A stretch of 48,593 nt of DNA, from NCBI GenBank assembly GCA_022684035.1, contig JAJHSB010000036.1, positions 1 through 48,593 on the forward strand, read 5' to 3'. Made by a program: the position numbers and the translations under genes. Source of the stretch: Candidatus Acetothermia bacterium. GTDB lineage: Bacteria; Bipolaricaulota; Bipolaricaulia; UBA7950. The notes beneath the pieces were generated by a model. The model searched no databases, had not been told where the DNA came from, and was given only the letters and a program-made list of their open reading frames with translations. Shown piece by piece: positions 1 through 48,593 of the stretch (positions are counted from its first letter, which is position 1; each line of letters opens with the position of its first letter).

Positions 1-127
1 GTGGTAGTTGATAAGAGGATCAGAGTAAGCTATATGGAAAGGTATGGCTGTAGTTTAGTTCACTTGTCAACATGGGCCGGGTTTAGAGGAGATACTTTTA
101 TGCACCCTCAGAAATCGATGTTACATA

Positions 128-1049
128 TTAGTCCCGACCGAAGTCATTCGCCAAGGCCCTACAAATCAGCTTGGGGAATTCTCTTGGCTCCACCTCCGCC
201 AGCTCCCGCAACGTATAGCGTTCAAGGAGTTTCTCTATCGCCAGATACCCGACATAATATCCAGTCTGCTTGCTGATAGGGCAATCCCTCAGCTCCTTCT
301 CTGCTCTCGAACATCTGGAACAGTTTAGTGTATACCTCCTGATCATCCCCTGCCAGGCCGCGCAGGGTCATTTCGACTAATCGATTCCTGTTTGCCTGGC
401 ACCATGTCCACTGTTCAGCGGTGTAGAAAAGATAGTCCGGCTGGTCTTGGGCAGGAATGATCTGCCTGGAAGCGCTGATGGCGAACCCTTCCGCGAAGAG
501 TCGTGCGTCAATCCGAGTGAAAAGGGACAACGGATCATCCATGAACGCTGCGGAAAGCTGCGAGGCTGCACGCTGGCCAAGTGCGAACTGCAGCGCGTGA
601 CTCAGCTCATGGGCGATACCGATTTTAACTCTGTCAGACTCGTATTCTGCCAAGTTCTCCAGAGCTAGAAAGACTGTCGTCCGGCCGCCAACTGGGAAGA
701 CGAAGCCGCTCGCATGGTAAATTCCAACGAAGGCGATCACGTCAATCTCTATCTCATCCTCACCTAGAGCAAAGAAGGATAAGACACCTGCGATGATTTT
801 GGGAAGGAGCTCCTCAATCCCTTCCGCGGTCTTCCCAATCCGTTCGACGTCTTTGGCATATCTCTGCAGGGCATCGGGCAGGCACTCGCGGCGGCCAAAA
901 TAAGGCGGCCCGAAATAGACCTGAAAGACCTCGGGATGCTTCGAGTCGTACAGCTCTTGCCAGAGCTTGAGTTGATCTTCTTGGCTTTCATCGCGCGCTT
1001 CTTCCCAGAAATCCAGAAAATCTTGGGAAAGATTTCTTATCCGGATCAT
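128..1049 (-). CDS. Zincin-like metallopeptidase (DUF2268-like), frameshifted
   Basis: Probable zinc-dependent protease of unknown substrate. The reading frame from 1049 to 222 carries the zincin motif HELSH in GIAHELSHALQF at about residue 146, the HExxH zinc site with catalytic Glu. Its last 15 or so residues look out of frame; the continuation expected of the family (TGYYVGYLAIEKLLERY and on) is found in another frame running to 128, so one frameshift lies near 265-290. The start at 1049 follows AGGAGG, and the stop of the upstream M28 peptidase gene is inside that ribosome site, so translation is probably coupled. Last gene of the envelope-type operon. No signal peptide is visible. The frameshift may be a sequencing error or a true mutation; family assignment is by motif and general layout only. 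Confidence 0.6.
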
Positions 1050-1055
1050 TGCTGT

Positions 1056-2349
1056 TTAACCTCCTGATTTAGCTTGGGCTATCTCCTTGCTCAATTTTCG
1101 CACAAAGAGTTCGACAAGGTCGGCCGTCTGTTCCAGCTTTCTCATATCAATGTGCTCCCCAGTATCATCCTTGCTATGCAGCCAGATCAACCGCGGGATC
1201 ACATCCCTGGTGACCGGGATCCGGAAGAACGCCCTCAGCAGTCTTTCAGGGAGGATCGCTCTGTCAACATCACAGCGCAGAATGGATGCGCACCTGAACC
1301 TTCGCGTCACGAACTCGTAATGGTCGGTATTCCCTCCCCAGCAGAGGTTATGCTGAATCCCGAGCTCCGCGCAGGCTTCCTCAAGAAGCCTGACGATCTG
1401 CGGATCGGACCTCTTCTTCAATATCGTTCCCTGGCCGTTGTTAATGAAGAACTGCTCCCCGCGGCCGACGCAGTCCAGGTTCAGCACCCAGGTCCTCTTC
1501 TTATCCAGTTCCTTCGCATGTTTGCTGACCCACTCCCGGCTGCCGAACAGCCCCCGCTCCTCGGCGGCAAAGAGGCAGAGGTCGATCTCTACCGCTAAAT
1601 CCTCCTTGCCCAATCGTTTGGCGACCTCCAACAGGACCGCCGTTCCGGAGGCATTGTCGTCTGCCCCCTTGGAGTATTCGCCCCGCAAAAGGTGGACCAT
1701 CACCACGGCGCCTAAGGAGGCCATAGCGGCCATGATCACCATGTAAAACCACCATATCGGGGACCAAGGCCACCCGGCAAGGCCCAGCTCCGGCCCCAGG
1801 GATATGAGTGAGGCTACTAATCTCACCTGAAACAATCAACATCCACAGCCCTCGGCTGAGAAGAAGCCCGATGAAGAGCAGCATCAGCAGGTTGAACAAC
1901 GACCCGATCCAACGGAACACGTTGTAGAATCTTTGGATGTATTTAGGTAAGTTCTTGGCGCTGTCGTAGTGTGCGGTAAGTAGGAGCCTTTGCTCTTGCT
2001 GTGGGTTTATCTTCCCGATGATGTTGGTGGACTTGGCCTTGGCCAGCTTGAGCTCTATCCGTGGATAGAGGATAGCCATGAAGGCCATGAAACCGATGAT
2101 ACCCAGGCCTACAATCAGCGAGTGGACCCAACCTGACGCCACGATAAACCCCAACAGCAGCAACATGGAACCCATCCCCATCAACAAGGGATAGATCTCC
2201 GTCTTGATGTAGGTGGTATCCTCAAGCTCCACCTCACATCCGATCTCTTTCAGCCGGTCAGCCAGCAACCGGCAAGCCCACTCCTCATTTTTGGTGCCAG
2301 CGTAACGATGTCTCTGCGAAAGTTCTCCAAGCAGTTTGAAAAGCTCCAT
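1056..2349 (-). CDS. M28-family aminopeptidase with membrane segments, frameshifted
   Basis: Zinc aminopeptidase-like protein of the M28 family, probably membrane-anchored. The first part (start ATG at 2349 after GGAGGTAG) carries two or three hydrophobic segments and the first metal-binding motif AHYDSAK. The frame then shifts near 1790-1840 and the second part carries a further membrane segment followed by the remaining motifs: GADDNASG (bridging Asp), AAEERGLFGS (catalytic Glu pair), LNLDCVG and a C-terminal LHSKDDTGEHID His. Together they make a complete M28 set, so the two frames are one gene broken by a single frameshift. It lies between the ABC-2 permease and the zincin, in the same direction. 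Substrate is unknown. Whether the break is real needs read-level evidence. Confidence 0.75.
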
Positions 2350-2411
2350 CAAAAACTACCTCCTTCCTCAGGTTAGATTTGTTATCGTTCAAGCCCATGC
2401 CTGGTATCGCT

Positions 2412-3185
2412 TCAGCGGGCTCGCCAATCGAGTTTGAGAGGCATAAGACCCAGGAACACGACTGTAAACGCCACAAGAATAAGTATATTCATCCAAAACT
2501 CGCCATAAATCCTGCCGGCCATGGCGGCGCGCAGTGCCTCGGCCATGTAAGTAGTAGGAATAAACCGTGCTACCATCTGTAACGTGCCCGGCAGATGCTC
2601 AAGCGGGAAGAACACTGGAGCGAGGAAGGTGAAAAAAGGATGCACGACCTGAGTCGCTATGCCTGCCACCTCACCTGTTGGGCTCCAGAACCCGATAAAA
2701 GCCCCTATCCCGGCCATAGTAAAGCCGCCCAACATTAATATGAGCAAGGCTGCCGGCGTTATCCATACGTCAAGCACGATCCCTCCTACCATCAACATGA
2801 TAAGAAGCGATGGAGCAGCGACAATAACGCCGCGCATAGTTAGCGCAGCGACAAAGATCGTCTTGGAGATGGGAAGGGCGGCATAGTGCTCGAATGCATT
2901 CCAATATTTGAGACGTCCAATAGTTTGCCCCAGACTGAGCATCATTCCCGTAGCCATATTTGCGATGAGGGAACCAATGAAGATAAATCGCACTCGCTCT
3001 GGTCCGACTTGACCAACGAAAAACACGAGAAAGACCATAAGGAATAAGGCGGTGAATGTAGTGTGGATAAGATACCAATACCACATTGTCCTTAGGTCGA
3101 AGAGTTGACTGCAAAGGAGCCACCTAAAATCGCGGATATTCTTCCAGAAATTAAGCCCTTTATTAAGCTGCGGTATCTGGTTCAT
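2412..3185 (-). CDS. ABC-2 type transporter permease
   Basis: Membrane subunit of an ABC exporter. The 257-residue protein has about six hydrophobic segments, with an ABC-2-like central region (segments around residues 25-50, 60-80, 105-130, 140-165, 175-195 and 230-250). It starts at 3185 after GGGAGGG, overlapping the end of the ATPase gene by 23 bp, which ties the two proteins into one transporter. The cargo cannot be told from the sequence; drug, lipid or polysaccharide export are all possible in this family. The position next to a DUF4097 protein, a bactofilin-like protein and a membrane peptidase suggests envelope maintenance, which is inference. Confidence 0.8.
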   Translation of the reverse strand: MNQIPQLNKGLNFWKNIRDFRWLLCSQLFDLRTMWYWYLIHTTFTALFLMVFLVFFVGQVGPERVRFIFIGSLIANMATGMMLSLGQTIGRLKYWNAFEHYAALPISKTIFVAALTMRGVIVAAPSLLIMLMVGGIVLDVWITPAALLILMLGGFTMAGIGAFIGFWSPTGEVAGIATQVVHPFFTFLAPVFFPLEHLPGTLQMVARFIPTTYMAEALRAAMAGRIYGEFWMNILILVAFTVVFLGLMPLKLDWRAR

Positions 3186-4131
3186 TGTTACCCTCCCATC
3201 TCTTGCCAGTTAATTTGATGTAGACATCCTCAAGAGTCGGCATAATCAGCCGAAAGTCGTCCAGGCCTGCTGTCGCCAACCGTTCGAACACAGTTGAAAG
3301 AAGAGTCGTAGACTTCTCTCTTCTAGTGGTGATCTGCCAGAAGCCCGGTCGAACTCTAATGCTCTCGGGAATTGCTGCCAAGAAATCCTCTGCTTCCACT
3401 TCATGCCCGTCACGCAGGCGCACCTCCAGGCGAACAGTGTCACCTGTCAAGCGCTTTAGCTCACCCGGCGTTCCCAGACCTCGCAGCTTTGCGGAATCGA
3501 TGATTGCCAGCCTCTCCACAACCCATTCTGCTTCCAGAAGGTTATGTGTGACCAGGATTATCGTTGTTCCGCGCTCGTGATTAAGCTCCTGAAGATACTC
3601 CCAGACGAGCCTGCGCCGCAGGGGATCCAGCTCATTGGTGGGTTCGTCAAGGATCAATATCGGTGGATAGTTCATAAATGTAGAAAGCAAAGCTGCAAGC
3701 CTCTTCTCACCCCCGCTCAGCTTACCAACCAATCGGTCTGCCAGATCTTTTAGATCCAGGCGCTCGATAAGACTATCGGTTTGTTTATGTGCATCCGCCT
3801 TTGACTGGCCACGCAGCCGCCCAGTAATGTAGAGGGCTTCACGAAACTTGTGTGCGTTCAAGCCCACAACCATCTGCCCGTAGTAACCTACATAGTGCGG
3901 AACCGCCCCAGGCTTGGCCACCACATCATGATTGAATAGAAATATCCGTCCACTGGTTGGGCGGAGCAGTCCTGCCATCTGGCGCACGAGGGTTGTTTTC
4001 CCCGCCCCGTTGGGCCCAAAGACCCCGAAGATCTCCCCTTGAGCGATCTCCAGGTCTATTTTGTCATTGGCTGACACATTACCCTTCTTGTATACCTTGG
4101 TTAGCTGCTCTACCGTGTATGCTTTTTGCAT
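3163..4131 (-). CDS. ABC exporter ATP-binding protein
   Basis: ATPase subunit that powers the adjacent ABC-2 permease. The sequence shows Walker A GPNGAGKTTL near residue 40, the signature LSGGEKR near residue 138, and Walker B LILDEPTNELDP near residue 158, followed by the switch His in VTHN. The C-terminal 90 residues form the extra domain typical of ABC-2 exporters of the CcmA/DrrA group. Start ATG at 4131 follows AAAGGAG. The 3' end overlaps the permease start, so translation is probably coupled. It belongs to the operon that begins with the YhbD-like regulator. Confidence 0.88.
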   Translation of the reverse strand: MQKAYTVEQLTKVYKKGNVSANDKIDLEIAQGEIFGVFGPNGAGKTTLVRQMAGLLRPTSGRIFLFNHDVVAKPGAVPHYVGYYGQMVVGLNAHKFREALYITGRLRGQSKADAHKQTDSLIERLDLKDLADRLVGKLSGGEKRLAALLSTFMNYPPILILDEPTNELDPLRRRLVWEYLQELNHERGTTIILVTHNLLEAEWVVERLAIIDSAKLRGLGTPGELKRLTGDTVRLEVRLRDGHEVEAEDFLAAIPESIRVRPGFWQITTRREKSTTLLSTVFERLATAGLDDFRLIMPTLEDVYIKLTGKRWEGNNEPDTAA

Positions 4132-4180
4132 TGTTACGCTCCTTTGTCAGATACTATGTTGTTAGTCGATAACTATACTG

Positions 4181-5113
4181 TTAATCTGCCTTGATCCTTA
4201 TATTCCCACTTGCGGTATCGATATGGATCATCGCTGTTGGGTCTTTGCCTACCTGTCCGACCACTCTATCTTTTTCCACTCGACCGGTAATGGTCAGCTC
4301 AAAACCGTCAATCTCGATTTCCCCTGATCCTGTGTCGGCCCGCAGTTTAAACCGCGCATCGCAGGGCAACTTAAGGTGTGCGTTCCCTGAACCGGTCTCT
4401 ATGACCCACTTCACACCATCATTGATCGTTGACTCGATATCGATATTACCGCTGCCAGTATCTGCGTCTATATTTCCTCCCACCTGGATAGCAGTGATAT
4501 TTCCCGAGCCGGTATCAGCCGATAGATGGCCACCGATCTGCGTTGCTCTTACGTTCCCACTACCGGTATCGGCATTTACGTTCCCCTTGACGTGGGAAGC
4601 GATGATATTGCCGCTGCCTGTCTCAGCCTCTATATCTCCTCCTACCCGGGAGAGAGTGATATTTCCACTGCCAGTATCGGCATTAATATCAGTTTCAATC
4701 TCCTCGATTTCAATATCGCCGGAGCCGGTATCAGCGCGGACGGGGCCTTTTACTCCTTTGATCTTTTGATCTCCGGAACCTGAATCGAGATCGACCGCTG
4801 TTTCAAGAGGAACGGTAATCAGAAAATTCATCGTCACTTGTGGTCCCCAGAACCAGCGGTGCGTATATTCATCCAGCCTGCCGATGCGCACAACGTTACC
4901 CTTCTCTTGTATTGGCGGAGCCTCTTTTATCTTTGCCGCGATCTTAAGTGCTTCTTCTTCACTCCATGCCCGCACCTCGAAATGGGAGAGGATATCGAGC
5001 GTCCCTGCCTCGCCTTGTTTGACCACGATATTGCCGCTGTCTGTATCGACCTCCAGATCAAGCGGATCGCTGATTTGCATTATCTTGTGGAAAGAATCTT
5101 TTACTTTGGCCAT
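4181..5113 (-). CDS. DUF4097-family beta-repeat protein
   Basis: Protein of the DUF4097 type, related to putative adhesins and LiaX/YvlB-like envelope-stress proteins. After about 110 residues the chain becomes a run of roughly 17-residue repeats, each with a core like ADTGSGNI; about nine copies can be counted, consistent with a right-handed beta-helix. No signal peptide or membrane segment is visible, so it may be cytoplasmic or held to the membrane by partners. I chose ATG 5113 because AAAGGAGGC stands 7 bp before it; an in-frame start upstream at 5185 overlaps the preceding gene and has no such site. It follows a small membrane protein, a pairing often seen in envelope-stress operons. Function unknown. 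Confidence 0.75.
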   Translation of the reverse strand: MAKVKDSFHKIMQISDPLDLEVDTDSGNIVVKQGEAGTLDILSHFEVRAWSEEEALKIAAKIKEAPPIQEKGNVVRIGRLDEYTHRWFWGPQVTMNFLITVPLETAVDLDSGSGDQKIKGVKGPVRADTGSGDIEIEEIETDINADTGSGNITLSRVGGDIEAETGSGNIIASHVKGNVNADTGSGNVRATQIGGHLSADTGSGNITAIQVGGNIDADTGSGNIDIESTINDGVKWVIETGSGNAHLKLPCDARFKLRADTGSGEIEIDGFELTITGRVEKDRVVGQVGKDPTAMIHIDTASGNIRIKAD

Positions 5114-5136
5114 GTAATTTGCCTCCTTTTGTTGTT

Positions 5137-5436
5137 TTAATCCCAATCGATTTTGATTCGATTTTTCCATCGGTTTTTCCCACACCTGGCAAACAACGCG
5201 TAAAGGACCGCGGCTAATATGAGAATGGGGAGGATCAACAACAGAATTGGACCTATCACAACGAGAACCACGCCCAGTATGCCGATAATCAGCGCTACCA
5301 GACCGATTCCACCGCCTAAGAGAATGGCTAAAGTGAGTGGGAGAGTGAGCAGAACGATGACCGAACTCACCACCGCCCCAACGAGGGTGATGATCGCGCG
5401 GACCAGCCCCTTGATAAATCTACTGATAATTTGCAT
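5137..5436 (-). CDS. Small hydrophobic membrane protein
   Basis: A 99-residue protein with two or three membrane segments rich in Ile, Leu, Val and Gly (about residues 10-30, 32-55 and 58-80) and a basic tail that ends RWKNRIKIDWD. I choose the ATG at 5436 because GGAGGTT lies just upstream. I do not recognise a named family. Its place between a bactofilin-like protein and a DUF4097 protein suggests a membrane anchor or sensor for this envelope operon, by analogy with PspC/YvlC-like partners, but there is no motif to prove it. Confidence 0.65.
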   Translation of the reverse strand: MQIISRFIKGLVRAIITLVGAVVSSVIVLLTLPLTLAILLGGGIGLVALIIGILGVVLVVIGPILLLILPILILAAVLYALFARCGKNRWKNRIKIDWD

Positions 5437-5486
5437 ATTAACCTCCAAAAATTATCTGTCATAAGTTCGCATGTACTTTGTTTGTG

Positions 5487-6248
5487 TTATTCGTTTTGCT
5501 TGGCGCCTATTTTGATTTGCACCTTGTTTCGAACCACAGCAGAATTATCTACTTCAAGAGATTCAAAATATTCCACTCTTTCGATCGTGCAACCTTTGCC
5601 GATTACTATCTTTTTCCCGCGAACGGTCTCTGCGCGAGTCGCTTCAAGATAGATTTCATCGCCCTCTATCAGTTCGCAGCGGAGCTCGGCCTCTCCCCGG
5701 CCGAAGAGACGCGCCAATCCTTCGAAAATTATCCCTCCTCCTTGCCAGGCGTGGCGCTGCACTTCGATCCGTTCACCGCCGATCTCGCGCACTTCGCACC
5801 GCCCTCCCAGCCGTATCTCCACTTTGTCGGCAGAAAGGAGTTGGTCGATAGCAAAGGAGCCGCTCATTCTGAAGATGTCGGTCTCTACGCTTCCCTCTAC
5901 TCCAAGCCCTCCGCTTATTTTGATGTACTCGCCGAGGATGTTGCCCGACACTTTGATTGCACCGGAAGAGTTAATTTCCTTGACCTTTAAATTCCCTTTG
6001 AAGCGGCAGCTGCCGCTGATCTCTGCTTCACCTATCTCCGCGTCATCATTGAAAACGATGCTTCCGGAAGCGCGCAAACGGGAAGCGATAGTCCGACCGG
6101 CAATCTTCGCCGCCCCTGATACTCTGATCTCCTCAGCATCTACATCACCGTCGATTTTCCCGGCACCGGATATCGAAATACGATCGTACAAGCCGCTGCT
6201 GATCTTCCCTGCTCCCGCGATAGTCGCCGAACTTCGTTTCTCCTTCAT
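5487..6248 (-). CDS. Bactofilin-like polymer-forming protein (YhbE/YhbF-like)
   Basis: A 253-residue beta-rich protein whose sequence alternates short hydrophobic strands with SGAGKI, SGAAKI and SGSCRF turns, the pattern of bactofilin-type beta-helices that polymerise at the membrane. It resembles the YhbE/YhbF proteins that lie next to yhbD in Bacillus subtilis; here a single gene takes that place. Its ATG overlaps the stop of the regulator gene by four bases (ATGA), so the two are translationally coupled. Probably cytoplasmic or membrane-associated scaffold. The Bacillus comparison is from memory of gene order and sequence style. Confidence 0.7.
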   Translation of the reverse strand: MKEKRSSATIAGAGKISSGLYDRISISGAGKIDGDVDAEEIRVSGAAKIAGRTIASRLRASGSIVFNDDAEIGEAEISGSCRFKGNLKVKEINSSGAIKVSGNILGEYIKISGGLGVEGSVETDIFRMSGSFAIDQLLSADKVEIRLGGRCEVREIGGERIEVQRHAWQGGGIIFEGLARLFGRGEAELRCELIEGDEIYLEATRAETVRGKKIVIGKGCTIERVEYFESLEVDNSAVVRNKVQIKIGAKQNE

Positions 6249-6922
6249 ATTGCCTCCGTTGTTAAATCAATTTTCACTGCGTCTAAGATCGCTAACAGAT
6301 CGACCTTAGTTATCACCTCTATATCAGGGTCAAAGAGAGTTCCTGCCGGCGCAACAAGGGACAAGGTAATTTCCGCTGAAATTCCGCCACTGCTCACTTG
6401 TTTGCGCAGTAAATATAGTTGCCATTCGTTATTTGTGGAGAGCGCGTCGACCTTCACTTGTGCGAGAAGACTGTGTGCCAACTTAAGGTCAGCGATCGTT
6501 CTCCCGGCGCGATGGAGGCGCTGCAAAACGGCCAACGCAAAGATTTGTTCGAAGGTATAAGGCGTAGATGCGTCACCAACTGACTGATAGATAGCCATAA
6601 TCTCCGCCGGTAATTTGTCGATTCCAGGAAAGGATTTCAGTTGATGTAAATTCATCTGGTTTAATTCGACCTGCCCCACAGGCTCGCTTAACCACTGCGC
6701 CAACTCGTCCAGGGGATATCTCTCCTTGAGTTGTTGTATGCGCTCGATCCGTTCGAGGATTTTCTCGCGAACAAAGAACGTCTCTTGTCCGGTAAAAGTA
6801 GCCTTTCTGATAAACCACGCCTCTGGAATCAGGCCCTTACGTTTCCACCGGTATAGCTGTCCGTATGTGATATTCGCTTCAGCTAAGAGTTCTTTCTTCG
6901 ATATCATCTCTTCGTTTTTCAT
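6245..6922 (-). CDS. yhbD: YhbD-like MerR-type regulator (DUF4004)
   Basis: First gene of the envelope-type operon and probable DNA-binding regulator. The N terminus (ISKKELLAEANITYGQLYRW, residues about 7-26, then KRKGLIPEAWFIRK and GQETFF) is the winged-helix DNA-binding domain of MerR-like proteins and is strikingly like B. subtilis YhbD. The middle and C-terminal parts are helical and have no visible ligand motif. Start ATG at 6922 follows GGGAG. A weak promoter lies 20-50 bp upstream and its spacer holds an 11-mer that recurs in the promoter of the neighbouring gene, compatible with autoregulation. Function in any organism is poorly known. Confidence 0.75.
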   Translation of the reverse strand: MKNEEMISKKELLAEANITYGQLYRWKRKGLIPEAWFIRKATFTGQETFFVREKILERIERIQQLKERYPLDELAQWLSEPVGQVELNQMNLHQLKSFPGIDKLPAEIMAIYQSVGDASTPYTFEQIFALAVLQRLHRAGRTIADLKLAHSLLAQVKVDALSTNNEWQLYLLRKQVSSGGISAEITLSLVAPAGTLFDPDIEVITKVDLLAILDAVKIDLTTEAI

Positions 6923-6943
6923 TGCTCTCCCTTATGAGATAAT

Positions 6944-6973
6944 AAAATACTGTTATGTTACCTCTATCTCCAA
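6944..6973 (-). promoter_or_regulatory. Putative promoter of the yhbD operon with spacer operator
   Basis: On the minus strand TTGGAG (6973-6968) is followed after 18 bp by TATTTT (6949-6944). The spacer holds GTAACATAACA (reverse complement TGTTATGTTAC, plus strand 6951-6961), also present in the promoter at 7298-7326. Weak hexamers and a long spacer would suit a MerR-type activator. The hexamers were chosen by eye. Confidence 0.35.
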
Positions 6974-7266
6974 CTTCTGTCCAATCGTCCTGAAGAGATA
7001 ATACTGCGGATACGACGCGCTACTGCGCGTGCTTTCCGCGTACTTTCCACTCGACTGAACCCCTGAGTGATACAGTCTTTGTAAATTAAGCGCGTAATGA
7101 TGCGTAACGTATTCTTTTCCACCTGCCACAAATTTCTATCTTGATTTTCTTTTTGCAGCAACTGCAGCAGACGTAGCTCTTCAGACCGATTCAATAATTC
7201 TAATTCGTGTTGCTTCCACCAAGTCAGGTCAACGCGTGCATAATCTAATGGGGGGATTCCTATCAT
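6964..7266 (-). CDS. Hypothetical protein, basic C terminus
   Basis: A 100-residue protein that I do not recognise. It begins MIGIPPLDYARVDLTWWK, continues with a charged helical stretch, and ends in a strongly basic segment (RKARAVARRIRSIISSGRLD). It could bind nucleic acid, but no helix-turn-helix can be assigned with confidence. ATG 7266 is chosen because CCGGAGGTTT stands 5 bp ahead of it; an upstream in-frame start at 7326 lies inside the -35 box. It has its own near-consensus promoter and is followed 41 bp later by yhbD in the same direction, so it may be co-transcribed with it. Confidence 0.55.
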   Translation of the reverse strand: MIGIPPLDYARVDLTWWKQHELELLNRSEELRLLQLLQKENQDRNLWQVEKNTLRIITRLIYKDCITQGFSRVESTRKARAVARRIRSIISSGRLDRSWR

Positions 7267-7297
7267 CCTTAAACCTCCGGTAATTGATATTGATGCT

Positions 7298-7326
7298 ATT
7301 GTAACATAACATTGTTGCTTTGTCAA
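7298..7326 (-). promoter_or_regulatory. Sigma70-type promoter of the 7.0-kb hypothetical gene
   Basis: On the minus strand a perfect TTGACA (7326-7321) and TACAAT (7303-7298) are 17 bp apart. The spacer includes TGTTATGTTAC (7311-7301), the same 11-mer as in the yhbD promoter, in the opposite orientation. Confidence 0.75.
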
Positions 7327-7398
7327 GTGGATAGTTATTGAGATTCATCGCAGATGTTTTTTCAGATTGCAACCGGACTTAGTCGTTTAGCATCTTTT

Positions 7399-7427
7399 TT
7401 GCGTCTCAGTTATCGTTCCGGTATAAT
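7399..7427 (+). promoter_or_regulatory. Putative glyA promoter
   Basis: A perfect TATAAT at 7422-7427 with a poor TTGCGT 17 bp upstream. The leader to the glyA start is about 125 nt. A short ATTGG/CCAAT hairpin at 7521-7535 lies close to the possible starts; I found no known riboswitch pattern. Confidence 0.5.
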
Positions 7428-7559
7428 ATAAGTTATCGGTTACAGATTGTTTTTATGTGTGGGCGGGATTTTACCGAGAACCAGAAAAAGTGAAATTCCA
7501 TCACCTGACAAGCGGTGATCATTGGGTGGTCCAATCAATCTTTAATGATGTTTCCGGCA

Positions 7560-8798
7560 ATGAATAAATTACTAAATCTGATAGATCCAGAGATAGGATC
7601 AGCAATTGAGCAGGAGATGCAACGTCAGCAGAATACTCTGGAACTTATCGCCTCGGAGAATATTGCCAGTCAAGCAGTCCTCGCAGCGCAAGGATCGATC
7701 CTTACCAATAAATATGCCGAGGGATTGCCGGGAAAACGGTTTTACGGTGGATGCGAGTGGGTTGATGTTATCGAGCGGTTGGCGATTAAACGCGCCAAAA
7801 TACTCTTTAAAGCAGACCATGTCAATGTGCAGCCGCACTCAGGAGCACAAGCGAATATAGCTGTATTTTTTAGTGTTTTAGAGCCGCATGACACAATCCT
7901 CGGAATGAAACTTGCCCATGGAGGTCACTTGACACACGGACATCCATTGAGCATGACAGGTAAATATTTCAATGTGATCCAGTATGGAGTGGAGAAAGAG
8001 ACAGAAAGAGTCGATTACGGTATGTTAGAGTCTCTGGCAGATAAACATCGTCCGAAAATGATAATTGCTGGCGCCAGCAGCTATCCACGGATCATTGATT
8101 TTGCCCGCATCCGTGAGATTGCCGATAAAATCGGTGCATATATGATGGTTGATATGGCTCATATTGCTGGGTTAGTCGCTGCAGATCTTCACCCTAGTCC
8201 TGTGCCCTATGCAGACTTTGTTACCACAACGACACATAAGACACTGCGTGGACCACGAGGAGGCTTGATTCTCTGCCGCAAGGAGCTGGGGCGCAGTATC
8301 GATCGGGCAGTATTTCCTGGTATTCAGGGTGGGCCGCTGATGCATGTCATTGCTGCCAAAGCAGTGGCGCTGAAAGAAGCGATGTCCAGTGAGTTTCGGG
8401 AATATCAAAGTCAAGTAGTAAAAAATGCTGTAACACTTGGTCAGGCGCTGCAACGGAGAGGCTTTCGTTGTGTATCAGGCGGAACAGATACCCATTTTAT
8501 CCTTCTCGATCTGAGCGAGCACGGCATCACAGGAAAGGAAGCCGAAGAAAGACTGGACAGCGTGAATATTACGATAAATAAAAATGCCATTCCATTTGAT
8601 AAGCAAAGTCCGCTTATTACAAGTGGCGTGCGGATCGGCACTCCAGCAGTGACAACCCGTGGGATGAAAGAGCGAGAGATGGAAACGATCGCTGAACTGA
8701 TCGCGCAACAGCTCCATCCGTCAAGCGACGCTGCCGTAGCAAAGAAGGTTAAATCGCAAGTTTTATCCCTTTGCGATGCATTTCCGCTGCAAGGGTAA
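7560..8798 (+). CDS. glyA: Serine hydroxymethyltransferase
   Basis: Converts serine and tetrahydrofolate to glycine and methylene-tetrahydrofolate, the C1 entry point into the folate pool that the Wood-Ljungdahl methyl branch also uses. The 412-residue protein has the family blocks ELIASEN (residues 28-34), [28 protein letters not shown], and the pyridoxal-phosphate lysine in [13 protein letters not shown] (Lys 227), at the usual full length. ATG 7560 starts where bacterial GlyA proteins normally start, but its ribosome site is weak; ATGs at 7545 and 7548 and GTG 7515 are in frame. It is the only large plus-strand gene in the first 28 kb and has its own promoter. Confidence 0.95.
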
Positions 8799-8949
8799 GG
8801 ATACGGATAGAGGACGGAGTTCCTTTTTTTCAAAAGTGTTTACGCTTTTCTGTCTGCGTTAGCCTACGGCGTTTATTAAATCCAATCGATATTTGTTGCT
8901 TCAGGATTGCCGCGCTCTGCTCAGTCTCCTCTGCGGTTTATTCATCTCT

Positions 8950-9118
8950 TGTCATTGCGAGAGTTCGCAGAACTCGCGGCAATCTCAAAGAGATAATTTT
9001 TGTTTAGGTGCAGAACAAACCCTTCGGGATTGCGGAGCTTGTTCCGAGCGTAAGAGAGGAATCTCGCTCCGTCTTTGCTTCGGCTACGCCTCGTAACCGC
9101 TTAAGCTTCGCAATGACG
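8950..9118. repeat. Dispersed TGTCATTGCGAG-type repeats between glyA and the nucleoside transporter
   Basis: The 360-bp stretch 8799-9158 has no credible gene. It contains an imperfect hairpin at 8832-8849 (AAAAGTG/CGCTTTT) that might end glyA transcription, then a block beginning TGTCATTGCGAGAGTTCG and ending CTTCGCAATGACGG, members of the palindromic family that recurs near 17.0, 17.3, 28.1, 32.5 and 48.2 kb. The block at 9145-9170 repeats the CTCAAAACTCAAAACTTTC words also seen at 24.2 and 26.2 kb. Confidence 0.7.
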
Positions 9119-9158
9119 GCTCCTGCCTTCTGACTTCTACCTCTCCGGACCTCAAAAC

Positions 9159-10106
9159 TCAAAACTTTCTATCCCCGCTTGTGTTGTCTATTTGTCTCTT
9201 GCCGCTCCGAATACGTTTTCTGCCCCAGATAGTAAGTGCAATAAGCGTTATGACGTACGGGAACATATTCGTCAACTCACTGGCGATGCCCCAAATAGGC
9301 AAAACAAAGGTGAGTGCCTCTGCCGTACCAAAAATTAGCGCTCCTCCGAGCGTGCGCCAAGCTGACCGGCCGGCTACTGCTGCGGCGATCAAGCCGATGA
9401 ACCCTCGTCCGGCTATCATGTCACGCGAGAACCAGGAAACATATCCCATAGAGATGAAGAGACCACCGAGGGAGGCCAACAAGCCGCTCAATAAAAGCGC
9501 AATAAATTTAATTTTGACAGTGGAAATCCCTACAGATTGGGCTGCAACAGGGTGTTCACCGACCGCTCTTAACCGCAGTCCAAATGGTGTCTTGTAAAGT
9601 AAATAATGGAGAACGAAGACCGCCAGAATAGCAACATAAGTGAGGATATGATGGCCACTTATGATTGCGCCGATCGCCGGTATCTCGGCGATAACCGGCA
9701 GGACAATCGATGGGAGGACTAAACTACGCAGACTGACTGATACTCCTCTGTCTCCAGCCAACACGTAGAGGAAGAAGACAGTGCTGCCGGCAGCAAGGAT
9801 ATTAAGAGCGATTCCAGCGATTATCAGATCCGCTTTAAGGTGCAAATTTAAATAGCCCAGAATAGCTGCCAGCGATAGACCGCTCAACACTCCGGCTGCC
9901 AGGCCGAGCCAAACGTTCTGGGTGATAGCGCTAACAAATACTCCCCAGAATGCCGCTTGCAGCATGATCCCTTCTAAGGCGATATTTATCGTACCCGCCA
10001 AATCAGTGATTATTGCTCCTAACGCAGCAAAGGCGATCGGGGTAGTGATCCGGATGATTGCAAACGCAAACCCAACATTGAGAACTGCCTGTAAAATATC
10101 AGCCAT
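9159..10106 (-). CDS. Nucleoside-type ABC transporter permease 2
   Basis: Second inner-membrane subunit of a BMP-dependent ABC importer (NupQ/YufQ-like). The 315-residue protein has about eight to ten hydrophobic segments and the early motif AGTINIALEGIML (about residues 36-48), characteristic of the BPD_transp_2 permeases that serve nucleosides and simple sugars. It overlaps the end of the first permease gene by 8 bp and is the last gene of the four-gene importer operon. Substrate is presumed to be nucleosides from the family of the binding protein and the tandem permeases; ribose-like sugars are the main alternative. Confidence 0.85.
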   Translation of the reverse strand: MADILQAVLNVGFAFAIIRITTPIAFAALGAIITDLAGTINIALEGIMLQAAFWGVFVSAITQNVWLGLAAGVLSGLSLAAILGYLNLHLKADLIIAGIALNILAAGSTVFFLYVLAGDRGVSVSLRSLVLPSIVLPVIAEIPAIGAIISGHHILTYVAILAVFVLHYLLYKTPFGLRLRAVGEHPVAAQSVGISTVKIKFIALLLSGLLASLGGLFISMGYVSWFSRDMIAGRGFIGLIAAAVAGRSAWRTLGGALIFGTAEALTFVLPIWGIASELTNMFPYVITLIALTIWGRKRIRSGKRQIDNTSGDRKF

Positions 10107-11148
10107 CCAGCAACGCCTCTCTCTCTTTCCGACGTCGCTGCCAGTGTTGTAAGAAGGCTTCAGCAGTGACGAGTAAAATAACTACTGCCTGCATGATGAT
10201 CGTTACTTCGGCGGCAACATCTGTCCGCCGTTCCATCAGCCGGGCAGCAGTGCGCAGATAACCGATAAACAGAGCGGCAAACAAGAGACCGAGCGGATGG
10301 TTGCGCGCTAAGATTGCCACAATAATACCATCGAAGCCGAGACCAGGCATCGATGTCCACAAGAAACGGTGATGTACTCCCATCAGTTCCACTGCGCCGG
10401 CCAATCCGGCAACGCCGCCACTGAGCGCCTGCACGTAGAAGACCACTCTCTGAACGTTGATTCCTCCGAACTCAGCGAACTTCAGGTTCATTCCGACCAT
10501 ACGAATTTCATAGCCCCACTTTGTCCGATAGAGGAAATACCAGATTAGACCGACTGCGATGACTGCTAGAATGATCCCACTGTGCAAACGGGGGCGGATG
10601 GTAAGATCAGGTAACCACGCTGTCAAAGGGAATCGGTACGATACCATAAATCCGGCCTGAACATCGCGGAAATAATGATTGACTAAATACAATGCCAAAA
10701 AGAAACCGATAAAATTCATCATCAATGAAGAGACCAATTCGTTGGCTGCAAACCGTGCCTTGAGCAGCCCGGGCACAGCGCCCCAAAGCGTACCTCCAGC
10801 CATTGCGGCGAGCGCAATGATCAGAATATGAAGGCCGCCGATCGGAGGAAAATGGAGCGCAACAAATGTTGCCCCTGCTGCTCCAACCAGGAATTGACCC
10901 TCTGCTCCGATGTTAAACTGCTTTGCCTGAAAGACCAATGAAACTGCTAAACCAGTGAAGATAATCGGAATCGTCATATGGATCCATTCAATGCTGCGAT
11001 GTATCCGTGTCAGCGGACCAAACAGGAGGTAGTAAGCAGCACGAAATGGTTCTTCACTCACAACAAAAATGATGATCAATCCGATAATTAGTGCAATAAG
11101 AATCGCACTTACGATCTGAAGTAATTGGAAGAGATTCACTCTATACAT
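10099..11148 (-). CDS. Nucleoside-type ABC transporter permease 1
   Basis: First membrane subunit of the BMP-dependent importer (NupP/YufP-like). 349 residues, about eight to ten membrane segments, with the family motif FNIGAEGQFLVGAAGA near residue 80 and FAANELVSSLMMNFIG near residue 133, both typical of the longer permease of this transporter class. Its ATG shares bases with the TAA of the ATPase gene (TAATG at 11148), so the subunits are translationally coupled. The basic C terminus RRRKEREALLDG lies in the cytoplasm by the positive-inside rule. Confidence 0.87.
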   Translation of the reverse strand: MYRVNLFQLLQIVSAILIALIIGLIIIFVVSEEPFRAAYYLLFGPLTRIHRSIEWIHMTIPIIFTGLAVSLVFQAKQFNIGAEGQFLVGAAGATFVALHFPPIGGLHILIIALAAMAGGTLWGAVPGLLKARFAANELVSSLMMNFIGFFLALYLVNHYFRDVQAGFMVSYRFPLTAWLPDLTIRPRLHSGIILAVIAVGLIWYFLYRTKWGYEIRMVGMNLKFAEFGGINVQRVVFYVQALSGGVAGLAGAVELMGVHHRFLWTSMPGLGFDGIIVAILARNHPLGLLFAALFIGYLRTAARLMERRTDVAAEVTIIMQAVVILLVTAEAFLQHWQRRRKEREALLDG

Positions 11149-12698
11149 TACGCTGCTTGCTCTATCTCCGGACCGGCTTGTTGTGCAGCGCCGAGCATGT
11201 AATATCCTAATTCTTCTGTGGTAATCTCGGCCGGTGTAGAAAAATGGGCTGTTATTTCGCCGTTATACAGCACTACTATACGGTCAGCCAACTGCAATAT
11301 CTCCGATAGATCGGCCGAGATGAGCAGTATCGCCTTGCCGGCATTACGGTCATCGAGCAATCTTTGACGCACGTCGAGAGTAGAGGCAATATCTATCCCC
11401 TGTGTCGGTTGATCCGCTATCATGAGGTTCGCAGCAGCAGTAAACTCACGTGCGATAACGACCCGCTGCATATTTCCACCTGAGAGTAATTGTACCGGCA
11501 TCATTGCCGTAGGAGCCTTGATATTGAACCTCTGTCGCAGTATCTCTCCATGTTGCCTGATCTGCTTCTTACGTAATCCAAAGATGGAGTGCCGGCTGAA
11601 TTCCGCTTTAAAATAGCGGTCGATAATCAAGTTATCTGTGATCGATCCTGGCGCCGCAATGCCGCGTCCCATTCTGTCGGCGGGTATATGAGAGAGACCG
11701 CAGAGCCGTATACGGCGCGGACTGGCAGTTGATACGTCTTCACCATTAACCGTGATTGTGCCGGTGAGACAGGGATATAGTCCAGTCAGTGCCTCTACCA
11801 ATTCTGTCTGTCCGTTCCCCATGATACCGGCGATCGCCAATATCTCTCCCGCCGCCACGTCAAACGAAAGATTGCACACTGCAATATGCCCATCTTTGCG
11901 TTGGCAAGTTAGCCCACGGACGCTGAGAACGGAAGGTCCGCTCACAGTCGTTCGTTTTACTGGTGCTGGGATCTTCGCTTCTCCGACCATCATGCGGGTA
12001 ATATCCTGCTCTGATACATCGGCAGCTTTGCAAACAGCCACCCTTTTACCATTGCGCAGGATAGTGATTCTGTCGGCAATCTCCTTGACCTCGCGTAGTT
12101 TATGCGTAATAAAGATTATTACTTTGCCTTCTGTCGCCAATCTTTGCATAGCACAAAATAATTCTTTCGTCTCCAGAGGAGTTAAAACAGAGGTCGGCTC
12201 ATCAAAGATGAGGCACTCAGCCTTGCGCAGTAGTATTTTCAATATCTCGACCCGTTGTTGCAATCCAACCGATAAATCACTGGTAATCGCACGGGGAGGA
12301 ACAGGAAGGCCGTATTGCCGGCTCAGATCTTCGGTCAATTCTATCGCTCTCTGCAAGAGAAAAGTGATTCCCTGTTTCGGTTCCATCCCCAATACAAGAT
12401 TTTCCGCTACTGTAAATGTTGGTACGAGCATGAAATGCTGCTGGACCATACCGAGCTTCATCTTAATCGCTGTGTGGGGGCTTGTCATTTTGACCGTTTG
12501 CCCAGCCACCGATATCGTACCTGCAGTCGGTCTTTCCATGCCGAAGAGGATTTTCATTAATGTCGTCTTTCCTGCTCCGTTCTCCCCGATCAGTCCATGA
12601 ATCTCTCCTTTTTCGACCGAGAAGTCTACTCCTTTGATCGCTGCAATGCCGTTTGGATAAACCTTGGTGATGTTACGCATTAGAATGTATGGATCCAT
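11148..12698 (-). CDS. Nucleoside-type ABC transporter, double ATPase subunit
   Basis: Tandem ATP-binding protein that drives the two permeases (NupO/YufO-like). The 516-residue chain carries two ABC domains. Domain 1 has Walker A GENGAGKTTLMK near residue 38, signature LSVGLQQR and Walker B LIFDEPTSVLTP. Domain 2 has a degenerate Walker A (GIMGNGQTELVEAL), signature LSGGNMQR and LMIADQPTQGID. The degenerate second site is normal for this subfamily. The gene follows the binding-protein gene by 70 bp and overlaps the first permease. Confidence 0.92.
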   Translation of the reverse strand: MDPYILMRNITKVYPNGIAAIKGVDFSVEKGEIHGLIGENGAGKTTLMKILFGMERPTAGTISVAGQTVKMTSPHTAIKMKLGMVQQHFMLVPTFTVAENLVLGMEPKQGITFLLQRAIELTEDLSRQYGLPVPPRAITSDLSVGLQQRVEILKILLRKAECLIFDEPTSVLTPLETKELFCAMQRLATEGKVIIFITHKLREVKEIADRITILRNGKRVAVCKAADVSEQDITRMMVGEAKIPAPVKRTTVSGPSVLSVRGLTCQRKDGHIAVCNLSFDVAAGEILAIAGIMGNGQTELVEALTGLYPCLTGTITVNGEDVSTASPRRIRLCGLSHIPADRMGRGIAAPGSITDNLIIDRYFKAEFSRHSIFGLRKKQIRQHGEILRQRFNIKAPTAMMPVQLLSGGNMQRVVIAREFTAAANLMIADQPTQGIDIASTLDVRQRLLDDRNAGKAILLISADLSEILQLADRIVVLYNGEITAHFSTPAEITTEELGYYMLGAAQQAGPEIEQAA

Positions 12699-12768
12699 TA
12701 CCAGTCCCTTTTGCAGTTGTCATAATTTAGCCATCCTTACCGCTTGACTGTTGTCAATTGGGAAGTGA

Positions 12769-13878
12769 TTATGGTCTTACTCCATCGCGCAGCGCATCTA
12801 AATCCTCGCGTGCCATGCCAAATGCAGTCGGCACCACAATTTCACCCGTGATGATGCGGCGCTTTAAATCGGTTAACAGATCCTGGAATTCCACCGGGAG
12901 ATATTTACGGAAGATCCAGTTATCAGCGAGCCCCACCGCTCCTTCCGCCAACCCCAGGGTATGAGCCTCACCAAATGGAAGAGTTCCAGTTACAAAGCGT
13001 CTTAACGCATAAAGGAGTGACATATCCACCCGTTTAAGCATCGAAGAGAGGATGCGTCTTGCTGTCACAGGATCGTCTTTCAACTCCTGAAAGATAAGTG
13101 CTTGATCAGAGTCGACACCGATGGCGTAATTATCTTTGATCCTTATTGCTTCAAGTAAACCCAGTCCGGTCAGCGAAGCAGCATGAAATACGATGTCCAC
13201 TCCTGCCCTAAGCTGTGCTAAAGCAAGCTCCTTGCCACGGGCAGGATCAGCAAAAGTGCCGGCATAAGAGATGAAGATGCGGATATTAGGATAGATATAA
13301 CGTGCACCGGCGATATACCCGACGAGGAAATCATTGATTACCGGTATATCCATTCCGCCTAAGAAACCAATTAATGGCTCGGGATTTGCTCTCTCCATCG
13401 TCGATGTAGTAACTAAAGCAGCTAATGCGCCAGCGAGGAAAGCTCCTTCATTCTGCTTGTAAAGAATCGAATGAACATTGGTAAGGCCGTACCGTTTATA
13501 ATCAACCGCAGCGTCAAAAATGAGAAACCGCCTCTCAGGATGGAGCCGCGCAACTTCATGGAGGTGGCCGCGCATATCCCAGGTCCCCACAATGATCAGA
13601 TCATAGTCTTCGTAGGCGATATCCATCAATGTCGGTCCCCATACGGCACGATCATGGGCCATCTCAACAATTGTGTAATTGATTCCCAACTCTTCCGCAG
13701 CAGCAGCCAGCCCTCGCGCGGCCGAATCAAAAAAAGAGAGATCACCCAACGTTCCATTGACAAGTAGAACGACACTTATTGGTCTGTCCTGCCCTCCGCG
13801 GATTAACAGACCCGCCCCCATCAACAGCACAATCGTCATTACGATTAAAATTTTGCTATACCCAAAACGACGCAACAT
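12769..13878 (-). CDS. BMP-family substrate-binding protein of nucleoside ABC importer
   Basis: Extracytoplasmic binding protein of the Bmp/Med family, which captures nucleosides for the importer encoded next to it. It has an N-terminal hydrophobic helix (residues about 9-30) and then the Bmp fold, with VNGTLGDLSFFDSAARG at about residue 42, VGTWDMRGH, and GVDSDQALI near residue 242. Most family members are lipoproteins, but no lipobox Cys is seen here: the helix ends LLIRGGQDRP, so the protein is probably held by an uncleaved anchor or processed by another signal peptidase. ATG 13878 is chosen because GGAGGTAATAG precedes it; TTG 13893 lacks a site. A long leader with complementary segments precedes it. 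Confidence 0.85.
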   Translation of the reverse strand: MLRRFGYSKILIVMTIVLLMGAGLLIRGGQDRPISVVLLVNGTLGDLSFFDSAARGLAAAAEELGINYTIVEMAHDRAVWGPTLMDIAYEDYDLIIVGTWDMRGHLHEVARLHPERRFLIFDAAVDYKRYGLTNVHSILYKQNEGAFLAGALAALVTTSTMERANPEPLIGFLGGMDIPVINDFLVGYIAGARYIYPNIRIFISYAGTFADPARGKELALAQLRAGVDIVFHAASLTGLGLLEAIRIKDNYAIGVDSDQALIFQELKDDPVTARRILSSMLKRVDMSLLYALRRFVTGTLPFGEAHTLGLAEGAVGLADNWIFRKYLPVEFQDLLTDLKRRIITGEIVVPTAFGMAREDLDALRDGVRP

Positions 13879-13988
13879 AACTATTACCTCCAATTAAGGA
13901 TTATTGTGACTAACGACCAACCCGCGTTTAAACAAGGTATTTTACAGTTTACTTTTCCGGGGAATAATTTACAATTAAATTTTCAATT

Positions 13989-14117
13989 TTGCGTAGTGCC
14001 TCATCAAAAAAGTACTCCCAATCGGATCATTACCGCAAATGAAAGTGTAGTTGAAAATTGGCGGTGCAGAAAGAGATCGTTACCTCCTAAGATTGGTCGC
14101 AACTACGCAAGGAGGTA
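13989..14117 (-). ncRNA. Putative structured RNA leader of the nucleoside importer operon
   Basis: The 311 bp between the MFS gene and the binding-protein start hold no gene. Minus-strand RNA from here can form nested helices: TTGCGTAGT (14110-14102) with ACTACGCAA (13997-13989), CCAATC (14096-14091) with GATTGG (14023-14018), GATC with GATC, and ACCGC (14065-14061) with GCGGT (14036-14032). An overlapping segment TACCTCCT (14117-14110) can instead pair with AGGAGGTA (14088-14081) or with the true Shine-Dalgarno (13891-13885). This resembles a riboswitch expression platform. No known riboswitch consensus was recognised; pairings were found by eye. Confidence 0.4.
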
Positions 14118-14189
14118 GCAAGCGGTATCAAAATTTTGTTTGATTTTAGTTTGAAGTATCGGAACTTAAATAAATTCCAATACACAATC

Positions 14190-15419
14190 CTATGCTATCG
14201 CATATTTCCGTTTGAGAACGACACACAAAATAACCCCTATCGCAGCCATTGCCCCTGCGGTAAGGAATGCCGGGGTAAAACTTCCTGTGGTATCGTATAT
14301 CGCTGCACCTACTGCCGGCATGAAGGCGCCAAATGCCAAGCCGGAAAATACCATTCCATAATTAATCCCCAAGTGCTTCGTGCCAAAAAATGAAGCGGTC
14401 AGTGCTGGAAACGTGGCGACAACAACTGCCAGTCCCCAGCCAACGAGTGCCGCGGCGATATATAATGTCGCCAGGGTTACTGCAAAGAGATGAAAGGAAA
14501 GGAGTGTCACGGCTTGTATCATAAAGCTCACGATCATTACCCACACCAGACCGAATCTATCACTCAGGAATCCCGCTACTGGTCGGCCGAAACCATTAAA
14601 GCCGGCAAAAATGGCAACCGCCACCGCGGCTTCCACCGCTGTCAGTCCAATGATTAACTCCCCGAATGGCGGGACGAGTGCGGCACACATCATTCCCCCG
14701 GCGATCACCAGTCCAAACGTCAGCCACATAAGCCAGAATACGGGACTACGAATGAGGTCTCTTGGAGTAGACTGATAATCGATGATCTTTTTTGCTTGCT
14801 GTGCTCCCTTGCCTCGTTTCCACCCTGAAGGTTCCCATCCATCAAACGGATTCCTTATCAGCCAGGCGGCAAAGAGGCAGATTGTAAAACCTACGACACC
14901 GATGATGAAAAGAGTCCCTTCTACCCCATGGACAGGGATCAAATGATCTGCTTTCAGGGGTGCAACAACCACACCTGCCAGTCCAACTCCCATCACAGCA
15001 CATGAAATAGCGAATGCAGGTTTATCGGGAAACCACTTTCGAACCGGCGGGACAACACAAGCGTAAATCGTACCCGCACCCACCCCGCCAATAACGCCGT
15101 AGGTGGCCACCAACCACCAGGGATACGGAAAATGATTAACTAATGCCGCCAGCCCGTATCCCAGTATAAATAGTAGTGCCCCAAGCAGGCAAGTCTTTCT
15201 TGGCCCGATAGTATCCTGAAGCCTCCCTGCTGGAACCATAATCAAGGCAAATATCACGAACAAAACAGTGAATGGTAGGGCAGCCTCTGCTGTAGTCCAT
15301 TCAAATTTATCCACTAACGGAACAACCATAGCACCCCACGCATAGGCAAGTCCTGCCATGAAAGCAAGGAGAAAGCCTGCAAACGGAATACTCCATCTCG
15401 TCCATATATACTCTCCCAT
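14190..15419 (-). CDS. MFS transporter, OFA (oxalate/formate antiporter-like) family
   Basis: Twelve-segment major-facilitator carrier of 409 residues. The MFS motif between segments 2 and 3 is AGRLQDTIGPRK (about residues 64-75), and the N terminus WAYAWG-like pattern (GLAYAWGAMVVPL) plus YGVIGGVGAGTIYACVVP near residue 120 fit the oxalate/formate antiporter (OFA) group, which moves small carboxylates. A carrier of formate, oxalate, lactate or a similar acid would suit the nearby C1 pathway, but the substrate cannot be read from the sequence. The gene stands alone: the epimerase ends 189 bp upstream, and the nucleoside importer starts 311 bp downstream. Confidence 0.8.
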   Translation of the reverse strand: MGEYIWTRWSIPFAGFLLAFMAGLAYAWGAMVVPLVDKFEWTTAEAALPFTVLFVIFALIMVPAGRLQDTIGPRKTCLLGALLFILGYGLAALVNHFPYPWWLVATYGVIGGVGAGTIYACVVPPVRKWFPDKPAFAISCAVMGVGLAGVVVAPLKADHLIPVHGVEGTLFIIGVVGFTICLFAAWLIRNPFDGWEPSGWKRGKGAQQAKKIIDYQSTPRDLIRSPVFWLMWLTFGLVIAGGMMCAALVPPFGELIIGLTAVEAAVAVAIFAGFNGFGRPVAGFLSDRFGLVWVMIVSFMIQAVTLLSFHLFAVTLATLYIAAALVGWGLAVVVATFPALTASFFGTKHLGINYGMVFSGLAFGAFMPAVGAAIYDTTGSFTPAFLTAGAMAAIGVILCVVLKRKYAIA

Positions 15420-15608
15420 TTTCTTTCCCCCGTAATTATTATCGAATGATTCTACTAGGAATAGAGATACCTTCTAACGTACAATGTAGTCAACGAGCAC
15501 AATTTTAGGTTATCCAAAGTCCCATTCTCTTCGTACAGCTCCGCGTTAATAAGCTTTCCGCAATCAGCTGATTACCGTCTTTCCTGATCGCTGATTGCTC
15601 ACATCCTC

Positions 15609-16619
15609 TCAACTTCTCTTCTCTTTTCTTAGCCTTTCCCGGAAAAACTCGACTGTCCGCTTGAGGCCCTCGCGCAGATCGACCACGGGCTTCCAGGCAA
15701 GCTCCGTTTCAGCTTTAGACACATCTAAGAAGATCCTTCTTAGCTCACCCTTCCTCTCAGGGCCATAGCTCGCACTTCCTCGAAAACCGATGATCTCCTG
15801 CAGATGAGCGAAAAGCTCGTTCACCGAGGTACCAATGCCTGTACCGATGTTATAGGCGCGATCGTTGAGTGAGTGTGCTAAAGATGCTGTCTCTAATTGC
15901 TTTATCGCTAACAGGTTTGCTTGGGCCACATCTTCCACGAAGACGTAATCCCGGAGTTGTTTGCCGTCACCGAAGATGGTCGGCGTCTCACCGGCCAGCA
16001 TCTTTCCAACGAAGATCGCCACCACCCCGGCCTCGCCGTGCGGGTCCTGCCGCGGACCGTAAACGTTGCCATAGCGCAGGGCGATGTAGGGAAGACCGTG
16101 AATAGACTGGTAGTAGTAGAGATAGTATTCAGAGCAGAGTTTACTCACCCCGTAGGGAGAGAACGGACCTTTGGGATAGGTTTCGTTCACCGGCAACTGA
16201 TCAGGCTCCCCATAAACGACCCCACCGGAGGAGACAAAGATAACCCCCTTTGTCCGGTATCGCACACAATTCTCCAGAAGATTCAGTAATCCAGTGATGT
16301 TCACCCGTGCATCTTCCCTGGGATCGGCGACTGACTTACGCACGTCGATTTGGGCCGCATGGTGGCAGACCCATTCAATTCGGTCTTTGGGGGATGTAGT
16401 AGATTCATCCCTAATTACTATACCCCCCGAGGCAAAGATCTTCTCCAGCTTTGGATCACAGATATCCATCCGGTAAAATTGGGCTTTGGGATTGAGGTTC
16501 TCCTCCTTACCGCTAGAGAGATCGTCAACTACGACCACTCGCTCTCCTTGGGCGATCAAAGCATCGACAACATGGGAGCCGATGAATCCAGCTCCGCCAG
16601 TGACCAAGATTCTGCTCAT
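15609..16619 (-). CDS. NAD-dependent sugar-nucleotide epimerase/dehydratase (UDP-glucose 4-epimerase-like)
   Basis: Extended short-chain dehydrogenase acting on nucleotide sugars for surface polysaccharide. 336 residues; the Rossmann motif TGGAGFIGSH lies at residues 7-16, the acidic NAD-binding residues follow (VVVDDLSSG), the catalytic Ser is in VSSGGVVYGE and the catalytic Tyr-Lys pair is YGVSK near residue 167. RYGNVYGPRQDPHGEAGV near residue 200 is typical of GalE-like epimerases. The exact sugar (glucose, glucuronate, N-acetyl forms) is not decidable. The gene stands alone. A palindrome (CAATCAGC at 15561 with GCTGATTG at 15590) lies just beyond its stop. Confidence 0.82.
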   Translation of the reverse strand: MSRILVTGGAGFIGSHVVDALIAQGERVVVVDDLSSGKEENLNPKAQFYRMDICDPKLEKIFASGGIVIRDESTTSPKDRIEWVCHHAAQIDVRKSVADPREDARVNITGLLNLLENCVRYRTKGVIFVSSGGVVYGEPDQLPVNETYPKGPFSPYGVSKLCSEYYLYYYQSIHGLPYIALRYGNVYGPRQDPHGEAGVVAIFVGKMLAGETPTIFGDGKQLRDYVFVEDVAQANLLAIKQLETASLAHSLNDRAYNIGTGIGTSVNELFAHLQEIIGFRGSASYGPERKGELRRIFLDVSKAETELAWKPVVDLREGLKRTVEFFRERLRKEKRS

Positions 16620-17409
16620 ATCAGAGACTCCTTATGGTGAAAAATTATCAGCTAAAGTTACGACCTGTTCGCTGCTGAGTGCTACTCTTCATCGCTTGCC
16701 CGCTGCTATTTTGTGGCCTCTTGCGCAATCACTCTCTGGCTGGGCAAGAATTACTGCTTCTGCGTGTGTAGGCAGAGAGGAAAGTCCATCCTTTCTCGTT
16801 CTGTCTCGCCGGGTGGGCGGGACAGCAACATTACAATCTGCTCGGCAATTGAACCCCACGTTTTAGTCTTAGCTCGCTAGATGACGATGAATTAATTCCG
16901 TCTTAAGGCAAAAGTCTATCGGCTCACCCTCTCCATTCAAGTTATCAGGTTCACGATTCGGAAAGACGTTCGTAGTGCGTAGTTCATGGTCCGTAGTTTT
17001 TCCCTAATTCTTCTTCTGTCATTACGAGTCTACGAAGCAATCCCGAAGGTTGCGAGTCTGTGAAGCAATCTCGTTAGCAGAGACACATGCTCCTGACTCT
17101 TGACTCCTGTCTTCTGATTCGAGATTGCCACGAGTTCTACGAACTCTCGCAATGACAAGAAAAAGAAGCTGCAGAGGAAACGGTTCGTCCCTGTGAAGAC
17201 AGGGATTGTTCGCCTTATATTCTTCATATCCGTTGCGATATAGTGATGCATCCGCAAATGGCAGCACGTATTCGTCTGGCCTGTGCTAACCGTACAGACA
17301 GACGGAAAGAAAAGGAGCTCGGAATACTCCTCTTTCCCGTCATTGCTTCGCTGACTCCTCGCATTGCTCGGAGTTTCGGCTCACATCGCTCCTCATAATG
17401 ACAGTAATC
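16620..17409. other. Gene-free, repeat-rich interval with an RNase P-like motif
   Basis: No supported protein gene in 790 bp. On the plus strand 16660-16935 has strong secondary structure: CTTGCCC/GGGCAAG around 16694-16748, a 10-bp hairpin (CTGTCTCGCC with GGCGGGACAG, 16801-16825), and the string GAGAGGAAAGTCC at 16774-16786, like conserved region I of bacterial RNase P RNA. From 16970 on come dispersed repeats: GTAGTGCGTAGTTCATGG words, TCATTACGAGTCTACGAAGC, GCTCCTGACTCTTGACTCC, and two TCATTGC-type palindromes to 17402. The end of the Wood-Ljungdahl operon transcript must lie here, but I see no hairpin followed by a clear T tract. Confidence 0.5.
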
Positions 17410-18780
17410 TTAGGAGCCCGATAACTCCAGTAATTGCTTTTGTCTCTTCAATAGTGCTGGGATTCCACTCGCTTCGCGGGTGCCGACGATGATCTGCCAA
17501 TCCGGTAATTCTTCTTCCAACTCGCCTTTGATCTGCGCCACATAGCCGGGAATGATGAGGTTGCGGTGATTTATTTTATCCGCGATTCCTGAGCGCTTGA
17601 TATAGGATGCAATGGTATCAGCAGCAAACTTACCGGTTGACCAAGCCGCCAAAACGCAAAGTCCCTCTGTATTCTGAATGCATAGAAAAGACGGCACTTT
17701 GCTTGCCTCCATCTCTGAAGAGACAGCGAAATAAGTTAAGGCAAAGTTAGTAGTGAGAATAACCGGCGCGGCTGCATCCGGAGAGTTTATCTCATAAACT
17801 TTCTCCTCGACTGTCATCGGACGACGCGGATCAGTATAGATATTCATCCGTTCGACCAGCAGAGGGAAGAGCGAATGACGCTTGATATTACGTACGACGA
17901 TGATCCCGGCGTATTTAGCGATCAAGCTTGCGGCGAGCAAAACTTCTTCTTGTGCCTCTTTAGCAAGAAAACAGGGGAAAGTGATCGTGGGGAAGCCGAG
18001 TAGCCGAAAATCTTTTTTAAGTGCGGCTCGCCGGATGAGCGTTTGGTCACGTATCGCCTCAATGAGATTCTTTGAGCTCGGATCGAGCACTATTTGCTCA
18101 AACCCCGCAGACCGCAATTTCTCAACTAATGGCACAAGTTCTTCGATACCCTCTGCTTGCACGCCGATGGGTGTCGCTCTCTCGTTGAGTCCAGCGATCG
18201 CATCGTCAATATTGGCGGCTGTTATCGGGTAGAGAAGTGGCTTTCGGTCATTGCATATCTCCTGCGCTGCAAGTAGGTGATCGAATTGCTTCGCAATCAA
18301 GACGATTCCGGCTGTTGCTGCTTGGGAGAGCACTTTCTCGACCAGCGCGATAAATTTCGCTTTCTCTCCTGAAAGAGATTGAAGCGCTAGAAGCTCTGCT
18401 CGCAGTTCCATTCCCACGCGCTTGAATTGCAGTTCTTGGAGCTTATCTATCTTTGCGGTGATTTCTGCATCCGTCTCGGTGTCAGAGATGAGAAGGGCAA
18501 GGCCAGGAGGGTGAAAGAATGTCTTTTCATGCCTGAACATGACCTCTTCTTCACCGATATTTAGTGCCTGTTCTCCAGTACCGATCACAACCAATTTCAC
18601 CGGTGGCGTTAACAGATTCTCTATCTCTTCTCTCAAGCTTTGAGCGATGTACGGACAGGCATCGGGTTTTAACTTGCCTGTAGCCAGTTTCATCGCAAAC
18701 CCAAAGCAAGTCGGCAAGCCACATTCTTTACAGTTTGTGCCCGGCAGTCTCTTCTGAATATCAGTTCCCTTTATCGGCAT
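17410..18780 (-). CDS. acsC: Corrinoid iron-sulfur protein large subunit (AcsC/CdhE)
   Basis: Large (gamma) subunit of the corrinoid iron-sulfur protein, which carries the methyl group from methyl-tetrahydrofolate to the acetyl-CoA synthase. The N-terminal [4Fe-4S] domain is plain: Cys 17, 20, 25 and 42 in GTNCKECGLPTCFGFAMK and DACP. A TIM-barrel middle and the C-terminal cobamide-binding region follow; at 456 residues the length matches the family (about 445). Last gene of the operon, 104 bp after cdhC, with a repeat block between. Start ATG 18780 follows AAAGGAG. Its partner is AcsD encoded four genes upstream. Confidence 0.93.
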   Translation of the reverse strand: MPIKGTDIQKRLPGTNCKECGLPTCFGFAMKLATGKLKPDACPYIAQSLREEIENLLTPPVKLVVIGTGEQALNIGEEEVMFRHEKTFFHPPGLALLISDTETDAEITAKIDKLQELQFKRVGMELRAELLALQSLSGEKAKFIALVEKVLSQAATAGIVLIAKQFDHLLAAQEICNDRKPLLYPITAANIDDAIAGLNERATPIGVQAEGIEELVPLVEKLRSAGFEQIVLDPSSKNLIEAIRDQTLIRRAALKKDFRLLGFPTITFPCFLAKEAQEEVLLAASLIAKYAGIIVVRNIKRHSLFPLLVERMNIYTDPRRPMTVEEKVYEINSPDAAAPVILTTNFALTYFAVSSEMEASKVPSFLCIQNTEGLCVLAAWSTGKFAADTIASYIKRSGIADKINHRNLIIPGYVAQIKGELEEELPDWQIIVGTREASGIPALLKRQKQLLELSGS

Positions 18781-18798
18781 AACTCGCTCCTTTAATTA

Positions 18799-18881
18799 GC
18801 AAATAGTGAATAGCAAATAGTGTCTGGTGGCTGGTGACTGGAGGAAACGAGCCACGAGTCACGAACCACGAGCCACCAGTC
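18799..18881. repeat. Word-like repeat between cdhC and acsC
   Basis: AATAGTGAATAGCAAATAGTG followed by GGTGGCTGGTGACTGG and ACGAGCCACGAGTCACGAAC-type words. The same vocabulary recurs at 20120-20178 and 20748-20840 in the other spacers of this operon, on either strand. Confidence 0.75.
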
Positions 18882-18884
18882 TTT

Positions 18885-20096
18885 TTATGAAAACTCTCCC
18901 GCCATTACCGGGTGCTCAACGCGAGCAAGAAATTCGGCGAGTGCATCAACATCGTTAACATCTTCTTCCGTAGCTATCTTGTCAAATATCTCCGGAGGGA
19001 TGGAATCCTTCACTCTCTCTTTTACCTTTTTCGGCATCCATACTACCCGCCGCAAGCCGCCGTCTCCTTGCAGGAACTTGGGCGATCGTAGATACTCCAC
19101 TCCCATTCCGACATATCCTTCTACTTGCTTGCCGCCACTTAATTCGCCGGCCATTGTCGAGAAGGGAATACCGATGACAGACGCTCCCTCGAAATCTCTT
19201 GGCAAGATGCCGATCCCATCAACTTCAGGGATATAGAAAGCAATAGACTCAAAGCAGCCACAGGAAGTATGTGGATGATCAAAGAGACTGTGCAAACAAA
19301 AGGTATCGTTGGTCCCCATTGACCGCTCTGCTACCACTTCATTAACCCCGCTATAAACTATTTTTTCTGTATCCAGAAGTTCGCCTTTTTCTACTACGAA
19401 CTGTGGGCCATAAGGGTCGATCTTGGAAGCAGCCCGACCGTCAAACCAGCTTATCGCACCACAAAGCGATACACGTTCCGGTGTGACAATGCAGACATGG
19501 GTCGGAGCAAAACTCTGGCAGAGCGTGCAGCCGTAGAATTCATCGACCGCCTCCTCGGTCAGCCCTCTTACTCGCTCATCCCGCGCTTTGTAGACATCTA
19601 ACGCAGAAGGCAAGAAATTTTCCACTTTTTGCGCGTCGGTGATAAATGTGACCGCTACTCTTTCGATGATCGGCAACTCGGATGTATAAAGGTATATAAG
19701 TACCTTTCCTATCTCATCTAACGAGGTGAGCCCTTGCTTGACCGCGTCTTTGCTTATTCTTAGCCAGATATCGTTCCGTTGTGCCATATGCACAAATCCC
19801 TCGATATAGTTGCAGTACTGGTGGATTCGTCGCTCAAAGACCGGTTCCATATCTGGATCCAACTCGGTTCCAGCTACTTCGACAATGAGTCCCAGAGGAT
19901 AGCTGCCCCCCTCTGCCAGATCTTTGATATCAGGTCCGATAATTTCAATCTTGCCATGCTCGACTTCATCCATTTTCTTAATCGTTGCCAATTCGGCTTT
20001 TGCTTTTACCTTTGGCCCACCGAATTCAATAAAAAGATCATCCTTTCGGATTCGCTCTCCTTCAAATTGTGGCCCTATTGCGATCTTAAATTCCAT
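18885..20096 (-). CDS. cdhC: Acetyl-CoA synthase, short archaeal-type beta subunit (CdhC)
   Basis: Catalytic acetyl-CoA synthase: joins a methyl group, CO and CoA at the Ni-Fe A-cluster. All cluster ligands are visible: Cys 190, 193, 202 and 212 spaced C-x2-C-x8-C-x9-C (YGCTLCQSFAPTHVC, then SLCG), and the CGC pair at 279-281 (HTSCGCFES). At 403 residues it lacks the large N-terminal CODH-binding domain of bacterial AcsB (about 730 residues), so it has the archaeal CdhC build. Consistent with that, the neighbouring genes code for archaeal-type CdhA and CdhB. Start ATG 20096 follows GGGAGG. The separate N-terminal domain is not encoded elsewhere in the window. Confidence 0.93.
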   Translation of the reverse strand: MEFKIAIGPQFEGERIRKDDLFIEFGGPKVKAKAELATIKKMDEVEHGKIEIIGPDIKDLAEGGSYPLGLIVEVAGTELDPDMEPVFERRIHQYCNYIEGFVHMAQRNDIWLRISKDAVKQGLTSLDEIGKVLIYLYTSELPIIERVAVTFITDAQKVENFLPSALDVYKARDERVRGLTEEAVDEFYGCTLCQSFAPTHVCIVTPERVSLCGAISWFDGRAASKIDPYGPQFVVEKGELLDTEKIVYSGVNEVVAERSMGTNDTFCLHSLFDHPHTSCGCFESIAFYIPEVDGIGILPRDFEGASVIGIPFSTMAGELSGGKQVEGYVGMGVEYLRSPKFLQGDGGLRRVVWMPKKVKERVKDSIPPEIFDKIATEEDVNDVDALAEFLARVEHPVMAGEFS

Positions 20097-20119
20097 TGTG
20101 CTTCCTCCCTATATTAAAG

Positions 20120-20178
20120 TTGCTCGTTGCTCGTGGCTCATTTTCACCAGCCACGCGTCACGAGCCACCAGCCACGAA
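20120..20178. repeat. Word-like repeat between cdhB and cdhC
   Basis: TGCTCGTTGCTCGTGGCTC and CACGAGCCACCAGCCACGAA; same word family as 18799-18881 and 20748-20840. It sits exactly in the 82-bp spacer. Confidence 0.75.
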
Positions 20179-20721
20179 CTACCTATCCCCTATTAGATTA
20201 GCAATTAAGCTAGCAAAATATTCCTGCCATTTCTCATCTTTACGGATGACCGGAAGAGCAAAATCAGCATTGGGATGGCTGAAACGGCAAAGAGCCATGG
20301 TCTTAAGATGAGGAGCAAAATGTTTAAGCGTGGCAAGTCCCCGCTCCGCAAGGTCGCAGCGTACTCCTGAGAAGACGATCAAGTCATGGTTTCCCTCTTT
20401 GTTTACTCCCTGCCACTCTGGATCTTTCAAGTGATTGACGATCTCAATGATATCATATGAGCTGTTAGGTTGGACTCCAAACTCTTCCATCTTTTTTTGC
20501 ACATGAGCGGTAGCGCAAATGGGCAGATTTCCTGCTTTAGCCAGGTCCAAGCAGTATTTCAGAAACAATTTATCACCAATCTTACGATCAACTGTATCCG
20601 GCCCCAAAATATAGAGCGGTCGAGTAGCTTTTTTGATCAAGCCGGCAAACTGTACCGGATCTTCTATAATCCGTGCTGTCTTTGTGCCGGTCAAAATATT
20701 TACATCCCAATACGGTTTCAT
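20179..20721 (-). CDS. cdhB: CODH/ACS epsilon subunit (CdhB)
   Basis: Small subunit that accompanies CdhA in archaeal acetyl-CoA decarbonylase/synthase complexes; thought to have a role in structure or electron transfer. The 180-residue protein begins MKPYWDVNILTGTKTARIIE and has the nucleotide-fold-like stretch RPLYILGPDTVDRKIGD near residue 36, which I recognise as the CdhB family. It lies between cdhA and cdhC, the archaeal order cdhA-cdhB-cdhC. Start ATG 20721 follows GGAGGAG. Classical bacterial acs clusters do not have this subunit, so its presence supports the archaeal-type assignment of the whole core. Confidence 0.88.
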   Translation of the reverse strand: MKPYWDVNILTGTKTARIIEDPVQFAGLIKKATRPLYILGPDTVDRKIGDKLFLKYCLDLAKAGNLPICATAHVQKKMEEFGVQPNSSYDIIEIVNHLKDPEWQGVNKEGNHDLIVFSGVRCDLAERGLATLKHFAPHLKTMALCRFSHPNADFALPVIRKDEKWQEYFASLIANLIGDR

Positions 20722-20747
20722 TTCACTCCTCCAGTTACCTGGTTACA

Positions 20748-20840
20748 ATTCGTGTCTCGTGACTCGTGTCTCGTGACTCGTGTCTCGTTTTCCTCCAGTC
20801 ACCAGCCACGAGCCACTAGTAACGAGCCACCAGTCACCAA
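20748..20840. repeat. Word-like repeat between cdhA and cdhB
   Basis: Three tandem copies of about GTGTCTCGTGACTC followed by CACCAGCCACGAGCCACTAG and related words. Third member of the operon-spacer family. Confidence 0.8.
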
Positions 20841-20843
20841 ATA

Positions 20844-20860
20844 GCACCGCAAGGCGGTGC
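20844..20860 (-). other. Hairpin directly after cdhA
   Basis: GCACCGC-AAG-GCGGTGC, a perfect 7-bp stem with a 3-base loop, begins 2 bp after the cdhA stop codon. No strong T tract follows (minus strand TATTTGG), so it may set mRNA stability or partial termination and thereby subunit ratios. Confidence 0.5.
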
Positions 20861-20862
20861 GG

Positions 20863-23187
20863 CTACTTAATATCAGCAATATTCGCCTTAGTTGGGTAGG
20901 TATTGATCAGCGTTGGCAGTCCTACTTGCTGGCGCGGCTTCCAATCGATCTCTTTAAGATATTCCATTACTTCGCGTTTAAAGAACATCGGCACATCAGT
21001 AGGTTTTCTGATAAATAGATGGAGGTCATCCGGGAGTCCCTCACCGATATATTTCTTGTGCAAAGCGATGTAATGATTCAATTTTATCTGGCGACCTACC
21101 GGGGTATCATTCCGTCTGATACAGTACTTGGCAATAGAGACCATGGCGCGCTCCTTGGATTCAATTACAATTGCCAGATGCTCTGGTGCCGGTTCAACAT
21201 ATTCCTCCGTCATCTTCTCAGTCCGACCATCCATTATATTCCAATCGTCTTCTTCCTTTCTGCTCAAATATAGCCTCCTATATTTCGCCGAATGTGGACC
21301 GAGCACGACTGGAATGCCCCAGCGATTACACCCGGTGCCAATTGCCAGCGCTTTCTGTGAATAGGCTCCCCAAGCCACTCCACAGGCGCCGACCCGGTTT
21401 ATAATATAGTCAGCTATACATTCATAATTGGCTCTGCCCGGCAGTTTGGCAAAGATATTGGCAACTTTTATCGCAGCGCCAACGATGTGGGAGTTGGCAA
21501 CACATGAGCCGACATTCAATACCCCGCCGGCTTCAAACCCAGGGGGAAACTTTTCCCAGATCGTCTTACCTTCCTTGTCTTTGACCATGCCGGCAGCCAT
21601 AGCTGCACATCCAGAGGCACATACAATATACTTTCTCCTGGCAAACTCATCCATCATATCGGCGACTTCTTCGTCACCTTTGGGGTAATTAGAACAGCCG
21701 ACAAACGCGACTATCCCAGGAATAGTTCCTAAAACGATCGGTGAGCCGACTTGCCGGATCTCTACATCATGAATCGGTCCGCGACCACTACGAACATTAT
21801 ATCTCTCTTTCGTTGCTACTGCCTGCATAATCTTGACGATGGGAATACTTTGAGGACATTTTTGTTCGCATTTACCGCAGGTGAAACACCGCTTGAATGT
21901 TTCGCTCAACATCGCGATGTCGTTGGCAGCGAATTGCTTAATCGCTTTACCGATCGACAGCATATTAGGACAGGCTTGGCTGCACAAGTCACAGGCGATA
22001 CAGTCCTTTGCCAATTCAATCGCCGCTTCTGTATCGATAAATCCCTTCTTGCGGTTAGGAGCAAGAACTACAGCTACTTTCGCTGCTACTGCCCCGGCTT
22101 TCTCCGGGTTGAGTATCAAAACTTGTCGCTTTTCTTCCGACACCAATCTGACTATCTCATCTATTTCTTTCTCGGTGACATCTTCCAGGCCGTAGCTTAT
22201 CTTATCAGAGGTGGCGATCAATGCGGCTCCGGCTTTACGCGCCTCTTCCGGCACGTCTGGTCGGACGCATTGTTCATCGGTCATCACAACATCAGCGATG
22301 CCGCACCGAATAAAGAAGAGTTGTTTACCGAGATGTCCGACTATCTTCGCCTTATCAGAGTACCTAGCTACGTCATGAGCAGTACAACATATACCGCAGA
22401 CTTCAACTTTATCCTCCAGGTCATTATCGCGTAAATAATCGATCATTGAGTTGACCGAGGCAGCATTATGACCGATGGCTAAAACTACTGGCTTAGTTTT
22501 ATCAATTGCACCCCAACCCAGCTCCACCAGTGGTGTATCGGCAATAGATGTTGGATACCCATAGCCGACGATCTGAGCGATATCGGTTAATTCCAGTGCT
22601 ACATGGTCAAGCATTCCAGCATGGAGAGCCTTATTCTCAAAATCAAGATTATTTCCTTCCTGGCCGGTGTGGGTTGAGGAGACAAGATGAATAAGTCCCC
22701 GCTCTACATATTCAACCGCTGTTCTCAAGTCGCCTAAGGTTTCAGGCTTTAGCCCCATAACGGTCCTGATTATCGGTGCTTCTACATCTACTTGCATGCC
22801 TAAATCTATCTTATAGTCTTCGCCATATTTCTCAATCAAATGATCGATTAAGTGGCGTCCGTGTGCGCCATGACAAGCAAGTCCCATACAGCACTGCATA
22901 AGGACCCATCTTGCCTGGTGTGTAGCAATGTCAATTCCACAGGCGCCTTTTTTCCCGGAAGTCAAATCGCATTTACCATAGGTACAATTACAGCACAGGT
23001 CACAAAAAGGAGCATAAAATGGCTTGTAGGTTTTAAGGAGACGCATGCTCCAATTGCGCAAATCAGGGAGCTGGGGCAAGGGTGTTGGACCGACAGGTTC
23101 CCATGTATCCTCTCCTTTTATGATATTTAATGTATCTACTTGATTTGTTATGATATTTAATGTCTCTGCCTTATTCTTCTTTGACAT
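20863..23187 (-). CDS. cdhA: Carbon monoxide dehydrogenase alpha subunit, archaeal type (CdhA)
   Basis: Reversible CO/CO2 oxidoreductase that supplies CO to the acetyl-CoA synthase. The 774-residue chain has the N-terminal Cys cluster (Cys 62, 65, 66, 68, 73, 83) for the B/D-type [4Fe-4S] centres, the C-cluster region with GHNAAS (His 240), CGICC near 264-268, FIRCG (Cys 295) and DEQC (Cys 307), and two ferredoxin motifs CIACDLCSQACP (396-406) and CFTCGKCEQKCP (434-444) inserted in the middle. That insert and the length are the hallmarks of archaeal CdhA; bacterial AcsA/CooS is about 640-680 residues and lacks it. The gene starts 1 bp after the acsD stop, so translation is coupled. Partner genes cdhB and cdhC follow. 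Confidence 0.95.
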   Translation of the reverse strand: MSKKNKAETLNIITNQVDTLNIIKGEDTWEPVGPTPLPQLPDLRNWSMRLLKTYKPFYAPFCDLCCNCTYGKCDLTSGKKGACGIDIATHQARWVLMQCCMGLACHGAHGRHLIDHLIEKYGEDYKIDLGMQVDVEAPIIRTVMGLKPETLGDLRTAVEYVERGLIHLVSSTHTGQEGNNLDFENKALHAGMLDHVALELTDIAQIVGYGYPTSIADTPLVELGWGAIDKTKPVVLAIGHNAASVNSMIDYLRDNDLEDKVEVCGICCTAHDVARYSDKAKIVGHLGKQLFFIRCGIADVVMTDEQCVRPDVPEEARKAGAALIATSDKISYGLEDVTEKEIDEIVRLVSEEKRQVLILNPEKAGAVAAKVAVVLAPNRKKGFIDTEAAIELAKDCIACDLCSQACPNMLSIGKAIKQFAANDIAMLSETFKRCFTCGKCEQKCPQSIPIVKIMQAVATKERYNVRSGRGPIHDVEIRQVGSPIVLGTIPGIVAFVGCSNYPKGDEEVADMMDEFARRKYIVCASGCAAMAAGMVKDKEGKTIWEKFPPGFEAGGVLNVGSCVANSHIVGAAIKVANIFAKLPGRANYECIADYIINRVGACGVAWGAYSQKALAIGTGCNRWGIPVVLGPHSAKYRRLYLSRKEEDDWNIMDGRTEKMTEEYVEPAPEHLAIVIESKERAMVSIAKYCIRRNDTPVGRQIKLNHYIALHKKYIGEGLPDDLHLFIRKPTDVPMFFKREVMEYLKEIDWKPRQQVGLPTLINTYPTKANIADIK

Positions 23188-23188
23188 A

Positions 23189-24103
23189 TTAGTTGGCCTC
23201 CACGTCTGTTAGATGCTTACTTAGTATCTGTTGTGTTAGTTTGTAAGTATGCGGACTCTTAAGAAGGACGATATTCGCCCCGGCCAGGATAAAGCAAAGT
23301 GCTGTTATCCCTTCCCAGAGAACGCCTTGAGTAATATCTTCTTTCGCCTCTTTTGTCTTCCAGCACTCTGCTCCGATATTGGCGATGATCGGCATCTGCA
23401 TCATCTTGTCATTATGAACAAGAGCAGCCAGCTTAATCCGCTCCATCACCGAGTAAGTATATTCCATCCCGTATCCCAATGCAGAGCTCAAGGGGTCAAT
23501 TACGATCTGATCCGCAGCAAGTCCTTCTTTTATCAGCATGATATTCAGCTGTTTTGCCGCATTGACATCGAGGGGTGTTTGGGCAATGACCCGCTGATCA
23601 TATGCCACGCAGGCAGCAGCGATCTCGCGGTAGTTCTCTTTTTTTGCCGGTCCGAGCAGCAAGCCTTTGCCGGCGCAAGTCGCGGCTATCTGAGGCAGTA
23701 GTATCTGGTCTTGCTCTGAGACGCCTGTCCCATAGATAATGATCGGTATGTCGACAGCTTTGATAACTTTGATCGCTCTTTTTGCCATCTCATCTATCGA
23801 GATGGCTGCTCCAGCAAATTGCAGTGCAATGATCTCTATTCCAAGTTCTTCGATATACTTTTTTGCCAAGTCGGCCGGCTCGCTCGGTAGATTGCTGAAG
23901 TCTCCCGCCTTCTCTTCTGTCCAGTCCGCTTGCTTTGTGATGCAGATCTCAAGCGCCAGTTTAGGAGGATTAGGAAGCACTCCTTCAAATGAATGGAAGG
24001 GGAGTGTATCTTCGCCGCCAATCCGTACAGAATTACCACCTGGTCCGAGAATTACTTCCTCTATCTTGCCGGAATAGATGTCAATCGCCGGTTGATATAC
24101 CAT
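23189..24103 (-). CDS. acsD: Corrinoid iron-sulfur protein small subunit (AcsD/CdhD)
   Basis: Small (delta) subunit of the corrinoid iron-sulfur protein, a TIM-barrel protein that pairs with AcsC and presents the cobamide. 304 residues, close to the bacterial length (about 310-325). Family stretches include MVYQPAIDIYSGKIEEVILG at the N terminus, IDPLSSALGYGMEYTYSVME near residue 203, and PIIANIGAECWKTKEA. The stop is 1 bp before the cdhA start with GGAGG inside the acsD end. Start ATG 24103 follows AAAGGAG. Acts in the cytoplasm with AcsE, AcsC and CdhC. Confidence 0.93.
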   Translation of the reverse strand: MVYQPAIDIYSGKIEEVILGPGGNSVRIGGEDTLPFHSFEGVLPNPPKLALEICITKQADWTEEKAGDFSNLPSEPADLAKKYIEELGIEIIALQFAGAAISIDEMAKRAIKVIKAVDIPIIIYGTGVSEQDQILLPQIAATCAGKGLLLGPAKKENYREIAAACVAYDQRVIAQTPLDVNAAKQLNIMLIKEGLAADQIVIDPLSSALGYGMEYTYSVMERIKLAALVHNDKMMQMPIIANIGAECWKTKEAKEDITQGVLWEGITALCFILAGANIVLLKSPHTYKLTQQILSKHLTDVEAN

Positions 24104-24143
24104 TCCTTTTCTCCTTTCTCTTCCGTAAGTAATCGGAAAGACT

Positions 24144-24310
24144 GACCACAGAGAGCCCAGAGAATGAGTTGATGTTCACAGTACAGAAAGGATTCGTAGT
24201 TCGTGGTTCGTAGTTCAGATTCAGAGTCCTGCCTCTTTCTTGACTTCTTTCTGGAACCCAATACCCAACACTCAAAACTTTCCGTTCCTCCTCTCCGCAC
24301 AGTGACCGCT
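24144..24310. repeat. Direct repeat copy 1 (spacer DUF166-acsD)
   Basis: About 165 bp from GACCACAGAGAGCCC to CAGTGACCGCT, strongly similar and in the same direction to 26085-26242. Shared words include GAGAATGAGTTGA, TTCGTAGTTCGT, CTTTCTGGA and ACTCAAAACTTTCCGT. It fills the 264-bp spacer between two operon genes. Confidence 0.8.
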
Positions 24311-24367
24311 GTGGTTGTCGTTTCATTTTGATATTTGATATTTGATATTTCATTGCCTGTCTTCTCT

Positions 24368-25066
24368 TCATCGATTGTTGATTGCTTTTATCGCTTCTGC
24401 CACTGCCTGTTTAATTGCTAATCCGGAGCGGTGCATCAGCGTATCGTTAAACTGGCGATCCATCACCATCGTTGCGTAACAGACATGCGCATGGTGGAGT
24501 AATCCTGCTTGAAAGTATGCATCCTTAACGGCGGTTCCAACCAGCTTTTCCGCGACAAACCGTGTGTTTCCGCACGGAGCGTCAGTCAAGACCGTTACCT
24601 GTTTTATTCTTTGCTGCTCTTGCTTCAGTTTCACGCGGGGCCTGCCGAATAGCTGCGCAAACTCTCTGATCAGCTCATTATCGCTATCCGTCTCAGTGAG
24701 AAGACAAAATGGGATAGGCATTACCATAGTCACATTCTTCTGCTCCAGTTTTCGCTTGATTTGGTTTGCCAGTCCAGGCGGCAGCCAACTACGGTTGGCC
24801 ACCGGAGCAAGGACTGCCGTGGCACCACTTAAGTCTACCATATCTGGAAGCAGTTCGGCAACACGCGAATCTTCAGCCAGTGATAATAATAAATCTGCTG
24901 TCGGCAACTGCTTTGGCAGCAGATTATTCAACGAATCCTCATTGATAACCGGCAAGGGATCAGGAAAGGAGTGGATCTTCAGTTTCCATTGCGGTGGCAT
25001 ATATGCTGTAATCGTCTTTACGATTCGGTTACCATATTTGCCCTGCAATATCATCAGTATTCGCAT
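24368..25066 (-). CDS. DUF166 family protein in Wood-Ljungdahl operon
   Basis: 232-residue protein of the DUF166 group, often labelled a thymidylate-synthase-like or Fe-S protein without good support. Visible features: MILQGKYGNRIVKTITAYMP at the N terminus, a middle region ATAVLAPVANRSWLPPGL, and a C-terminal block VLTDAPCGNTRFVAEKLVG with a conserved-looking Cys (about residue 166) and HHAHVCYATM with another. Two or more Cys with His could bind metal, but no ferredoxin pattern exists. It lies between acsE and acsD. DUF166 genes are known to me near CODH/ACS genes in several anaerobes, so a maturation or accessory role is likely but unproven. Confidence 0.65.
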   Translation of the reverse strand: MRILMILQGKYGNRIVKTITAYMPPQWKLKIHSFPDPLPVINEDSLNNLLPKQLPTADLLLSLAEDSRVAELLPDMVDLSGATAVLAPVANRSWLPPGLANQIKRKLEQKNVTMVMPIPFCLLTETDSDNELIREFAQLFGRPRVKLKQEQQRIKQVTVLTDAPCGNTRFVAEKLVGTAVKDAYFQAGLLHHAHVCYATMVMDRQFNDTLMHRSGLAIKQAVAEAIKAINNR

Positions 25067-25163
25067 ATATTCCCTTTGCCGGCCACCAGCCTGCCTGTCA
25101 TTGCGATCATGAGTAAAACGTGGCGGTCTGCTTTGTAATGACTCCTTGCATCTTGCTTGTTTC

Positions 25164-26045
25164 CTAATCTAATTCCAACCAGGCATGGGAATAGAGTACC
25201 TTTCCAGTCAAAACGCGAGCTGTCTTGGCATAGTCACGCTCTCGTGCAGAGAAACGCGCAAGATCGATATCTTCTTCGGCTATTACTTTACGAACCACTT
25301 CAGTAATCTTCGGTAGTTCGCCCCGATTAAGTCTGATAAGTTCGTTGTTAAAAGAATCAACGATCGCTGAGTATTGACTGAAATGCTCAAGTATTATCAT
25401 ATAAGTGCAGGTGAGAATACTTTTAAGATGTGCCGGTGCTCCACTCACCAAATTTGATAATCCTACTGTTGATTTAACCCCAGGCGCCATATCAGAGAGC
25501 ATCACGATAAATTCGACATAATCAACTACTGCTTGCTGATTAACACCGACAGGTAACAGGATCGGATCGACCCAGATATTTTCATTGGGAATGCCCAGTT
25601 CATTAGCAATTTCAATCGTTTCCATGATGGACTCAGCTCGACCGGCAGCATCGGACGGAATCCCCTCATCATTGAGCACAGAGATGATCACCTCGGCAGA
25701 GTACTTGACTGCCAACGGCAGCATCTTCTCTATACTCTCTTGCTTGCCGGAAGCGGAGTTTATTAATACTTTGTTTCGGCAGACGGCCAAACCGGCTTCC
25801 ATTGCTATGGGATTGGTAGTATCGAGCGATAACGGTAGTTTTGTTACTGCCTGAATTATCTTTACCAGCCACTCCATCTGCTCATCGCCGTTCTTTCGTG
25901 CCGGGCCAAGGTTTAAATCAAGGTAATCGACCCCTGCTTTAGTCTGCGCAATGGCTAAATTCTGAATGGGCTGAGGATCTTTATCTTTCAACGCTTGCGC
26001 AGTTATCTTTGACATGATATTTATATTTTCACCGATGAGAATCAT
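25164..26045 (-). CDS. acsE: Methyltetrahydrofolate:corrinoid iron-sulfur protein methyltransferase
   Basis: Transfers the methyl group from methyl-tetrahydrofolate to the cob(I)amide of AcsC/AcsD. 293-residue pterin-binding TIM barrel: GENINIM near the N terminus, VDYLDLNLGP (residues about 39-48), LSLDTTNP with the pterin-binding Asp, VDPILLPVG, and TVGLSNLVSGAP near residue 195, all AcsE-type motifs. It is about 30 residues longer than the Moorella enzyme, through a C-terminal tail. Its presence shows a folate rather than methanopterin methyl carrier is likely, in contrast with the archaeal-type CODH/ACS downstream. Start ATG 26045 follows AAAAGGAG. Confidence 0.92.
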   Translation of the reverse strand: MILIGENINIMSKITAQALKDKDPQPIQNLAIAQTKAGVDYLDLNLGPARKNGDEQMEWLVKIIQAVTKLPLSLDTTNPIAMEAGLAVCRNKVLINSASGKQESIEKMLPLAVKYSAEVIISVLNDEGIPSDAAGRAESIMETIEIANELGIPNENIWVDPILLPVGVNQQAVVDYVEFIVMLSDMAPGVKSTVGLSNLVSGAPAHLKSILTCTYMIILEHFSQYSAIVDSFNNELIRLNRGELPKITEVVRKVIAEEDIDLARFSARERDYAKTARVLTGKVLYSHAWLELD

Positions 26046-26084
26046 CTTTTCTCCTTTTCACATTTTAAGTATTGTGAAAAATTA

Positions 26085-26242
26085 AACCACAGAAATTAAA
26101 TCACAGAGAATGAGTTGAGGTTCACGGTTCAGAAAGGGTTCGTAGTTCGTAGTTTAGATCCAGCGTTCTGTCTCCCTCTTGACCTCTTTCTGGAGCCCAA
26201 AACTCAAAACTTTCCGTCCCTCCTCTCACCTCAGTGACCGCT
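26085..26242. repeat. Direct repeat copy 2 (spacer cooC-acsE)
   Basis: Partner of 24144-24310, about 80 percent alike by eye and in the same orientation. It occupies nearly the whole spacer between cooC and acsE. Confidence 0.8.
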
Positions 26243-26250
26243 ATGATTTT

Positions 26251-27051
26251 TCATATCCGTTCATGCTTGTTCATAATACCACAGTTTATCGCTTCTTTAA
26301 CGATCAGTCGTCTCATCAGACTGTTGATCGACCTTACAGCCGGCGAATCCTCCCGCAGTTCGGTCAGTGATTGACTGCGAAGACTGTAATCGATGATTGC
26401 GTCGTCTTCAGGGATCGTTTGGATCAGTTCCAGCTCTTGTTGCTCAATCTCTTCTCGCACCACCGGATTTAAATCTGCACGCAGCCGCTCAACCAGTAAA
26501 TAGATCGACTTAACAGTCAAATGGAGTTCTTTTACTAAATCCCGCAGAGCCCCGGCTGTCTTTACACCCCTGACAGTCGGATCAGAGACCAGCAGTAGAG
26601 CATCTATGTCCTGCGTTATCCTTCGTGACAGATGCTCCATCCCGGCTTCGTTATCGATGATGACGTACGGATAATTTTTCGCCAACATGTCGAGATACTG
26701 ACGCAATATCTGGTTGGGATAACAATAACATCCTTGCCCTTCCTGGCGCCCCATAACCAGCAGATCAACCTTCTTACCCTCAATTAGAATCTCGGCCAGC
26801 TTAGTCTGCAGATATTCATGTTTCGGAATGCTCGGAGGGAGATCCGCCAAATTCTCTCGGAATTCCGCCAGCGTAGTGCCGATCGAAGTAACCGGTGTCA
26901 ATCCGATTGCTTCACCTAAATTAGCGGTAGGATCAGCATCAACCGCAAGAATAGGACCATCAGTATTATTCTTTAAATGACCGATAATAAGTGCGGCAAC
27001 AGTAGTCTTGCCAGTGCCGCCTTTCCCCGCTACTGCAATTGTCAATCCCAT
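26251..27051 (-). CDS. cooC: CooC-type nickel-insertion ATPase, second copy
   Basis: P-loop ATPase of the MinD/ParA class that matures the Ni clusters of CODH or ACS. Deviant Walker A GKGGTGKTT at residues 9-17, Walker A' AVDADPTANLG (36-46), and the CxC motif GCYCY (Cys 108 and 110), the proposed metal-binding pair at the CooC dimer interface. The switch region IIDNEAGMEHLSRR is also family-typical. 266 residues, normal length. It follows the first cooC by 58 bp and comes before acsE. Two paralogues could serve CdhA and CdhC separately, which is inference. Confidence 0.88.
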   Translation of the reverse strand: MGLTIAVAGKGGTGKTTVAALIIGHLKNNTDGPILAVDADPTANLGEAIGLTPVTSIGTTLAEFRENLADLPPSIPKHEYLQTKLAEILIEGKKVDLLVMGRQEGQGCYCYPNQILRQYLDMLAKNYPYVIIDNEAGMEHLSRRITQDIDALLLVSDPTVRGVKTAGALRDLVKELHLTVKSIYLLVERLRADLNPVVREEIEQQELELIQTIPEDDAIIDYSLRSQSLTELREDSPAVRSINSLMRRLIVKEAINCGIMNKHERI

Positions 27052-27109
27052 CGGCTTATTCTTCCTGGACTCAAGTTTTAGGTCTTAACCTTTTCGTATA
27101 GTCTCTAAT

Positions 27110-27883
27110 TTAGGCGCCAAATTCTCTAATTATGGATGCCTTAATACGTGCAACATCTGTGATTACCTTCGCATCGCTGTCAAAAAGAGGTCGGCCATTA
27201 ATATCTGCTTCGCGTATGTGTATACTATCCGAGACAATGCCCAGTATTTTTATCGGCAATAGTGCTGCAGTTAACCGTTCCTCATCCTCTGCGCTACGTA
27301 TCCGATTACCAACGGCCTGAACATGCTTGATGCCGACGCTCGTTGCCAGCTCTCTAATTTTATGAGCTGTTTCAATACTCCGCTTCCCAGGATCGGCTAC
27401 GATGATTAACAGATCTACTGCCGCTGCTGTCCCACGGCTTAAATGTTCTATTCCTGCCTCCATATCCACGATGATCACTTCGTTCCGCTTGACCAGCAGA
27501 TAGCTGAGCAGTGCCTTTAAGAATGCATTCTCCGCACAGAAACAGCCGCTGGCAACAGAGCGAAAGCCGCCCATCACCATTAACTTAATGCCATTATGGG
27601 AGAGAGCATATTTGTCGGGTATATCGACTACATAAGGGTTCAAGTTAAAATATACGCCTATCGCACCTGCCTTGGCGCCAGTACGTTCTTCGACTAAATC
27701 TTTCATCGCAACGATAGGGATGATATCGTGTGGATCAGGAAAGTCTAAACTGGCGGCTAAATTAGCAACTGGGTCAGCATCGATCGCTAAAACAGAGTAG
27801 CCATCACGTTGAAATAAACTAGCAAGCAGGGCGGCTATCGTTGTTTTACCTACTCCGCCTTTGCCGGCAATGGCAAGTTTCAT
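27110..27883 (-). CDS. cooC: CooC-type nickel-insertion ATPase, first copy
   Basis: First gene of the Wood-Ljungdahl operon. MinD/ParA-type ATPase with GKGGVGKTT at residues 7-15, AIDADPVANLA (33-43), CxC motif GCFCA (Cys 114 and 116) and VDMEAGIEHLSRG. 257 residues. Its ATG at 27883 follows AGAGAGGAA, about 120 nt downstream of the predicted transcription start. The two cooC proteins differ through most of their length, so the duplication is old rather than recent. Confidence 0.88.
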   Translation of the reverse strand: MKLAIAGKGGVGKTTIAALLASLFQRDGYSVLAIDADPVANLAASLDFPDPHDIIPIVAMKDLVEERTGAKAGAIGVYFNLNPYVVDIPDKYALSHNGIKLMVMGGFRSVASGCFCAENAFLKALLSYLLVKRNEVIIVDMEAGIEHLSRGTAAAVDLLIIVADPGKRSIETAHKIRELATSVGIKHVQAVGNRIRSAEDEERLTAALLPIKILGIVSDSIHIREADINGRPLFDSDAKVITDVARIKASIIREFGA

Positions 27884-28009
27884 ATATTCCTCTCTTCTGT
27901 TCTTGCGTGACTAGTAGCTTCACCCGCGCCACGCCTATATTAGCGCTTCGCTTTCAATAAAGTGATGATTCGCTAAAAGCTCTCATCCTTGTATAAAAGT
28001 TTATTATAG

Positions 28010-28037
28010 ATTATAGTCGGTAAAATCTGGCTGTCAA
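28010..28037 (-). promoter_or_regulatory. Promoter of the Wood-Ljungdahl operon
   Basis: Perfect TTGACA (28037-28032) and TATAAT (28015-28010) on the minus strand, 16 bp apart. The leader of about 120 nt contains a GCGTG/CACGC pair that could form a stem and AGCGAAGCGCT. No activator site is obvious. Strong, possibly constitutive. Confidence 0.8.
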
Positions 28038-28104
28038 GCTGGCGAGTTGTCTATCACAAGATGGTGGCTTTTACCCACACGTAAGACCGTAGCCTTCTTT
28101 TTCT

Positions 28105-28445
28105 TGTCATTGCGAGAGTTCGGAGAACTCGTGGCAATCTCAAAGAGATAATTCTCGTTTAGATACTAAAATCTGAAGTCTTGCGCAAAATGGGAAGGAA
28201 TTGAAATCACAAACTCCAAACACCAATTTCCAAACAAATTTCAATGACCAATCACCAAAATCTCAAACAGAAAAGCCGGAGTATTTTCCTCGATTGTTGA
28301 CAAATCGCTTATAGAAGTTTGGTTATTGGGATTTGGTTATTGTTTGGAAATTGAGATTTGGTCATTGGGATTTCCGGCTTTTGTCCGGGTTAGGGGCAAA
28401 ACAAACTCTGTAGGATTATAAGCAACGGGATTGCTTCGCAGACTC
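28105..28445 (+). repeat. Inverted arm A (341 bp), partner of 32219-32579
   Basis: Nearly identical to the reverse complement of arm B (about 95 percent by eye), from TGTCATTGCGAGAGTTCG to TTGCTTCGCAGACTC. The arm is itself quasi-palindromic: CAATTTCCAAACAA on one side and TTGTTTGGAAATTG on the other pair over 14 bp, which gives a MITE-like hairpin. Compared with arm B it lacks a 22-bp GC-rich insert. Confidence 0.92.
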
Positions 28446-28607
28446 CATTAGACTTTAATAGTTATTTGGTTCTTCTCCCAAAAGTGTAGTTATTCACAGG
28501 AGGAATAGCTTTTTGAAACCTTAGAGTTGAGAAGGGCATCCGTCTTTCCTGTATAATTTATACTGTATATAACCCAAGTACAGACAAAAATACAGGGAGG
28601 AGACGGA

Positions 28608-28919
28608 ATGCCCAATACTATTATAGCAGATTGGCTCAATCTGCCAAGTGTAAAATTTCATGACGTGATTATTCATGGTAGTTGCACTGACATTCATCCC
28701 TGGCCTGTCGCCAGGACAGGCTTGATAGGGATTACTCTTCTGGATTTACCTGTTCTGGCTGTGAGCAGATGTCATTCTGGAGCTCTCGATTGGCGAGTAG
28801 CCAGGATCAGAGACCTGCCAATCTTTGAGTTTAAGACCTATCTGGTGATAGAGAAACATCGTATCAACTGCCCAAGCTGTGGGGTGAAGGTTGAGAAACT
28901 TGAGTTTGTTGACTTGTAA
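28608..28919 (+). pseudogene. ISL3-family transposase, N-terminal fragment
   Basis: N-terminal 103 residues of an ISL3 transposase: PIFEFKTYLVIEKHRINCPS plus CGVKVEKLEFVD is the zinc-ribbon region of the family. The frame ends one codon into a foreign cassette at 28916. Another oddity is PWPVARTGL, coded by a GC-rich palindromic stretch (CCTGGCCTGTCGCCAGGACA, 28700-28719) that looks inserted in frame. The catalytic core with the first Asp residues is missing. The left end of the element probably lies near 28467 (GGTTCTTCTCCC), and TATAAT at 28552 may be its promoter. Confidence 0.8.
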
Positions 28920-29354
28920 CTACTCAGGAGCCAGGAGCCAGAATTCAGGAGTCAGAATGAAAAGGGACCCAGCCAAGCATTTTCAAGATTTGATTGTTTG
29001 GCAAAAGGCTCATCAATTCGTTTTATCATCGTATCATGTTAGCGATAGTTTTCCACTAAAAGAGATGTATGACCTTACTTCCCAGTTCAGGAGAGCTGCC
29101 ATTTCTATTCCGGCTAATATAGCGGAAGGTTTTAAGAAAAAGACACTGCCCGATAAAGCCAGGTATATGAATATTGCACAAGCATCTCTTGAAGAATGTC
29201 GATACTATCTAATTCTGGCGAAAGATCTTGGTTATGGTGATACTTTACAGTTAATGCCCCTTCTCGAAGAAGTCAGCAAGTTACTGGAAGCCTATACTTC
29301 TTCTATTCTGGATTCTGGATTCTGGATTCTGGCTCCTGACTCCTGAGTGGTTAC
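28916..29354. mobile_element. 439-bp S23 four-helix-bundle cassette with 35-bp inverted ends, inside ISL3
   Basis: The left end GTAACTACTCAGGAGCCAGG (on to 28950) and the reverse complement of the right end GTAACCACTCAGGAGTCAGG (29354 back to 29320) agree at about 31 of 35 positions. Between them lies one gene, for an S23-type protein. The cassette separates an ISL3 N-terminal fragment from its C-terminal part, and about 150 residues of the transposase are missing, so insertion went with deletion. The right end has a short tandem repeat of GGATTCT that codes the C terminus of the S23 protein. Confidence 0.75.
28957..29346 (+). CDS. Four-helix-bundle protein, S23 (23S rRNA intervening sequence) family
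   Basis: 129-residue protein of the S23/bAvd-like group. The sequence FQDLIVWQKAHQFVLSSYHV, then MYDLTSQFRRAAISIPANIA (about residues 38-57), EGFKKK and ASLEECRYYLILAKDLGY are the family core; four helices are predicted from the pattern. Known relatives sit in intervening sequences of 23S rRNA genes and beside diversity-generating reverse transcriptases, where they bind nucleic acid or protein partners. Here it lies in a cassette inside a transposase gene. Start ATG 28957 follows GGAG. The last 15 residues (ILDSGFWILAPDS) are coded by the cassette's right inverted end, so gene and end have evolved together. Confidence 0.85.
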   Translation: MKRDPAKHFQDLIVWQKAHQFVLSSYHVSDSFPLKEMYDLTSQFRRAAISIPANIAEGFKKKTLPDKARYMNIAQASLEECRYYLILAKDLGYGDTLQLMPLLEEVSKLLEAYTSSILDSGFWILAPDS

Positions 29355-30007
29355 GTTATCGCTAAAGTAAGAAGCGTCGAGTTCAAGAAAGCCACTCAAG
29401 GAGAAGAAACAAGTTATCAAGCACCAAATATCTCCTCCTTAAGAACCAGGACAAACTCAAGACAAATGAGAAGGAGCAACTTCAGAAATTGCTTGACCTA
29501 AATGAGAACATAAACATCGCCTATATGCTGAAAGATGACTTGAAAAGACTCTGGGATTATAAATCTCCGGGTTACGCTAACCAATATCTTGACTCCTGGA
29601 TTAACACCGCCAGAGCCAGTAATATTGGCCCTCTTGTGAAGTTTGCTCAGACTCTGGATAGCTACAGACCTGTCCCTGGCCAGGTCCAGGGATACGGCCT
29701 TATTAACCACTGCTACTACCCCATAAACACTGGTAAATTAGAGGGGATGAATAACAAGATCAAAGTGATCAAGCGCACCGCCTATGGTTTTCACGATGAT
29801 GACTACTTTATCTTGAAGATCAACCAGGGATGCTCACCTAGGTACAAGCTAGCTTTTGGAAAGGTGCCCTGCTTGAGATTCAGACCGCCCGTCAGCGCTC
29901 TATCCGGACCGGAGATGGATGTTTTTTTGCGCTCGAACTTTGCTAAAACCAGGGCGCTATTGCTGACGCGGACCAGGGTCAATGTGGATATTGACGTATG
30001 TGGATAA
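29354..30007 (+). pseudogene. ISL3-family transposase, C-terminal fragment with frameshift
   Basis: Begins in the frame VIAKVRSVEFKKATQ, shifts by one base near 29410, and continues KYLLLKNQDKLKTNEKEQLQ and on through LKDDLKRLWDY to the ISL3 hallmark NTGKLEGMNNKIKVIKRTAY followed by GFHDDDYF. An insertion PVPGQVQG coded by a palindromic CCTGTCCCTGGCCAGGTCCA interrupts the usual DSYR-YGLINHC region in frame. After INQGCSP (about 29835) the frame runs into unrelated sequence to 30007. A remnant: no complete catalytic triad. Confidence 0.8.
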
Positions 30008-30256
30008 GTCTCCGACTTGCTCACATACTTGGATAACCCTTCGGGTTACCCACAATCTCCACATTGTTACGGCTGTTAATTTTCCAAAAGGGTTAAGGCA
30101 TTATGAAAAAGAATCACTCTTTACTACTAAATTTGGAGAAGAGCCAAAATAAAAAAAGTAGTTCGTATTGTTTCGTTTCAGGTCGTCTAAAAACCTTCTC
30201 TGCCGGAGGCTAATCACCGGCACTCAATTCTCTCCGGTATCTTAACTGTCTGCCTT

Positions 30257-30601
30257 ATGAATAATGTTGTAGAAACGCCAGATGGTAATCTTTCAAAAGG
30301 TATGAGGCAGTTAAACGGTGTGTATACCCAGTCATTCAATAAGAGAGATGATCGAATTGGTCGTCTGTTTCAAGGGAGATATAAAGCAATACTTGTCAGC
30401 AAGGAAAAGATTAGAGAGGCGGTCATGGAATATGGCTACGGTCAGAATAAAATCGCAGAACAACTTGGAATGCATTATTCAACAATAAGTAAATTGTTAA
30501 ATGGCAGAGAGAAATATCAAAAGAAAAACCTGACCCCATGCGTGCGCCATGCATGTGTGCAACCTGGACCTCGAACCTCAAACTGTATTGAATCCGATTA
30601 A
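30257..30601 (+). pseudogene. Y1 (REP-associated/IS200-like) transposase remnant
   Basis: The first 50 residues, VETPDGNLSKGMRQLNGVYT then GRLFQGRYKAILVSK, are the central part of REP-type tyrosine transposases. It then jumps to IREAVMEYGYGQNKIAEQLG and HYSTISKLL, the C-terminal helix-turn-helix of such proteins. The HUH motif, the catalytic Tyr and the region between are missing, so this is an internally deleted remnant. Such transposases move or multiply short palindromic repeats, which abound in this genome. The preceding 250 bp (30008-30256) hold no gene. Confidence 0.75.
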
Positions 30602-30608
30602 TTCCCTG

Positions 30609-31916
30609 CTAAAAATCTTGCAGCAGGTCTTCCAGCGTCGGAAAGCCGATCTCTTGTAATTCGTACCGGATACGTGTTACAGGAACTTTGAACTGCAACA
30701 GCCGCGCCAGATTTATCGGTGTGCCGATGACTACTACATCACACTCAACCTGATCGACTGTCTGCTGCAGATCGGCAATCTGATTCCGGCTGTATCCCAT
30801 TGCCGGCAGCAAGGTTCCGATCTCTGGATATTGGTGGTAAACCTCTTTTATCGATTCGACCGCATATGGTCGCGGATCGATCAATTCAGCTGCTCCCAGC
30901 CGCTGCGCAGCGATCGTACCGGCGCCAAACTCCATTTCACCGTGAGTCAGCGTCGGGCCGTCTTCAATGACAAGGACTCGCCTTCCGCGGATGATCTCCG
31001 GCCGTTCAACGTAAATCGGTGATGCGGCTTCAACGATCGTTGCCTGAGGATTGATACGTTGTATATTCTCCCGCACAAATTGAATCTCCTCTATCGCTGC
31101 GGTGTCAATTTTGTTGATGATCGCGATGTCGGCTTGACGTAGATTTACTCCACTGGGGTAATAGAGAAGTTCATGGCCAGCGCGGTGAGGGTCAAATACT
31201 ACAATTGACAGATCGGCATGGTAGAATGAGAAGTCGTTATTCCCACCATCCCAGATAATGACATCGGCCTCTTGTTCAGCCTGACGCAAAATCTTTTCGT
31301 AATCTACTCCGGCATAGACGATTATTCCACGGTCAATATGCGGTTCGTATTCCTCTCGTTCTTCAATGGTACAGTTATAGCGGTCGAGATCGTCGTAAGA
31401 TTGATACCGCTGCCATTCCTGAGCAACTAAGTCTCCATAAGGCATTGGGTGGCGAATAACAACCACCTGCTTCCCTTTTGCCGCTAAAATATCGCAGACA
31501 CGGCGAGTAGTCTGGCTCTTGCCTGCCCCGGTTCGTATCGCTGTAATCGAGATCAATTGTTTTTTCGGCTTGATCCTCGTCGATGCTGTTCCCATCAACA
31601 TAAAATTCGCTCCTGCCGCATTGACAATGGCAGATCGTTCCATTACATATTGGTTGGAGACATCACTATAGCTGAAGACGACCAAGTCGACATGATGCTC
31701 TTTGATCAATTGAACCAAGTTCGCTTCTGCCTCGATCGGTATTCCCGCGGGATACAACTTGCCGGCCAACTGCGCTGGATAACATCTGCCATGAATATTC
31801 GGTATCTGATTGGCAGTAAAAGCAACTACGTTGTAGTTCTTATTACTACGGAAGGCGACGTTAAAGTTGTGAAAATCTCGACCTGCTGCTCCCATGATTA
31901 TTACATTTTGCTTCAT
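30609..31916 (-). CDS. Predicted GTPase, cyclic 2,3-diphosphoglycerate synthetase-like
   Basis: 435-residue P-loop protein of the CpgS-like/COG2403 group. N-terminal Rossmann-like part begins VIIMGAAGRDFHNFNVAFR; then a P-loop in ITAIRTGAGKSQTTRR (about residues 146-161), an IIWDGGNNDFSF motif and INKID as the guanine-specificity-like sequence. In Methanothermus the relative makes cyclic diphosphoglycerate; bacterial members have no proven role but are common in anaerobes with C1 metabolism. ATG 31916 is chosen because AGGAGG stands 12 bp before it; the longer frame from 31988 covers the promoter (TATAAT at 31961-31956). It is the one apparently intact non-mobile gene between the inverted arms. 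Confidence 0.75.
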   Translation of the reverse strand: MKQNVIIMGAAGRDFHNFNVAFRSNKNYNVVAFTANQIPNIHGRCYPAQLAGKLYPAGIPIEAEANLVQLIKEHHVDLVVFSYSDVSNQYVMERSAIVNAAGANFMLMGTASTRIKPKKQLISITAIRTGAGKSQTTRRVCDILAAKGKQVVVIRHPMPYGDLVAQEWQRYQSYDDLDRYNCTIEEREEYEPHIDRGIIVYAGVDYEKILRQAEQEADVIIWDGGNNDFSFYHADLSIVVFDPHRAGHELLYYPSGVNLRQADIAIINKIDTAAIEEIQFVRENIQRINPQATIVEAASPIYVERPEIIRGRRVLVIEDGPTLTHGEMEFGAGTIAAQRLGAAELIDPRPYAVESIKEVYHQYPEIGTLLPAMGYSRNQIADLQQTVDQVECDVVVIGTPINLARLLQFKVPVTRIRYELQEIGFPTLEDLLQDF

Positions 31917-31955
31917 CTTGTTTTTGTTCCTCCTAAGCCTTCTTATTGAACAAGA

Positions 31956-31961
31956 ATTATA
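31956..31961 (-). promoter_or_regulatory. Possible -10 box of the GTPase gene
   Basis: Perfect TATAAT on the minus strand, 40 bp before the start codon, without a recognisable -35 hexamer at the right distance. Low-to-moderate support. The rest of the 883-bp interval 31917-32799 holds dispersed repeats and arm B but no gene I can support. Confidence 0.35.
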
Positions 31962-32218
31962 CGCAATGATCTCCGATAAATAAAGCATACCGTGCCCGTA
32001 CTGAGAATCACGATCCGGTATTCGAATTCATCAAAACTATATCTATTTAAGGTATTTGGGATCGTCCCTGATCCAGAAAGATAAAGATCGGATCTTCCTT
32101 CCTTGTCGGGCTCAGGGACAAGCCAAAATACAGAGAAGGGGTTTACTTAACGAGGGGGACGGAGTTCACGGTTCGGGAATGGTTCCGAGTTCTCCCCTAA
32201 TTCGTCGTCTGTCAGTGT

Positions 32219-32579
32219 GAGTCTGCGAAGCAATCCCGTTGCTTATAATCCTACAGAGTTTGTTTTGCCCCTAACCCGGACAAGCCGGAAATCCCAATGA
32301 CCAAATCTCAATTTCCAAACAATAACCAAATCCCAATAACCAAACTTCTATGAGCGATTTGTCAACAATCGAGGAAAAGACTCCGGCCTTTCTGTTTGAG
32401 ATTTTAGTCATTGGTCATTGAGATTTGTTTGGAAATTGGTGCTTGGAATTTGTGATTTCAATTCCTTCCCATTCCCCGCCTTCGCGAGGACAAGTTTGCG
32501 CAAGACTTCAGATTTTAGTATCTAAACGAGAATTATCTCTTTGAGATTGCCACGAGTTCTACGAACTCTCGCAATGACA
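32219..32579 (-). repeat. Inverted arm B (361 bp), partner of 28105-28445
   Basis: Reverse complement of arm A apart from scattered substitutions, a 2-bp difference near CCGGCTTGTCC, and the 22-bp insert at 32473-32494. Both arms together enclose 3.8 kb with ISL3 and Y1 remnants, the S23 cassette and the GTPase. Confidence 0.92.
32473..32494. mobile_element. 22-bp GC-rich insert present in arm B only
   Basis: TCCCCGCCTTCGCGAGGACA plus AG interrupts the sequence that is continuous in arm A (GCGCAAA then ATGGGAAGG on the complementary strand). Contains the palindrome TCGCGA. The borders are uncertain by 1-2 bases because of shared A residues. Comparable GC-rich palindromes occur in the ISL3 fragments and at 43561-43605. 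Confidence 0.75.
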
Positions 32580-32799
32580 GAATAAGGAGTAGAAATCAAG
32601 GGTTAAGGATCAAGACCTTAACCGTGAACCTTCTTCTCCGCACCTCTCCGGTGGTAATAGAGTATTCCACGGAGCCGTCTCTCGATGATGGAACGGGTGG
32701 GATCAGGAGCTGAAGTCAGAGGAGAGATTAGTAGTCCAACCACGTCAGCCGTCTGTCTCCACTGGATTATATGAGGCCTAATATATAGGGTGAGAAGCA

Positions 32800-33939
32800 T
32801 CACCGAGTTTCAGAAAAGAAGGCGTACACTTTCTTTAACCAGTCAATGATCCTGATCTGCTGAGGACAAACCGGCTCGCATTTACCACAGGCAACGCATT
32901 GGTCAGCCCGCTCTCCTTCAAAGGACGAGATATAGCTCCAATTCGCGGGATTACGTTTACCATGCATCATTACATTGTTATAGGCGGTGAAAATTCGCGG
33001 AATATTAACGTTGGCTGGACATGGTAGGCAATATTTGCAGTCCGTACACGGAATCGGGGCGAGATCGCGAAAGGCTTGCCGTACCCGTTTCACCAGGGTG
33101 CGCTCTTCGTCTGAAAACAAGCCGATTCGGGAACGGTTTGCACTCTCAATATTCTCCTCAACATGCTCTATTGTCGACATTCCGCTTAAGACTAAAGAGA
33201 CCTCTGGCTGATCCCACAACCATTGCAGCGCCCAATCGGTTGGGGAACGCGTTATTGGAGCACTCTCCCACAGAGCTGTAACCGTCTGCGGAGGGGGCTG
33301 AGCAAGCAGGCCGCCACGCAGTGGTTCCATGATCACAACAGCAACATCGTTAGTAGCCGCATAATGGAGCCCTTTACGTCCTGCCTGAAATTCGACGTCT
33401 ATGCAGTTGTACATAATCATGCAGAAAATCCAGTCGTAGGCATCGATGATCTCTTTGAAGACGGAAAACTGATCGTGAAACGAGAATCCAAGAGCGCCGA
33501 TGCGGTGATCAGCGATCGCCTTTTCCGCCCAATCAAGCACACCGAGATCGCGTAAATTCGACCAATACGTCTTGTTAAGAGCATGGAGGAGATAGAAGTC
33601 GATCTGATCGGTCTGCAGCCGCTTCAATTGCTCGTCGAGATACTTGTCAAAATCACTGGATGCTTTGATCAGCCATGAGGGCATCTTTGTTGCGAGTTTG
33701 ACCTTCTTCCGATAGCCATCTTGCAAAGCACGTCCGAGCAGCGGCTCGCTCTTCTCTTGATGATAGACCCACGCAGTATCGATATAGTTGACGCCGCAAT
33801 CGATCGCTCTCCGTACCATCTGCGTTGCTAATTTTTCATCGATCTTTGCTGAGTTACCATCGATTGTCGGCAGACGCATTGCCCCGAAACCGAGAGCAGA
33901 CGGTTTCCAGTCGAGTCTCCCAAATGTGCGGTACTGCAT
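32800..33939 (-). CDS. Aldo/keto reductase with C-terminal [4Fe-4S] motifs
   Basis: Redox enzyme of the aldo/keto reductase superfamily with an added ferredoxin-like region; substrate unknown. 379 residues. The barrel shows GFGAMRLP, DTAWVYHQEKSE (catalytic Asp and Tyr), ATKMPSW (Lys) and YLLHALN (His). The C-terminal part has CTDCKYCLPCP at about residue 298 and CVACGKCEPVCP at about residue 350, two cluster motifs that could pass electrons to the barrel. The gene stands alone between arm B and the pst region; ATG 33939 follows a GGGAG site. Many strict anaerobes carry several such proteins. Confidence 0.88.
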   Translation of the reverse strand: MQYRTFGRLDWKPSALGFGAMRLPTIDGNSAKIDEKLATQMVRRAIDCGVNYIDTAWVYHQEKSEPLLGRALQDGYRKKVKLATKMPSWLIKASSDFDKYLDEQLKRLQTDQIDFYLLHALNKTYWSNLRDLGVLDWAEKAIADHRIGALGFSFHDQFSVFKEIIDAYDWIFCMIMYNCIDVEFQAGRKGLHYAATNDVAVVIMEPLRGGLLAQPPPQTVTALWESAPITRSPTDWALQWLWDQPEVSLVLSGMSTIEHVEENIESANRSRIGLFSDEERTLVKRVRQAFRDLAPIPCTDCKYCLPCPANVNIPRIFTAYNNVMMHGKRNPANWSYISSFEGERADQCVACGKCEPVCPQQIRIIDWLKKVYAFFSETR

Positions 33940-34252
33940 GAATTCTCCCTGTTGTAAGGCTTATGATTTGGATGGCGATTACTACCCCGCTATTTAGGTT
34001 GTATTTTAGCCATCCTTCCACCTTCAGTCTATCCACCTGCGTACAACTACTGACACGTTTTGTGATAAAGTGGAGAAGATATGTAAATAGGTTCTTCTCC
34101 AATTTAGTTACTAAAAAGGATTCAAGGGTTCATATTTGGTACAATTTTGAATAGAGATTGAAGTCTTTTAAGCTACACAAAACCGGCTCAATACTTACCC
34201 GCCTGAACTCGGGTAGGAAAGAACAAAAGAATATTCTTAAGAGAACGTATCG
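33940..34252. other. Gene-free spacer between aldo/keto reductase and phoU
   Basis: 313 bp, AT-rich, without a credible gene. I see no repeats of the main families, no T-rich terminator for phoU, and no consensus promoter for the reductase. GGTTCTTCTCC at about 34088 resembles the presumed left end of the ISL3 element but is too short to interpret. Confidence 0.4.
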
Positions 34253-34933
34253 TTATTTAGCAGTATGCTTCGAGGTCCCGATCTCCACCATCTTTCCAGT
34301 GACGGTAAATCCCACCCGCTCACAGATGTTGGTCGCCCGGTCAGCGATGCGCTCCAGATTGTGGGCCACCCAGAGGAGCCGGGTAGCCCGGGTGATAGTG
34401 CGCGGGTCCTCCATCATGAAGAGGAGCAACTCGCGAAAGACCTGGTGGTACAGATTATCTACCTCATCGTCCTCAGCGGTTATTCTCATCGCTTCCTCAG
34501 AATCACGATTTATAAAAGTCTCTAGGCTGCGGTGGAGCATATCCCTCGCCTTTTCAGCCATGCGGGGGATATCGATCAGCGGCTTTAGTGGAGGCTCATC
34601 ACCGATCATCAAAGCGATCCGGGCAATCCCCTCAGCATAATCGCCCATCCGCTCCAGTTCGGTAATCAGGTTAAGCACAGTGATGATAATGCGCAGGTCG
34701 CTGGCCATTGGCTGCTGGGTAGCAATCATGGTGATACAGCTTTCCTCGATTTCAAACCGCCTCTGATTTATTTTCTGGTCATTCTCGATAACCTGTTCGG
34801 CTAACTGAAGGTCGCGGTTTTTTAAGGCCTCAACGGAGCGACCGATGGCCTCCTCCACCATACTGCCCATGATCAGAACTTCATCCTGAAGTTCCCTCAA
34901 TCTTTCATGATAGGCGGTCCTTAACTCGATCAC
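34253..34933 (-). CDS. phoU: Phosphate-transport regulator PhoU
   Basis: Links the Pst transporter to phosphate signalling and damps uptake when phosphate is plentiful. 226 residues, all-helical with two repeated PhoU domains; the metal-binding Glu/Asp-rich motifs are seen as ELERMGDYAEGIARIAL (about 92-108) and LERIADRATNICERVG near residue 200, each with the E-R-xx-D pattern. Last gene of pstSCAB-phoU, 32 bp after pstB. No phoR/phoB pair is in the window. Confidence 0.93.
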   Translation of the reverse strand: MIELRTAYHERLRELQDEVLIMGSMVEEAIGRSVEALKNRDLQLAEQVIENDQKINQRRFEIEESCITMIATQQPMASDLRIIITVLNLITELERMGDYAEGIARIALMIGDEPPLKPLIDIPRMAEKARDMLHRSLETFINRDSEEAMRITAEDDEVDNLYHQVFRELLLFMMEDPRTITRATRLLWVAHNLERIADRATNICERVGFTVTGKMVEIGTSKHTAK

Positions 34934-34965
34934 CTAAACCTCCATCTGTTAGTATAGACTCATCG

Positions 34966-35733
34966 TTACCCGAAGCGACCGGTGATATAGTCCTCGGTTC
35001 TCTTATCCTTTGGGCGATTAAAAATCTCACCGGTTAGACCATATTCTACCATCTCTCCAAGAAGGAAAAAGCTAGTCCAGTCGGAAACCCGAGCTGCCTG
35101 CTGCATATTGTGGGTTACGATGACTATCGTATATTTGCTTTTTAAGTCTTGGAGTAACTCCTCGATCTTAGCCGTAGCAATCGGGTCGAGGGCTGAGCAT
35201 GGCTCGTCAAACAGGATCACCTCCGGTTCAATGGCCAGAGCTCTGGCGATGCACAGTCGCTGTTGTTGCCCTATGGACAACTCAAAGGCTGATGAATCTA
35301 ATCTGTCCTTAACCTCATCCCAAAGGGCAGCATCTACCAGTGATTTCTCTATCCTCTCTCTGAACTTACCACTGTCTTTGGTAAGAAGCCCATTAATCCG
35401 CAGTCCATAGGCGACATTCTCAAATATCGACTTAGGGAAGGGATTAGATTTTTGAAACACCATCCCTATCCTCCTTCTAATTTCTACGGCACTTACATTA
35501 TTGCCGTAAATATCTTGCCCCTCTAACATTATTTTCCCCTCAACTCGGGTTCCGGGGATAATTTCATTCATTCGATTAAGTGTTCTGATAAAGGTAGACT
35601 TGCCGCAGCCTGAGGGTCCAATGATAGCTGTGACCTTGTTTGCTTGAATGTCCAGGCTCACATCGTGAAGAACCTGCGTTTTCCCATAATAGAAATTCAG
35701 GTTGCGAACCACTAATTTTAATCGCTCAGCCAT
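34966..35733 (-). CDS. pstB: Phosphate ABC transporter ATPase PstB
   Basis: ATPase of the high-affinity phosphate importer. 255 residues with Walker [11 protein letters not shown] (38-47), Q-loop [12 protein letters not shown], signature [15 protein letters not shown], Walker [14 protein letters not shown] and switch [22 protein letters not shown] at the C terminus is characteristic of PstB. Follows pstA by 63 bp. Start ATG at 35733. Confidence 0.96.
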
Positions 35734-35796
35734 AGACGACTTTCGTTCCTCCCGATTCTCCTCAATCTTACACTATCAATGGTAATTCGGTCAAGC

Positions 35797-36651
35797 TTAT
35801 CTCTCTTGTCTTAAAGTCCTGGTATAGTAGCTCATAATTGCACGTGACGATAAATTAGCAATAATCACCACTAATATCAACAGTGTTGCCGTGCCAAAAG
35901 CCCTGGCTATGGCGCCAGGGTGGACTCCCTCCATAGCCAGGATATACAAATGTAATGACATCGGTCTGGCCGAACTAAAGACTGAGGTGGGGAGCCGGAA
36001 CATAAATGACCCCGCTGTGAGCATAATGGCAGCGGTTTCACCTGCCGCTCTGCCAATTCCCAGTATTACTCCGGTTAGTATCCCTGGAGCAGCGCTTTTG
36101 AGCACTACCTTGCTCACAGTTTGCCATTTTGTCGCGCCTAACGCGTAACTGGCTTCTCGATACGACACTGGCACGGCCAGTATAGCCTCCTGAGAGGTTC
36201 TGATGATGGTGTTCAGAATCATGCAAGCTAAAACCATTCCCCCTGACAGAATAGAGAAACCCCATCCCAAAAAGACCACAAAGAAAGCAAAGCCAAACAA
36301 GCCAAATATTATCGATGGAACTCCAGCCAGCCAGTCCGCTCCAAAGGTGATTACCTTGGATAGGGGATGCCTACCGGCATACTCGGTCAAATAAATCCCA
36401 CCTGCGACTCCTATAGGAGAGGCGACTATTGACGAGATTGCGATGATAGCGAGCGTCCCGACTATCATCGTCAATATCCCTCCTTCACGGCCCCCTCTTC
36501 TTGGCATACTAGAGATAAACTCAAGATCGATTACCCCAATACCGCGCACGACCACAAAAGCAATAATACCCAGAAGAACAGCAAGTATTACGAAACTGGA
36601 AAGCCATAGCGCCAGTTTTGCAATTTTTTCTTTAGTATATGCTGAAATCAC
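35797..36651 (-). CDS. pstA: Phosphate ABC transporter permease PstA
   Basis: Membrane subunit of the phosphate importer. 284 residues with six hydrophobic segments; EAILAVPVSYREASYALGATKWQT-type sequence near residue 154 is the EAA loop that contacts PstB, and SIVASPIGVAGGIYLTEYAG near residue 74 is typical of PstA. The start overlaps the pstC stop by four bases (ATGA). Confidence 0.94.
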   Translation of the reverse strand: MISAYTKEKIAKLALWLSSFVILAVLLGIIAFVVVRGIGVIDLEFISSMPRRGGREGGILTMIVGTLAIIAISSIVASPIGVAGGIYLTEYAGRHPLSKVITFGADWLAGVPSIIFGLFGFAFFVVFLGWGFSILSGGMVLACMILNTIIRTSQEAILAVPVSYREASYALGATKWQTVSKVVLKSAAPGILTGVILGIGRAAGETAAIMLTAGSFMFRLPTSVFSSARPMSLHLYILAMEGVHPGAIARAFGTATLLILVVIIANLSSRAIMSYYTRTLRQER

Positions 36652-37502
36652 AGTTGCTGCCCTCGCCTTAACCTATTTGCGGTGATAACCAGTATTGATA
36701 TCGCCCCAAAGAGGACGATGCCGGTAGCAAAGAGCGCCTGACGATGTGGACCGGCTGCAGCATAAGCCATTTCCAGGGCAACATTGGCGGTAAGCGTACG
36801 GATGGGATCCAATACAGAATCAGGGATAGCGGGAATGTTGCCGAGCACCATAATGGCAGCCATGGTCTCTCCTATGGCCCGACCTGATCCTAGCACCACT
36901 CCTGCCAGAATTCCCGAGCGAGCAGCCGGCAGAATCACATTTCTGATGGTCTGCCAATGAGTCGCGCCCAGTGCCAGTGAAGCTTCCTTATAAGTCTTGG
37001 GCACGGCATTGATTGCATCCTCGGCTATAGTAATAATTATCGGCAAAGCCATTATTGCCAGAACAATTGCGCCAGCTAACATGCTAAACCCGGGCGGGCC
37101 TAAATGAATTCTTATAAAGGGCACAAGCGCCATAAGCCCAACAAAGCCATATACCACCGAAGGGATGCCAGCCAGTAACTCAATGACCGGCCGGAGTATA
37201 CTTCTAATTGCTTGAGGTGCGACCTCAGCCAAAAACGTTGCTGCCAGTATCCCTAACGGGACGCTAATCAGCATTGAGAGAATGGTTACCAGAAGGGTGC
37301 CAGCCATCATTGGGAAGATGCCAAATATTTCCCGCCTCGGGCGCCACTCCATACCGAAGAGGAAATGAAAAACCCCCTCCTCTGCAATTAAAGGCAATCC
37401 GGTTCTAAAGATAGTTATGATGATAAAAGCAATGATGATAAGTGAGACCATCGCCGCTGCAACGAGCGATTTTTCAATAACCCATTCTCTATACTTGTTC
37501 AT
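36648..37502 (-). CDS. pstC: Phosphate ABC transporter permease PstC
   Basis: Second membrane subunit. 284 residues, six segments, EAA loop EDAINAVPKTYKEASLALGA near residue 160 and SVPLGILAATFLAEVAPQ near residue 80, the PstC-type pattern. It overlaps pstA by 4 bp. A strong hairpin separates it from pstS, which may keep its expression below that of the binding protein. Confidence 0.94.
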   Translation of the reverse strand: MNKYREWVIEKSLVAAAMVSLIIIAFIIITIFRTGLPLIAEEGVFHFLFGMEWRPRREIFGIFPMMAGTLLVTILSMLISVPLGILAATFLAEVAPQAIRSILRPVIELLAGIPSVVYGFVGLMALVPFIRIHLGPPGFSMLAGAIVLAIMALPIIITIAEDAINAVPKTYKEASLALGATHWQTIRNVILPAARSGILAGVVLGSGRAIGETMAAIMVLGNIPAIPDSVLDPIRTLTANVALEMAYAAAGPHRQALFATGIVLFGAISILVITANRLRRGQQL

Positions 37503-37519
37503 GGTTTATCCTTTAGATT

Positions 37520-37562
37520 AAGAATAGAGGACTGCCGGCGCTTGCCGCAGCCCTCTATTCTT
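37520..37562 (-). terminator. Hairpin between pstS and pstC (attenuator or mRNA stabiliser)
   Basis: AAGAATAGAGG (37520-37530) pairs perfectly with CCTCTATTCTT (37552-37562), and the stem extends inwards with CTGC/GCAG. No T tract follows on the minus strand, so partial termination or processing is as likely as full termination. A second small stem (TGGAGT/ACTCCA) lies just after the pstS stop near 37607-37632. Confidence 0.55.
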
Positions 37563-37644
37563 TGTCAGATTATCAGGTTCACATTTCCGAAATTCCCCTG
37601 GAGTAATGGAGTGATTTGCCCAATACTCCATCACTTCAGTTCTC

Positions 37645-38454
37645 TTACCTGACCCTTACCAGTCCCATCTCCTCAAGCATCTGCTGTCCTTCTGGACCAA
37701 GCACCCAGTCAATGAACTTCTGCTCCAATGGAGAAGGCTCGCCCTTGGTGAGGAACAGGGCTGGCCTGATGATTGGAAAGGTTCCTGCCAGCACATTTGC
37801 AGCAATAGCCTCAACCCCGTCTACTGTAAGAGCCCGCACCGTTTCATCCACGGCAACAGGGGTGATGTAACTGATAGCTGATGGGTCCCCGGCTACACCG
37901 GCTCTTACGCCACCAGTTCCCACCAGGATAAGCGTCGGCGCCGGGTCTATATCCTCATGGACAATATCCTCAAAGGCACCCCTTGCTCCTGAGCCCTCTT
38001 CTCTGATTATCACTGTGATTGGCATATCTTTACCGCCAACTTCTTTCCAGTTTGTAATCTCGCCGATGAATATTTTTTTAAGCTGCTTCATAGTTAAGTC
38101 TCTTACGGGATTTGTCGGATGAACTATTGGAGCAAGGCCATCCATGTAGACCACAAATTCGGTAAGACCCCAGCCAGGCTCATCCCCCCTCAGCCAGCGG
38201 GAGGACATGCCGATATCAAATGTTCCTTCGTTAGCACCCACAATTCCAGCAGTTGAGCCTACTGAATGGGTCTCCACCCTTATATCAGGATACTTCTCCA
38301 TAAACCGCTCTGCCAGGAGAACAGTTACCACATATACCGTTGTGGAGCCTCCGATGACTAGTGTTCCTCTTAGGACCTCTGTTGTTGCAATGCCTGTTCC
38401 TGCTATACTAAGAAGCATAGTTACTATTAGTACCAACGCGAATACTCTTTTCAT
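37645..38454 (-). CDS. pstS: Phosphate-binding protein PstS
   Basis: Extracytoplasmic phosphate receptor. The signal peptide is MKRVFALVLIVTMLLSIAGT followed by GIATTEV; no lipobox Cys is seen. The mature part has the binding loops GGSTTVYVV (about 32-40), HSVGSTAGIVG (62-72), MSSRWLRGDE and REEGSGARGAFED near residue 151, which together make the PstS phosphate site. 269 residues, of the shorter PstS class. Start ATG 38454 follows AGGAGG. First gene of the operon, with a promoter of the island type 130 bp upstream. Confidence 0.93.
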   Translation of the reverse strand: MKRVFALVLIVTMLLSIAGTGIATTEVLRGTLVIGGSTTVYVVTVLLAERFMEKYPDIRVETHSVGSTAGIVGANEGTFDIGMSSRWLRGDEPGWGLTEFVVYMDGLAPIVHPTNPVRDLTMKQLKKIFIGEITNWKEVGGKDMPITVIIREEGSGARGAFEDIVHEDIDPAPTLILVGTGGVRAGVAGDPSAISYITPVAVDETVRALTVDGVEAIAANVLAGTFPIIRPALFLTKGEPSPLEQKFIDWVLGPEGQQMLEEMGLVRVR

Positions 38455-38584
38455 TTGTAAGACCTCCTATTAGATTAGATAGAGCTTCGGTGAAATATAA
38501 TCTGATTTCCTGCTGAGTAGTCTTTCTTTTCTTCGGATAACCACCTCCATTATCAATGTTTTGATCTTCATATTCTCCGAGATA

Positions 38585-38642
38585 AGTATACACTTTTCTT
38601 ATAAGCTTGTCAAGCGAGAGAAAATATATACAGAATACCTGT
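38585..38642 (-). promoter_or_regulatory. pstS promoter with upstream ACAG-N5-CTGT element
   Basis: TTGACA (38613-38608), 17 bp, TATACT (38590-38585) on the minus strand. Upstream of the -35 lies ACAGGTATTCTGT (38642-38630), an imperfect inverted repeat also found before AP1 and the nucleotidase genes. Likely binding site of a phosphate-starvation regulator. Confidence 0.7.
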
Positions 38643-38740
38643 TTTCTCACTTTGCTTTGTAAGCGTAATTAAAATATTACTCCTGTTAAAACCATTAAAC
38701 TGCGAAAAGTCTTTTCCATCGGCGTGTCATGCGTGACGAG

Positions 38741-38768
38741 GTGGGGGGCTCATTGCTGAGCCCCCCAC
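38741..38768 (-). terminator. Large hairpin downstream of phosphatase 1 (tail repeat copy 1)
   Basis: GTGGGGGGCTCA-TTGC-TGAGCCCCCCAC, a perfect 12-bp stem 117 bp past the stop of the phosphatase gene. The flanking 38741-38935 recurs at 45516-45710 and in part at 42458-42560. No T tract follows. The rest of 38643-38885 has no gene. Confidence 0.6.
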
Positions 38769-38885
38769 TAGCAAGAGGGGTGGTAAGAAACGATGAGACG
38801 GCTGTTTGTGTTGCTGAACTGAAAGGCCAGCGTAAATTGCATGATCCGATCGGTATCACCATTCTTCTACCAGACTGGGCGCTCC

Positions 38886-40301
38886 TTAACGCGATTTGCC
38901 TAACCATCTACCGAACAGGGTGTAGTACATGATGCGATAAATGTCAGTGCTGTCGACAATACCGAGCTCTCTGACCACTTCAGCGTTAAGCCCCTTGGCT
39001 CGGGCTAGAACATGCCCCGATACATCATCCCGCAACCATTGCACCACAAACTCCCAGCGATTGCCAAACTTGTCCGGTGCCGCCAGGAATGGCTCTGTCC
39101 CTGCGCCGTCAATGCCATCTACTGGCACGTGTATTAGTTCTCCCGCCGGGTTGGTATTGTGCCCGCGTGCGAAGTATCCATGGGTCACCTTGCGCTCCCG
39201 TATGCGCGCCATGGCTTCAGGATCCCACCCAAGGATGCTCTTAGCGCCGGCACCACTATCGGCAGCATTAAGCAACAAGGTATTGGGGTTATTCGCGAGG
39301 AACTTAAGGAAGATCCCGAAGGCCGCATCAGAGCGCCTCCCGGCCTCAAAAGAGCCTCTGGCATTGGCGTGATTGCCAAAATCGTCAGTTGCCTCGTCCT
39401 CGGCAACGATGAAGATACCTTTTTCTGCTGCTTTCGGATTTCGGGAAAGGATCCTAAGCGCTGCCTCAGACATCTCAGCAATAGTTGGTGCCCATGGAAA
39501 GTAGAGCGGCAGTCCTTCGGCACGGAGCCTCTCCTCAGACGCAGCATTATAGGTGTTTCCGCAGGCAAATACACCAAGCACCCTGGTTATTGCCGGATTG
39601 GCTGCTGCCTCTATCAACTCATCACGGGTATAGACGACGGTGTACCCGAGTGCTTTGGCCCTTTCAATAAGGTTAATACCATCCGCACGCCTGCCGACTC
39701 CGTGGCGGCCTTGCACACCCTCCGGCAGAAGCCACCTTTCGCCACCACTTAAGATAACGTCAACCCCGGATTCGATGACCTGTCTTGCAATTTCTGCATG
39801 ATCACCTCTCTCCACTACCGAGGCAACAAACACAGCCGTGCCCACCTCACTTATACCAGCTGATTGGATAAGAGCGGTAGCAAAACCGGCTTGTATAGCT
39901 TCTTCCATAATTGACATCTTTCTGCCGGAAAGAGCAGTAAGCTCCTTGTCACCATCCATGCCAAAGCTATCCCGAAGCACCCTCACCCCGTAGGCATGGA
40001 CTGTTCCCGTGCCATGTGAACTGGCAGTTAGGGCGTCCCTCTTATGCCCGGTGTAAGGCGCGATATACGACAGTCTATCCCAGTTGAGTCTGCCATCCGG
40101 CCCTACCAGATACGTGCGGAGGGCACACCAATGGCTAAGCCCGTACCCGTCAGTGTGGAAGAAGATCACGTTACGTGGCCCTAATCCTGCAGCCGGTGGG
40201 GTTCCTATAATATGAAAACTGAAGCCGATTAGCGTAATTACTACTGCTCCAAGAAGCAGTATTCTATTCCATGTTAACATTCGTTTCGTTGCTTTTGTCA
40301 T
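38886..40301 (-). CDS. Secreted alkaline-phosphatase-superfamily protein 1
   Basis: Probable extracytoplasmic phosphomonoesterase that frees phosphate for Pst. 471 residues. The N terminus MTKATKRMLTWNRILLLGAV plus VITLIGFSF is a signal or anchor shared with three other enzymes here. Motifs: NVIFFHTDGYGLSHW with the first metal Asp (about residue 51), SSHGTGTVHAYG as likely nucleophile region, VAEDEATDDFGNHANA (metal Glu/Asp and His), and NAADSGAGAKS in place of the usual TADHxxG, so a canonical zinc His is missing. It is hence a divergent member; activity is not certain. Start ATG 40301 follows AGGAGG. It has its own Pho-like promoter. Confidence 0.85.
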   Translation of the reverse strand: MTKATKRMLTWNRILLLGAVVITLIGFSFHIIGTPPAAGLGPRNVIFFHTDGYGLSHWCALRTYLVGPDGRLNWDRLSYIAPYTGHKRDALTASSHGTGTVHAYGVRVLRDSFGMDGDKELTALSGRKMSIMEEAIQAGFATALIQSAGISEVGTAVFVASVVERGDHAEIARQVIESGVDVILSGGERWLLPEGVQGRHGVGRRADGINLIERAKALGYTVVYTRDELIEAAANPAITRVLGVFACGNTYNAASEERLRAEGLPLYFPWAPTIAEMSEAALRILSRNPKAAEKGIFIVAEDEATDDFGNHANARGSFEAGRRSDAAFGIFLKFLANNPNTLLLNAADSGAGAKSILGWDPEAMARIRERKVTHGYFARGHNTNPAGELIHVPVDGIDGAGTEPFLAAPDKFGNRWEFVVQWLRDDVSGHVLARAKGLNAEVVRELGIVDSTDIYRIMYYTLFGRWLGKSR

Positions 40302-40438
40302 TTCTATTTTTCCTCCTGATATTGATCATTGATTTTGGAATTTTGACAAGTAGCGTGTAATTGGTTCGATAAGCTATCTGTTCTCTCTGCAACCACCTCC
40401 GTTGGGGGGTTTTTAAAATCTTTATATTCTCTGAGAGA

Positions 40439-40497
40439 AGTATATATTTTTCTTATAAGTTTGTCAAGTGAAAAAAAAACATAGACAGAATCCCTGT
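40439..40497 (-). promoter_or_regulatory. Phosphatase 1 promoter with ACAG-N5-CTGT element
   Basis: TTGACA (40467-40462), 17 bp, TATACT (40444-40439); upstream element ACAGGGATTCTGT (40497-40485). The 5' leader of about 130 nt to the start codon, with CCAACGGAGGTGG and an AGGAGG ribosome site, is conserved with the nucleotidase genes. Confidence 0.75.
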
Positions 40498-40601
40498 TTT
40501 TTACTTTACTCTGCGAGCATAATTATTTTCTCTTCCGTTACAGTCATTAACCGGCAGATACTCTTTTCCATCGGTCTTCCCTGACCCTTCTTTTCCGAGA
40601 G

Positions 40602-40640
40602 AGAGTAACAAGGAGGAGAGAGCTCACTCCTCGTTACTCT
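40602..40640 (-). terminator. Hairpin after nucleotidase A
   Basis: AGAGTAAC-A-AGGAG pairs with CTCCT-C-GTTACTCT with one mismatch, 13 bp past the stop of the nucleotidase gene. Not followed by a T tract. Position favours 3'-end formation. Confidence 0.5.
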
Positions 40641-40652
40641 GCTTAGAGCCTT

Positions 40653-42218
40653 CTACCATGGTTTCGGGGGTGTCACGACTATTGTGATACCCACGTCTAC
40701 ACGCCTCACATCTCTGAAATGATTTGCGACAGCATCTCTCACGCGAATACCGGTATCCTCAATAAGGTCCCGCTGCTTAAAGAACCCTTTTCGTAGCCCA
40801 TGTTCCCACAGGTCTGTGGTCATTGCGACTGTATAGCGTTTCTTCATCTCCAGTGGTCTGCCATCAATCAAAACCTCCGTTACCTGCTCGCCCGCAGGGC
40901 GGGTTCTGTCGACCTCATAAGTCAATCCAGCGGCCTGCATGATCCAGGGAACTTCTAACGCAGCCTTAATAACTTCCCCTGTTAATTCTGCCACTACTAT
41001 CTTAAGCCAATCGAATGGCAAGACCTTATGAATGTCACTCATGAGAACGGGGCCAGCAGCAATATTGTTCCGGATCATCCAGGGAACTTTAAACCCTATC
41101 TCTGCTCTGCCGACATTCCGCATAACATCTGTGATCAGATAGCCCAAGTTGGTCTGCTGTCTTGCAACAACCCAATCACCCCATCCACCCCAGATAAGGT
41201 CGGTAGCGGTGTATCCGACAACTTCGTCCAGATAGTTAGCAATAGGACGACGATAGGATTGGATAAGAGCCGCTATTTCTGGGTCTTCCTTAGTATCCGT
41301 TGTGATAGGGATTAGGCGTTTTTCGTAGTCGACGATCTCTCCAGTCTCTGCATCTACTGTTAAACGAAGGTGGCCCACATTCCAGCCCCATTGGCCTGTT
41401 GCGACAATCAGGGTGTCGTTTACTACCTTTGGTCTAAGAACGCCGACATGGCCACTCACGATGATGTCTACACCAGGTACCTCTTTTGCAATTCTGACTT
41501 TAGGTCCCGTCCCTATATGGGCGAGAACAACTACAAGATCAGCCACCCTTTTTAGATGTGGAACATAGAGACGTGCTGTCTCCACTTCACAGAGGAACTC
41601 CAAATCAGCCACTAACCCATGACCTACTGTACCAGGCGTTCCTACTGTACAGAGGCCGAGAAATGCGATCCGAACTCCCCCACGTTCCATGATAACAAAT
41701 GGAGGGAGAAGTGGAGTTCGTGTATCCCGCCAAACAATATTTGCTGCGATTATTGGGAAAGTCGCCTGCTTGCTGCGCTCCAGAGCAACGGCAGCCCCGC
41801 GCCAGTGAAAATCGTGATTGCCGATTGCCATCACACAATAACCGATCGCATTCATCACCGAGACCACGGACCTGCCTTCGTAAAGATCAGAAAGGCCTGT
41901 GCCGTGCCATGTATCGCCAGCATCCACTAGAATAACATTCTCCTCCTCTTGCCTGATCCTATTAATGACGGTGGCTATACGAGCCAATCCTCCCCTCACT
42001 CTTCCGTCTTCAAGGAGGAAATAGGGTTCTATGAAGCCGTGAAAGTCATTGGTGTGAACTATGTTAATGGTCTTTAGACGGGGCCCCACCACCGCGGCGG
42101 TTCCTGCGATATTGGAATTAATACCGATTAGCGCAATTACTACTGCTGCAAGGAGCAGCATGCCAATCCATGTTAACGTTTCTTTTATTGCTTTCGTTTC
42201 TTTCGTTGCTTTTGTCAT
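40653..42218 (-). CDS. Secreted 5'-nucleotidase/cyclic phosphodiesterase-like metallophosphatase A
   Basis: UshA-type enzyme that hydrolyses nucleotides or related phosphodiesters outside the cytoplasm. 521 residues: anchor MTKATKETKAIKETLTWIGM then LLLAAVVIALIG, metallophosphatase domain with IVHTNDFHGF (about 53-62), LVDAGDTWHGTG, AIGNHDFHW, and VVLAHIGTGPKV / IVSGHVGV, then the C-terminal 5'-nucleotidase domain with LPFDWLKIVVAELTGEVIK and RYTVAMTTDLWEHG. All metal ligands of the family are visible. The first 40 codons and ribosome site share 121 identical bp with phosphatase 2 although the enzymes are unrelated. Confidence 0.9.
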   Translation of the reverse strand: MTKATKETKAIKETLTWIGMLLLAAVVIALIGINSNIAGTAAVVGPRLKTINIVHTNDFHGFIEPYFLLEDGRVRGGLARIATVINRIRQEEENVILVDAGDTWHGTGLSDLYEGRSVVSVMNAIGYCVMAIGNHDFHWRGAAVALERSKQATFPIIAANIVWRDTRTPLLPPFVIMERGGVRIAFLGLCTVGTPGTVGHGLVADLEFLCEVETARLYVPHLKRVADLVVVLAHIGTGPKVRIAKEVPGVDIIVSGHVGVLRPKVVNDTLIVATGQWGWNVGHLRLTVDAETGEIVDYEKRLIPITTDTKEDPEIAALIQSYRRPIANYLDEVVGYTATDLIWGGWGDWVVARQQTNLGYLITDVMRNVGRAEIGFKVPWMIRNNIAAGPVLMSDIHKVLPFDWLKIVVAELTGEVIKAALEVPWIMQAAGLTYEVDRTRPAGEQVTEVLIDGRPLEMKKRYTVAMTTDLWEHGLRKGFFKQRDLIEDTGIRVRDAVANHFRDVRRVDVGITIVVTPPKPW

Positions 42219-42351
42219 TGCTATTTTTCCTCCTGATATTAATATTGATTTTGGAATTTTGACAAGTAGCGTGTAATTGGTTCGATAAGCTATCTGTTCT
42301 CTCTGTAGCCACCTCCGTTGAGGGTTTTAAATCTTTATATTCTCTGAGATA

Positions 42352-42409
42352 AGTATATATTTTTCTTGTAAACTTGTCAAGTACGAAAAAATATAGACAG
42401 AATCCCTAT
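42352..42409 (-). promoter_or_regulatory. Nucleotidase A promoter with upstream element
   Basis: TTGACA (42380-42375), 17 bp, TATACT (42357-42352); upstream ATAGGGATTCTGT (42409-42397), one base from the ACAG-N5-CTGT form of the other genes. Confidence 0.7.
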
Positions 42410-42457
42410 TTTTCACTTTACTCCACGGACGTAATTATGTTTTCTATGCGACGGAGA

Positions 42458-42486
42458 GGTGGGGACTCATTGCTGAGCCCCCCACC
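42458..42486 (-). repeat. Tail hairpin repeat, copy 2
   Basis: GGTGGGGACTCA-TTGC-TGAGCCCCCCACC, 12-13 bp stem with a mismatch. It lies 109 bp past the stop of the TIM-barrel isomerase gene, and its flank to about 42560 matches copies at 38741 and 45516. Confidence 0.65.
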
Positions 42487-42594
42487 AGCAAGGGGGGTAA
42501 GAGGCGGTGATAAGGCCGCTTGGCGGCTGAACTGAAAGGCCAGTCAGCGAGTGGTCCTATGCAGAATCGCACGATCATCTTTCTTCTCCTTATT

Positions 42595-43527
42595 TCATAC
42601 GCCCGCCGGGACCGCTGCTCTGATTTGATTGAGATGCTGCTCCACATATACCAACGCTGTTCTGATCTCCGCATGATCTTCCCGAAGAGAGTATCCCCGT
42701 TCAAAGAAGCGCTTGTGCAGCTCCAGCATGAAGATCCCGTCATACCCGGCAAGGGTCTCGAACGCACGATGATAGGGAATCTTCCCCCAACCAGGGGGAA
42801 GATGTAGATCTCCCTCTCCAAGAGGGCAAGTGATGTGTAGTTCGCGCGTCGTCAGCGGATCAATGACGTCGGGATGAACGCGGCCTAGGTTATCGTGTAG
42901 ATGTAGATGAATGATGTAAGGCAAAGCAGCGCACAGTCCGGTCAAAATCGCGTAACCAAAGAAATTAGCGGTCAGATAGGCATGGCCAAAGTCGTAGGTT
43001 ATCCCCACACTCTCCTGATCGACCTCCTTGATCAATTCGATCAGGCTGAATATTGGCCGGCTTCCATTCTCGACACCGATTCGGATCCCCTTTGACCGAG
43101 CTATCCTTCCCAGGCGGATAAGCTCTCCTATCTCTGCCTTCGCTAATAGATGCGCTTCGCCATTAGCCGAAGATCCTTGGTGATAGACCAAGACTTCCGC
43201 ACCGATCTCAGCGGAAAAGGCAATACAAGCTTCGAAAAGATCCCGTTGTACCGACCATCTCTTCTCATCCTGCAGATTGAGCGTGTCTGGTGCATGCACA
43301 GTAAGGCGGAACGGAAATTCATCCAATAACTGCTTAATTTCGCGCAGCCGGGACTGTCTTAGCCTGCCATCGAGCAGGGTATCGACTCCGTGGATCGGGA
43401 TTTCAACTGCTGCGAAGCCCAACTTCGCAGCAAGGAGAAGATCTCTCTTCAGAGTTGCGAAATTACCACAGATCCGATCGGGCCGGAGCGACAGACCAAC
43501 GCATTTACTCCCTTCTTGTCTACTCAT
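42595..43527 (-). CDS. Sugar-phosphate isomerase/epimerase family TIM-barrel protein
   Basis: Cytoplasmic protein of the xylose-isomerase-like/AP endonuclease 2 barrel family; no signal. 310 residues with AVEIPIHGVDTL, LTVHAPDTLNL (about 75-85), VLVYHQGS, GVENGSRPIF (metal Glu), TYDFGHAYL (Asp, His), HLHLHDNLG and GEGDLHLPPGWG (Glu/Asp), the usual metal set. Substrate unknown; a role in using sugar or polyol released from phosphorylated compounds is conceivable from context. ATG 43527 follows AAAGGAG. It is the only non-secreted enzyme among the phosphatases and lacks the shared leader. Confidence 0.82.
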   Translation of the reverse strand: MSRQEGSKCVGLSLRPDRICGNFATLKRDLLLAAKLGFAAVEIPIHGVDTLLDGRLRQSRLREIKQLLDEFPFRLTVHAPDTLNLQDEKRWSVQRDLFEACIAFSAEIGAEVLVYHQGSSANGEAHLLAKAEIGELIRLGRIARSKGIRIGVENGSRPIFSLIELIKEVDQESVGITYDFGHAYLTANFFGYAILTGLCAALPYIIHLHLHDNLGRVHPDVIDPLTTRELHITCPLGEGDLHLPPGWGKIPYHRAFETLAGYDGIFMLELHKRFFERGYSLREDHAEIRTALVYVEQHLNQIRAAVPAGV

Positions 43528-43560
43528 TCTGTTCTCCTTTTATTTTAGTTCCGGCTACTC

Positions 43561-43605
43561 GCCCAGCGGCGGGGAAGGGAGAGTTCCCCGCCTTGCACCT
43601 GGGCT
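43561..43605. repeat. GC-rich palindrome between nucleotidase B and the isomerase gene
   Basis: GGCGGGGAA (43568-43576) pairs with TTCCCCGCC (43584-43592), flanked by GCCCAG/CTGGGC. It begins 10 bp beyond the truncated 3' end of nucleotidase B. It may be an inserted short palindrome of the same class as the 22-bp insert, or a terminator. Confidence 0.6.
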
Positions 43606-43614
43606 GCTGCGTAT

Positions 43615-45273
43615 CTACACTAACCCGCCAACGGTTTCAATTTCACCGAGACGGATGAATAGGTCTACTCTTCCGTGCAGATCATTGGCATGAACGATGG
43701 TGAGATGAAAAGTTTCCGCGGCCTGGCCCTTCTTACGAATCCGGCCCTCCACTTCCGGGCGTACGATTCCTTTCTCTCTGATATAGACAGCCACGGCATC
43801 GCGGAGGAAGTCGCCCGTTTTCAGCACGACTCTTGCCTCTCTCATCATCGCATACATATCTCCGCCTGCTGCCAAAAAGCAATTGGTGGCAACAATGTAT
43901 GTTCGGTCCATATCGAGGGGCTTCCCCCCGATGATCACTTCAACTACGCGGTCGCCACAGGGCCGGGTTGGATCGAAGATGAAGCTCATCCCAGAGACTT
44001 GCGGAAACGCTCCGGTAGGAGAAACATCGCCGACACCGTTCTCCAGTGCCTGCCAGATTTGCGCTCCGGTGAGTTCCAAGGCTACCACATAGTTATCAAA
44101 CGGGAGCACGGTGAAGATCTCCTTGAGGGTGATCGGTCCAACGTCAATGCTGGTGCGAATACCACCACCATTTTGGATGGCGATATCTGCACCGGTCCTC
44201 TTTCTCATTACATCAGCAACTAAATTCCCTAAATTGGTCTCTCTTGAGCGAATATCTTCTCGCTCCCCATCAAGCATCACTGCTGCTATTCCCACCACTT
44301 CCGCTAGTCGTTCTTCCATACCCGCTCTGTAGGGGGCGAGTATTTCTTCCACCGCTGCATACTTTTCTATGACCGGCGTAATGGGAATAAATCGGTGACT
44401 ATGGCTTATTAACGTGCCATCTTGTAATACACCATCCAATCTCCCCAGCACTTTACCATGTTCACCAGAATCGACCAAGATTACGCGTTCTTTTACCACA
44501 TAGCGCTCTTCGTGGGTATCGGCGCTGACCGAAATAGCAATGCCGGGCACCTTCTCAATTATTCTTTGTTCTTCCTCTGTTCCGGCGTGGATCAAAAGAA
44601 CTATCATGTCAACTTTATCTTGCAATTCAGCTACATATTTTTGTGTCACTGGTACTGGATCTAAGAACTTCAACTTAGCCACGTTATCCGGGTGAGTTAT
44701 CCAAGGGGTCCTTGTGGTGGTGATACCAATAACACCAATTTTCAGACCTTCCTTCTTAATGATTGTATACGGGGGAAGAAATGGCACTGGATCACCGTTT
44801 TTGAACCGCACGTTGGCAGCAAGAATGGGAAATTCAGCCTGCTTAGCCCTTTTTTCCAGAACATCAAGGCCATAGTTAAAGTCATGGTTTCCAACTACCA
44901 TTGCGTCGTAACCCAGCGCATTCATAACTGAAATCACTGATTCGCCGGATGTCATGTTGGCTAAGTTAGTACCGTGAATGGTGTCGCCACCATCCAGCAG
45001 AATGGTCTTTGGCTGTTCGGCCCTTATTTTGTTGACCAAGGTAGCTATTCGGGCCATCCCACCAATATACTCTGCTTCTCGCCTCGGTTTGAACGGATCA
45101 AGATGTCCATGCAAGTCTCCTGTGTGCAGGATTGTGATAGCTACTGGCTCTGATCCCGCAGCCGGTGGGATTCCTATAATATGAAAACTGAAGCCGATCA
45201 GCGTAATTATTACTACTGCTCCAAGAAACAACATTCCATTCCATGTTAACGTTCGTTTCGTTGCTTTTGTCAT
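43615..45273 (-). CDS. Secreted 5'-nucleotidase-like metallophosphatase B with truncated second domain
   Basis: UshA-type phosphatase of 552 residues. Anchor MTKATKRTLTWNGMLFLGAV, then ILHTGDLHGHLDPF (about 44-57), LLDGGDTIHGTN, VVGNHDFNYG, and a C-terminal 5'-nucleotidase domain (LPFDNYVVALELTGAQIWQA, AAGGDMYAM). The chain should end near GRIRKKG, but it continues TFHLTIVHANDLHGRVDLFI and GEIETVGGLV, the start of a second metallophosphatase domain, and stops at once. So it is the stump of a two-domain protein or of a fused neighbour. ATG 45273 follows AGGAGG; the longer frame from TTG 45315 is rejected. Confidence 0.87.
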   Translation of the reverse strand: MTKATKRTLTWNGMLFLGAVVIITLIGFSFHIIGIPPAAGSEPVAITILHTGDLHGHLDPFKPRREAEYIGGMARIATLVNKIRAEQPKTILLDGGDTIHGTNLANMTSGESVISVMNALGYDAMVVGNHDFNYGLDVLEKRAKQAEFPILAANVRFKNGDPVPFLPPYTIIKKEGLKIGVIGITTTRTPWITHPDNVAKLKFLDPVPVTQKYVAELQDKVDMIVLLIHAGTEEEQRIIEKVPGIAISVSADTHEERYVVKERVILVDSGEHGKVLGRLDGVLQDGTLISHSHRFIPITPVIEKYAAVEEILAPYRAGMEERLAEVVGIAAVMLDGEREDIRSRETNLGNLVADVMRKRTGADIAIQNGGGIRTSIDVGPITLKEIFTVLPFDNYVVALELTGAQIWQALENGVGDVSPTGAFPQVSGMSFIFDPTRPCGDRVVEVIIGGKPLDMDRTYIVATNCFLAAGGDMYAMMREARVVLKTGDFLRDAVAVYIREKGIVRPEVEGRIRKKGQAAETFHLTIVHANDLHGRVDLFIRLGEIETVGGLV

Positions 45274-45402
45274 TGCTATTTTTCCTCCTGATATTTGATT
45301 TTGGAATTTTGACAAGTAGCGTGTAATTGGTTCGATAAACTATCTGTTCTCTCTGTAGCCACCTCCGTTGGGGGTTTTTAAATCTTTATATTCTCTGAGA
45401 TA

Positions 45403-45460
45403 AGTATATATTTTTCTTATAATCTTGTCAAGTACGAAAAAATATAGACAGAATCCCTGT
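45403..45460 (-). promoter_or_regulatory. Nucleotidase B promoter with ACAG-N5-CTGT element
   Basis: TTGACA (45431-45426), 17 bp, TATACT (45408-45403); upstream ACAGGGATTCTGT (45460-45448). Leader almost identical to those of nucleotidase A and phosphatase 1. Confidence 0.75.
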
Positions 45461-45515
45461 TTTTCACTTTGCTCTACGGGCATAATTATTTATTACGTTT
45501 TCTATGCGACGGAGA

Positions 45516-45543
45516 GGTGGGGGCTCATTGCTGAGCCCCCACC
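45516..45543 (-). repeat. Tail hairpin repeat, copy 3
   Basis: GGTGGGGGCTCA-TTGC-TGAGCCCCCACC, perfect 12-bp stem. The stretch 45516-45710 matches 38741-38935 closely, including the last codons of the phosphatase gene. Confidence 0.75.
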
Positions 45544-45660
45544 AGAAGGAGGGGGTGGTAAGAAGCGGTGATACGGCCGTTTGTGTTGCTGAACTGAACG
45601 GCCAGCGTAAATTGCATGATCCGATCGGTATCACCATTTTTCTACCAGACTGGGCGCTCC

Positions 45661-45905
45661 TTAACGCGATTCGCCTAACCATCTACCGAACAGGGTGTAG
45701 TACATAATCCGATAAATATCGGTGTTGTTGACGACACCCAGTTGAGTGACCCGCTCCGCGTTAAGCTCCTTGGCTCGGGCTACAGTGTGCCCCGCCCGAT
45801 ACATCATCACGCAACCATTGCACCACAAACTCCCAACGATTACCGTATCTGTCCGGTGCTGCCAGAAACGGCTCAGTGTTAGCACCATCAATGCCATCCA
45901 TTTGC
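45661..45905 (-). pseudogene. Alkaline phosphatase C-terminal pseudogene
   Basis: Remnant of a third phosphatase gene. Reading back from about 45905, one frame codes MDGIDGANTEPFLAAPDRYG then NRWEFVVQWLRDDVSG; after a one-base shift near 45790 another frame codes VARAKELNAERVTQLGVVNN and TDIYRIMYYTLFGRWLGESR. The two match the C terminus of phosphatase 1 (TEPFLAAPDKFGNRWEFVVQ; RIMYYTLFGRWLGKSR). Everything before is missing. It follows the membrane-protein gene directly. Confidence 0.85.
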
Positions 45906-45911
45906 TGGCGG

Positions 45912-46379
45912 TCATAATATGTATCTAATTGTCCAGACTAGTGTTAATAGCACCCCAATCCCCAAAAAGCACCCTGACATCTTGCCCAGAGAGGCAGATA
46001 ACGGGGTTCTCGCTTCCTCAATGCCATGTTTTCTGAGGTATTGCGCAGCTCTTCCCTCCCACAAACCAGCAAATCCATCGGTGATGGCATCCCCGGCGGC
46101 TGCCCCGACAATTGCCCCTAAAATTCCCGCAAAGCCTGCCCCTATCAGAGCAGCAATCCCGAGAAAGAAGGTGTCAACTGACCCGAATACGATGTCGGCG
46201 AAGCATGATTTTATGGTCCGCCCCACCAATTTTAGAGGGGCCAATGATAAAAATGCCAGCAAGATCAAAGTAGGGCCGATCAGGGTTTTGTGGTCTAATG
46301 TTATTGACATGAGGCCAATAGCAATCGAAGATATCGTCACCACGCTTGCAAAGGCGATCGACAAACCTTCCCCTTTCAT
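45912..46379 (-). CDS. Integral membrane protein of unknown function
   Basis: 155 residues with about four hydrophobic segments (about 8-25, 33-52, 70-98 rich in Gly and Ala, and 130-150). Between segments 3 and 4 lies a cytoplasmic-type loop DAITDGFAGLWEGRAAQYLR with KHGIEEARTPLSASLG, which looks conserved in style, but I cannot name the family. ATG 46379 follows CGGAGG. It lies between two phosphatase-type genes yet lacks the shared promoter, so its link to phosphate metabolism is only positional. Confidence 0.6.
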   Translation of the reverse strand: MKGEGLSIAFASVVTISSIAIGLMSITLDHKTLIGPTLILLAFLSLAPLKLVGRTIKSCFADIVFGSVDTFFLGIAALIGAGFAGILGAIVGAAAGDAITDGFAGLWEGRAAQYLRKHGIEEARTPLSASLGKMSGCFLGIGVLLTLVWTIRYIL

Positions 46380-46448
46380 TCGCCACCTCCGAGTTGTGGG
46401 GGGAGGTTAAACTTCCCCCGAATTATCCCTTCACCCAAACAACGAGGT

Positions 46449-46481
46449 ACCCCGTGGGATATCGAAAATATCCCACGGGGT
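46449..46481 (-). terminator. Strong hairpin after phosphatase 2
   Basis: ACCCCGTGGGATAT-CGAAA-ATATCCCACGGGGT, a perfect 14-bp stem 30 bp past the stop of the gene. No T tract follows; likely 3'-end or stability element. Confidence 0.6.
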
Positions 46482-46510
46482 GGTAGAGGAGGTAAAGGTG
46501 AAAAAGGTAC

Positions 46511-47950
46511 TCAACGCGCCTCACCCAGCCACTTACCAAACAGGGTATAATACATAATCCGATAAATATCGGTGTTATCAACAATACCCAGCTCAGTAAC
46601 CTTCTCCGCGTTAAGCCCTTTGGCACGAGCTAAAATGTCACCGTATACGTCAAAGTGCATTGCCCAGGCCACGACGAACTGGAAGCGCTTACCTTGCTTG
46701 TCTGGTGCTGTCAGGAACGGCTCGGTGCGAGCACCCTTAACCCCATCCGTAGGTGCCTTTACATATTGACCATCCGGACCGGTGTTGATATTAACTTCGA
46801 GTGCCTTACCATCTGGCAACAGTAGAGCCATCAGTCCCGGACATCCTCCAGTACTCACCTTGCCACTAGCATTACTGTCGGCAGTAGTAATCAGCAATGT
46901 ATTTGGATTCTTTTTGATGAACTGCATGAACACCCCAAAAGCCTCATCAGCCCGCTTACCTGCCTCAAAGGAGCCGCTGGCATTGGCCACGTTGCCAAAA
47001 TCGTCAGTTCCCTCCTCCTCGGCAACGATGAACATACCCTTTTGCGCTGCTTTTGGATTGCGGGAAAGGATGTCAAGCGCTGCTCGGGACATCTCGGCTA
47101 TGGTGGGTGCCCAGGGCCAATAAAGCGGCAATCCCTTGGCACGCAACGCCTCTTCACTCACAGCATTAAAGGTATATCCGCTGGCAAATACACCTAGCAC
47201 TCTCGTTATTGCTGGATTGGCTGCTGCTGCCATCAACTCATCACGAGTGTAGACAACGGTGTATCCAAGCTCCTTTGCCCTCTCAATAAGGTTAACGCCA
47301 TCCTTACGCCCGCCTTTTCCGTGGCGGCCGGTGACGCCCTCCGGCAGAAGCCACTGCTCACCACCGCCTAAGATAACGTCAACTCCTGACTCGATGACCT
47401 GTCTTGCAATCTCACCTTCTTGCGTAACCCATCCCCATTTAGCTTCCACCGAGGCAACAAATGCAGCCGTGCCCGGGTGGCTAATACAACCCGACTGGAC
47501 AAAAGCAGTTGCAAAACCGGCCTCAATTGCTTCCTCCATAATGGACATCTTTTTGCCGGAAAGGGCGGTAATCTCCTGGCGTCCATCGAGACCGAAGCTA
47601 TCTTGTGCCACCTTCACCCCATAGGCATGTACCGTAGCTCCACCATGAGAGCTGCCAGTCAATCCATCTTTCATATGCCCGGTGTAAACTGCCATATGCG
47701 GCAACTTATCCCAATTAAGCCTGCCATCCGGTCCCTTTAGCCAGACGCGAAGGCTATTCCAGTGGCTAAGCCCGTACCCATCAACGTGGAAGAAGATCAC
47801 ATTACGTGCTTCTGATCCTGCAGCCGGCGGGGTTCCTGCGATATTGGAATTAATACCGATTAGCGCAATTACTACTGCTGCAAGGAGCAGCATGCCAATC
47901 CATGTTAACGTTTCTTTTATTGCTTTCGTTTCTTTCGTTGCTTTTGTCAT
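46511..47950 (-). CDS. Secreted alkaline-phosphatase-superfamily protein 2
   Basis: Paralogue of phosphatase 1, 479 residues. Same motif order: NVIFFHVDGYGLSHW, SSHGGATVHAYG, VAEEEGTDDFGNVANASG and TTADSNASGK. The metal His seen in phosphatase 1 (FGNHAN) is Val here (FGNVAN), and the canonical DH is DS, so two zinc ligands of classical PhoA are absent; it may bind metals otherwise or have another activity. Its anchor MTKATKETKAIKETLTWIGM is that of nucleotidase A, not of phosphatase 1. ATG 47950 with AGGAGG upstream is chosen over the in-frame ATG 48049. Promoter of the island type upstream. Confidence 0.83.
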   Translation of the reverse strand: MTKATKETKAIKETLTWIGMLLLAAVVIALIGINSNIAGTPPAAGSEARNVIFFHVDGYGLSHWNSLRVWLKGPDGRLNWDKLPHMAVYTGHMKDGLTGSSHGGATVHAYGVKVAQDSFGLDGRQEITALSGKKMSIMEEAIEAGFATAFVQSGCISHPGTAAFVASVEAKWGWVTQEGEIARQVIESGVDVILGGGEQWLLPEGVTGRHGKGGRKDGVNLIERAKELGYTVVYTRDELMAAAANPAITRVLGVFASGYTFNAVSEEALRAKGLPLYWPWAPTIAEMSRAALDILSRNPKAAQKGMFIVAEEEGTDDFGNVANASGSFEAGKRADEAFGVFMQFIKKNPNTLLITTADSNASGKVSTGGCPGLMALLLPDGKALEVNINTGPDGQYVKAPTDGVKGARTEPFLTAPDKQGKRFQFVVAWAMHFDVYGDILARAKGLNAEKVTELGIVDNTDIYRIMYYTLFGKWLGEAR

Positions 47951-48080
47951 TTCTATTTTTCCTCCTGATATTGATTTTGGAATTTTGATAAGTAGTGTGT
48001 AATTGGTTTGATAAGCTATCTGTTCTTTTTTTTCAATCGCCTCCTTCACTGGTGGTTTAAGATTTGTATTTTATAAAGTA

Positions 48081-48108
48081 AGTATATATTTTTTTATAAA
48101 TATGTCAA
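48081..48108 (-). promoter_or_regulatory. Phosphatase 2 promoter
   Basis: TTGACA (48108-48103), 16 bp, TATACT (48086-48081). The ACAG-N5-CTGT element of the other four genes is not found upstream, so control may differ. Confidence 0.65.
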
Positions 48109-48278
48109 GGAGGAGCAAAAATATATTGAAAATGCTGGTTCAGACTATCTTTGGTAATGATATGGAAAAGAGATGCAAGGTTCGGAGAGACGTGAAATAA
48201 CATCATGTATAGGTCCACGGCATGCCGTGCCCGCCCATCTTTGTCTATCATTGCGAATATCTTCTGTCATTGCGAACA

Positions 48279-48593
48279 CTATGACTTTGCCAAGCTAAAT
48301 TTTAAGCAGAATGGGTTGACTGAACGATAGTTTTGAATGTAAGGTTTATTGTTCTTTATCATCGCACACGCAATTTTAAGTATCTTCTTAGCAATGTTAT
48401 TAAGCACAAGCTGTTTAAGTTTACCTTCGGCCTGCTTGTGTAGATAATACTCTTTGAATGAGTCATTATGTGTTGCTACCGAGCGGGCAGCAAGCATAAG
48501 TAATTTACGTGTATATCCAGGCCTAAAGTTACGCATGCGGGGATACCTGTAAATTGATTTTCCGCTTTGATGTTGATACGGGCATATCCCTAA
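48279..48593 (-). CDS. IS110-family transposase, C-terminal part, cut by the window edge
   Basis: The frame is open to the right edge. It begins GICPYQHQSGKSIYRYPRMR and continues with NFRPGYTRKLLMLAARSVAT, HNDSFKEYYLHKQAEGK and ILKIACAMIKNNKPY, the C-terminal (transposase_20) domain of IS110/IS1111 elements, with the serine of the QSGKS motif. The stop is at 48279. The DEDD N-terminal half lies outside the window, so it cannot be said whether the element is intact. The 48109-48278 spacer holds two TCATTGCGAA repeats. Confidence 0.82.
   Translation of the reverse strand, partial: LGICPYQHQSGKSIYRYPRMRNFRPGYTRKLLMLAARSVATHNDSFKEYYLHKQAEGKLKQLVLNNIAKKILKIACAMIKNNKPYIQNYRSVNPFCLKFSLAKS

Follow-up and report, generated by a model that had tools for sequence, protein, structure and literature searches.

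A hybrid CODH/ACS operon with an archaeal-type core and a bacterial-type methyl branch in a Candidatus Acetothermia bacterium

Layout of the operon

The window, that is, the whole stretch of DNA analysed here (48,593 nucleotides, contig JAJHSB010000036.1 of assembly GCA_022684035.1), carries nine intact ORFs, all on the minus strand and spanning 27883-17410, with the same coordinates as in a preliminary description made from the letters alone. Their order, 5' to 3', is cooC, cooC, acsE, DUF166, acsD, cdhA, cdhB, cdhC and acsC (Table 1), and the gaps between them are, in that order, 58, 205, 97, 264, 1, 141, 82 and 104 nt. Families were assigned with Pfam and with NCBIfam at curated cut-offs; five of the six CODH/ACS subunits passed the NCBIfam cut-offs, the exception being AcsE. 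Together they encode all six subunits of a CODH/ACS: an archaeal-type CdhABC core plus AcsCDE partners that are short and bacterial in type. The order acsE-acsD-cdhA-cdhB-cdhC-acsC of published hybrids is included. The NCBIfam matches, together with the CdhA and CdhC trees described below, uphold the original proposal that an archaeal-type core and a bacterial-type methyl branch share one operon. The nine genes do form one unit, but glyA (7515-8798), which had been cited as nearby support, lies on the opposite strand about 9 kb away and outside the unit, and therefore provides no evidence for the operon.

Table 1. Features of the operon region in window coordinates.
Feature	Position	Strand	Evidence
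acsC, corrinoid Fe-S protein large subunit, 456 aa	17410..18780	-	NF003195, 553 bits (cut-off 306); groups with other hybrid operons in tree
cdhC, A2-A3 acetyl-CoA synthase without A1 and without archaeal C-terminal tail, 403 aa	18885..20096	-	TIGR00316, 601 bits (cut-off 356); tails; tree; model
cdhB, CODH epsilon subunit, 180 aa	20179..20721	-	TIGR00315, 115 bits (cut-off 101)
cdhA, archaeal-type CODH catalytic subunit with E/F ferredoxin insert, 774 aa	20863..23187	-	TIGR00314, 1078 bits (cut-off 781); tree; cluster and alcove residues
acsD, corrinoid protein small subunit, short bacterial-type, 304 aa	23189..24103	-	NF003376, 316 bits (cut-off 280)
Intergenic repeat copy 1, DUF166-acsD gap	24104..24367		75% identical over 218 nt to cooC-acsE gap
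DUF166 protein, probable maturation factor, 232 aa	24368..25066	-	PF02593, 152 bits; invariant Cys; model
acsE, methyl-tetrahydrofolate:corrinoid protein methyltransferase, 293 aa	25164..26045	-	Pterin_bind, 1.2e-17; 72% to Unc8 gene
Intergenic repeat copy 2, cooC-acsE gap	26046..26250		Similarity to copy 1
cooC-like Ni-insertion ATPase 2, 266 aa	26251..27051	-	CbiA/AAA_31; 69% to Unc8, 63% to ANME-1-LC
cooC-like Ni-insertion ATPase 1, 257 aa	27110..27883	-	CbiA/ParA-type P-loop; 72% to Unc8 gene in same place
Candidate promoter TTGACA-16-TATAAT	28010..28037	-	Sole 12/12 match in 16600-28600; consensus match only

A candidate sigma-70-type promoter lies about 126 nt ahead of the first cooC and is the single full match in 12 kb. 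Several of the operon gaps are occupied by repeats, short pieces of which were also seen on other contigs of the genome, and transposon remnants are present upstream of the operon. No known RNA element in the window reached the gathering score.

CODH subunits and the two-domain synthase

An archaeal-type CdhA and a separate CdhB stand in the place of AcsA. CdhA contains two 4Fe-4S motifs (C396/399/402/406 and C434/437/440/444), as had been noted, and in the alignment it retains the C/H residues common to hybrids and archaea. The separate CdhB, identified by TIGR00315, and the 403-residue CdhC were likewise described correctly: the N-terminus of CdhC coincides with the start of the AcsB A2 domain, the N-terminal A1 domain being absent. 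All six A-cluster cysteines are present in CdhC (C190, C193, C202, C212, C279 and C281). An AlphaFold model of the protein (pLDDT 91.5) matches the A2-A3 part of a truncated AcsB (3git_B) with a Z score of 52.5 over 401 residues at 2.1 A. Its rmsd to 9c0s_E, with which it shares 54% identity, is 8.2 A, a value that we read as reflecting a differing angle between the two CdhC domains.

How such a short CdhC docks had been called not well described, but a 2024 structure of the archaeal homologue from Methanosarcina thermophila shows how an A1-less ACS docks on CODH (PMC11474084). In that complex, CdhA Arg500, Leu504, Val507 and Phe601 take over the place of the A1 domain; Arg500 bonds to CdhC Gly279, and Leu504, Val507 and Phe601, together with CdhC Phe195, form the CO alcove (PMC11474084). 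We mapped these residues to R478, S482, V485 and F579 of CdhA and to F196 and G280 of CdhC in the window. R478 and F579 are invariant, save for one ambiguous letter, in 35 hybrid and 41 archaeal CdhA rows, and F196 and G280 are invariant in CdhC (33 hybrid-type rows and 36 archaeal ones). Hybrid CdhA proteins have V or T at the V485 position, and the Leu504 position, Ser482 here, is variable in hybrids and archaea alike. Given the conserved docking and alcove residues and the predicted fold of CdhC, the archaeal mode of CdhC-CdhA docking is to be expected.

At the C-terminus, all 32 bacterial hybrid CdhC proteins terminate, in the alignment, within 3 residues of the point where the window's CdhC stops, whereas 35 of the 36 archaeal proteins run on for 40-80 residues, the remaining one being interrupted by a contig end. 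The window's CdhC has no residue beyond the hybrid end and thus lacks the archaeal extension of about 50-75 aa. That tail is unresolved in the 2024 structure and is suspected of aiding the swing of ACS between CODH and the corrinoid protein (PMC11474084). A motif shared by 12 of the 36 archaeal tails was looked for in CdhA, CdhB, CdhD and CdhE and was absent from them. In 15 hybrid CdhC proteins, all in one clade (support 100), Ser replaces the cubane-ligand Cys corresponding to C202.

Methyl branch, maturation genes and genome context

AcsC and AcsD are of the bacterial type, as judged by NCBIfam matches, length and an AcsC tree without a settled root. The AcsD proteins of hybrids measure about 302 aa, versus about 400-430 aa for archaeal CdhD, and are thus shorter by about 100 residues. 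The putative AcsE is a pterin-binding methyltransferase by Pfam and has the fitting place in the operon, but it scored below the NCBIfam cut-offs (207 versus 259 bits for PRK07535, and 170 versus 370 bits for a second model). No archaeal AcsE homologue was found within the compared loci.

The DUF166 protein has three invariant cysteines (C120, C164 and C195). In its model (pLDDT 95), the C-terminal half is IscU-like, matching three IscU entries in VIA-align with Z scores of 7.7-8.1 and reaching residue 231, and the N-terminal part gave Rossmann-type matches (Z 8-9). Aligned by hhalign with Escherichia coli IscU, C164-G165 falls on C63-G64, although the match is not significant (probability 0.5%). 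A known fold proposed by Foldseek was rejected, the best hit being to KaiC with an E value of 3e-3 and a poor TM score. Besides the window, 14 of the 37 hybrid loci have a DUF166 gene, which occupies one of two operon positions; among 43 archaeal loci, 8 have one near cdh genes. We hypothesize that DUF166 may have a scaffold or maturation role.

The draft genome comprises 1.56 Mb in 81 contigs and is listed as 92.6% complete and 1.7% contaminated. Its one match to the CdhC/AcsB family is the window's CdhC; neither AcsB nor a second CODH/ACS was found in this 92.6%-complete genome, so that the expected absence of an acsAB set was borne out. A second prismane-family protein, on contig C72, is a solo CooS (TIGR01702, 557 bits versus a cut-off of 478) flanked by an ABC transporter and a cysE-like gene, with no linkage to acs genes, and is the only AcsA/CooS-type protein in the genome. 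FTHFS is encoded on contig C79 and MTHFR on contig C54, whereas methenyl-H4MPT cyclohydrolase (Mch) is absent from the genome in a search whose control matches worked; the pathway is therefore folate-type, in agreement with the preliminary description. Where relatives in the same class possess the synthase, it is a long AcsB of about 735-770 aa.

Relatives, mechanism and alternatives

The gene order had also been regarded as not well described, a view that does not stand. A Bacteria/Archaea hybrid six-subunit CODH/ACS was reported by Suzuki 2018 in NPL-UPA2 bacterium Unc8, Ca. Desulforudis audaxviator and Chloroflexi RBG_13_51_36, with high in situ expression of the Unc8 genes and a proposed single archaea-to-bacteria transfer followed by spread (PMC6305446). 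Merino 2020 described a Hakuba actinobacterium with the order acsED-cdhABC-acsC (PMC7325909), and Nobu 2022 found that every putative homoacetogen of the serpentinite springs Hakuba and The Cedars has the hybrid, proposing it to be an adaptation to high pH and low CO2 (PMC9751293). The window operon is thus a further carrier of an already published hybrid CODH/ACS and adds another lineage to those possessing it.

A homologue scan of one genome per species (84,980 species) yielded 80 named loci. The nearest relative is Unc8, with an identical nine-gene order and 64-85% identity in every gene (72, 69, 72, 71, 64, 85, 85, 82 and 72% along the operon). Unc8, however, belongs to a different phylum and has nuoEF-type genes before and fhs after its operon, whereas here transposon remnants precede the operon and fhs is on another contig. 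Other carriers were found in Dehalococcoidia/Chloroflexota, Thermodesulfobacteriota, other records labelled Deltaproteobacteria, and Psychracetigena (Lithacetigenota). The Hakuba and The Cedars hybrids share the acsED-cdhABC-acsC order, a solo cooS, a folate branch and the position of sole hybrid carrier in the group (PMC7325909, PMC9751293); their G+C contents are 48.5-49.2%, versus 48.2% in the present genome, and the RubisCO-like protein reported for the Hakuba actinobacterium was not found in it. Archaeal ACDS (M. thermophila, 9c0q-9c0t) resembles the window's system in having CdhA with E/F clusters, CdhB and a CdhC without A1, and most interface and alcove residues are kept, but it differs in its CdhC tail, its longer CdhD, the lack of AcsE and a tetrahydromethanopterin C1 branch of which the present genome shows no sign (FTHFS but no Mch). 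Bacterial AcsAB systems (Moorella, Carboxydothermus and the genome's own class) share the A2-A3 fold and the AcsC/D/E-type methyl branch; unlike them, the window has CdhA instead of AcsA, no A1 domain and no AcsA-type CODH linked to acs genes.

Trees were quick ones with SH-aLRT support alone, and the archaeal rows cover the nearest loci to the window's CdhA; no donor lineage can therefore be named. In line with the archaeal-type assignment, CdhA and CdhC fall with archaeal and hybrid proteins, away from the AcsB of the genome's own class. All hybrid CdhA proteins fall into a single clade (37 rows, SH-aLRT 100) that has a long stem and lies next to the sampled archaea, with Unc8 as sister to the window (99), and CdhC is split from the AcsB of its own class at SH-aLRT 100. 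In the AcsC tree, the hybrids again form one clade (33 rows, 100), apart from AcsC of AcsB-bearing relatives. These three trees indicate that the operon travels as a unit and was not assembled by inserting a CdhABC core into an acs operon already resident in this phylum.

In one archaeon, Methanophagales ANME-1-LC from Lost City, archaeal genes flank a cooC-DUF166-cdhA-cdhB-cdhC cluster of the bacterial kind, without the CdhC tail; CdhD/CdhE-family proteins and Mch are encoded on different contigs. In the CdhABC tree it is sister to the window plus Unc8, nested inside the bacterial hybrids, and a tree forcing the bacteria together without it was rejected (delta lnL 135, p-AU 1.4e-9). The ANME-1-LC CdhABC looks like a case in which a bacterium passed the genes back to an archaeon; the passages located in Chadwick 2022 and in the Lost City papers make no mention of it.

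We consider it highly probable that the operon makes a complete hybrid CODH/ACS, the sole acetyl-CoA synthase of the genome, working as follows. At its Ni-Fe-S C-cluster, CdhA2B2 would reduce CO2 to CO, or oxidize CO, and the E/F ferredoxin clusters of CdhA would be the entry point for electrons. CdhC would dock directly on CdhA, as in M. thermophila, because it has no A1 domain, and CO would move through a short channel in CdhA Rossmann fold 2 to the A-cluster. AcsE would transfer the methyl group of methyl-tetrahydrofolate to the AcsC/AcsD corrinoid protein, from which CdhC, after detaching from CdhA, would collect it before returning to finish acetyl-CoA. The CooC pair would insert nickel, and DUF166 would probably help in cluster assembly. 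We infer that the complex is active, with CooC and DUF166 in these roles, and that its direction is most likely synthesis.

Alternatively, the complex might run chiefly in the reverse direction, or serve to oxidise CO or acetate, in an organism that cleaves acetyl-CoA or lives on CO. The short channel is said to favour CO oxidation, A1 being possibly an acetogenic adaptation (PMC11474084), and the genome has a solo CooS; direction is not readable from sequence. We nevertheless regard this as unlikely, since hybrid operons occur in organisms interpreted as homoacetogens (PMC6305446, PMC9751293) and both FTHFS and MTHFR are present. That the complex is an accessory beside a standard AcsABCDE set, as in the Firmicutes reported by Nobu 2022 to have both (PMC9751293), is very improbable indeed, given the single CdhC/AcsB match and a sole AcsA-type candidate, CooS, that is unlinked to acs genes.

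The presence of a lone hybrid in its phylum could also be an artefact of misbinning of the window's contig: the genome is alone among 100 of the phylum in having a CdhA that exceeds the cut-off, and the glyA of the window shares 54% identity with that of the sole same-genus genome but 65% with that of a genome of another family. The tetranucleotide bias of the window, however, correlates with that of a pooled sample of the other contigs at r 0.913, close to the highest value that those contigs reach with one another (0.50-0.92) and higher than the value for Unc8 (0.78); the listed contamination is low, and the folate-branch genes reside on other contigs. We therefore consider misbinning quite improbable.

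The hybrid shows that, in a very ancient pathway, an archaeal CODH-ACS core and a bacterial folate methyl branch can be exchanged as modules. It also breaks the rule, used by the 2024 structure paper to explain A1, that this domain is found on the synthase of acetogenic bacteria and not in methanogens (PMC11474084). More tentatively, and with somewhat greater doubt than confidence, the bacterial hybrids may constitute a third ACS architecture, a bare A2-A3 enzyme that has neither the A1 domain used by bacteria for docking and as a gas channel nor the flexible C-terminal tail of archaea, and in which the tail was lost on re-partnering with short AcsC/AcsD, the module having spread among phyla of alkaline, CO2-poor waters and back into ANME-1. 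If so, the tail would serve in the archaeal megacomplex as an adaptor between CdhC and the longer CdhD; tail and long CdhD may belong together and both have been left behind at re-partnering. The family-wide absence of the tail, along with the shorter AcsD, offers a direct way to probe the tail's function. What seems less described is the tail-less CdhC with a short AcsD, the bacterial-kind CdhABC of ANME-1-LC, the subclade with Ser in the A-cluster and the IscU-like half of DUF166.

Apparent bacterial-to-archaeal transfer of the enzyme core

The CdhABC genes of locus L061, from an ANME-1-LC archaeon, were placed in our trees within the clade of bacterial hybrid loci, which combine an archaeal-type CdhABC core with bacterial-type AcsCDE partners, and a clade of bacteria alone, excluding L061, was rejected (p-AU 1.4e-9). 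Archaeal genes lie on both flanks of the L061 cooC-DUF166-cdhABC segment. Judged from these sequences, an originally archaeal enzyme core has apparently been passed back from a bacterium to an archaeon. DUF166, whose invariant residues are C120, C164-G165 and C195, recurs in CODH/ACS operons, bacterial and archaeal alike.

Features of the window and of related loci
Feature	Location	Remarks
Repeat-filled gaps between operon genes	window 18843-18881, 20141-20196, 20787-20848, 24104-24367, 26046-26250	
DUF166 protein	window 24368-25066	predicted fold: N-terminal half Rossmann-like, C-terminal half IscU-like
Mobile-element remnants	window 28608-30601	directly upstream of operon
459-aa protein	window 30609-31988	P-loop-like stretch GAGKSQTTR
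Dense phosphate-scavenging block	window 34253-48049	
cooC-DUF166-cdhA-cdhB-cdhC	L061, JACGMN010000099.1, 8477-14154	Methanophagales ANME-1-LC, Lost City archaeon
acsC, then cooC, then 275-aa protein	L024 / L172, G020:C128	4.7 kb contig

Shortened and altered subunits

Hybrid CdhC (window 18885-20096; all bacterial hybrid loci L060-L096) is missing two parts: the A1 domain, which is the N-terminal domain of bacterial AcsB, and the C-terminal tail seen in archaea. The AcsD of the hybrids is likewise without approximately 100 residues found in archaeal CdhD. In one hybrid CdhC subclade, from Chloroflexota/Syntrophaceae hosts, all 15 members (L069, L071, L077, L078, L080, L082, L084-L091 and L093) carry Ser at the column of window CdhC C202; the residue replaced is a [4Fe-4S] ligand Cys of the A-cluster, the third in C-x2-C-x8-C-x9-C.

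On the small contig of G020, a genome from the same taxonomic order as the window genome, acsC is of the hybrid type and groups with that of Dehalococcoidia AH-958-E16 (support 100), and the 275-aa protein has only the AcsB A3 domain, in which CEC replaces the A-cluster CGC motif. This gene set could be a relic, or the contig could have been misbinned.

Repeats and neighbourhood of the operon

The operon gaps contain heptamer-like repeats, ACGAGCC/ACGAGTC and TAGTTCG, together with a duplicated sequence of approximately 200 nt, the copies of which are 75% identical, and pieces of this repeat sequence are present on other contigs. The mobile-element remnants comprise pieces of ISL3-type transposase, a short ORF similar to REP-associated transposases, and a 23S rRNA intervening-sequence protein. 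A profile search of Pfam and NCBIfam with the 459-aa protein returned zero matches at the thresholds used. The phosphate-scavenging block contains phoU-pstBACS, two alkaline phosphatases and two 5'-nucleotidases.

Follow-up and report, generated by a model that had tools for sequence, protein, structure and literature searches.

The DNA analysed here, called the window, is a stretch of 48,593 nucleotides that makes up one contig (C21) of a host genome of 1.56 Mb, which is held in 81 contigs and is about 93% complete. Between two pieces of an ISL3 transposase gene, the window contains a cassette of ~440 bp with a single gene, which encodes an S23 protein. The features of the locus are as follows.

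28608-28919, forward strand: ISL3 transposase gene, 5' piece, zinc ribbon (model positions 24-67)
28916-29354, forward strand: whole S23 cassette, from GTAACTACT to GTGGTTAC, delimited by its DNA match to a locus in a Meiothermus MAG (L087)
28916-28958, forward strand: left arm, with the terminus GTAACTACT and then five heptamers, ending at the start codon
28957-29346, forward strand: S23 gene, 129 aa, four-helix bundle protein (PF05635, TIGR02436; PDB relative 2gsc)
29312-29354, forward strand: right arm, inverted heptamers, which also encodes the S23 C terminus and stop codon
29489-30007, forward strand: ISL3 transposase gene, 3' piece, DDE part (model positions 217-367)

The S23 open reading frame of the window matched PF05635 (E 4.8e-34), TIGR02436 (E 8.7e-31) and the PDB structure 2gsc (E 6.6e-17); Pfam, NCBIfam and PDB are thus in agreement that the gene encodes an S23, four-helix bundle protein. 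Both arms are built of arrayed heptamers (CAGGAGT, CAGAATT), and in the left arm the heptamers that follow the terminus read, in order, CAGGAGC, CAGGAGC, CAGAATT, CAGGAGT and CAGAATG. An earlier note on this DNA had described tight, imperfect inverted ends of 35 bp, with the right end coding the C terminus of the protein. We found that the inverted ends are present and longer than claimed, with arms of 43 nt that are 86% complementary, and that the right arm does encode the last S23 residues, ILDSGFWILAPDS, together with the stop codon. The RNA fold of the whole cassette was computed at -150.8 kcal/mol (z -6.7 versus shuffles). These results confirm that the initial observation was real and that the structure is larger than first described.

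The two flanking ISL3 pieces correspond to model positions 24-67 and 217-367 of 370, so that ~150 codons are absent; this coverage bears out the earlier placement of the cassette between pieces of a transposase that has lost that much of its length. In a six-frame search, the ISL3 match of the 3' piece ran from 29345 to 29821, with one stop inside. The sole other ISL3 of the host genome, on contig C77, is degenerate and has no DNA similarity to that of the window. The cassette was rejected as an ISL3 passenger, because the same ends occur without ISL3 at other sites and in other genomes: its ends are not ISL3 ends, and it does not travel with ISL3. Directly 3' of the ISL3 remnant lies a further open reading frame (30257-30601), which by eye resembles the terminal part of an HTH-bearing Y1 (REP-type) transposase; a Pfam scan of this frame gave weak HTH-type and NUMOD-like matches only.

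Copies of the cassette are present in other phyla. The Meiothermus MAG locus matches window positions 28914-29354 at 91.4% DNA identity, and the match stops there; a deltaproteobacterial MAG matches positions 28916-29339 at 85.4% DNA identity. No match was reported in the flanks of either copy, and their surroundings are unrelated, while the terminus GTAACTACTCAGGAG is common to both. Because similarity to the Meiothermus locus ends at the arm ends, we conclude that the boundaries of the window cassette are real. The host labels of the MAG copies could be binning errors; the cassette edge is independent of the label. Together, the sequence comparisons support the view that the cassette has moved between bacterial phyla and behaves as a mobile element. 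With regard to possible carriers, 34 plasmid records matched S23, and no relative of the window's S23 subfamily was found in 50,697 phage records or in an IMG/VR scan.

Within the host genome, similarity searches, on which the copy number rests, revealed 11 near-complete copies of ~160 bp that keep both ends and have lost most of the gene. In these gene-less copies, window positions 28916-29030 are joined to the right arm, and the middle of the S23 gene is thus deleted. Besides these, there are fragments and, on C50, a form with a different deletion. The genome contains a single intact S23 gene; C32 and C51 carry S23 pieces of other kinds. The earlier note had proposed looking for the same ends elsewhere in the genome and had counted an absence of other copies against its view; other copies were found. 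Eight of the 11 gene-less copies lie inside a second repeat family, along with which they were probably copied, and the remaining three stand alone, on C77 and C9. The RNA fold of one gene-less copy has a z of -8.1. The gene-less copy L013 is antisense to its neighbouring gene. For the window copy and the C9 copies, inspection of the flanks alone by eye revealed no empty site.

The gene-less copies resemble MITEs in that they are short and non-coding, have kept their inverted ends and derive from a larger element by internal deletion. They differ in that the one parent with these ends that was found encodes S23 alone and no transposase, in that the ends are heptamer arrays, and in that full cassettes, on which this point was tested, have no fixed target duplication.

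The second repeat family, CCAATGACCAAATCTCAATTTCC..., is inverted around a short centre, has a near 7-nt period and is abundant in the genome. It occurs in the window at 28190-28380 and about 32200-32460 (minus strand), and at loci L006, L008-L012, L014 and L015; an S23 parent for this heptamer-like family was sought and not found. A 46-bp repeat, AAACAAACTCTGTAGGATTATAAGCAACGGGATTGCTTCGCAGACTC, at window positions 28400-28446 and on many other contigs, often adjoins it.

Filled and empty versions of the same site, drawn from cyanobacterial plasmid records, show the presence and absence of S23 cassettes. Plasmids of Trichormus and Scytonema are filled, with AAAAAGTAAT before the cassette and GTAATTAAC after it; those of Nostoc linckia and Tolypothrix are empty and read AAAAAGTAATTAAC, with flanks ~98% identical to the filled ones. 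The filled site has a 5-bp duplication at the stop codon, and in the same spacer Brasilonema has a gene-less copy and Nostoc C052 a truncated one. Among three related plasmids of Nostoc ATCC 53789, one has a cassette after one gene, another has a different S23 cassette one gene on, and the third has neither. Similarly, the cmr2-S23-cmr3 arrangement is filled in Picosynechococcus PCC 7003 and empty in PCC 7002. Two further sites exhibited small target deletions with zero duplication, and in Dolichospermum (L124) a 13-bp direct repeat lies at the cassette borders. Individual sites have duplications of 5, 7 or 13 bp, or small deletions, and the junctions are imprecise. A fixed target duplication was rejected, as none was found in general over 70 full-cassette loci. 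In one genus, the cassettes in the spacer between an acetyltransferase and an aminotransferase gene belong to different S23 families depending on the species, and one of them has remains that resemble another; when we sought an empty version of this spacer in that genus, it was never empty and held only other S23 cassettes.

To describe these elements more generally, we assembled S23 loci from named genomes of many phyla and from 60 relatives; the set consists partly of MAGs, and related loci in it are non-independent. Between co-directional genes, 77 cassettes lie in the sense orientation and 3 in antisense (p 1.4e-19), a bias that may reflect selection rather than mechanism. In the window subfamily, where distance was counted only if an upstream stop codon was found, the left array starts at most 20 nt past, or slightly before, that stop codon in more than half of the loci. 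An AGGA/GGAG word stands directly before the ATG in 35 of 66 loci. The cassette would be read from the transcript of its host operon, with the left arm often supplying the ribosome site, and the two arms would fold into one long stem; in rRNA, RNase III would cut this stem.

Observed are ends that stay fixed across phyla and unrelated surroundings, gene-less copies, sense placement in operons, and filled and empty sites. We favour the reading, to which we assign a probability of about 0.6, that the S23 element is a mobile cassette of ~440 bp, consisting of one S23 gene between inverted arrays of 7-nt words. The earlier note had suggested a minimal mobile unit in the form of a free-standing cassette that has ends of its own, and the cross-phylum copies, the gene-less derivatives and the empty sites of relatives support this.

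The inverted arms are a general property of these loci: in 94 of 126, they exceeded the 95% level of 244 neighbouring control genes (MWU p 5e-36), and about a quarter of the 126 are without clear arms. Both arms have a 7-nt period, with values of 0.41/0.40 at lag 7 and 0.39/0.38 at lag 14, against 0.25-0.29 elsewhere. It could be argued that nothing here is mobile, that the S23 gene has spread by ordinary gene transfer and that the arms are heptamer repeats grown locally by slippage, given that such repeats are common in bacteria (PMC4679880, PMC4692102) and that repeat number differs between Coxiella strains. We regard this as very improbable: the empty sites, found in plasmids nearly identical to filled ones, and the sharp cross-phylum boundaries at the arm ends largely contradict it, and this reading also fits poorly with gene-less copies that keep both arms in one genome and with arms that are inverted copies of each other in most loci.

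The heptamer words vary by S23 subfamily (GGGTTCG, GAGTCGA, GTGCATGG, GGGTGTA and others), and word type tracks the distance between S23 proteins, with a Mantel r of 0.70 overall, 0.53 for hosts of one class and 0.44 for a cross-phylum set (each p 0.0005). Words are mostly common to proteins that are more than 70% identical and hardly ever to those below 50%. We propose that the S23 protein recognises the heptamer words of its own family; such recognition would explain both the joint divergence of word and protein and the mobilisation of gene-less copies in trans. The co-divergence could also arise with no recognition at all, simply because word and protein descend together. Loci of the window subfamily most often have five heptamers on the left side and four to five on the right; to tie this number to the five-fold S23 ring (2gsc) is guesswork. 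As the weakest steps of this scheme, the ring may bring both arms together, and a borrowed or host activity may cut and join, leaving junctions without a fixed target duplication.

Purifying selection acts on the S23 protein (median dN/dS 0.18, 42 pairs), in which a set of polar residues, Q43, R46, S50, N54, E57 and E80, is nearly invariant; these residues may be either catalytic or structural. Both properties, and the repeated use of the same spacers, are consistent with S23 itself catalysing the movement, as a new type of nuclease or as a homing-like protein, with host repair completing the insertions. We consider this unlikely, since S23 is without a known catalytic fold or motif, the invariant residues could simply hold the helix bundle or ring together, and the target sequences are many and different.

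Some S23 genes are themselves interrupted, at conserved NIAEG codons, by another small cassette with ends like TTCACCCCGTGAAATA...TATTTCACGGGGCAGGG. The S23 genes concerned are L196 2620-3351, L198 2317-3047, L199 2443-3250 (minus strand) and L181 770-1510, in genomes G032 and G002. The open reading frame of the NIAEG-site cassette (MYYVYVLRS...) is by eye GIY-YIG endonuclease-like, and short copies without the frame are also present.

An enzyme borrowed in trans would be needed if the cassette were a retroelement without its own reverse transcriptase, in which the transcript folds into the stem, S23 serves as an Avd-like cofactor of the borrowed enzyme, and the copy is inserted by target-primed reverse transcription. 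The sense orientation (77:3) and the variable length of the duplications (5, 7 or 13 bp), or small deletions, fit this model. S23 is also related to Avd of diversity-generating retroelements, another four-helix-bundle protein, through weak profile matches that fall below the cut-offs (bAvd, E 1e-4, 23.1 bits versus 40; DivGenRetAVD, E 5e-5, 23.5 versus 80), and structural homology of 4DWL and 2GSC has been stated (PMC10053308). Unlike in a diversity-generating retroelement, no reverse transcriptase or template/variable repeat is linked to the cassette. Reverse transcriptases are mildly enriched among S23-bearing relatives (11 of 31, versus 3 of 29 others, p 0.03), but they are absent from the other 20, and none was found in the host genome (PF00078, at about 93% completeness) or in a relative assembled as a single contig with four S23 matches (G036). 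The gene-less copy that is antisense to its neighbour is a further point against this model, which we judge doubtful.

A similarly low probability attaches to the model of a DNA element whose arms, as hairpins, are read by a single-strand transposase of the Y1/RAYT kind acting in trans, in the way REP sequences are moved, with S23 as helper or passenger. The hairpin-forming ends, the gene-less copies and the lack of a general target duplication would suit such an enzyme; Y1 transposases are present in the host genome, and the frame at 30257-30601 resembles a truncated one by eye. The cassette has in common with REP/RAYT systems that short inverted intergenic units would be mobilised in trans, yet it codes for S23 and has heptamer arrays rather than single palindromes. 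Moreover, 8 of the 31 S23-bearing relatives had no Y1 match, co-occurrence of Y1 and S23 among the relatives was not significant (p 0.27), no cassette was seen to carry a Y1 gene, and word types follow S23 rather than the host. Co-occurrence in the 60 genomes gave no support to either reverse transcriptase or Y1 as an obligate partner. Of the earlier interpretation, the mobile unit is supported; the results decide neither for nor against the proposed use of another element's enzyme or of a homing-like process.

The mobile-cassette reading also bears on the S23 IVSs of 23S rRNA genes. The Coxiella 23S IVS is 428 nt long and encodes S23; its ends form a stem of 28 bp, and GACAGAT heptamers stand in tandem ahead of the ATG. 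It is excised by RNase III, and earlier authors suspected transposition (PMC4990558). S23 domains are also known from rRNA insertions of CPR bacteria (PMC11270868). The IVSs of Coxiella and Leptospira have in common with our cassettes a sense-oriented S23 frame, a terminal stem and a size of ~430 bp, and tandem heptamers precede the S23 start in both the Coxiella IVS (PMC4990558) and the left arm of the window cassette. In contrast to the IVSs, the window cassette lies outside rRNA, between ISL3 pieces, its relatives lie in protein operons, and the words differ; gene-less copies and empty sites are found here for the non-rRNA class. The cassette is thus not a 23S IVS by location, having the S23 protein, stem and upstream heptamers without the rRNA insertion, but is built like one by its parts. 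At two loci, an S23 cassette that has words of its own is found between the genes for tRNA-Ile and tRNA-Ala, on the same strand (L063 1331-1955, L075 1341-1958), and no rRNA gene was found within the 3.3 kb of sequence around them. The link to 23S rRNA IVSs made in the earlier note is therefore strong in anatomy, while no copy that we examined lies inside an rRNA gene. Given that the Coxiella IVS is reported with the same parts, we regard 23S rRNA IVSs, by analogy, as probably the rRNA-inserted members of the S23 elements.

Heptanucleotide repeats of Xanthomonas, Nostoc and Beggiatoaceae likewise have 7-nt units and are mostly intergenic. In Xanthomonas, GGGAATC heptamers are over-abundant and often form inverted pairs, at 70-75 per genome (PMC4692102), and the Beggiatoaceae repeat is TAACTGA (PMC4679880). 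X. campestris is also the source of the solved S23 protein Xcc0516; the accounts of these repeats covered here make no link to S23. A wider proposal, which we advance tentatively and at somewhat less than even odds, is that the S23 elements of different phyla form one class of minimal mobile DNA, moved by a pentameric ring of S23 that reads the heptamer arms of its own family. Full or gene-less copies of them would then include the 23S rRNA IVSs, the S23 genes found within operons (CRISPR, Suf and others) and many of the long-unexplained heptanucleotide repeats of bacterial genomes. In the literature covered, which included few subscription journals, we found no account of S23 cassettes outside rRNA as mobile elements; because most subscription journals lay outside the search, the novelty of this class is provisional.

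These findings turn the puzzle of S23 and the IVSs, an inserted reading frame without known function, into a testable question about a mobile element with defined ends, empty sites and gene-less copies. The S23 IVSs of rRNA genes appear to represent one habitat of a broader group of minimal selfish DNA. Such a class would explain the presence of S23 genes inside unrelated operons, as in cmr2-S23-cmr3; 23S_rRNA_IVP was listed earlier among the functions in cas loci (PMC3936711). Some of the over-abundant heptamer repeats of bacteria may likewise have their origin in it. With ~440 bp and one gene of 129 aa, the S23 cassette would rank among the smallest protein-coding mobile elements.
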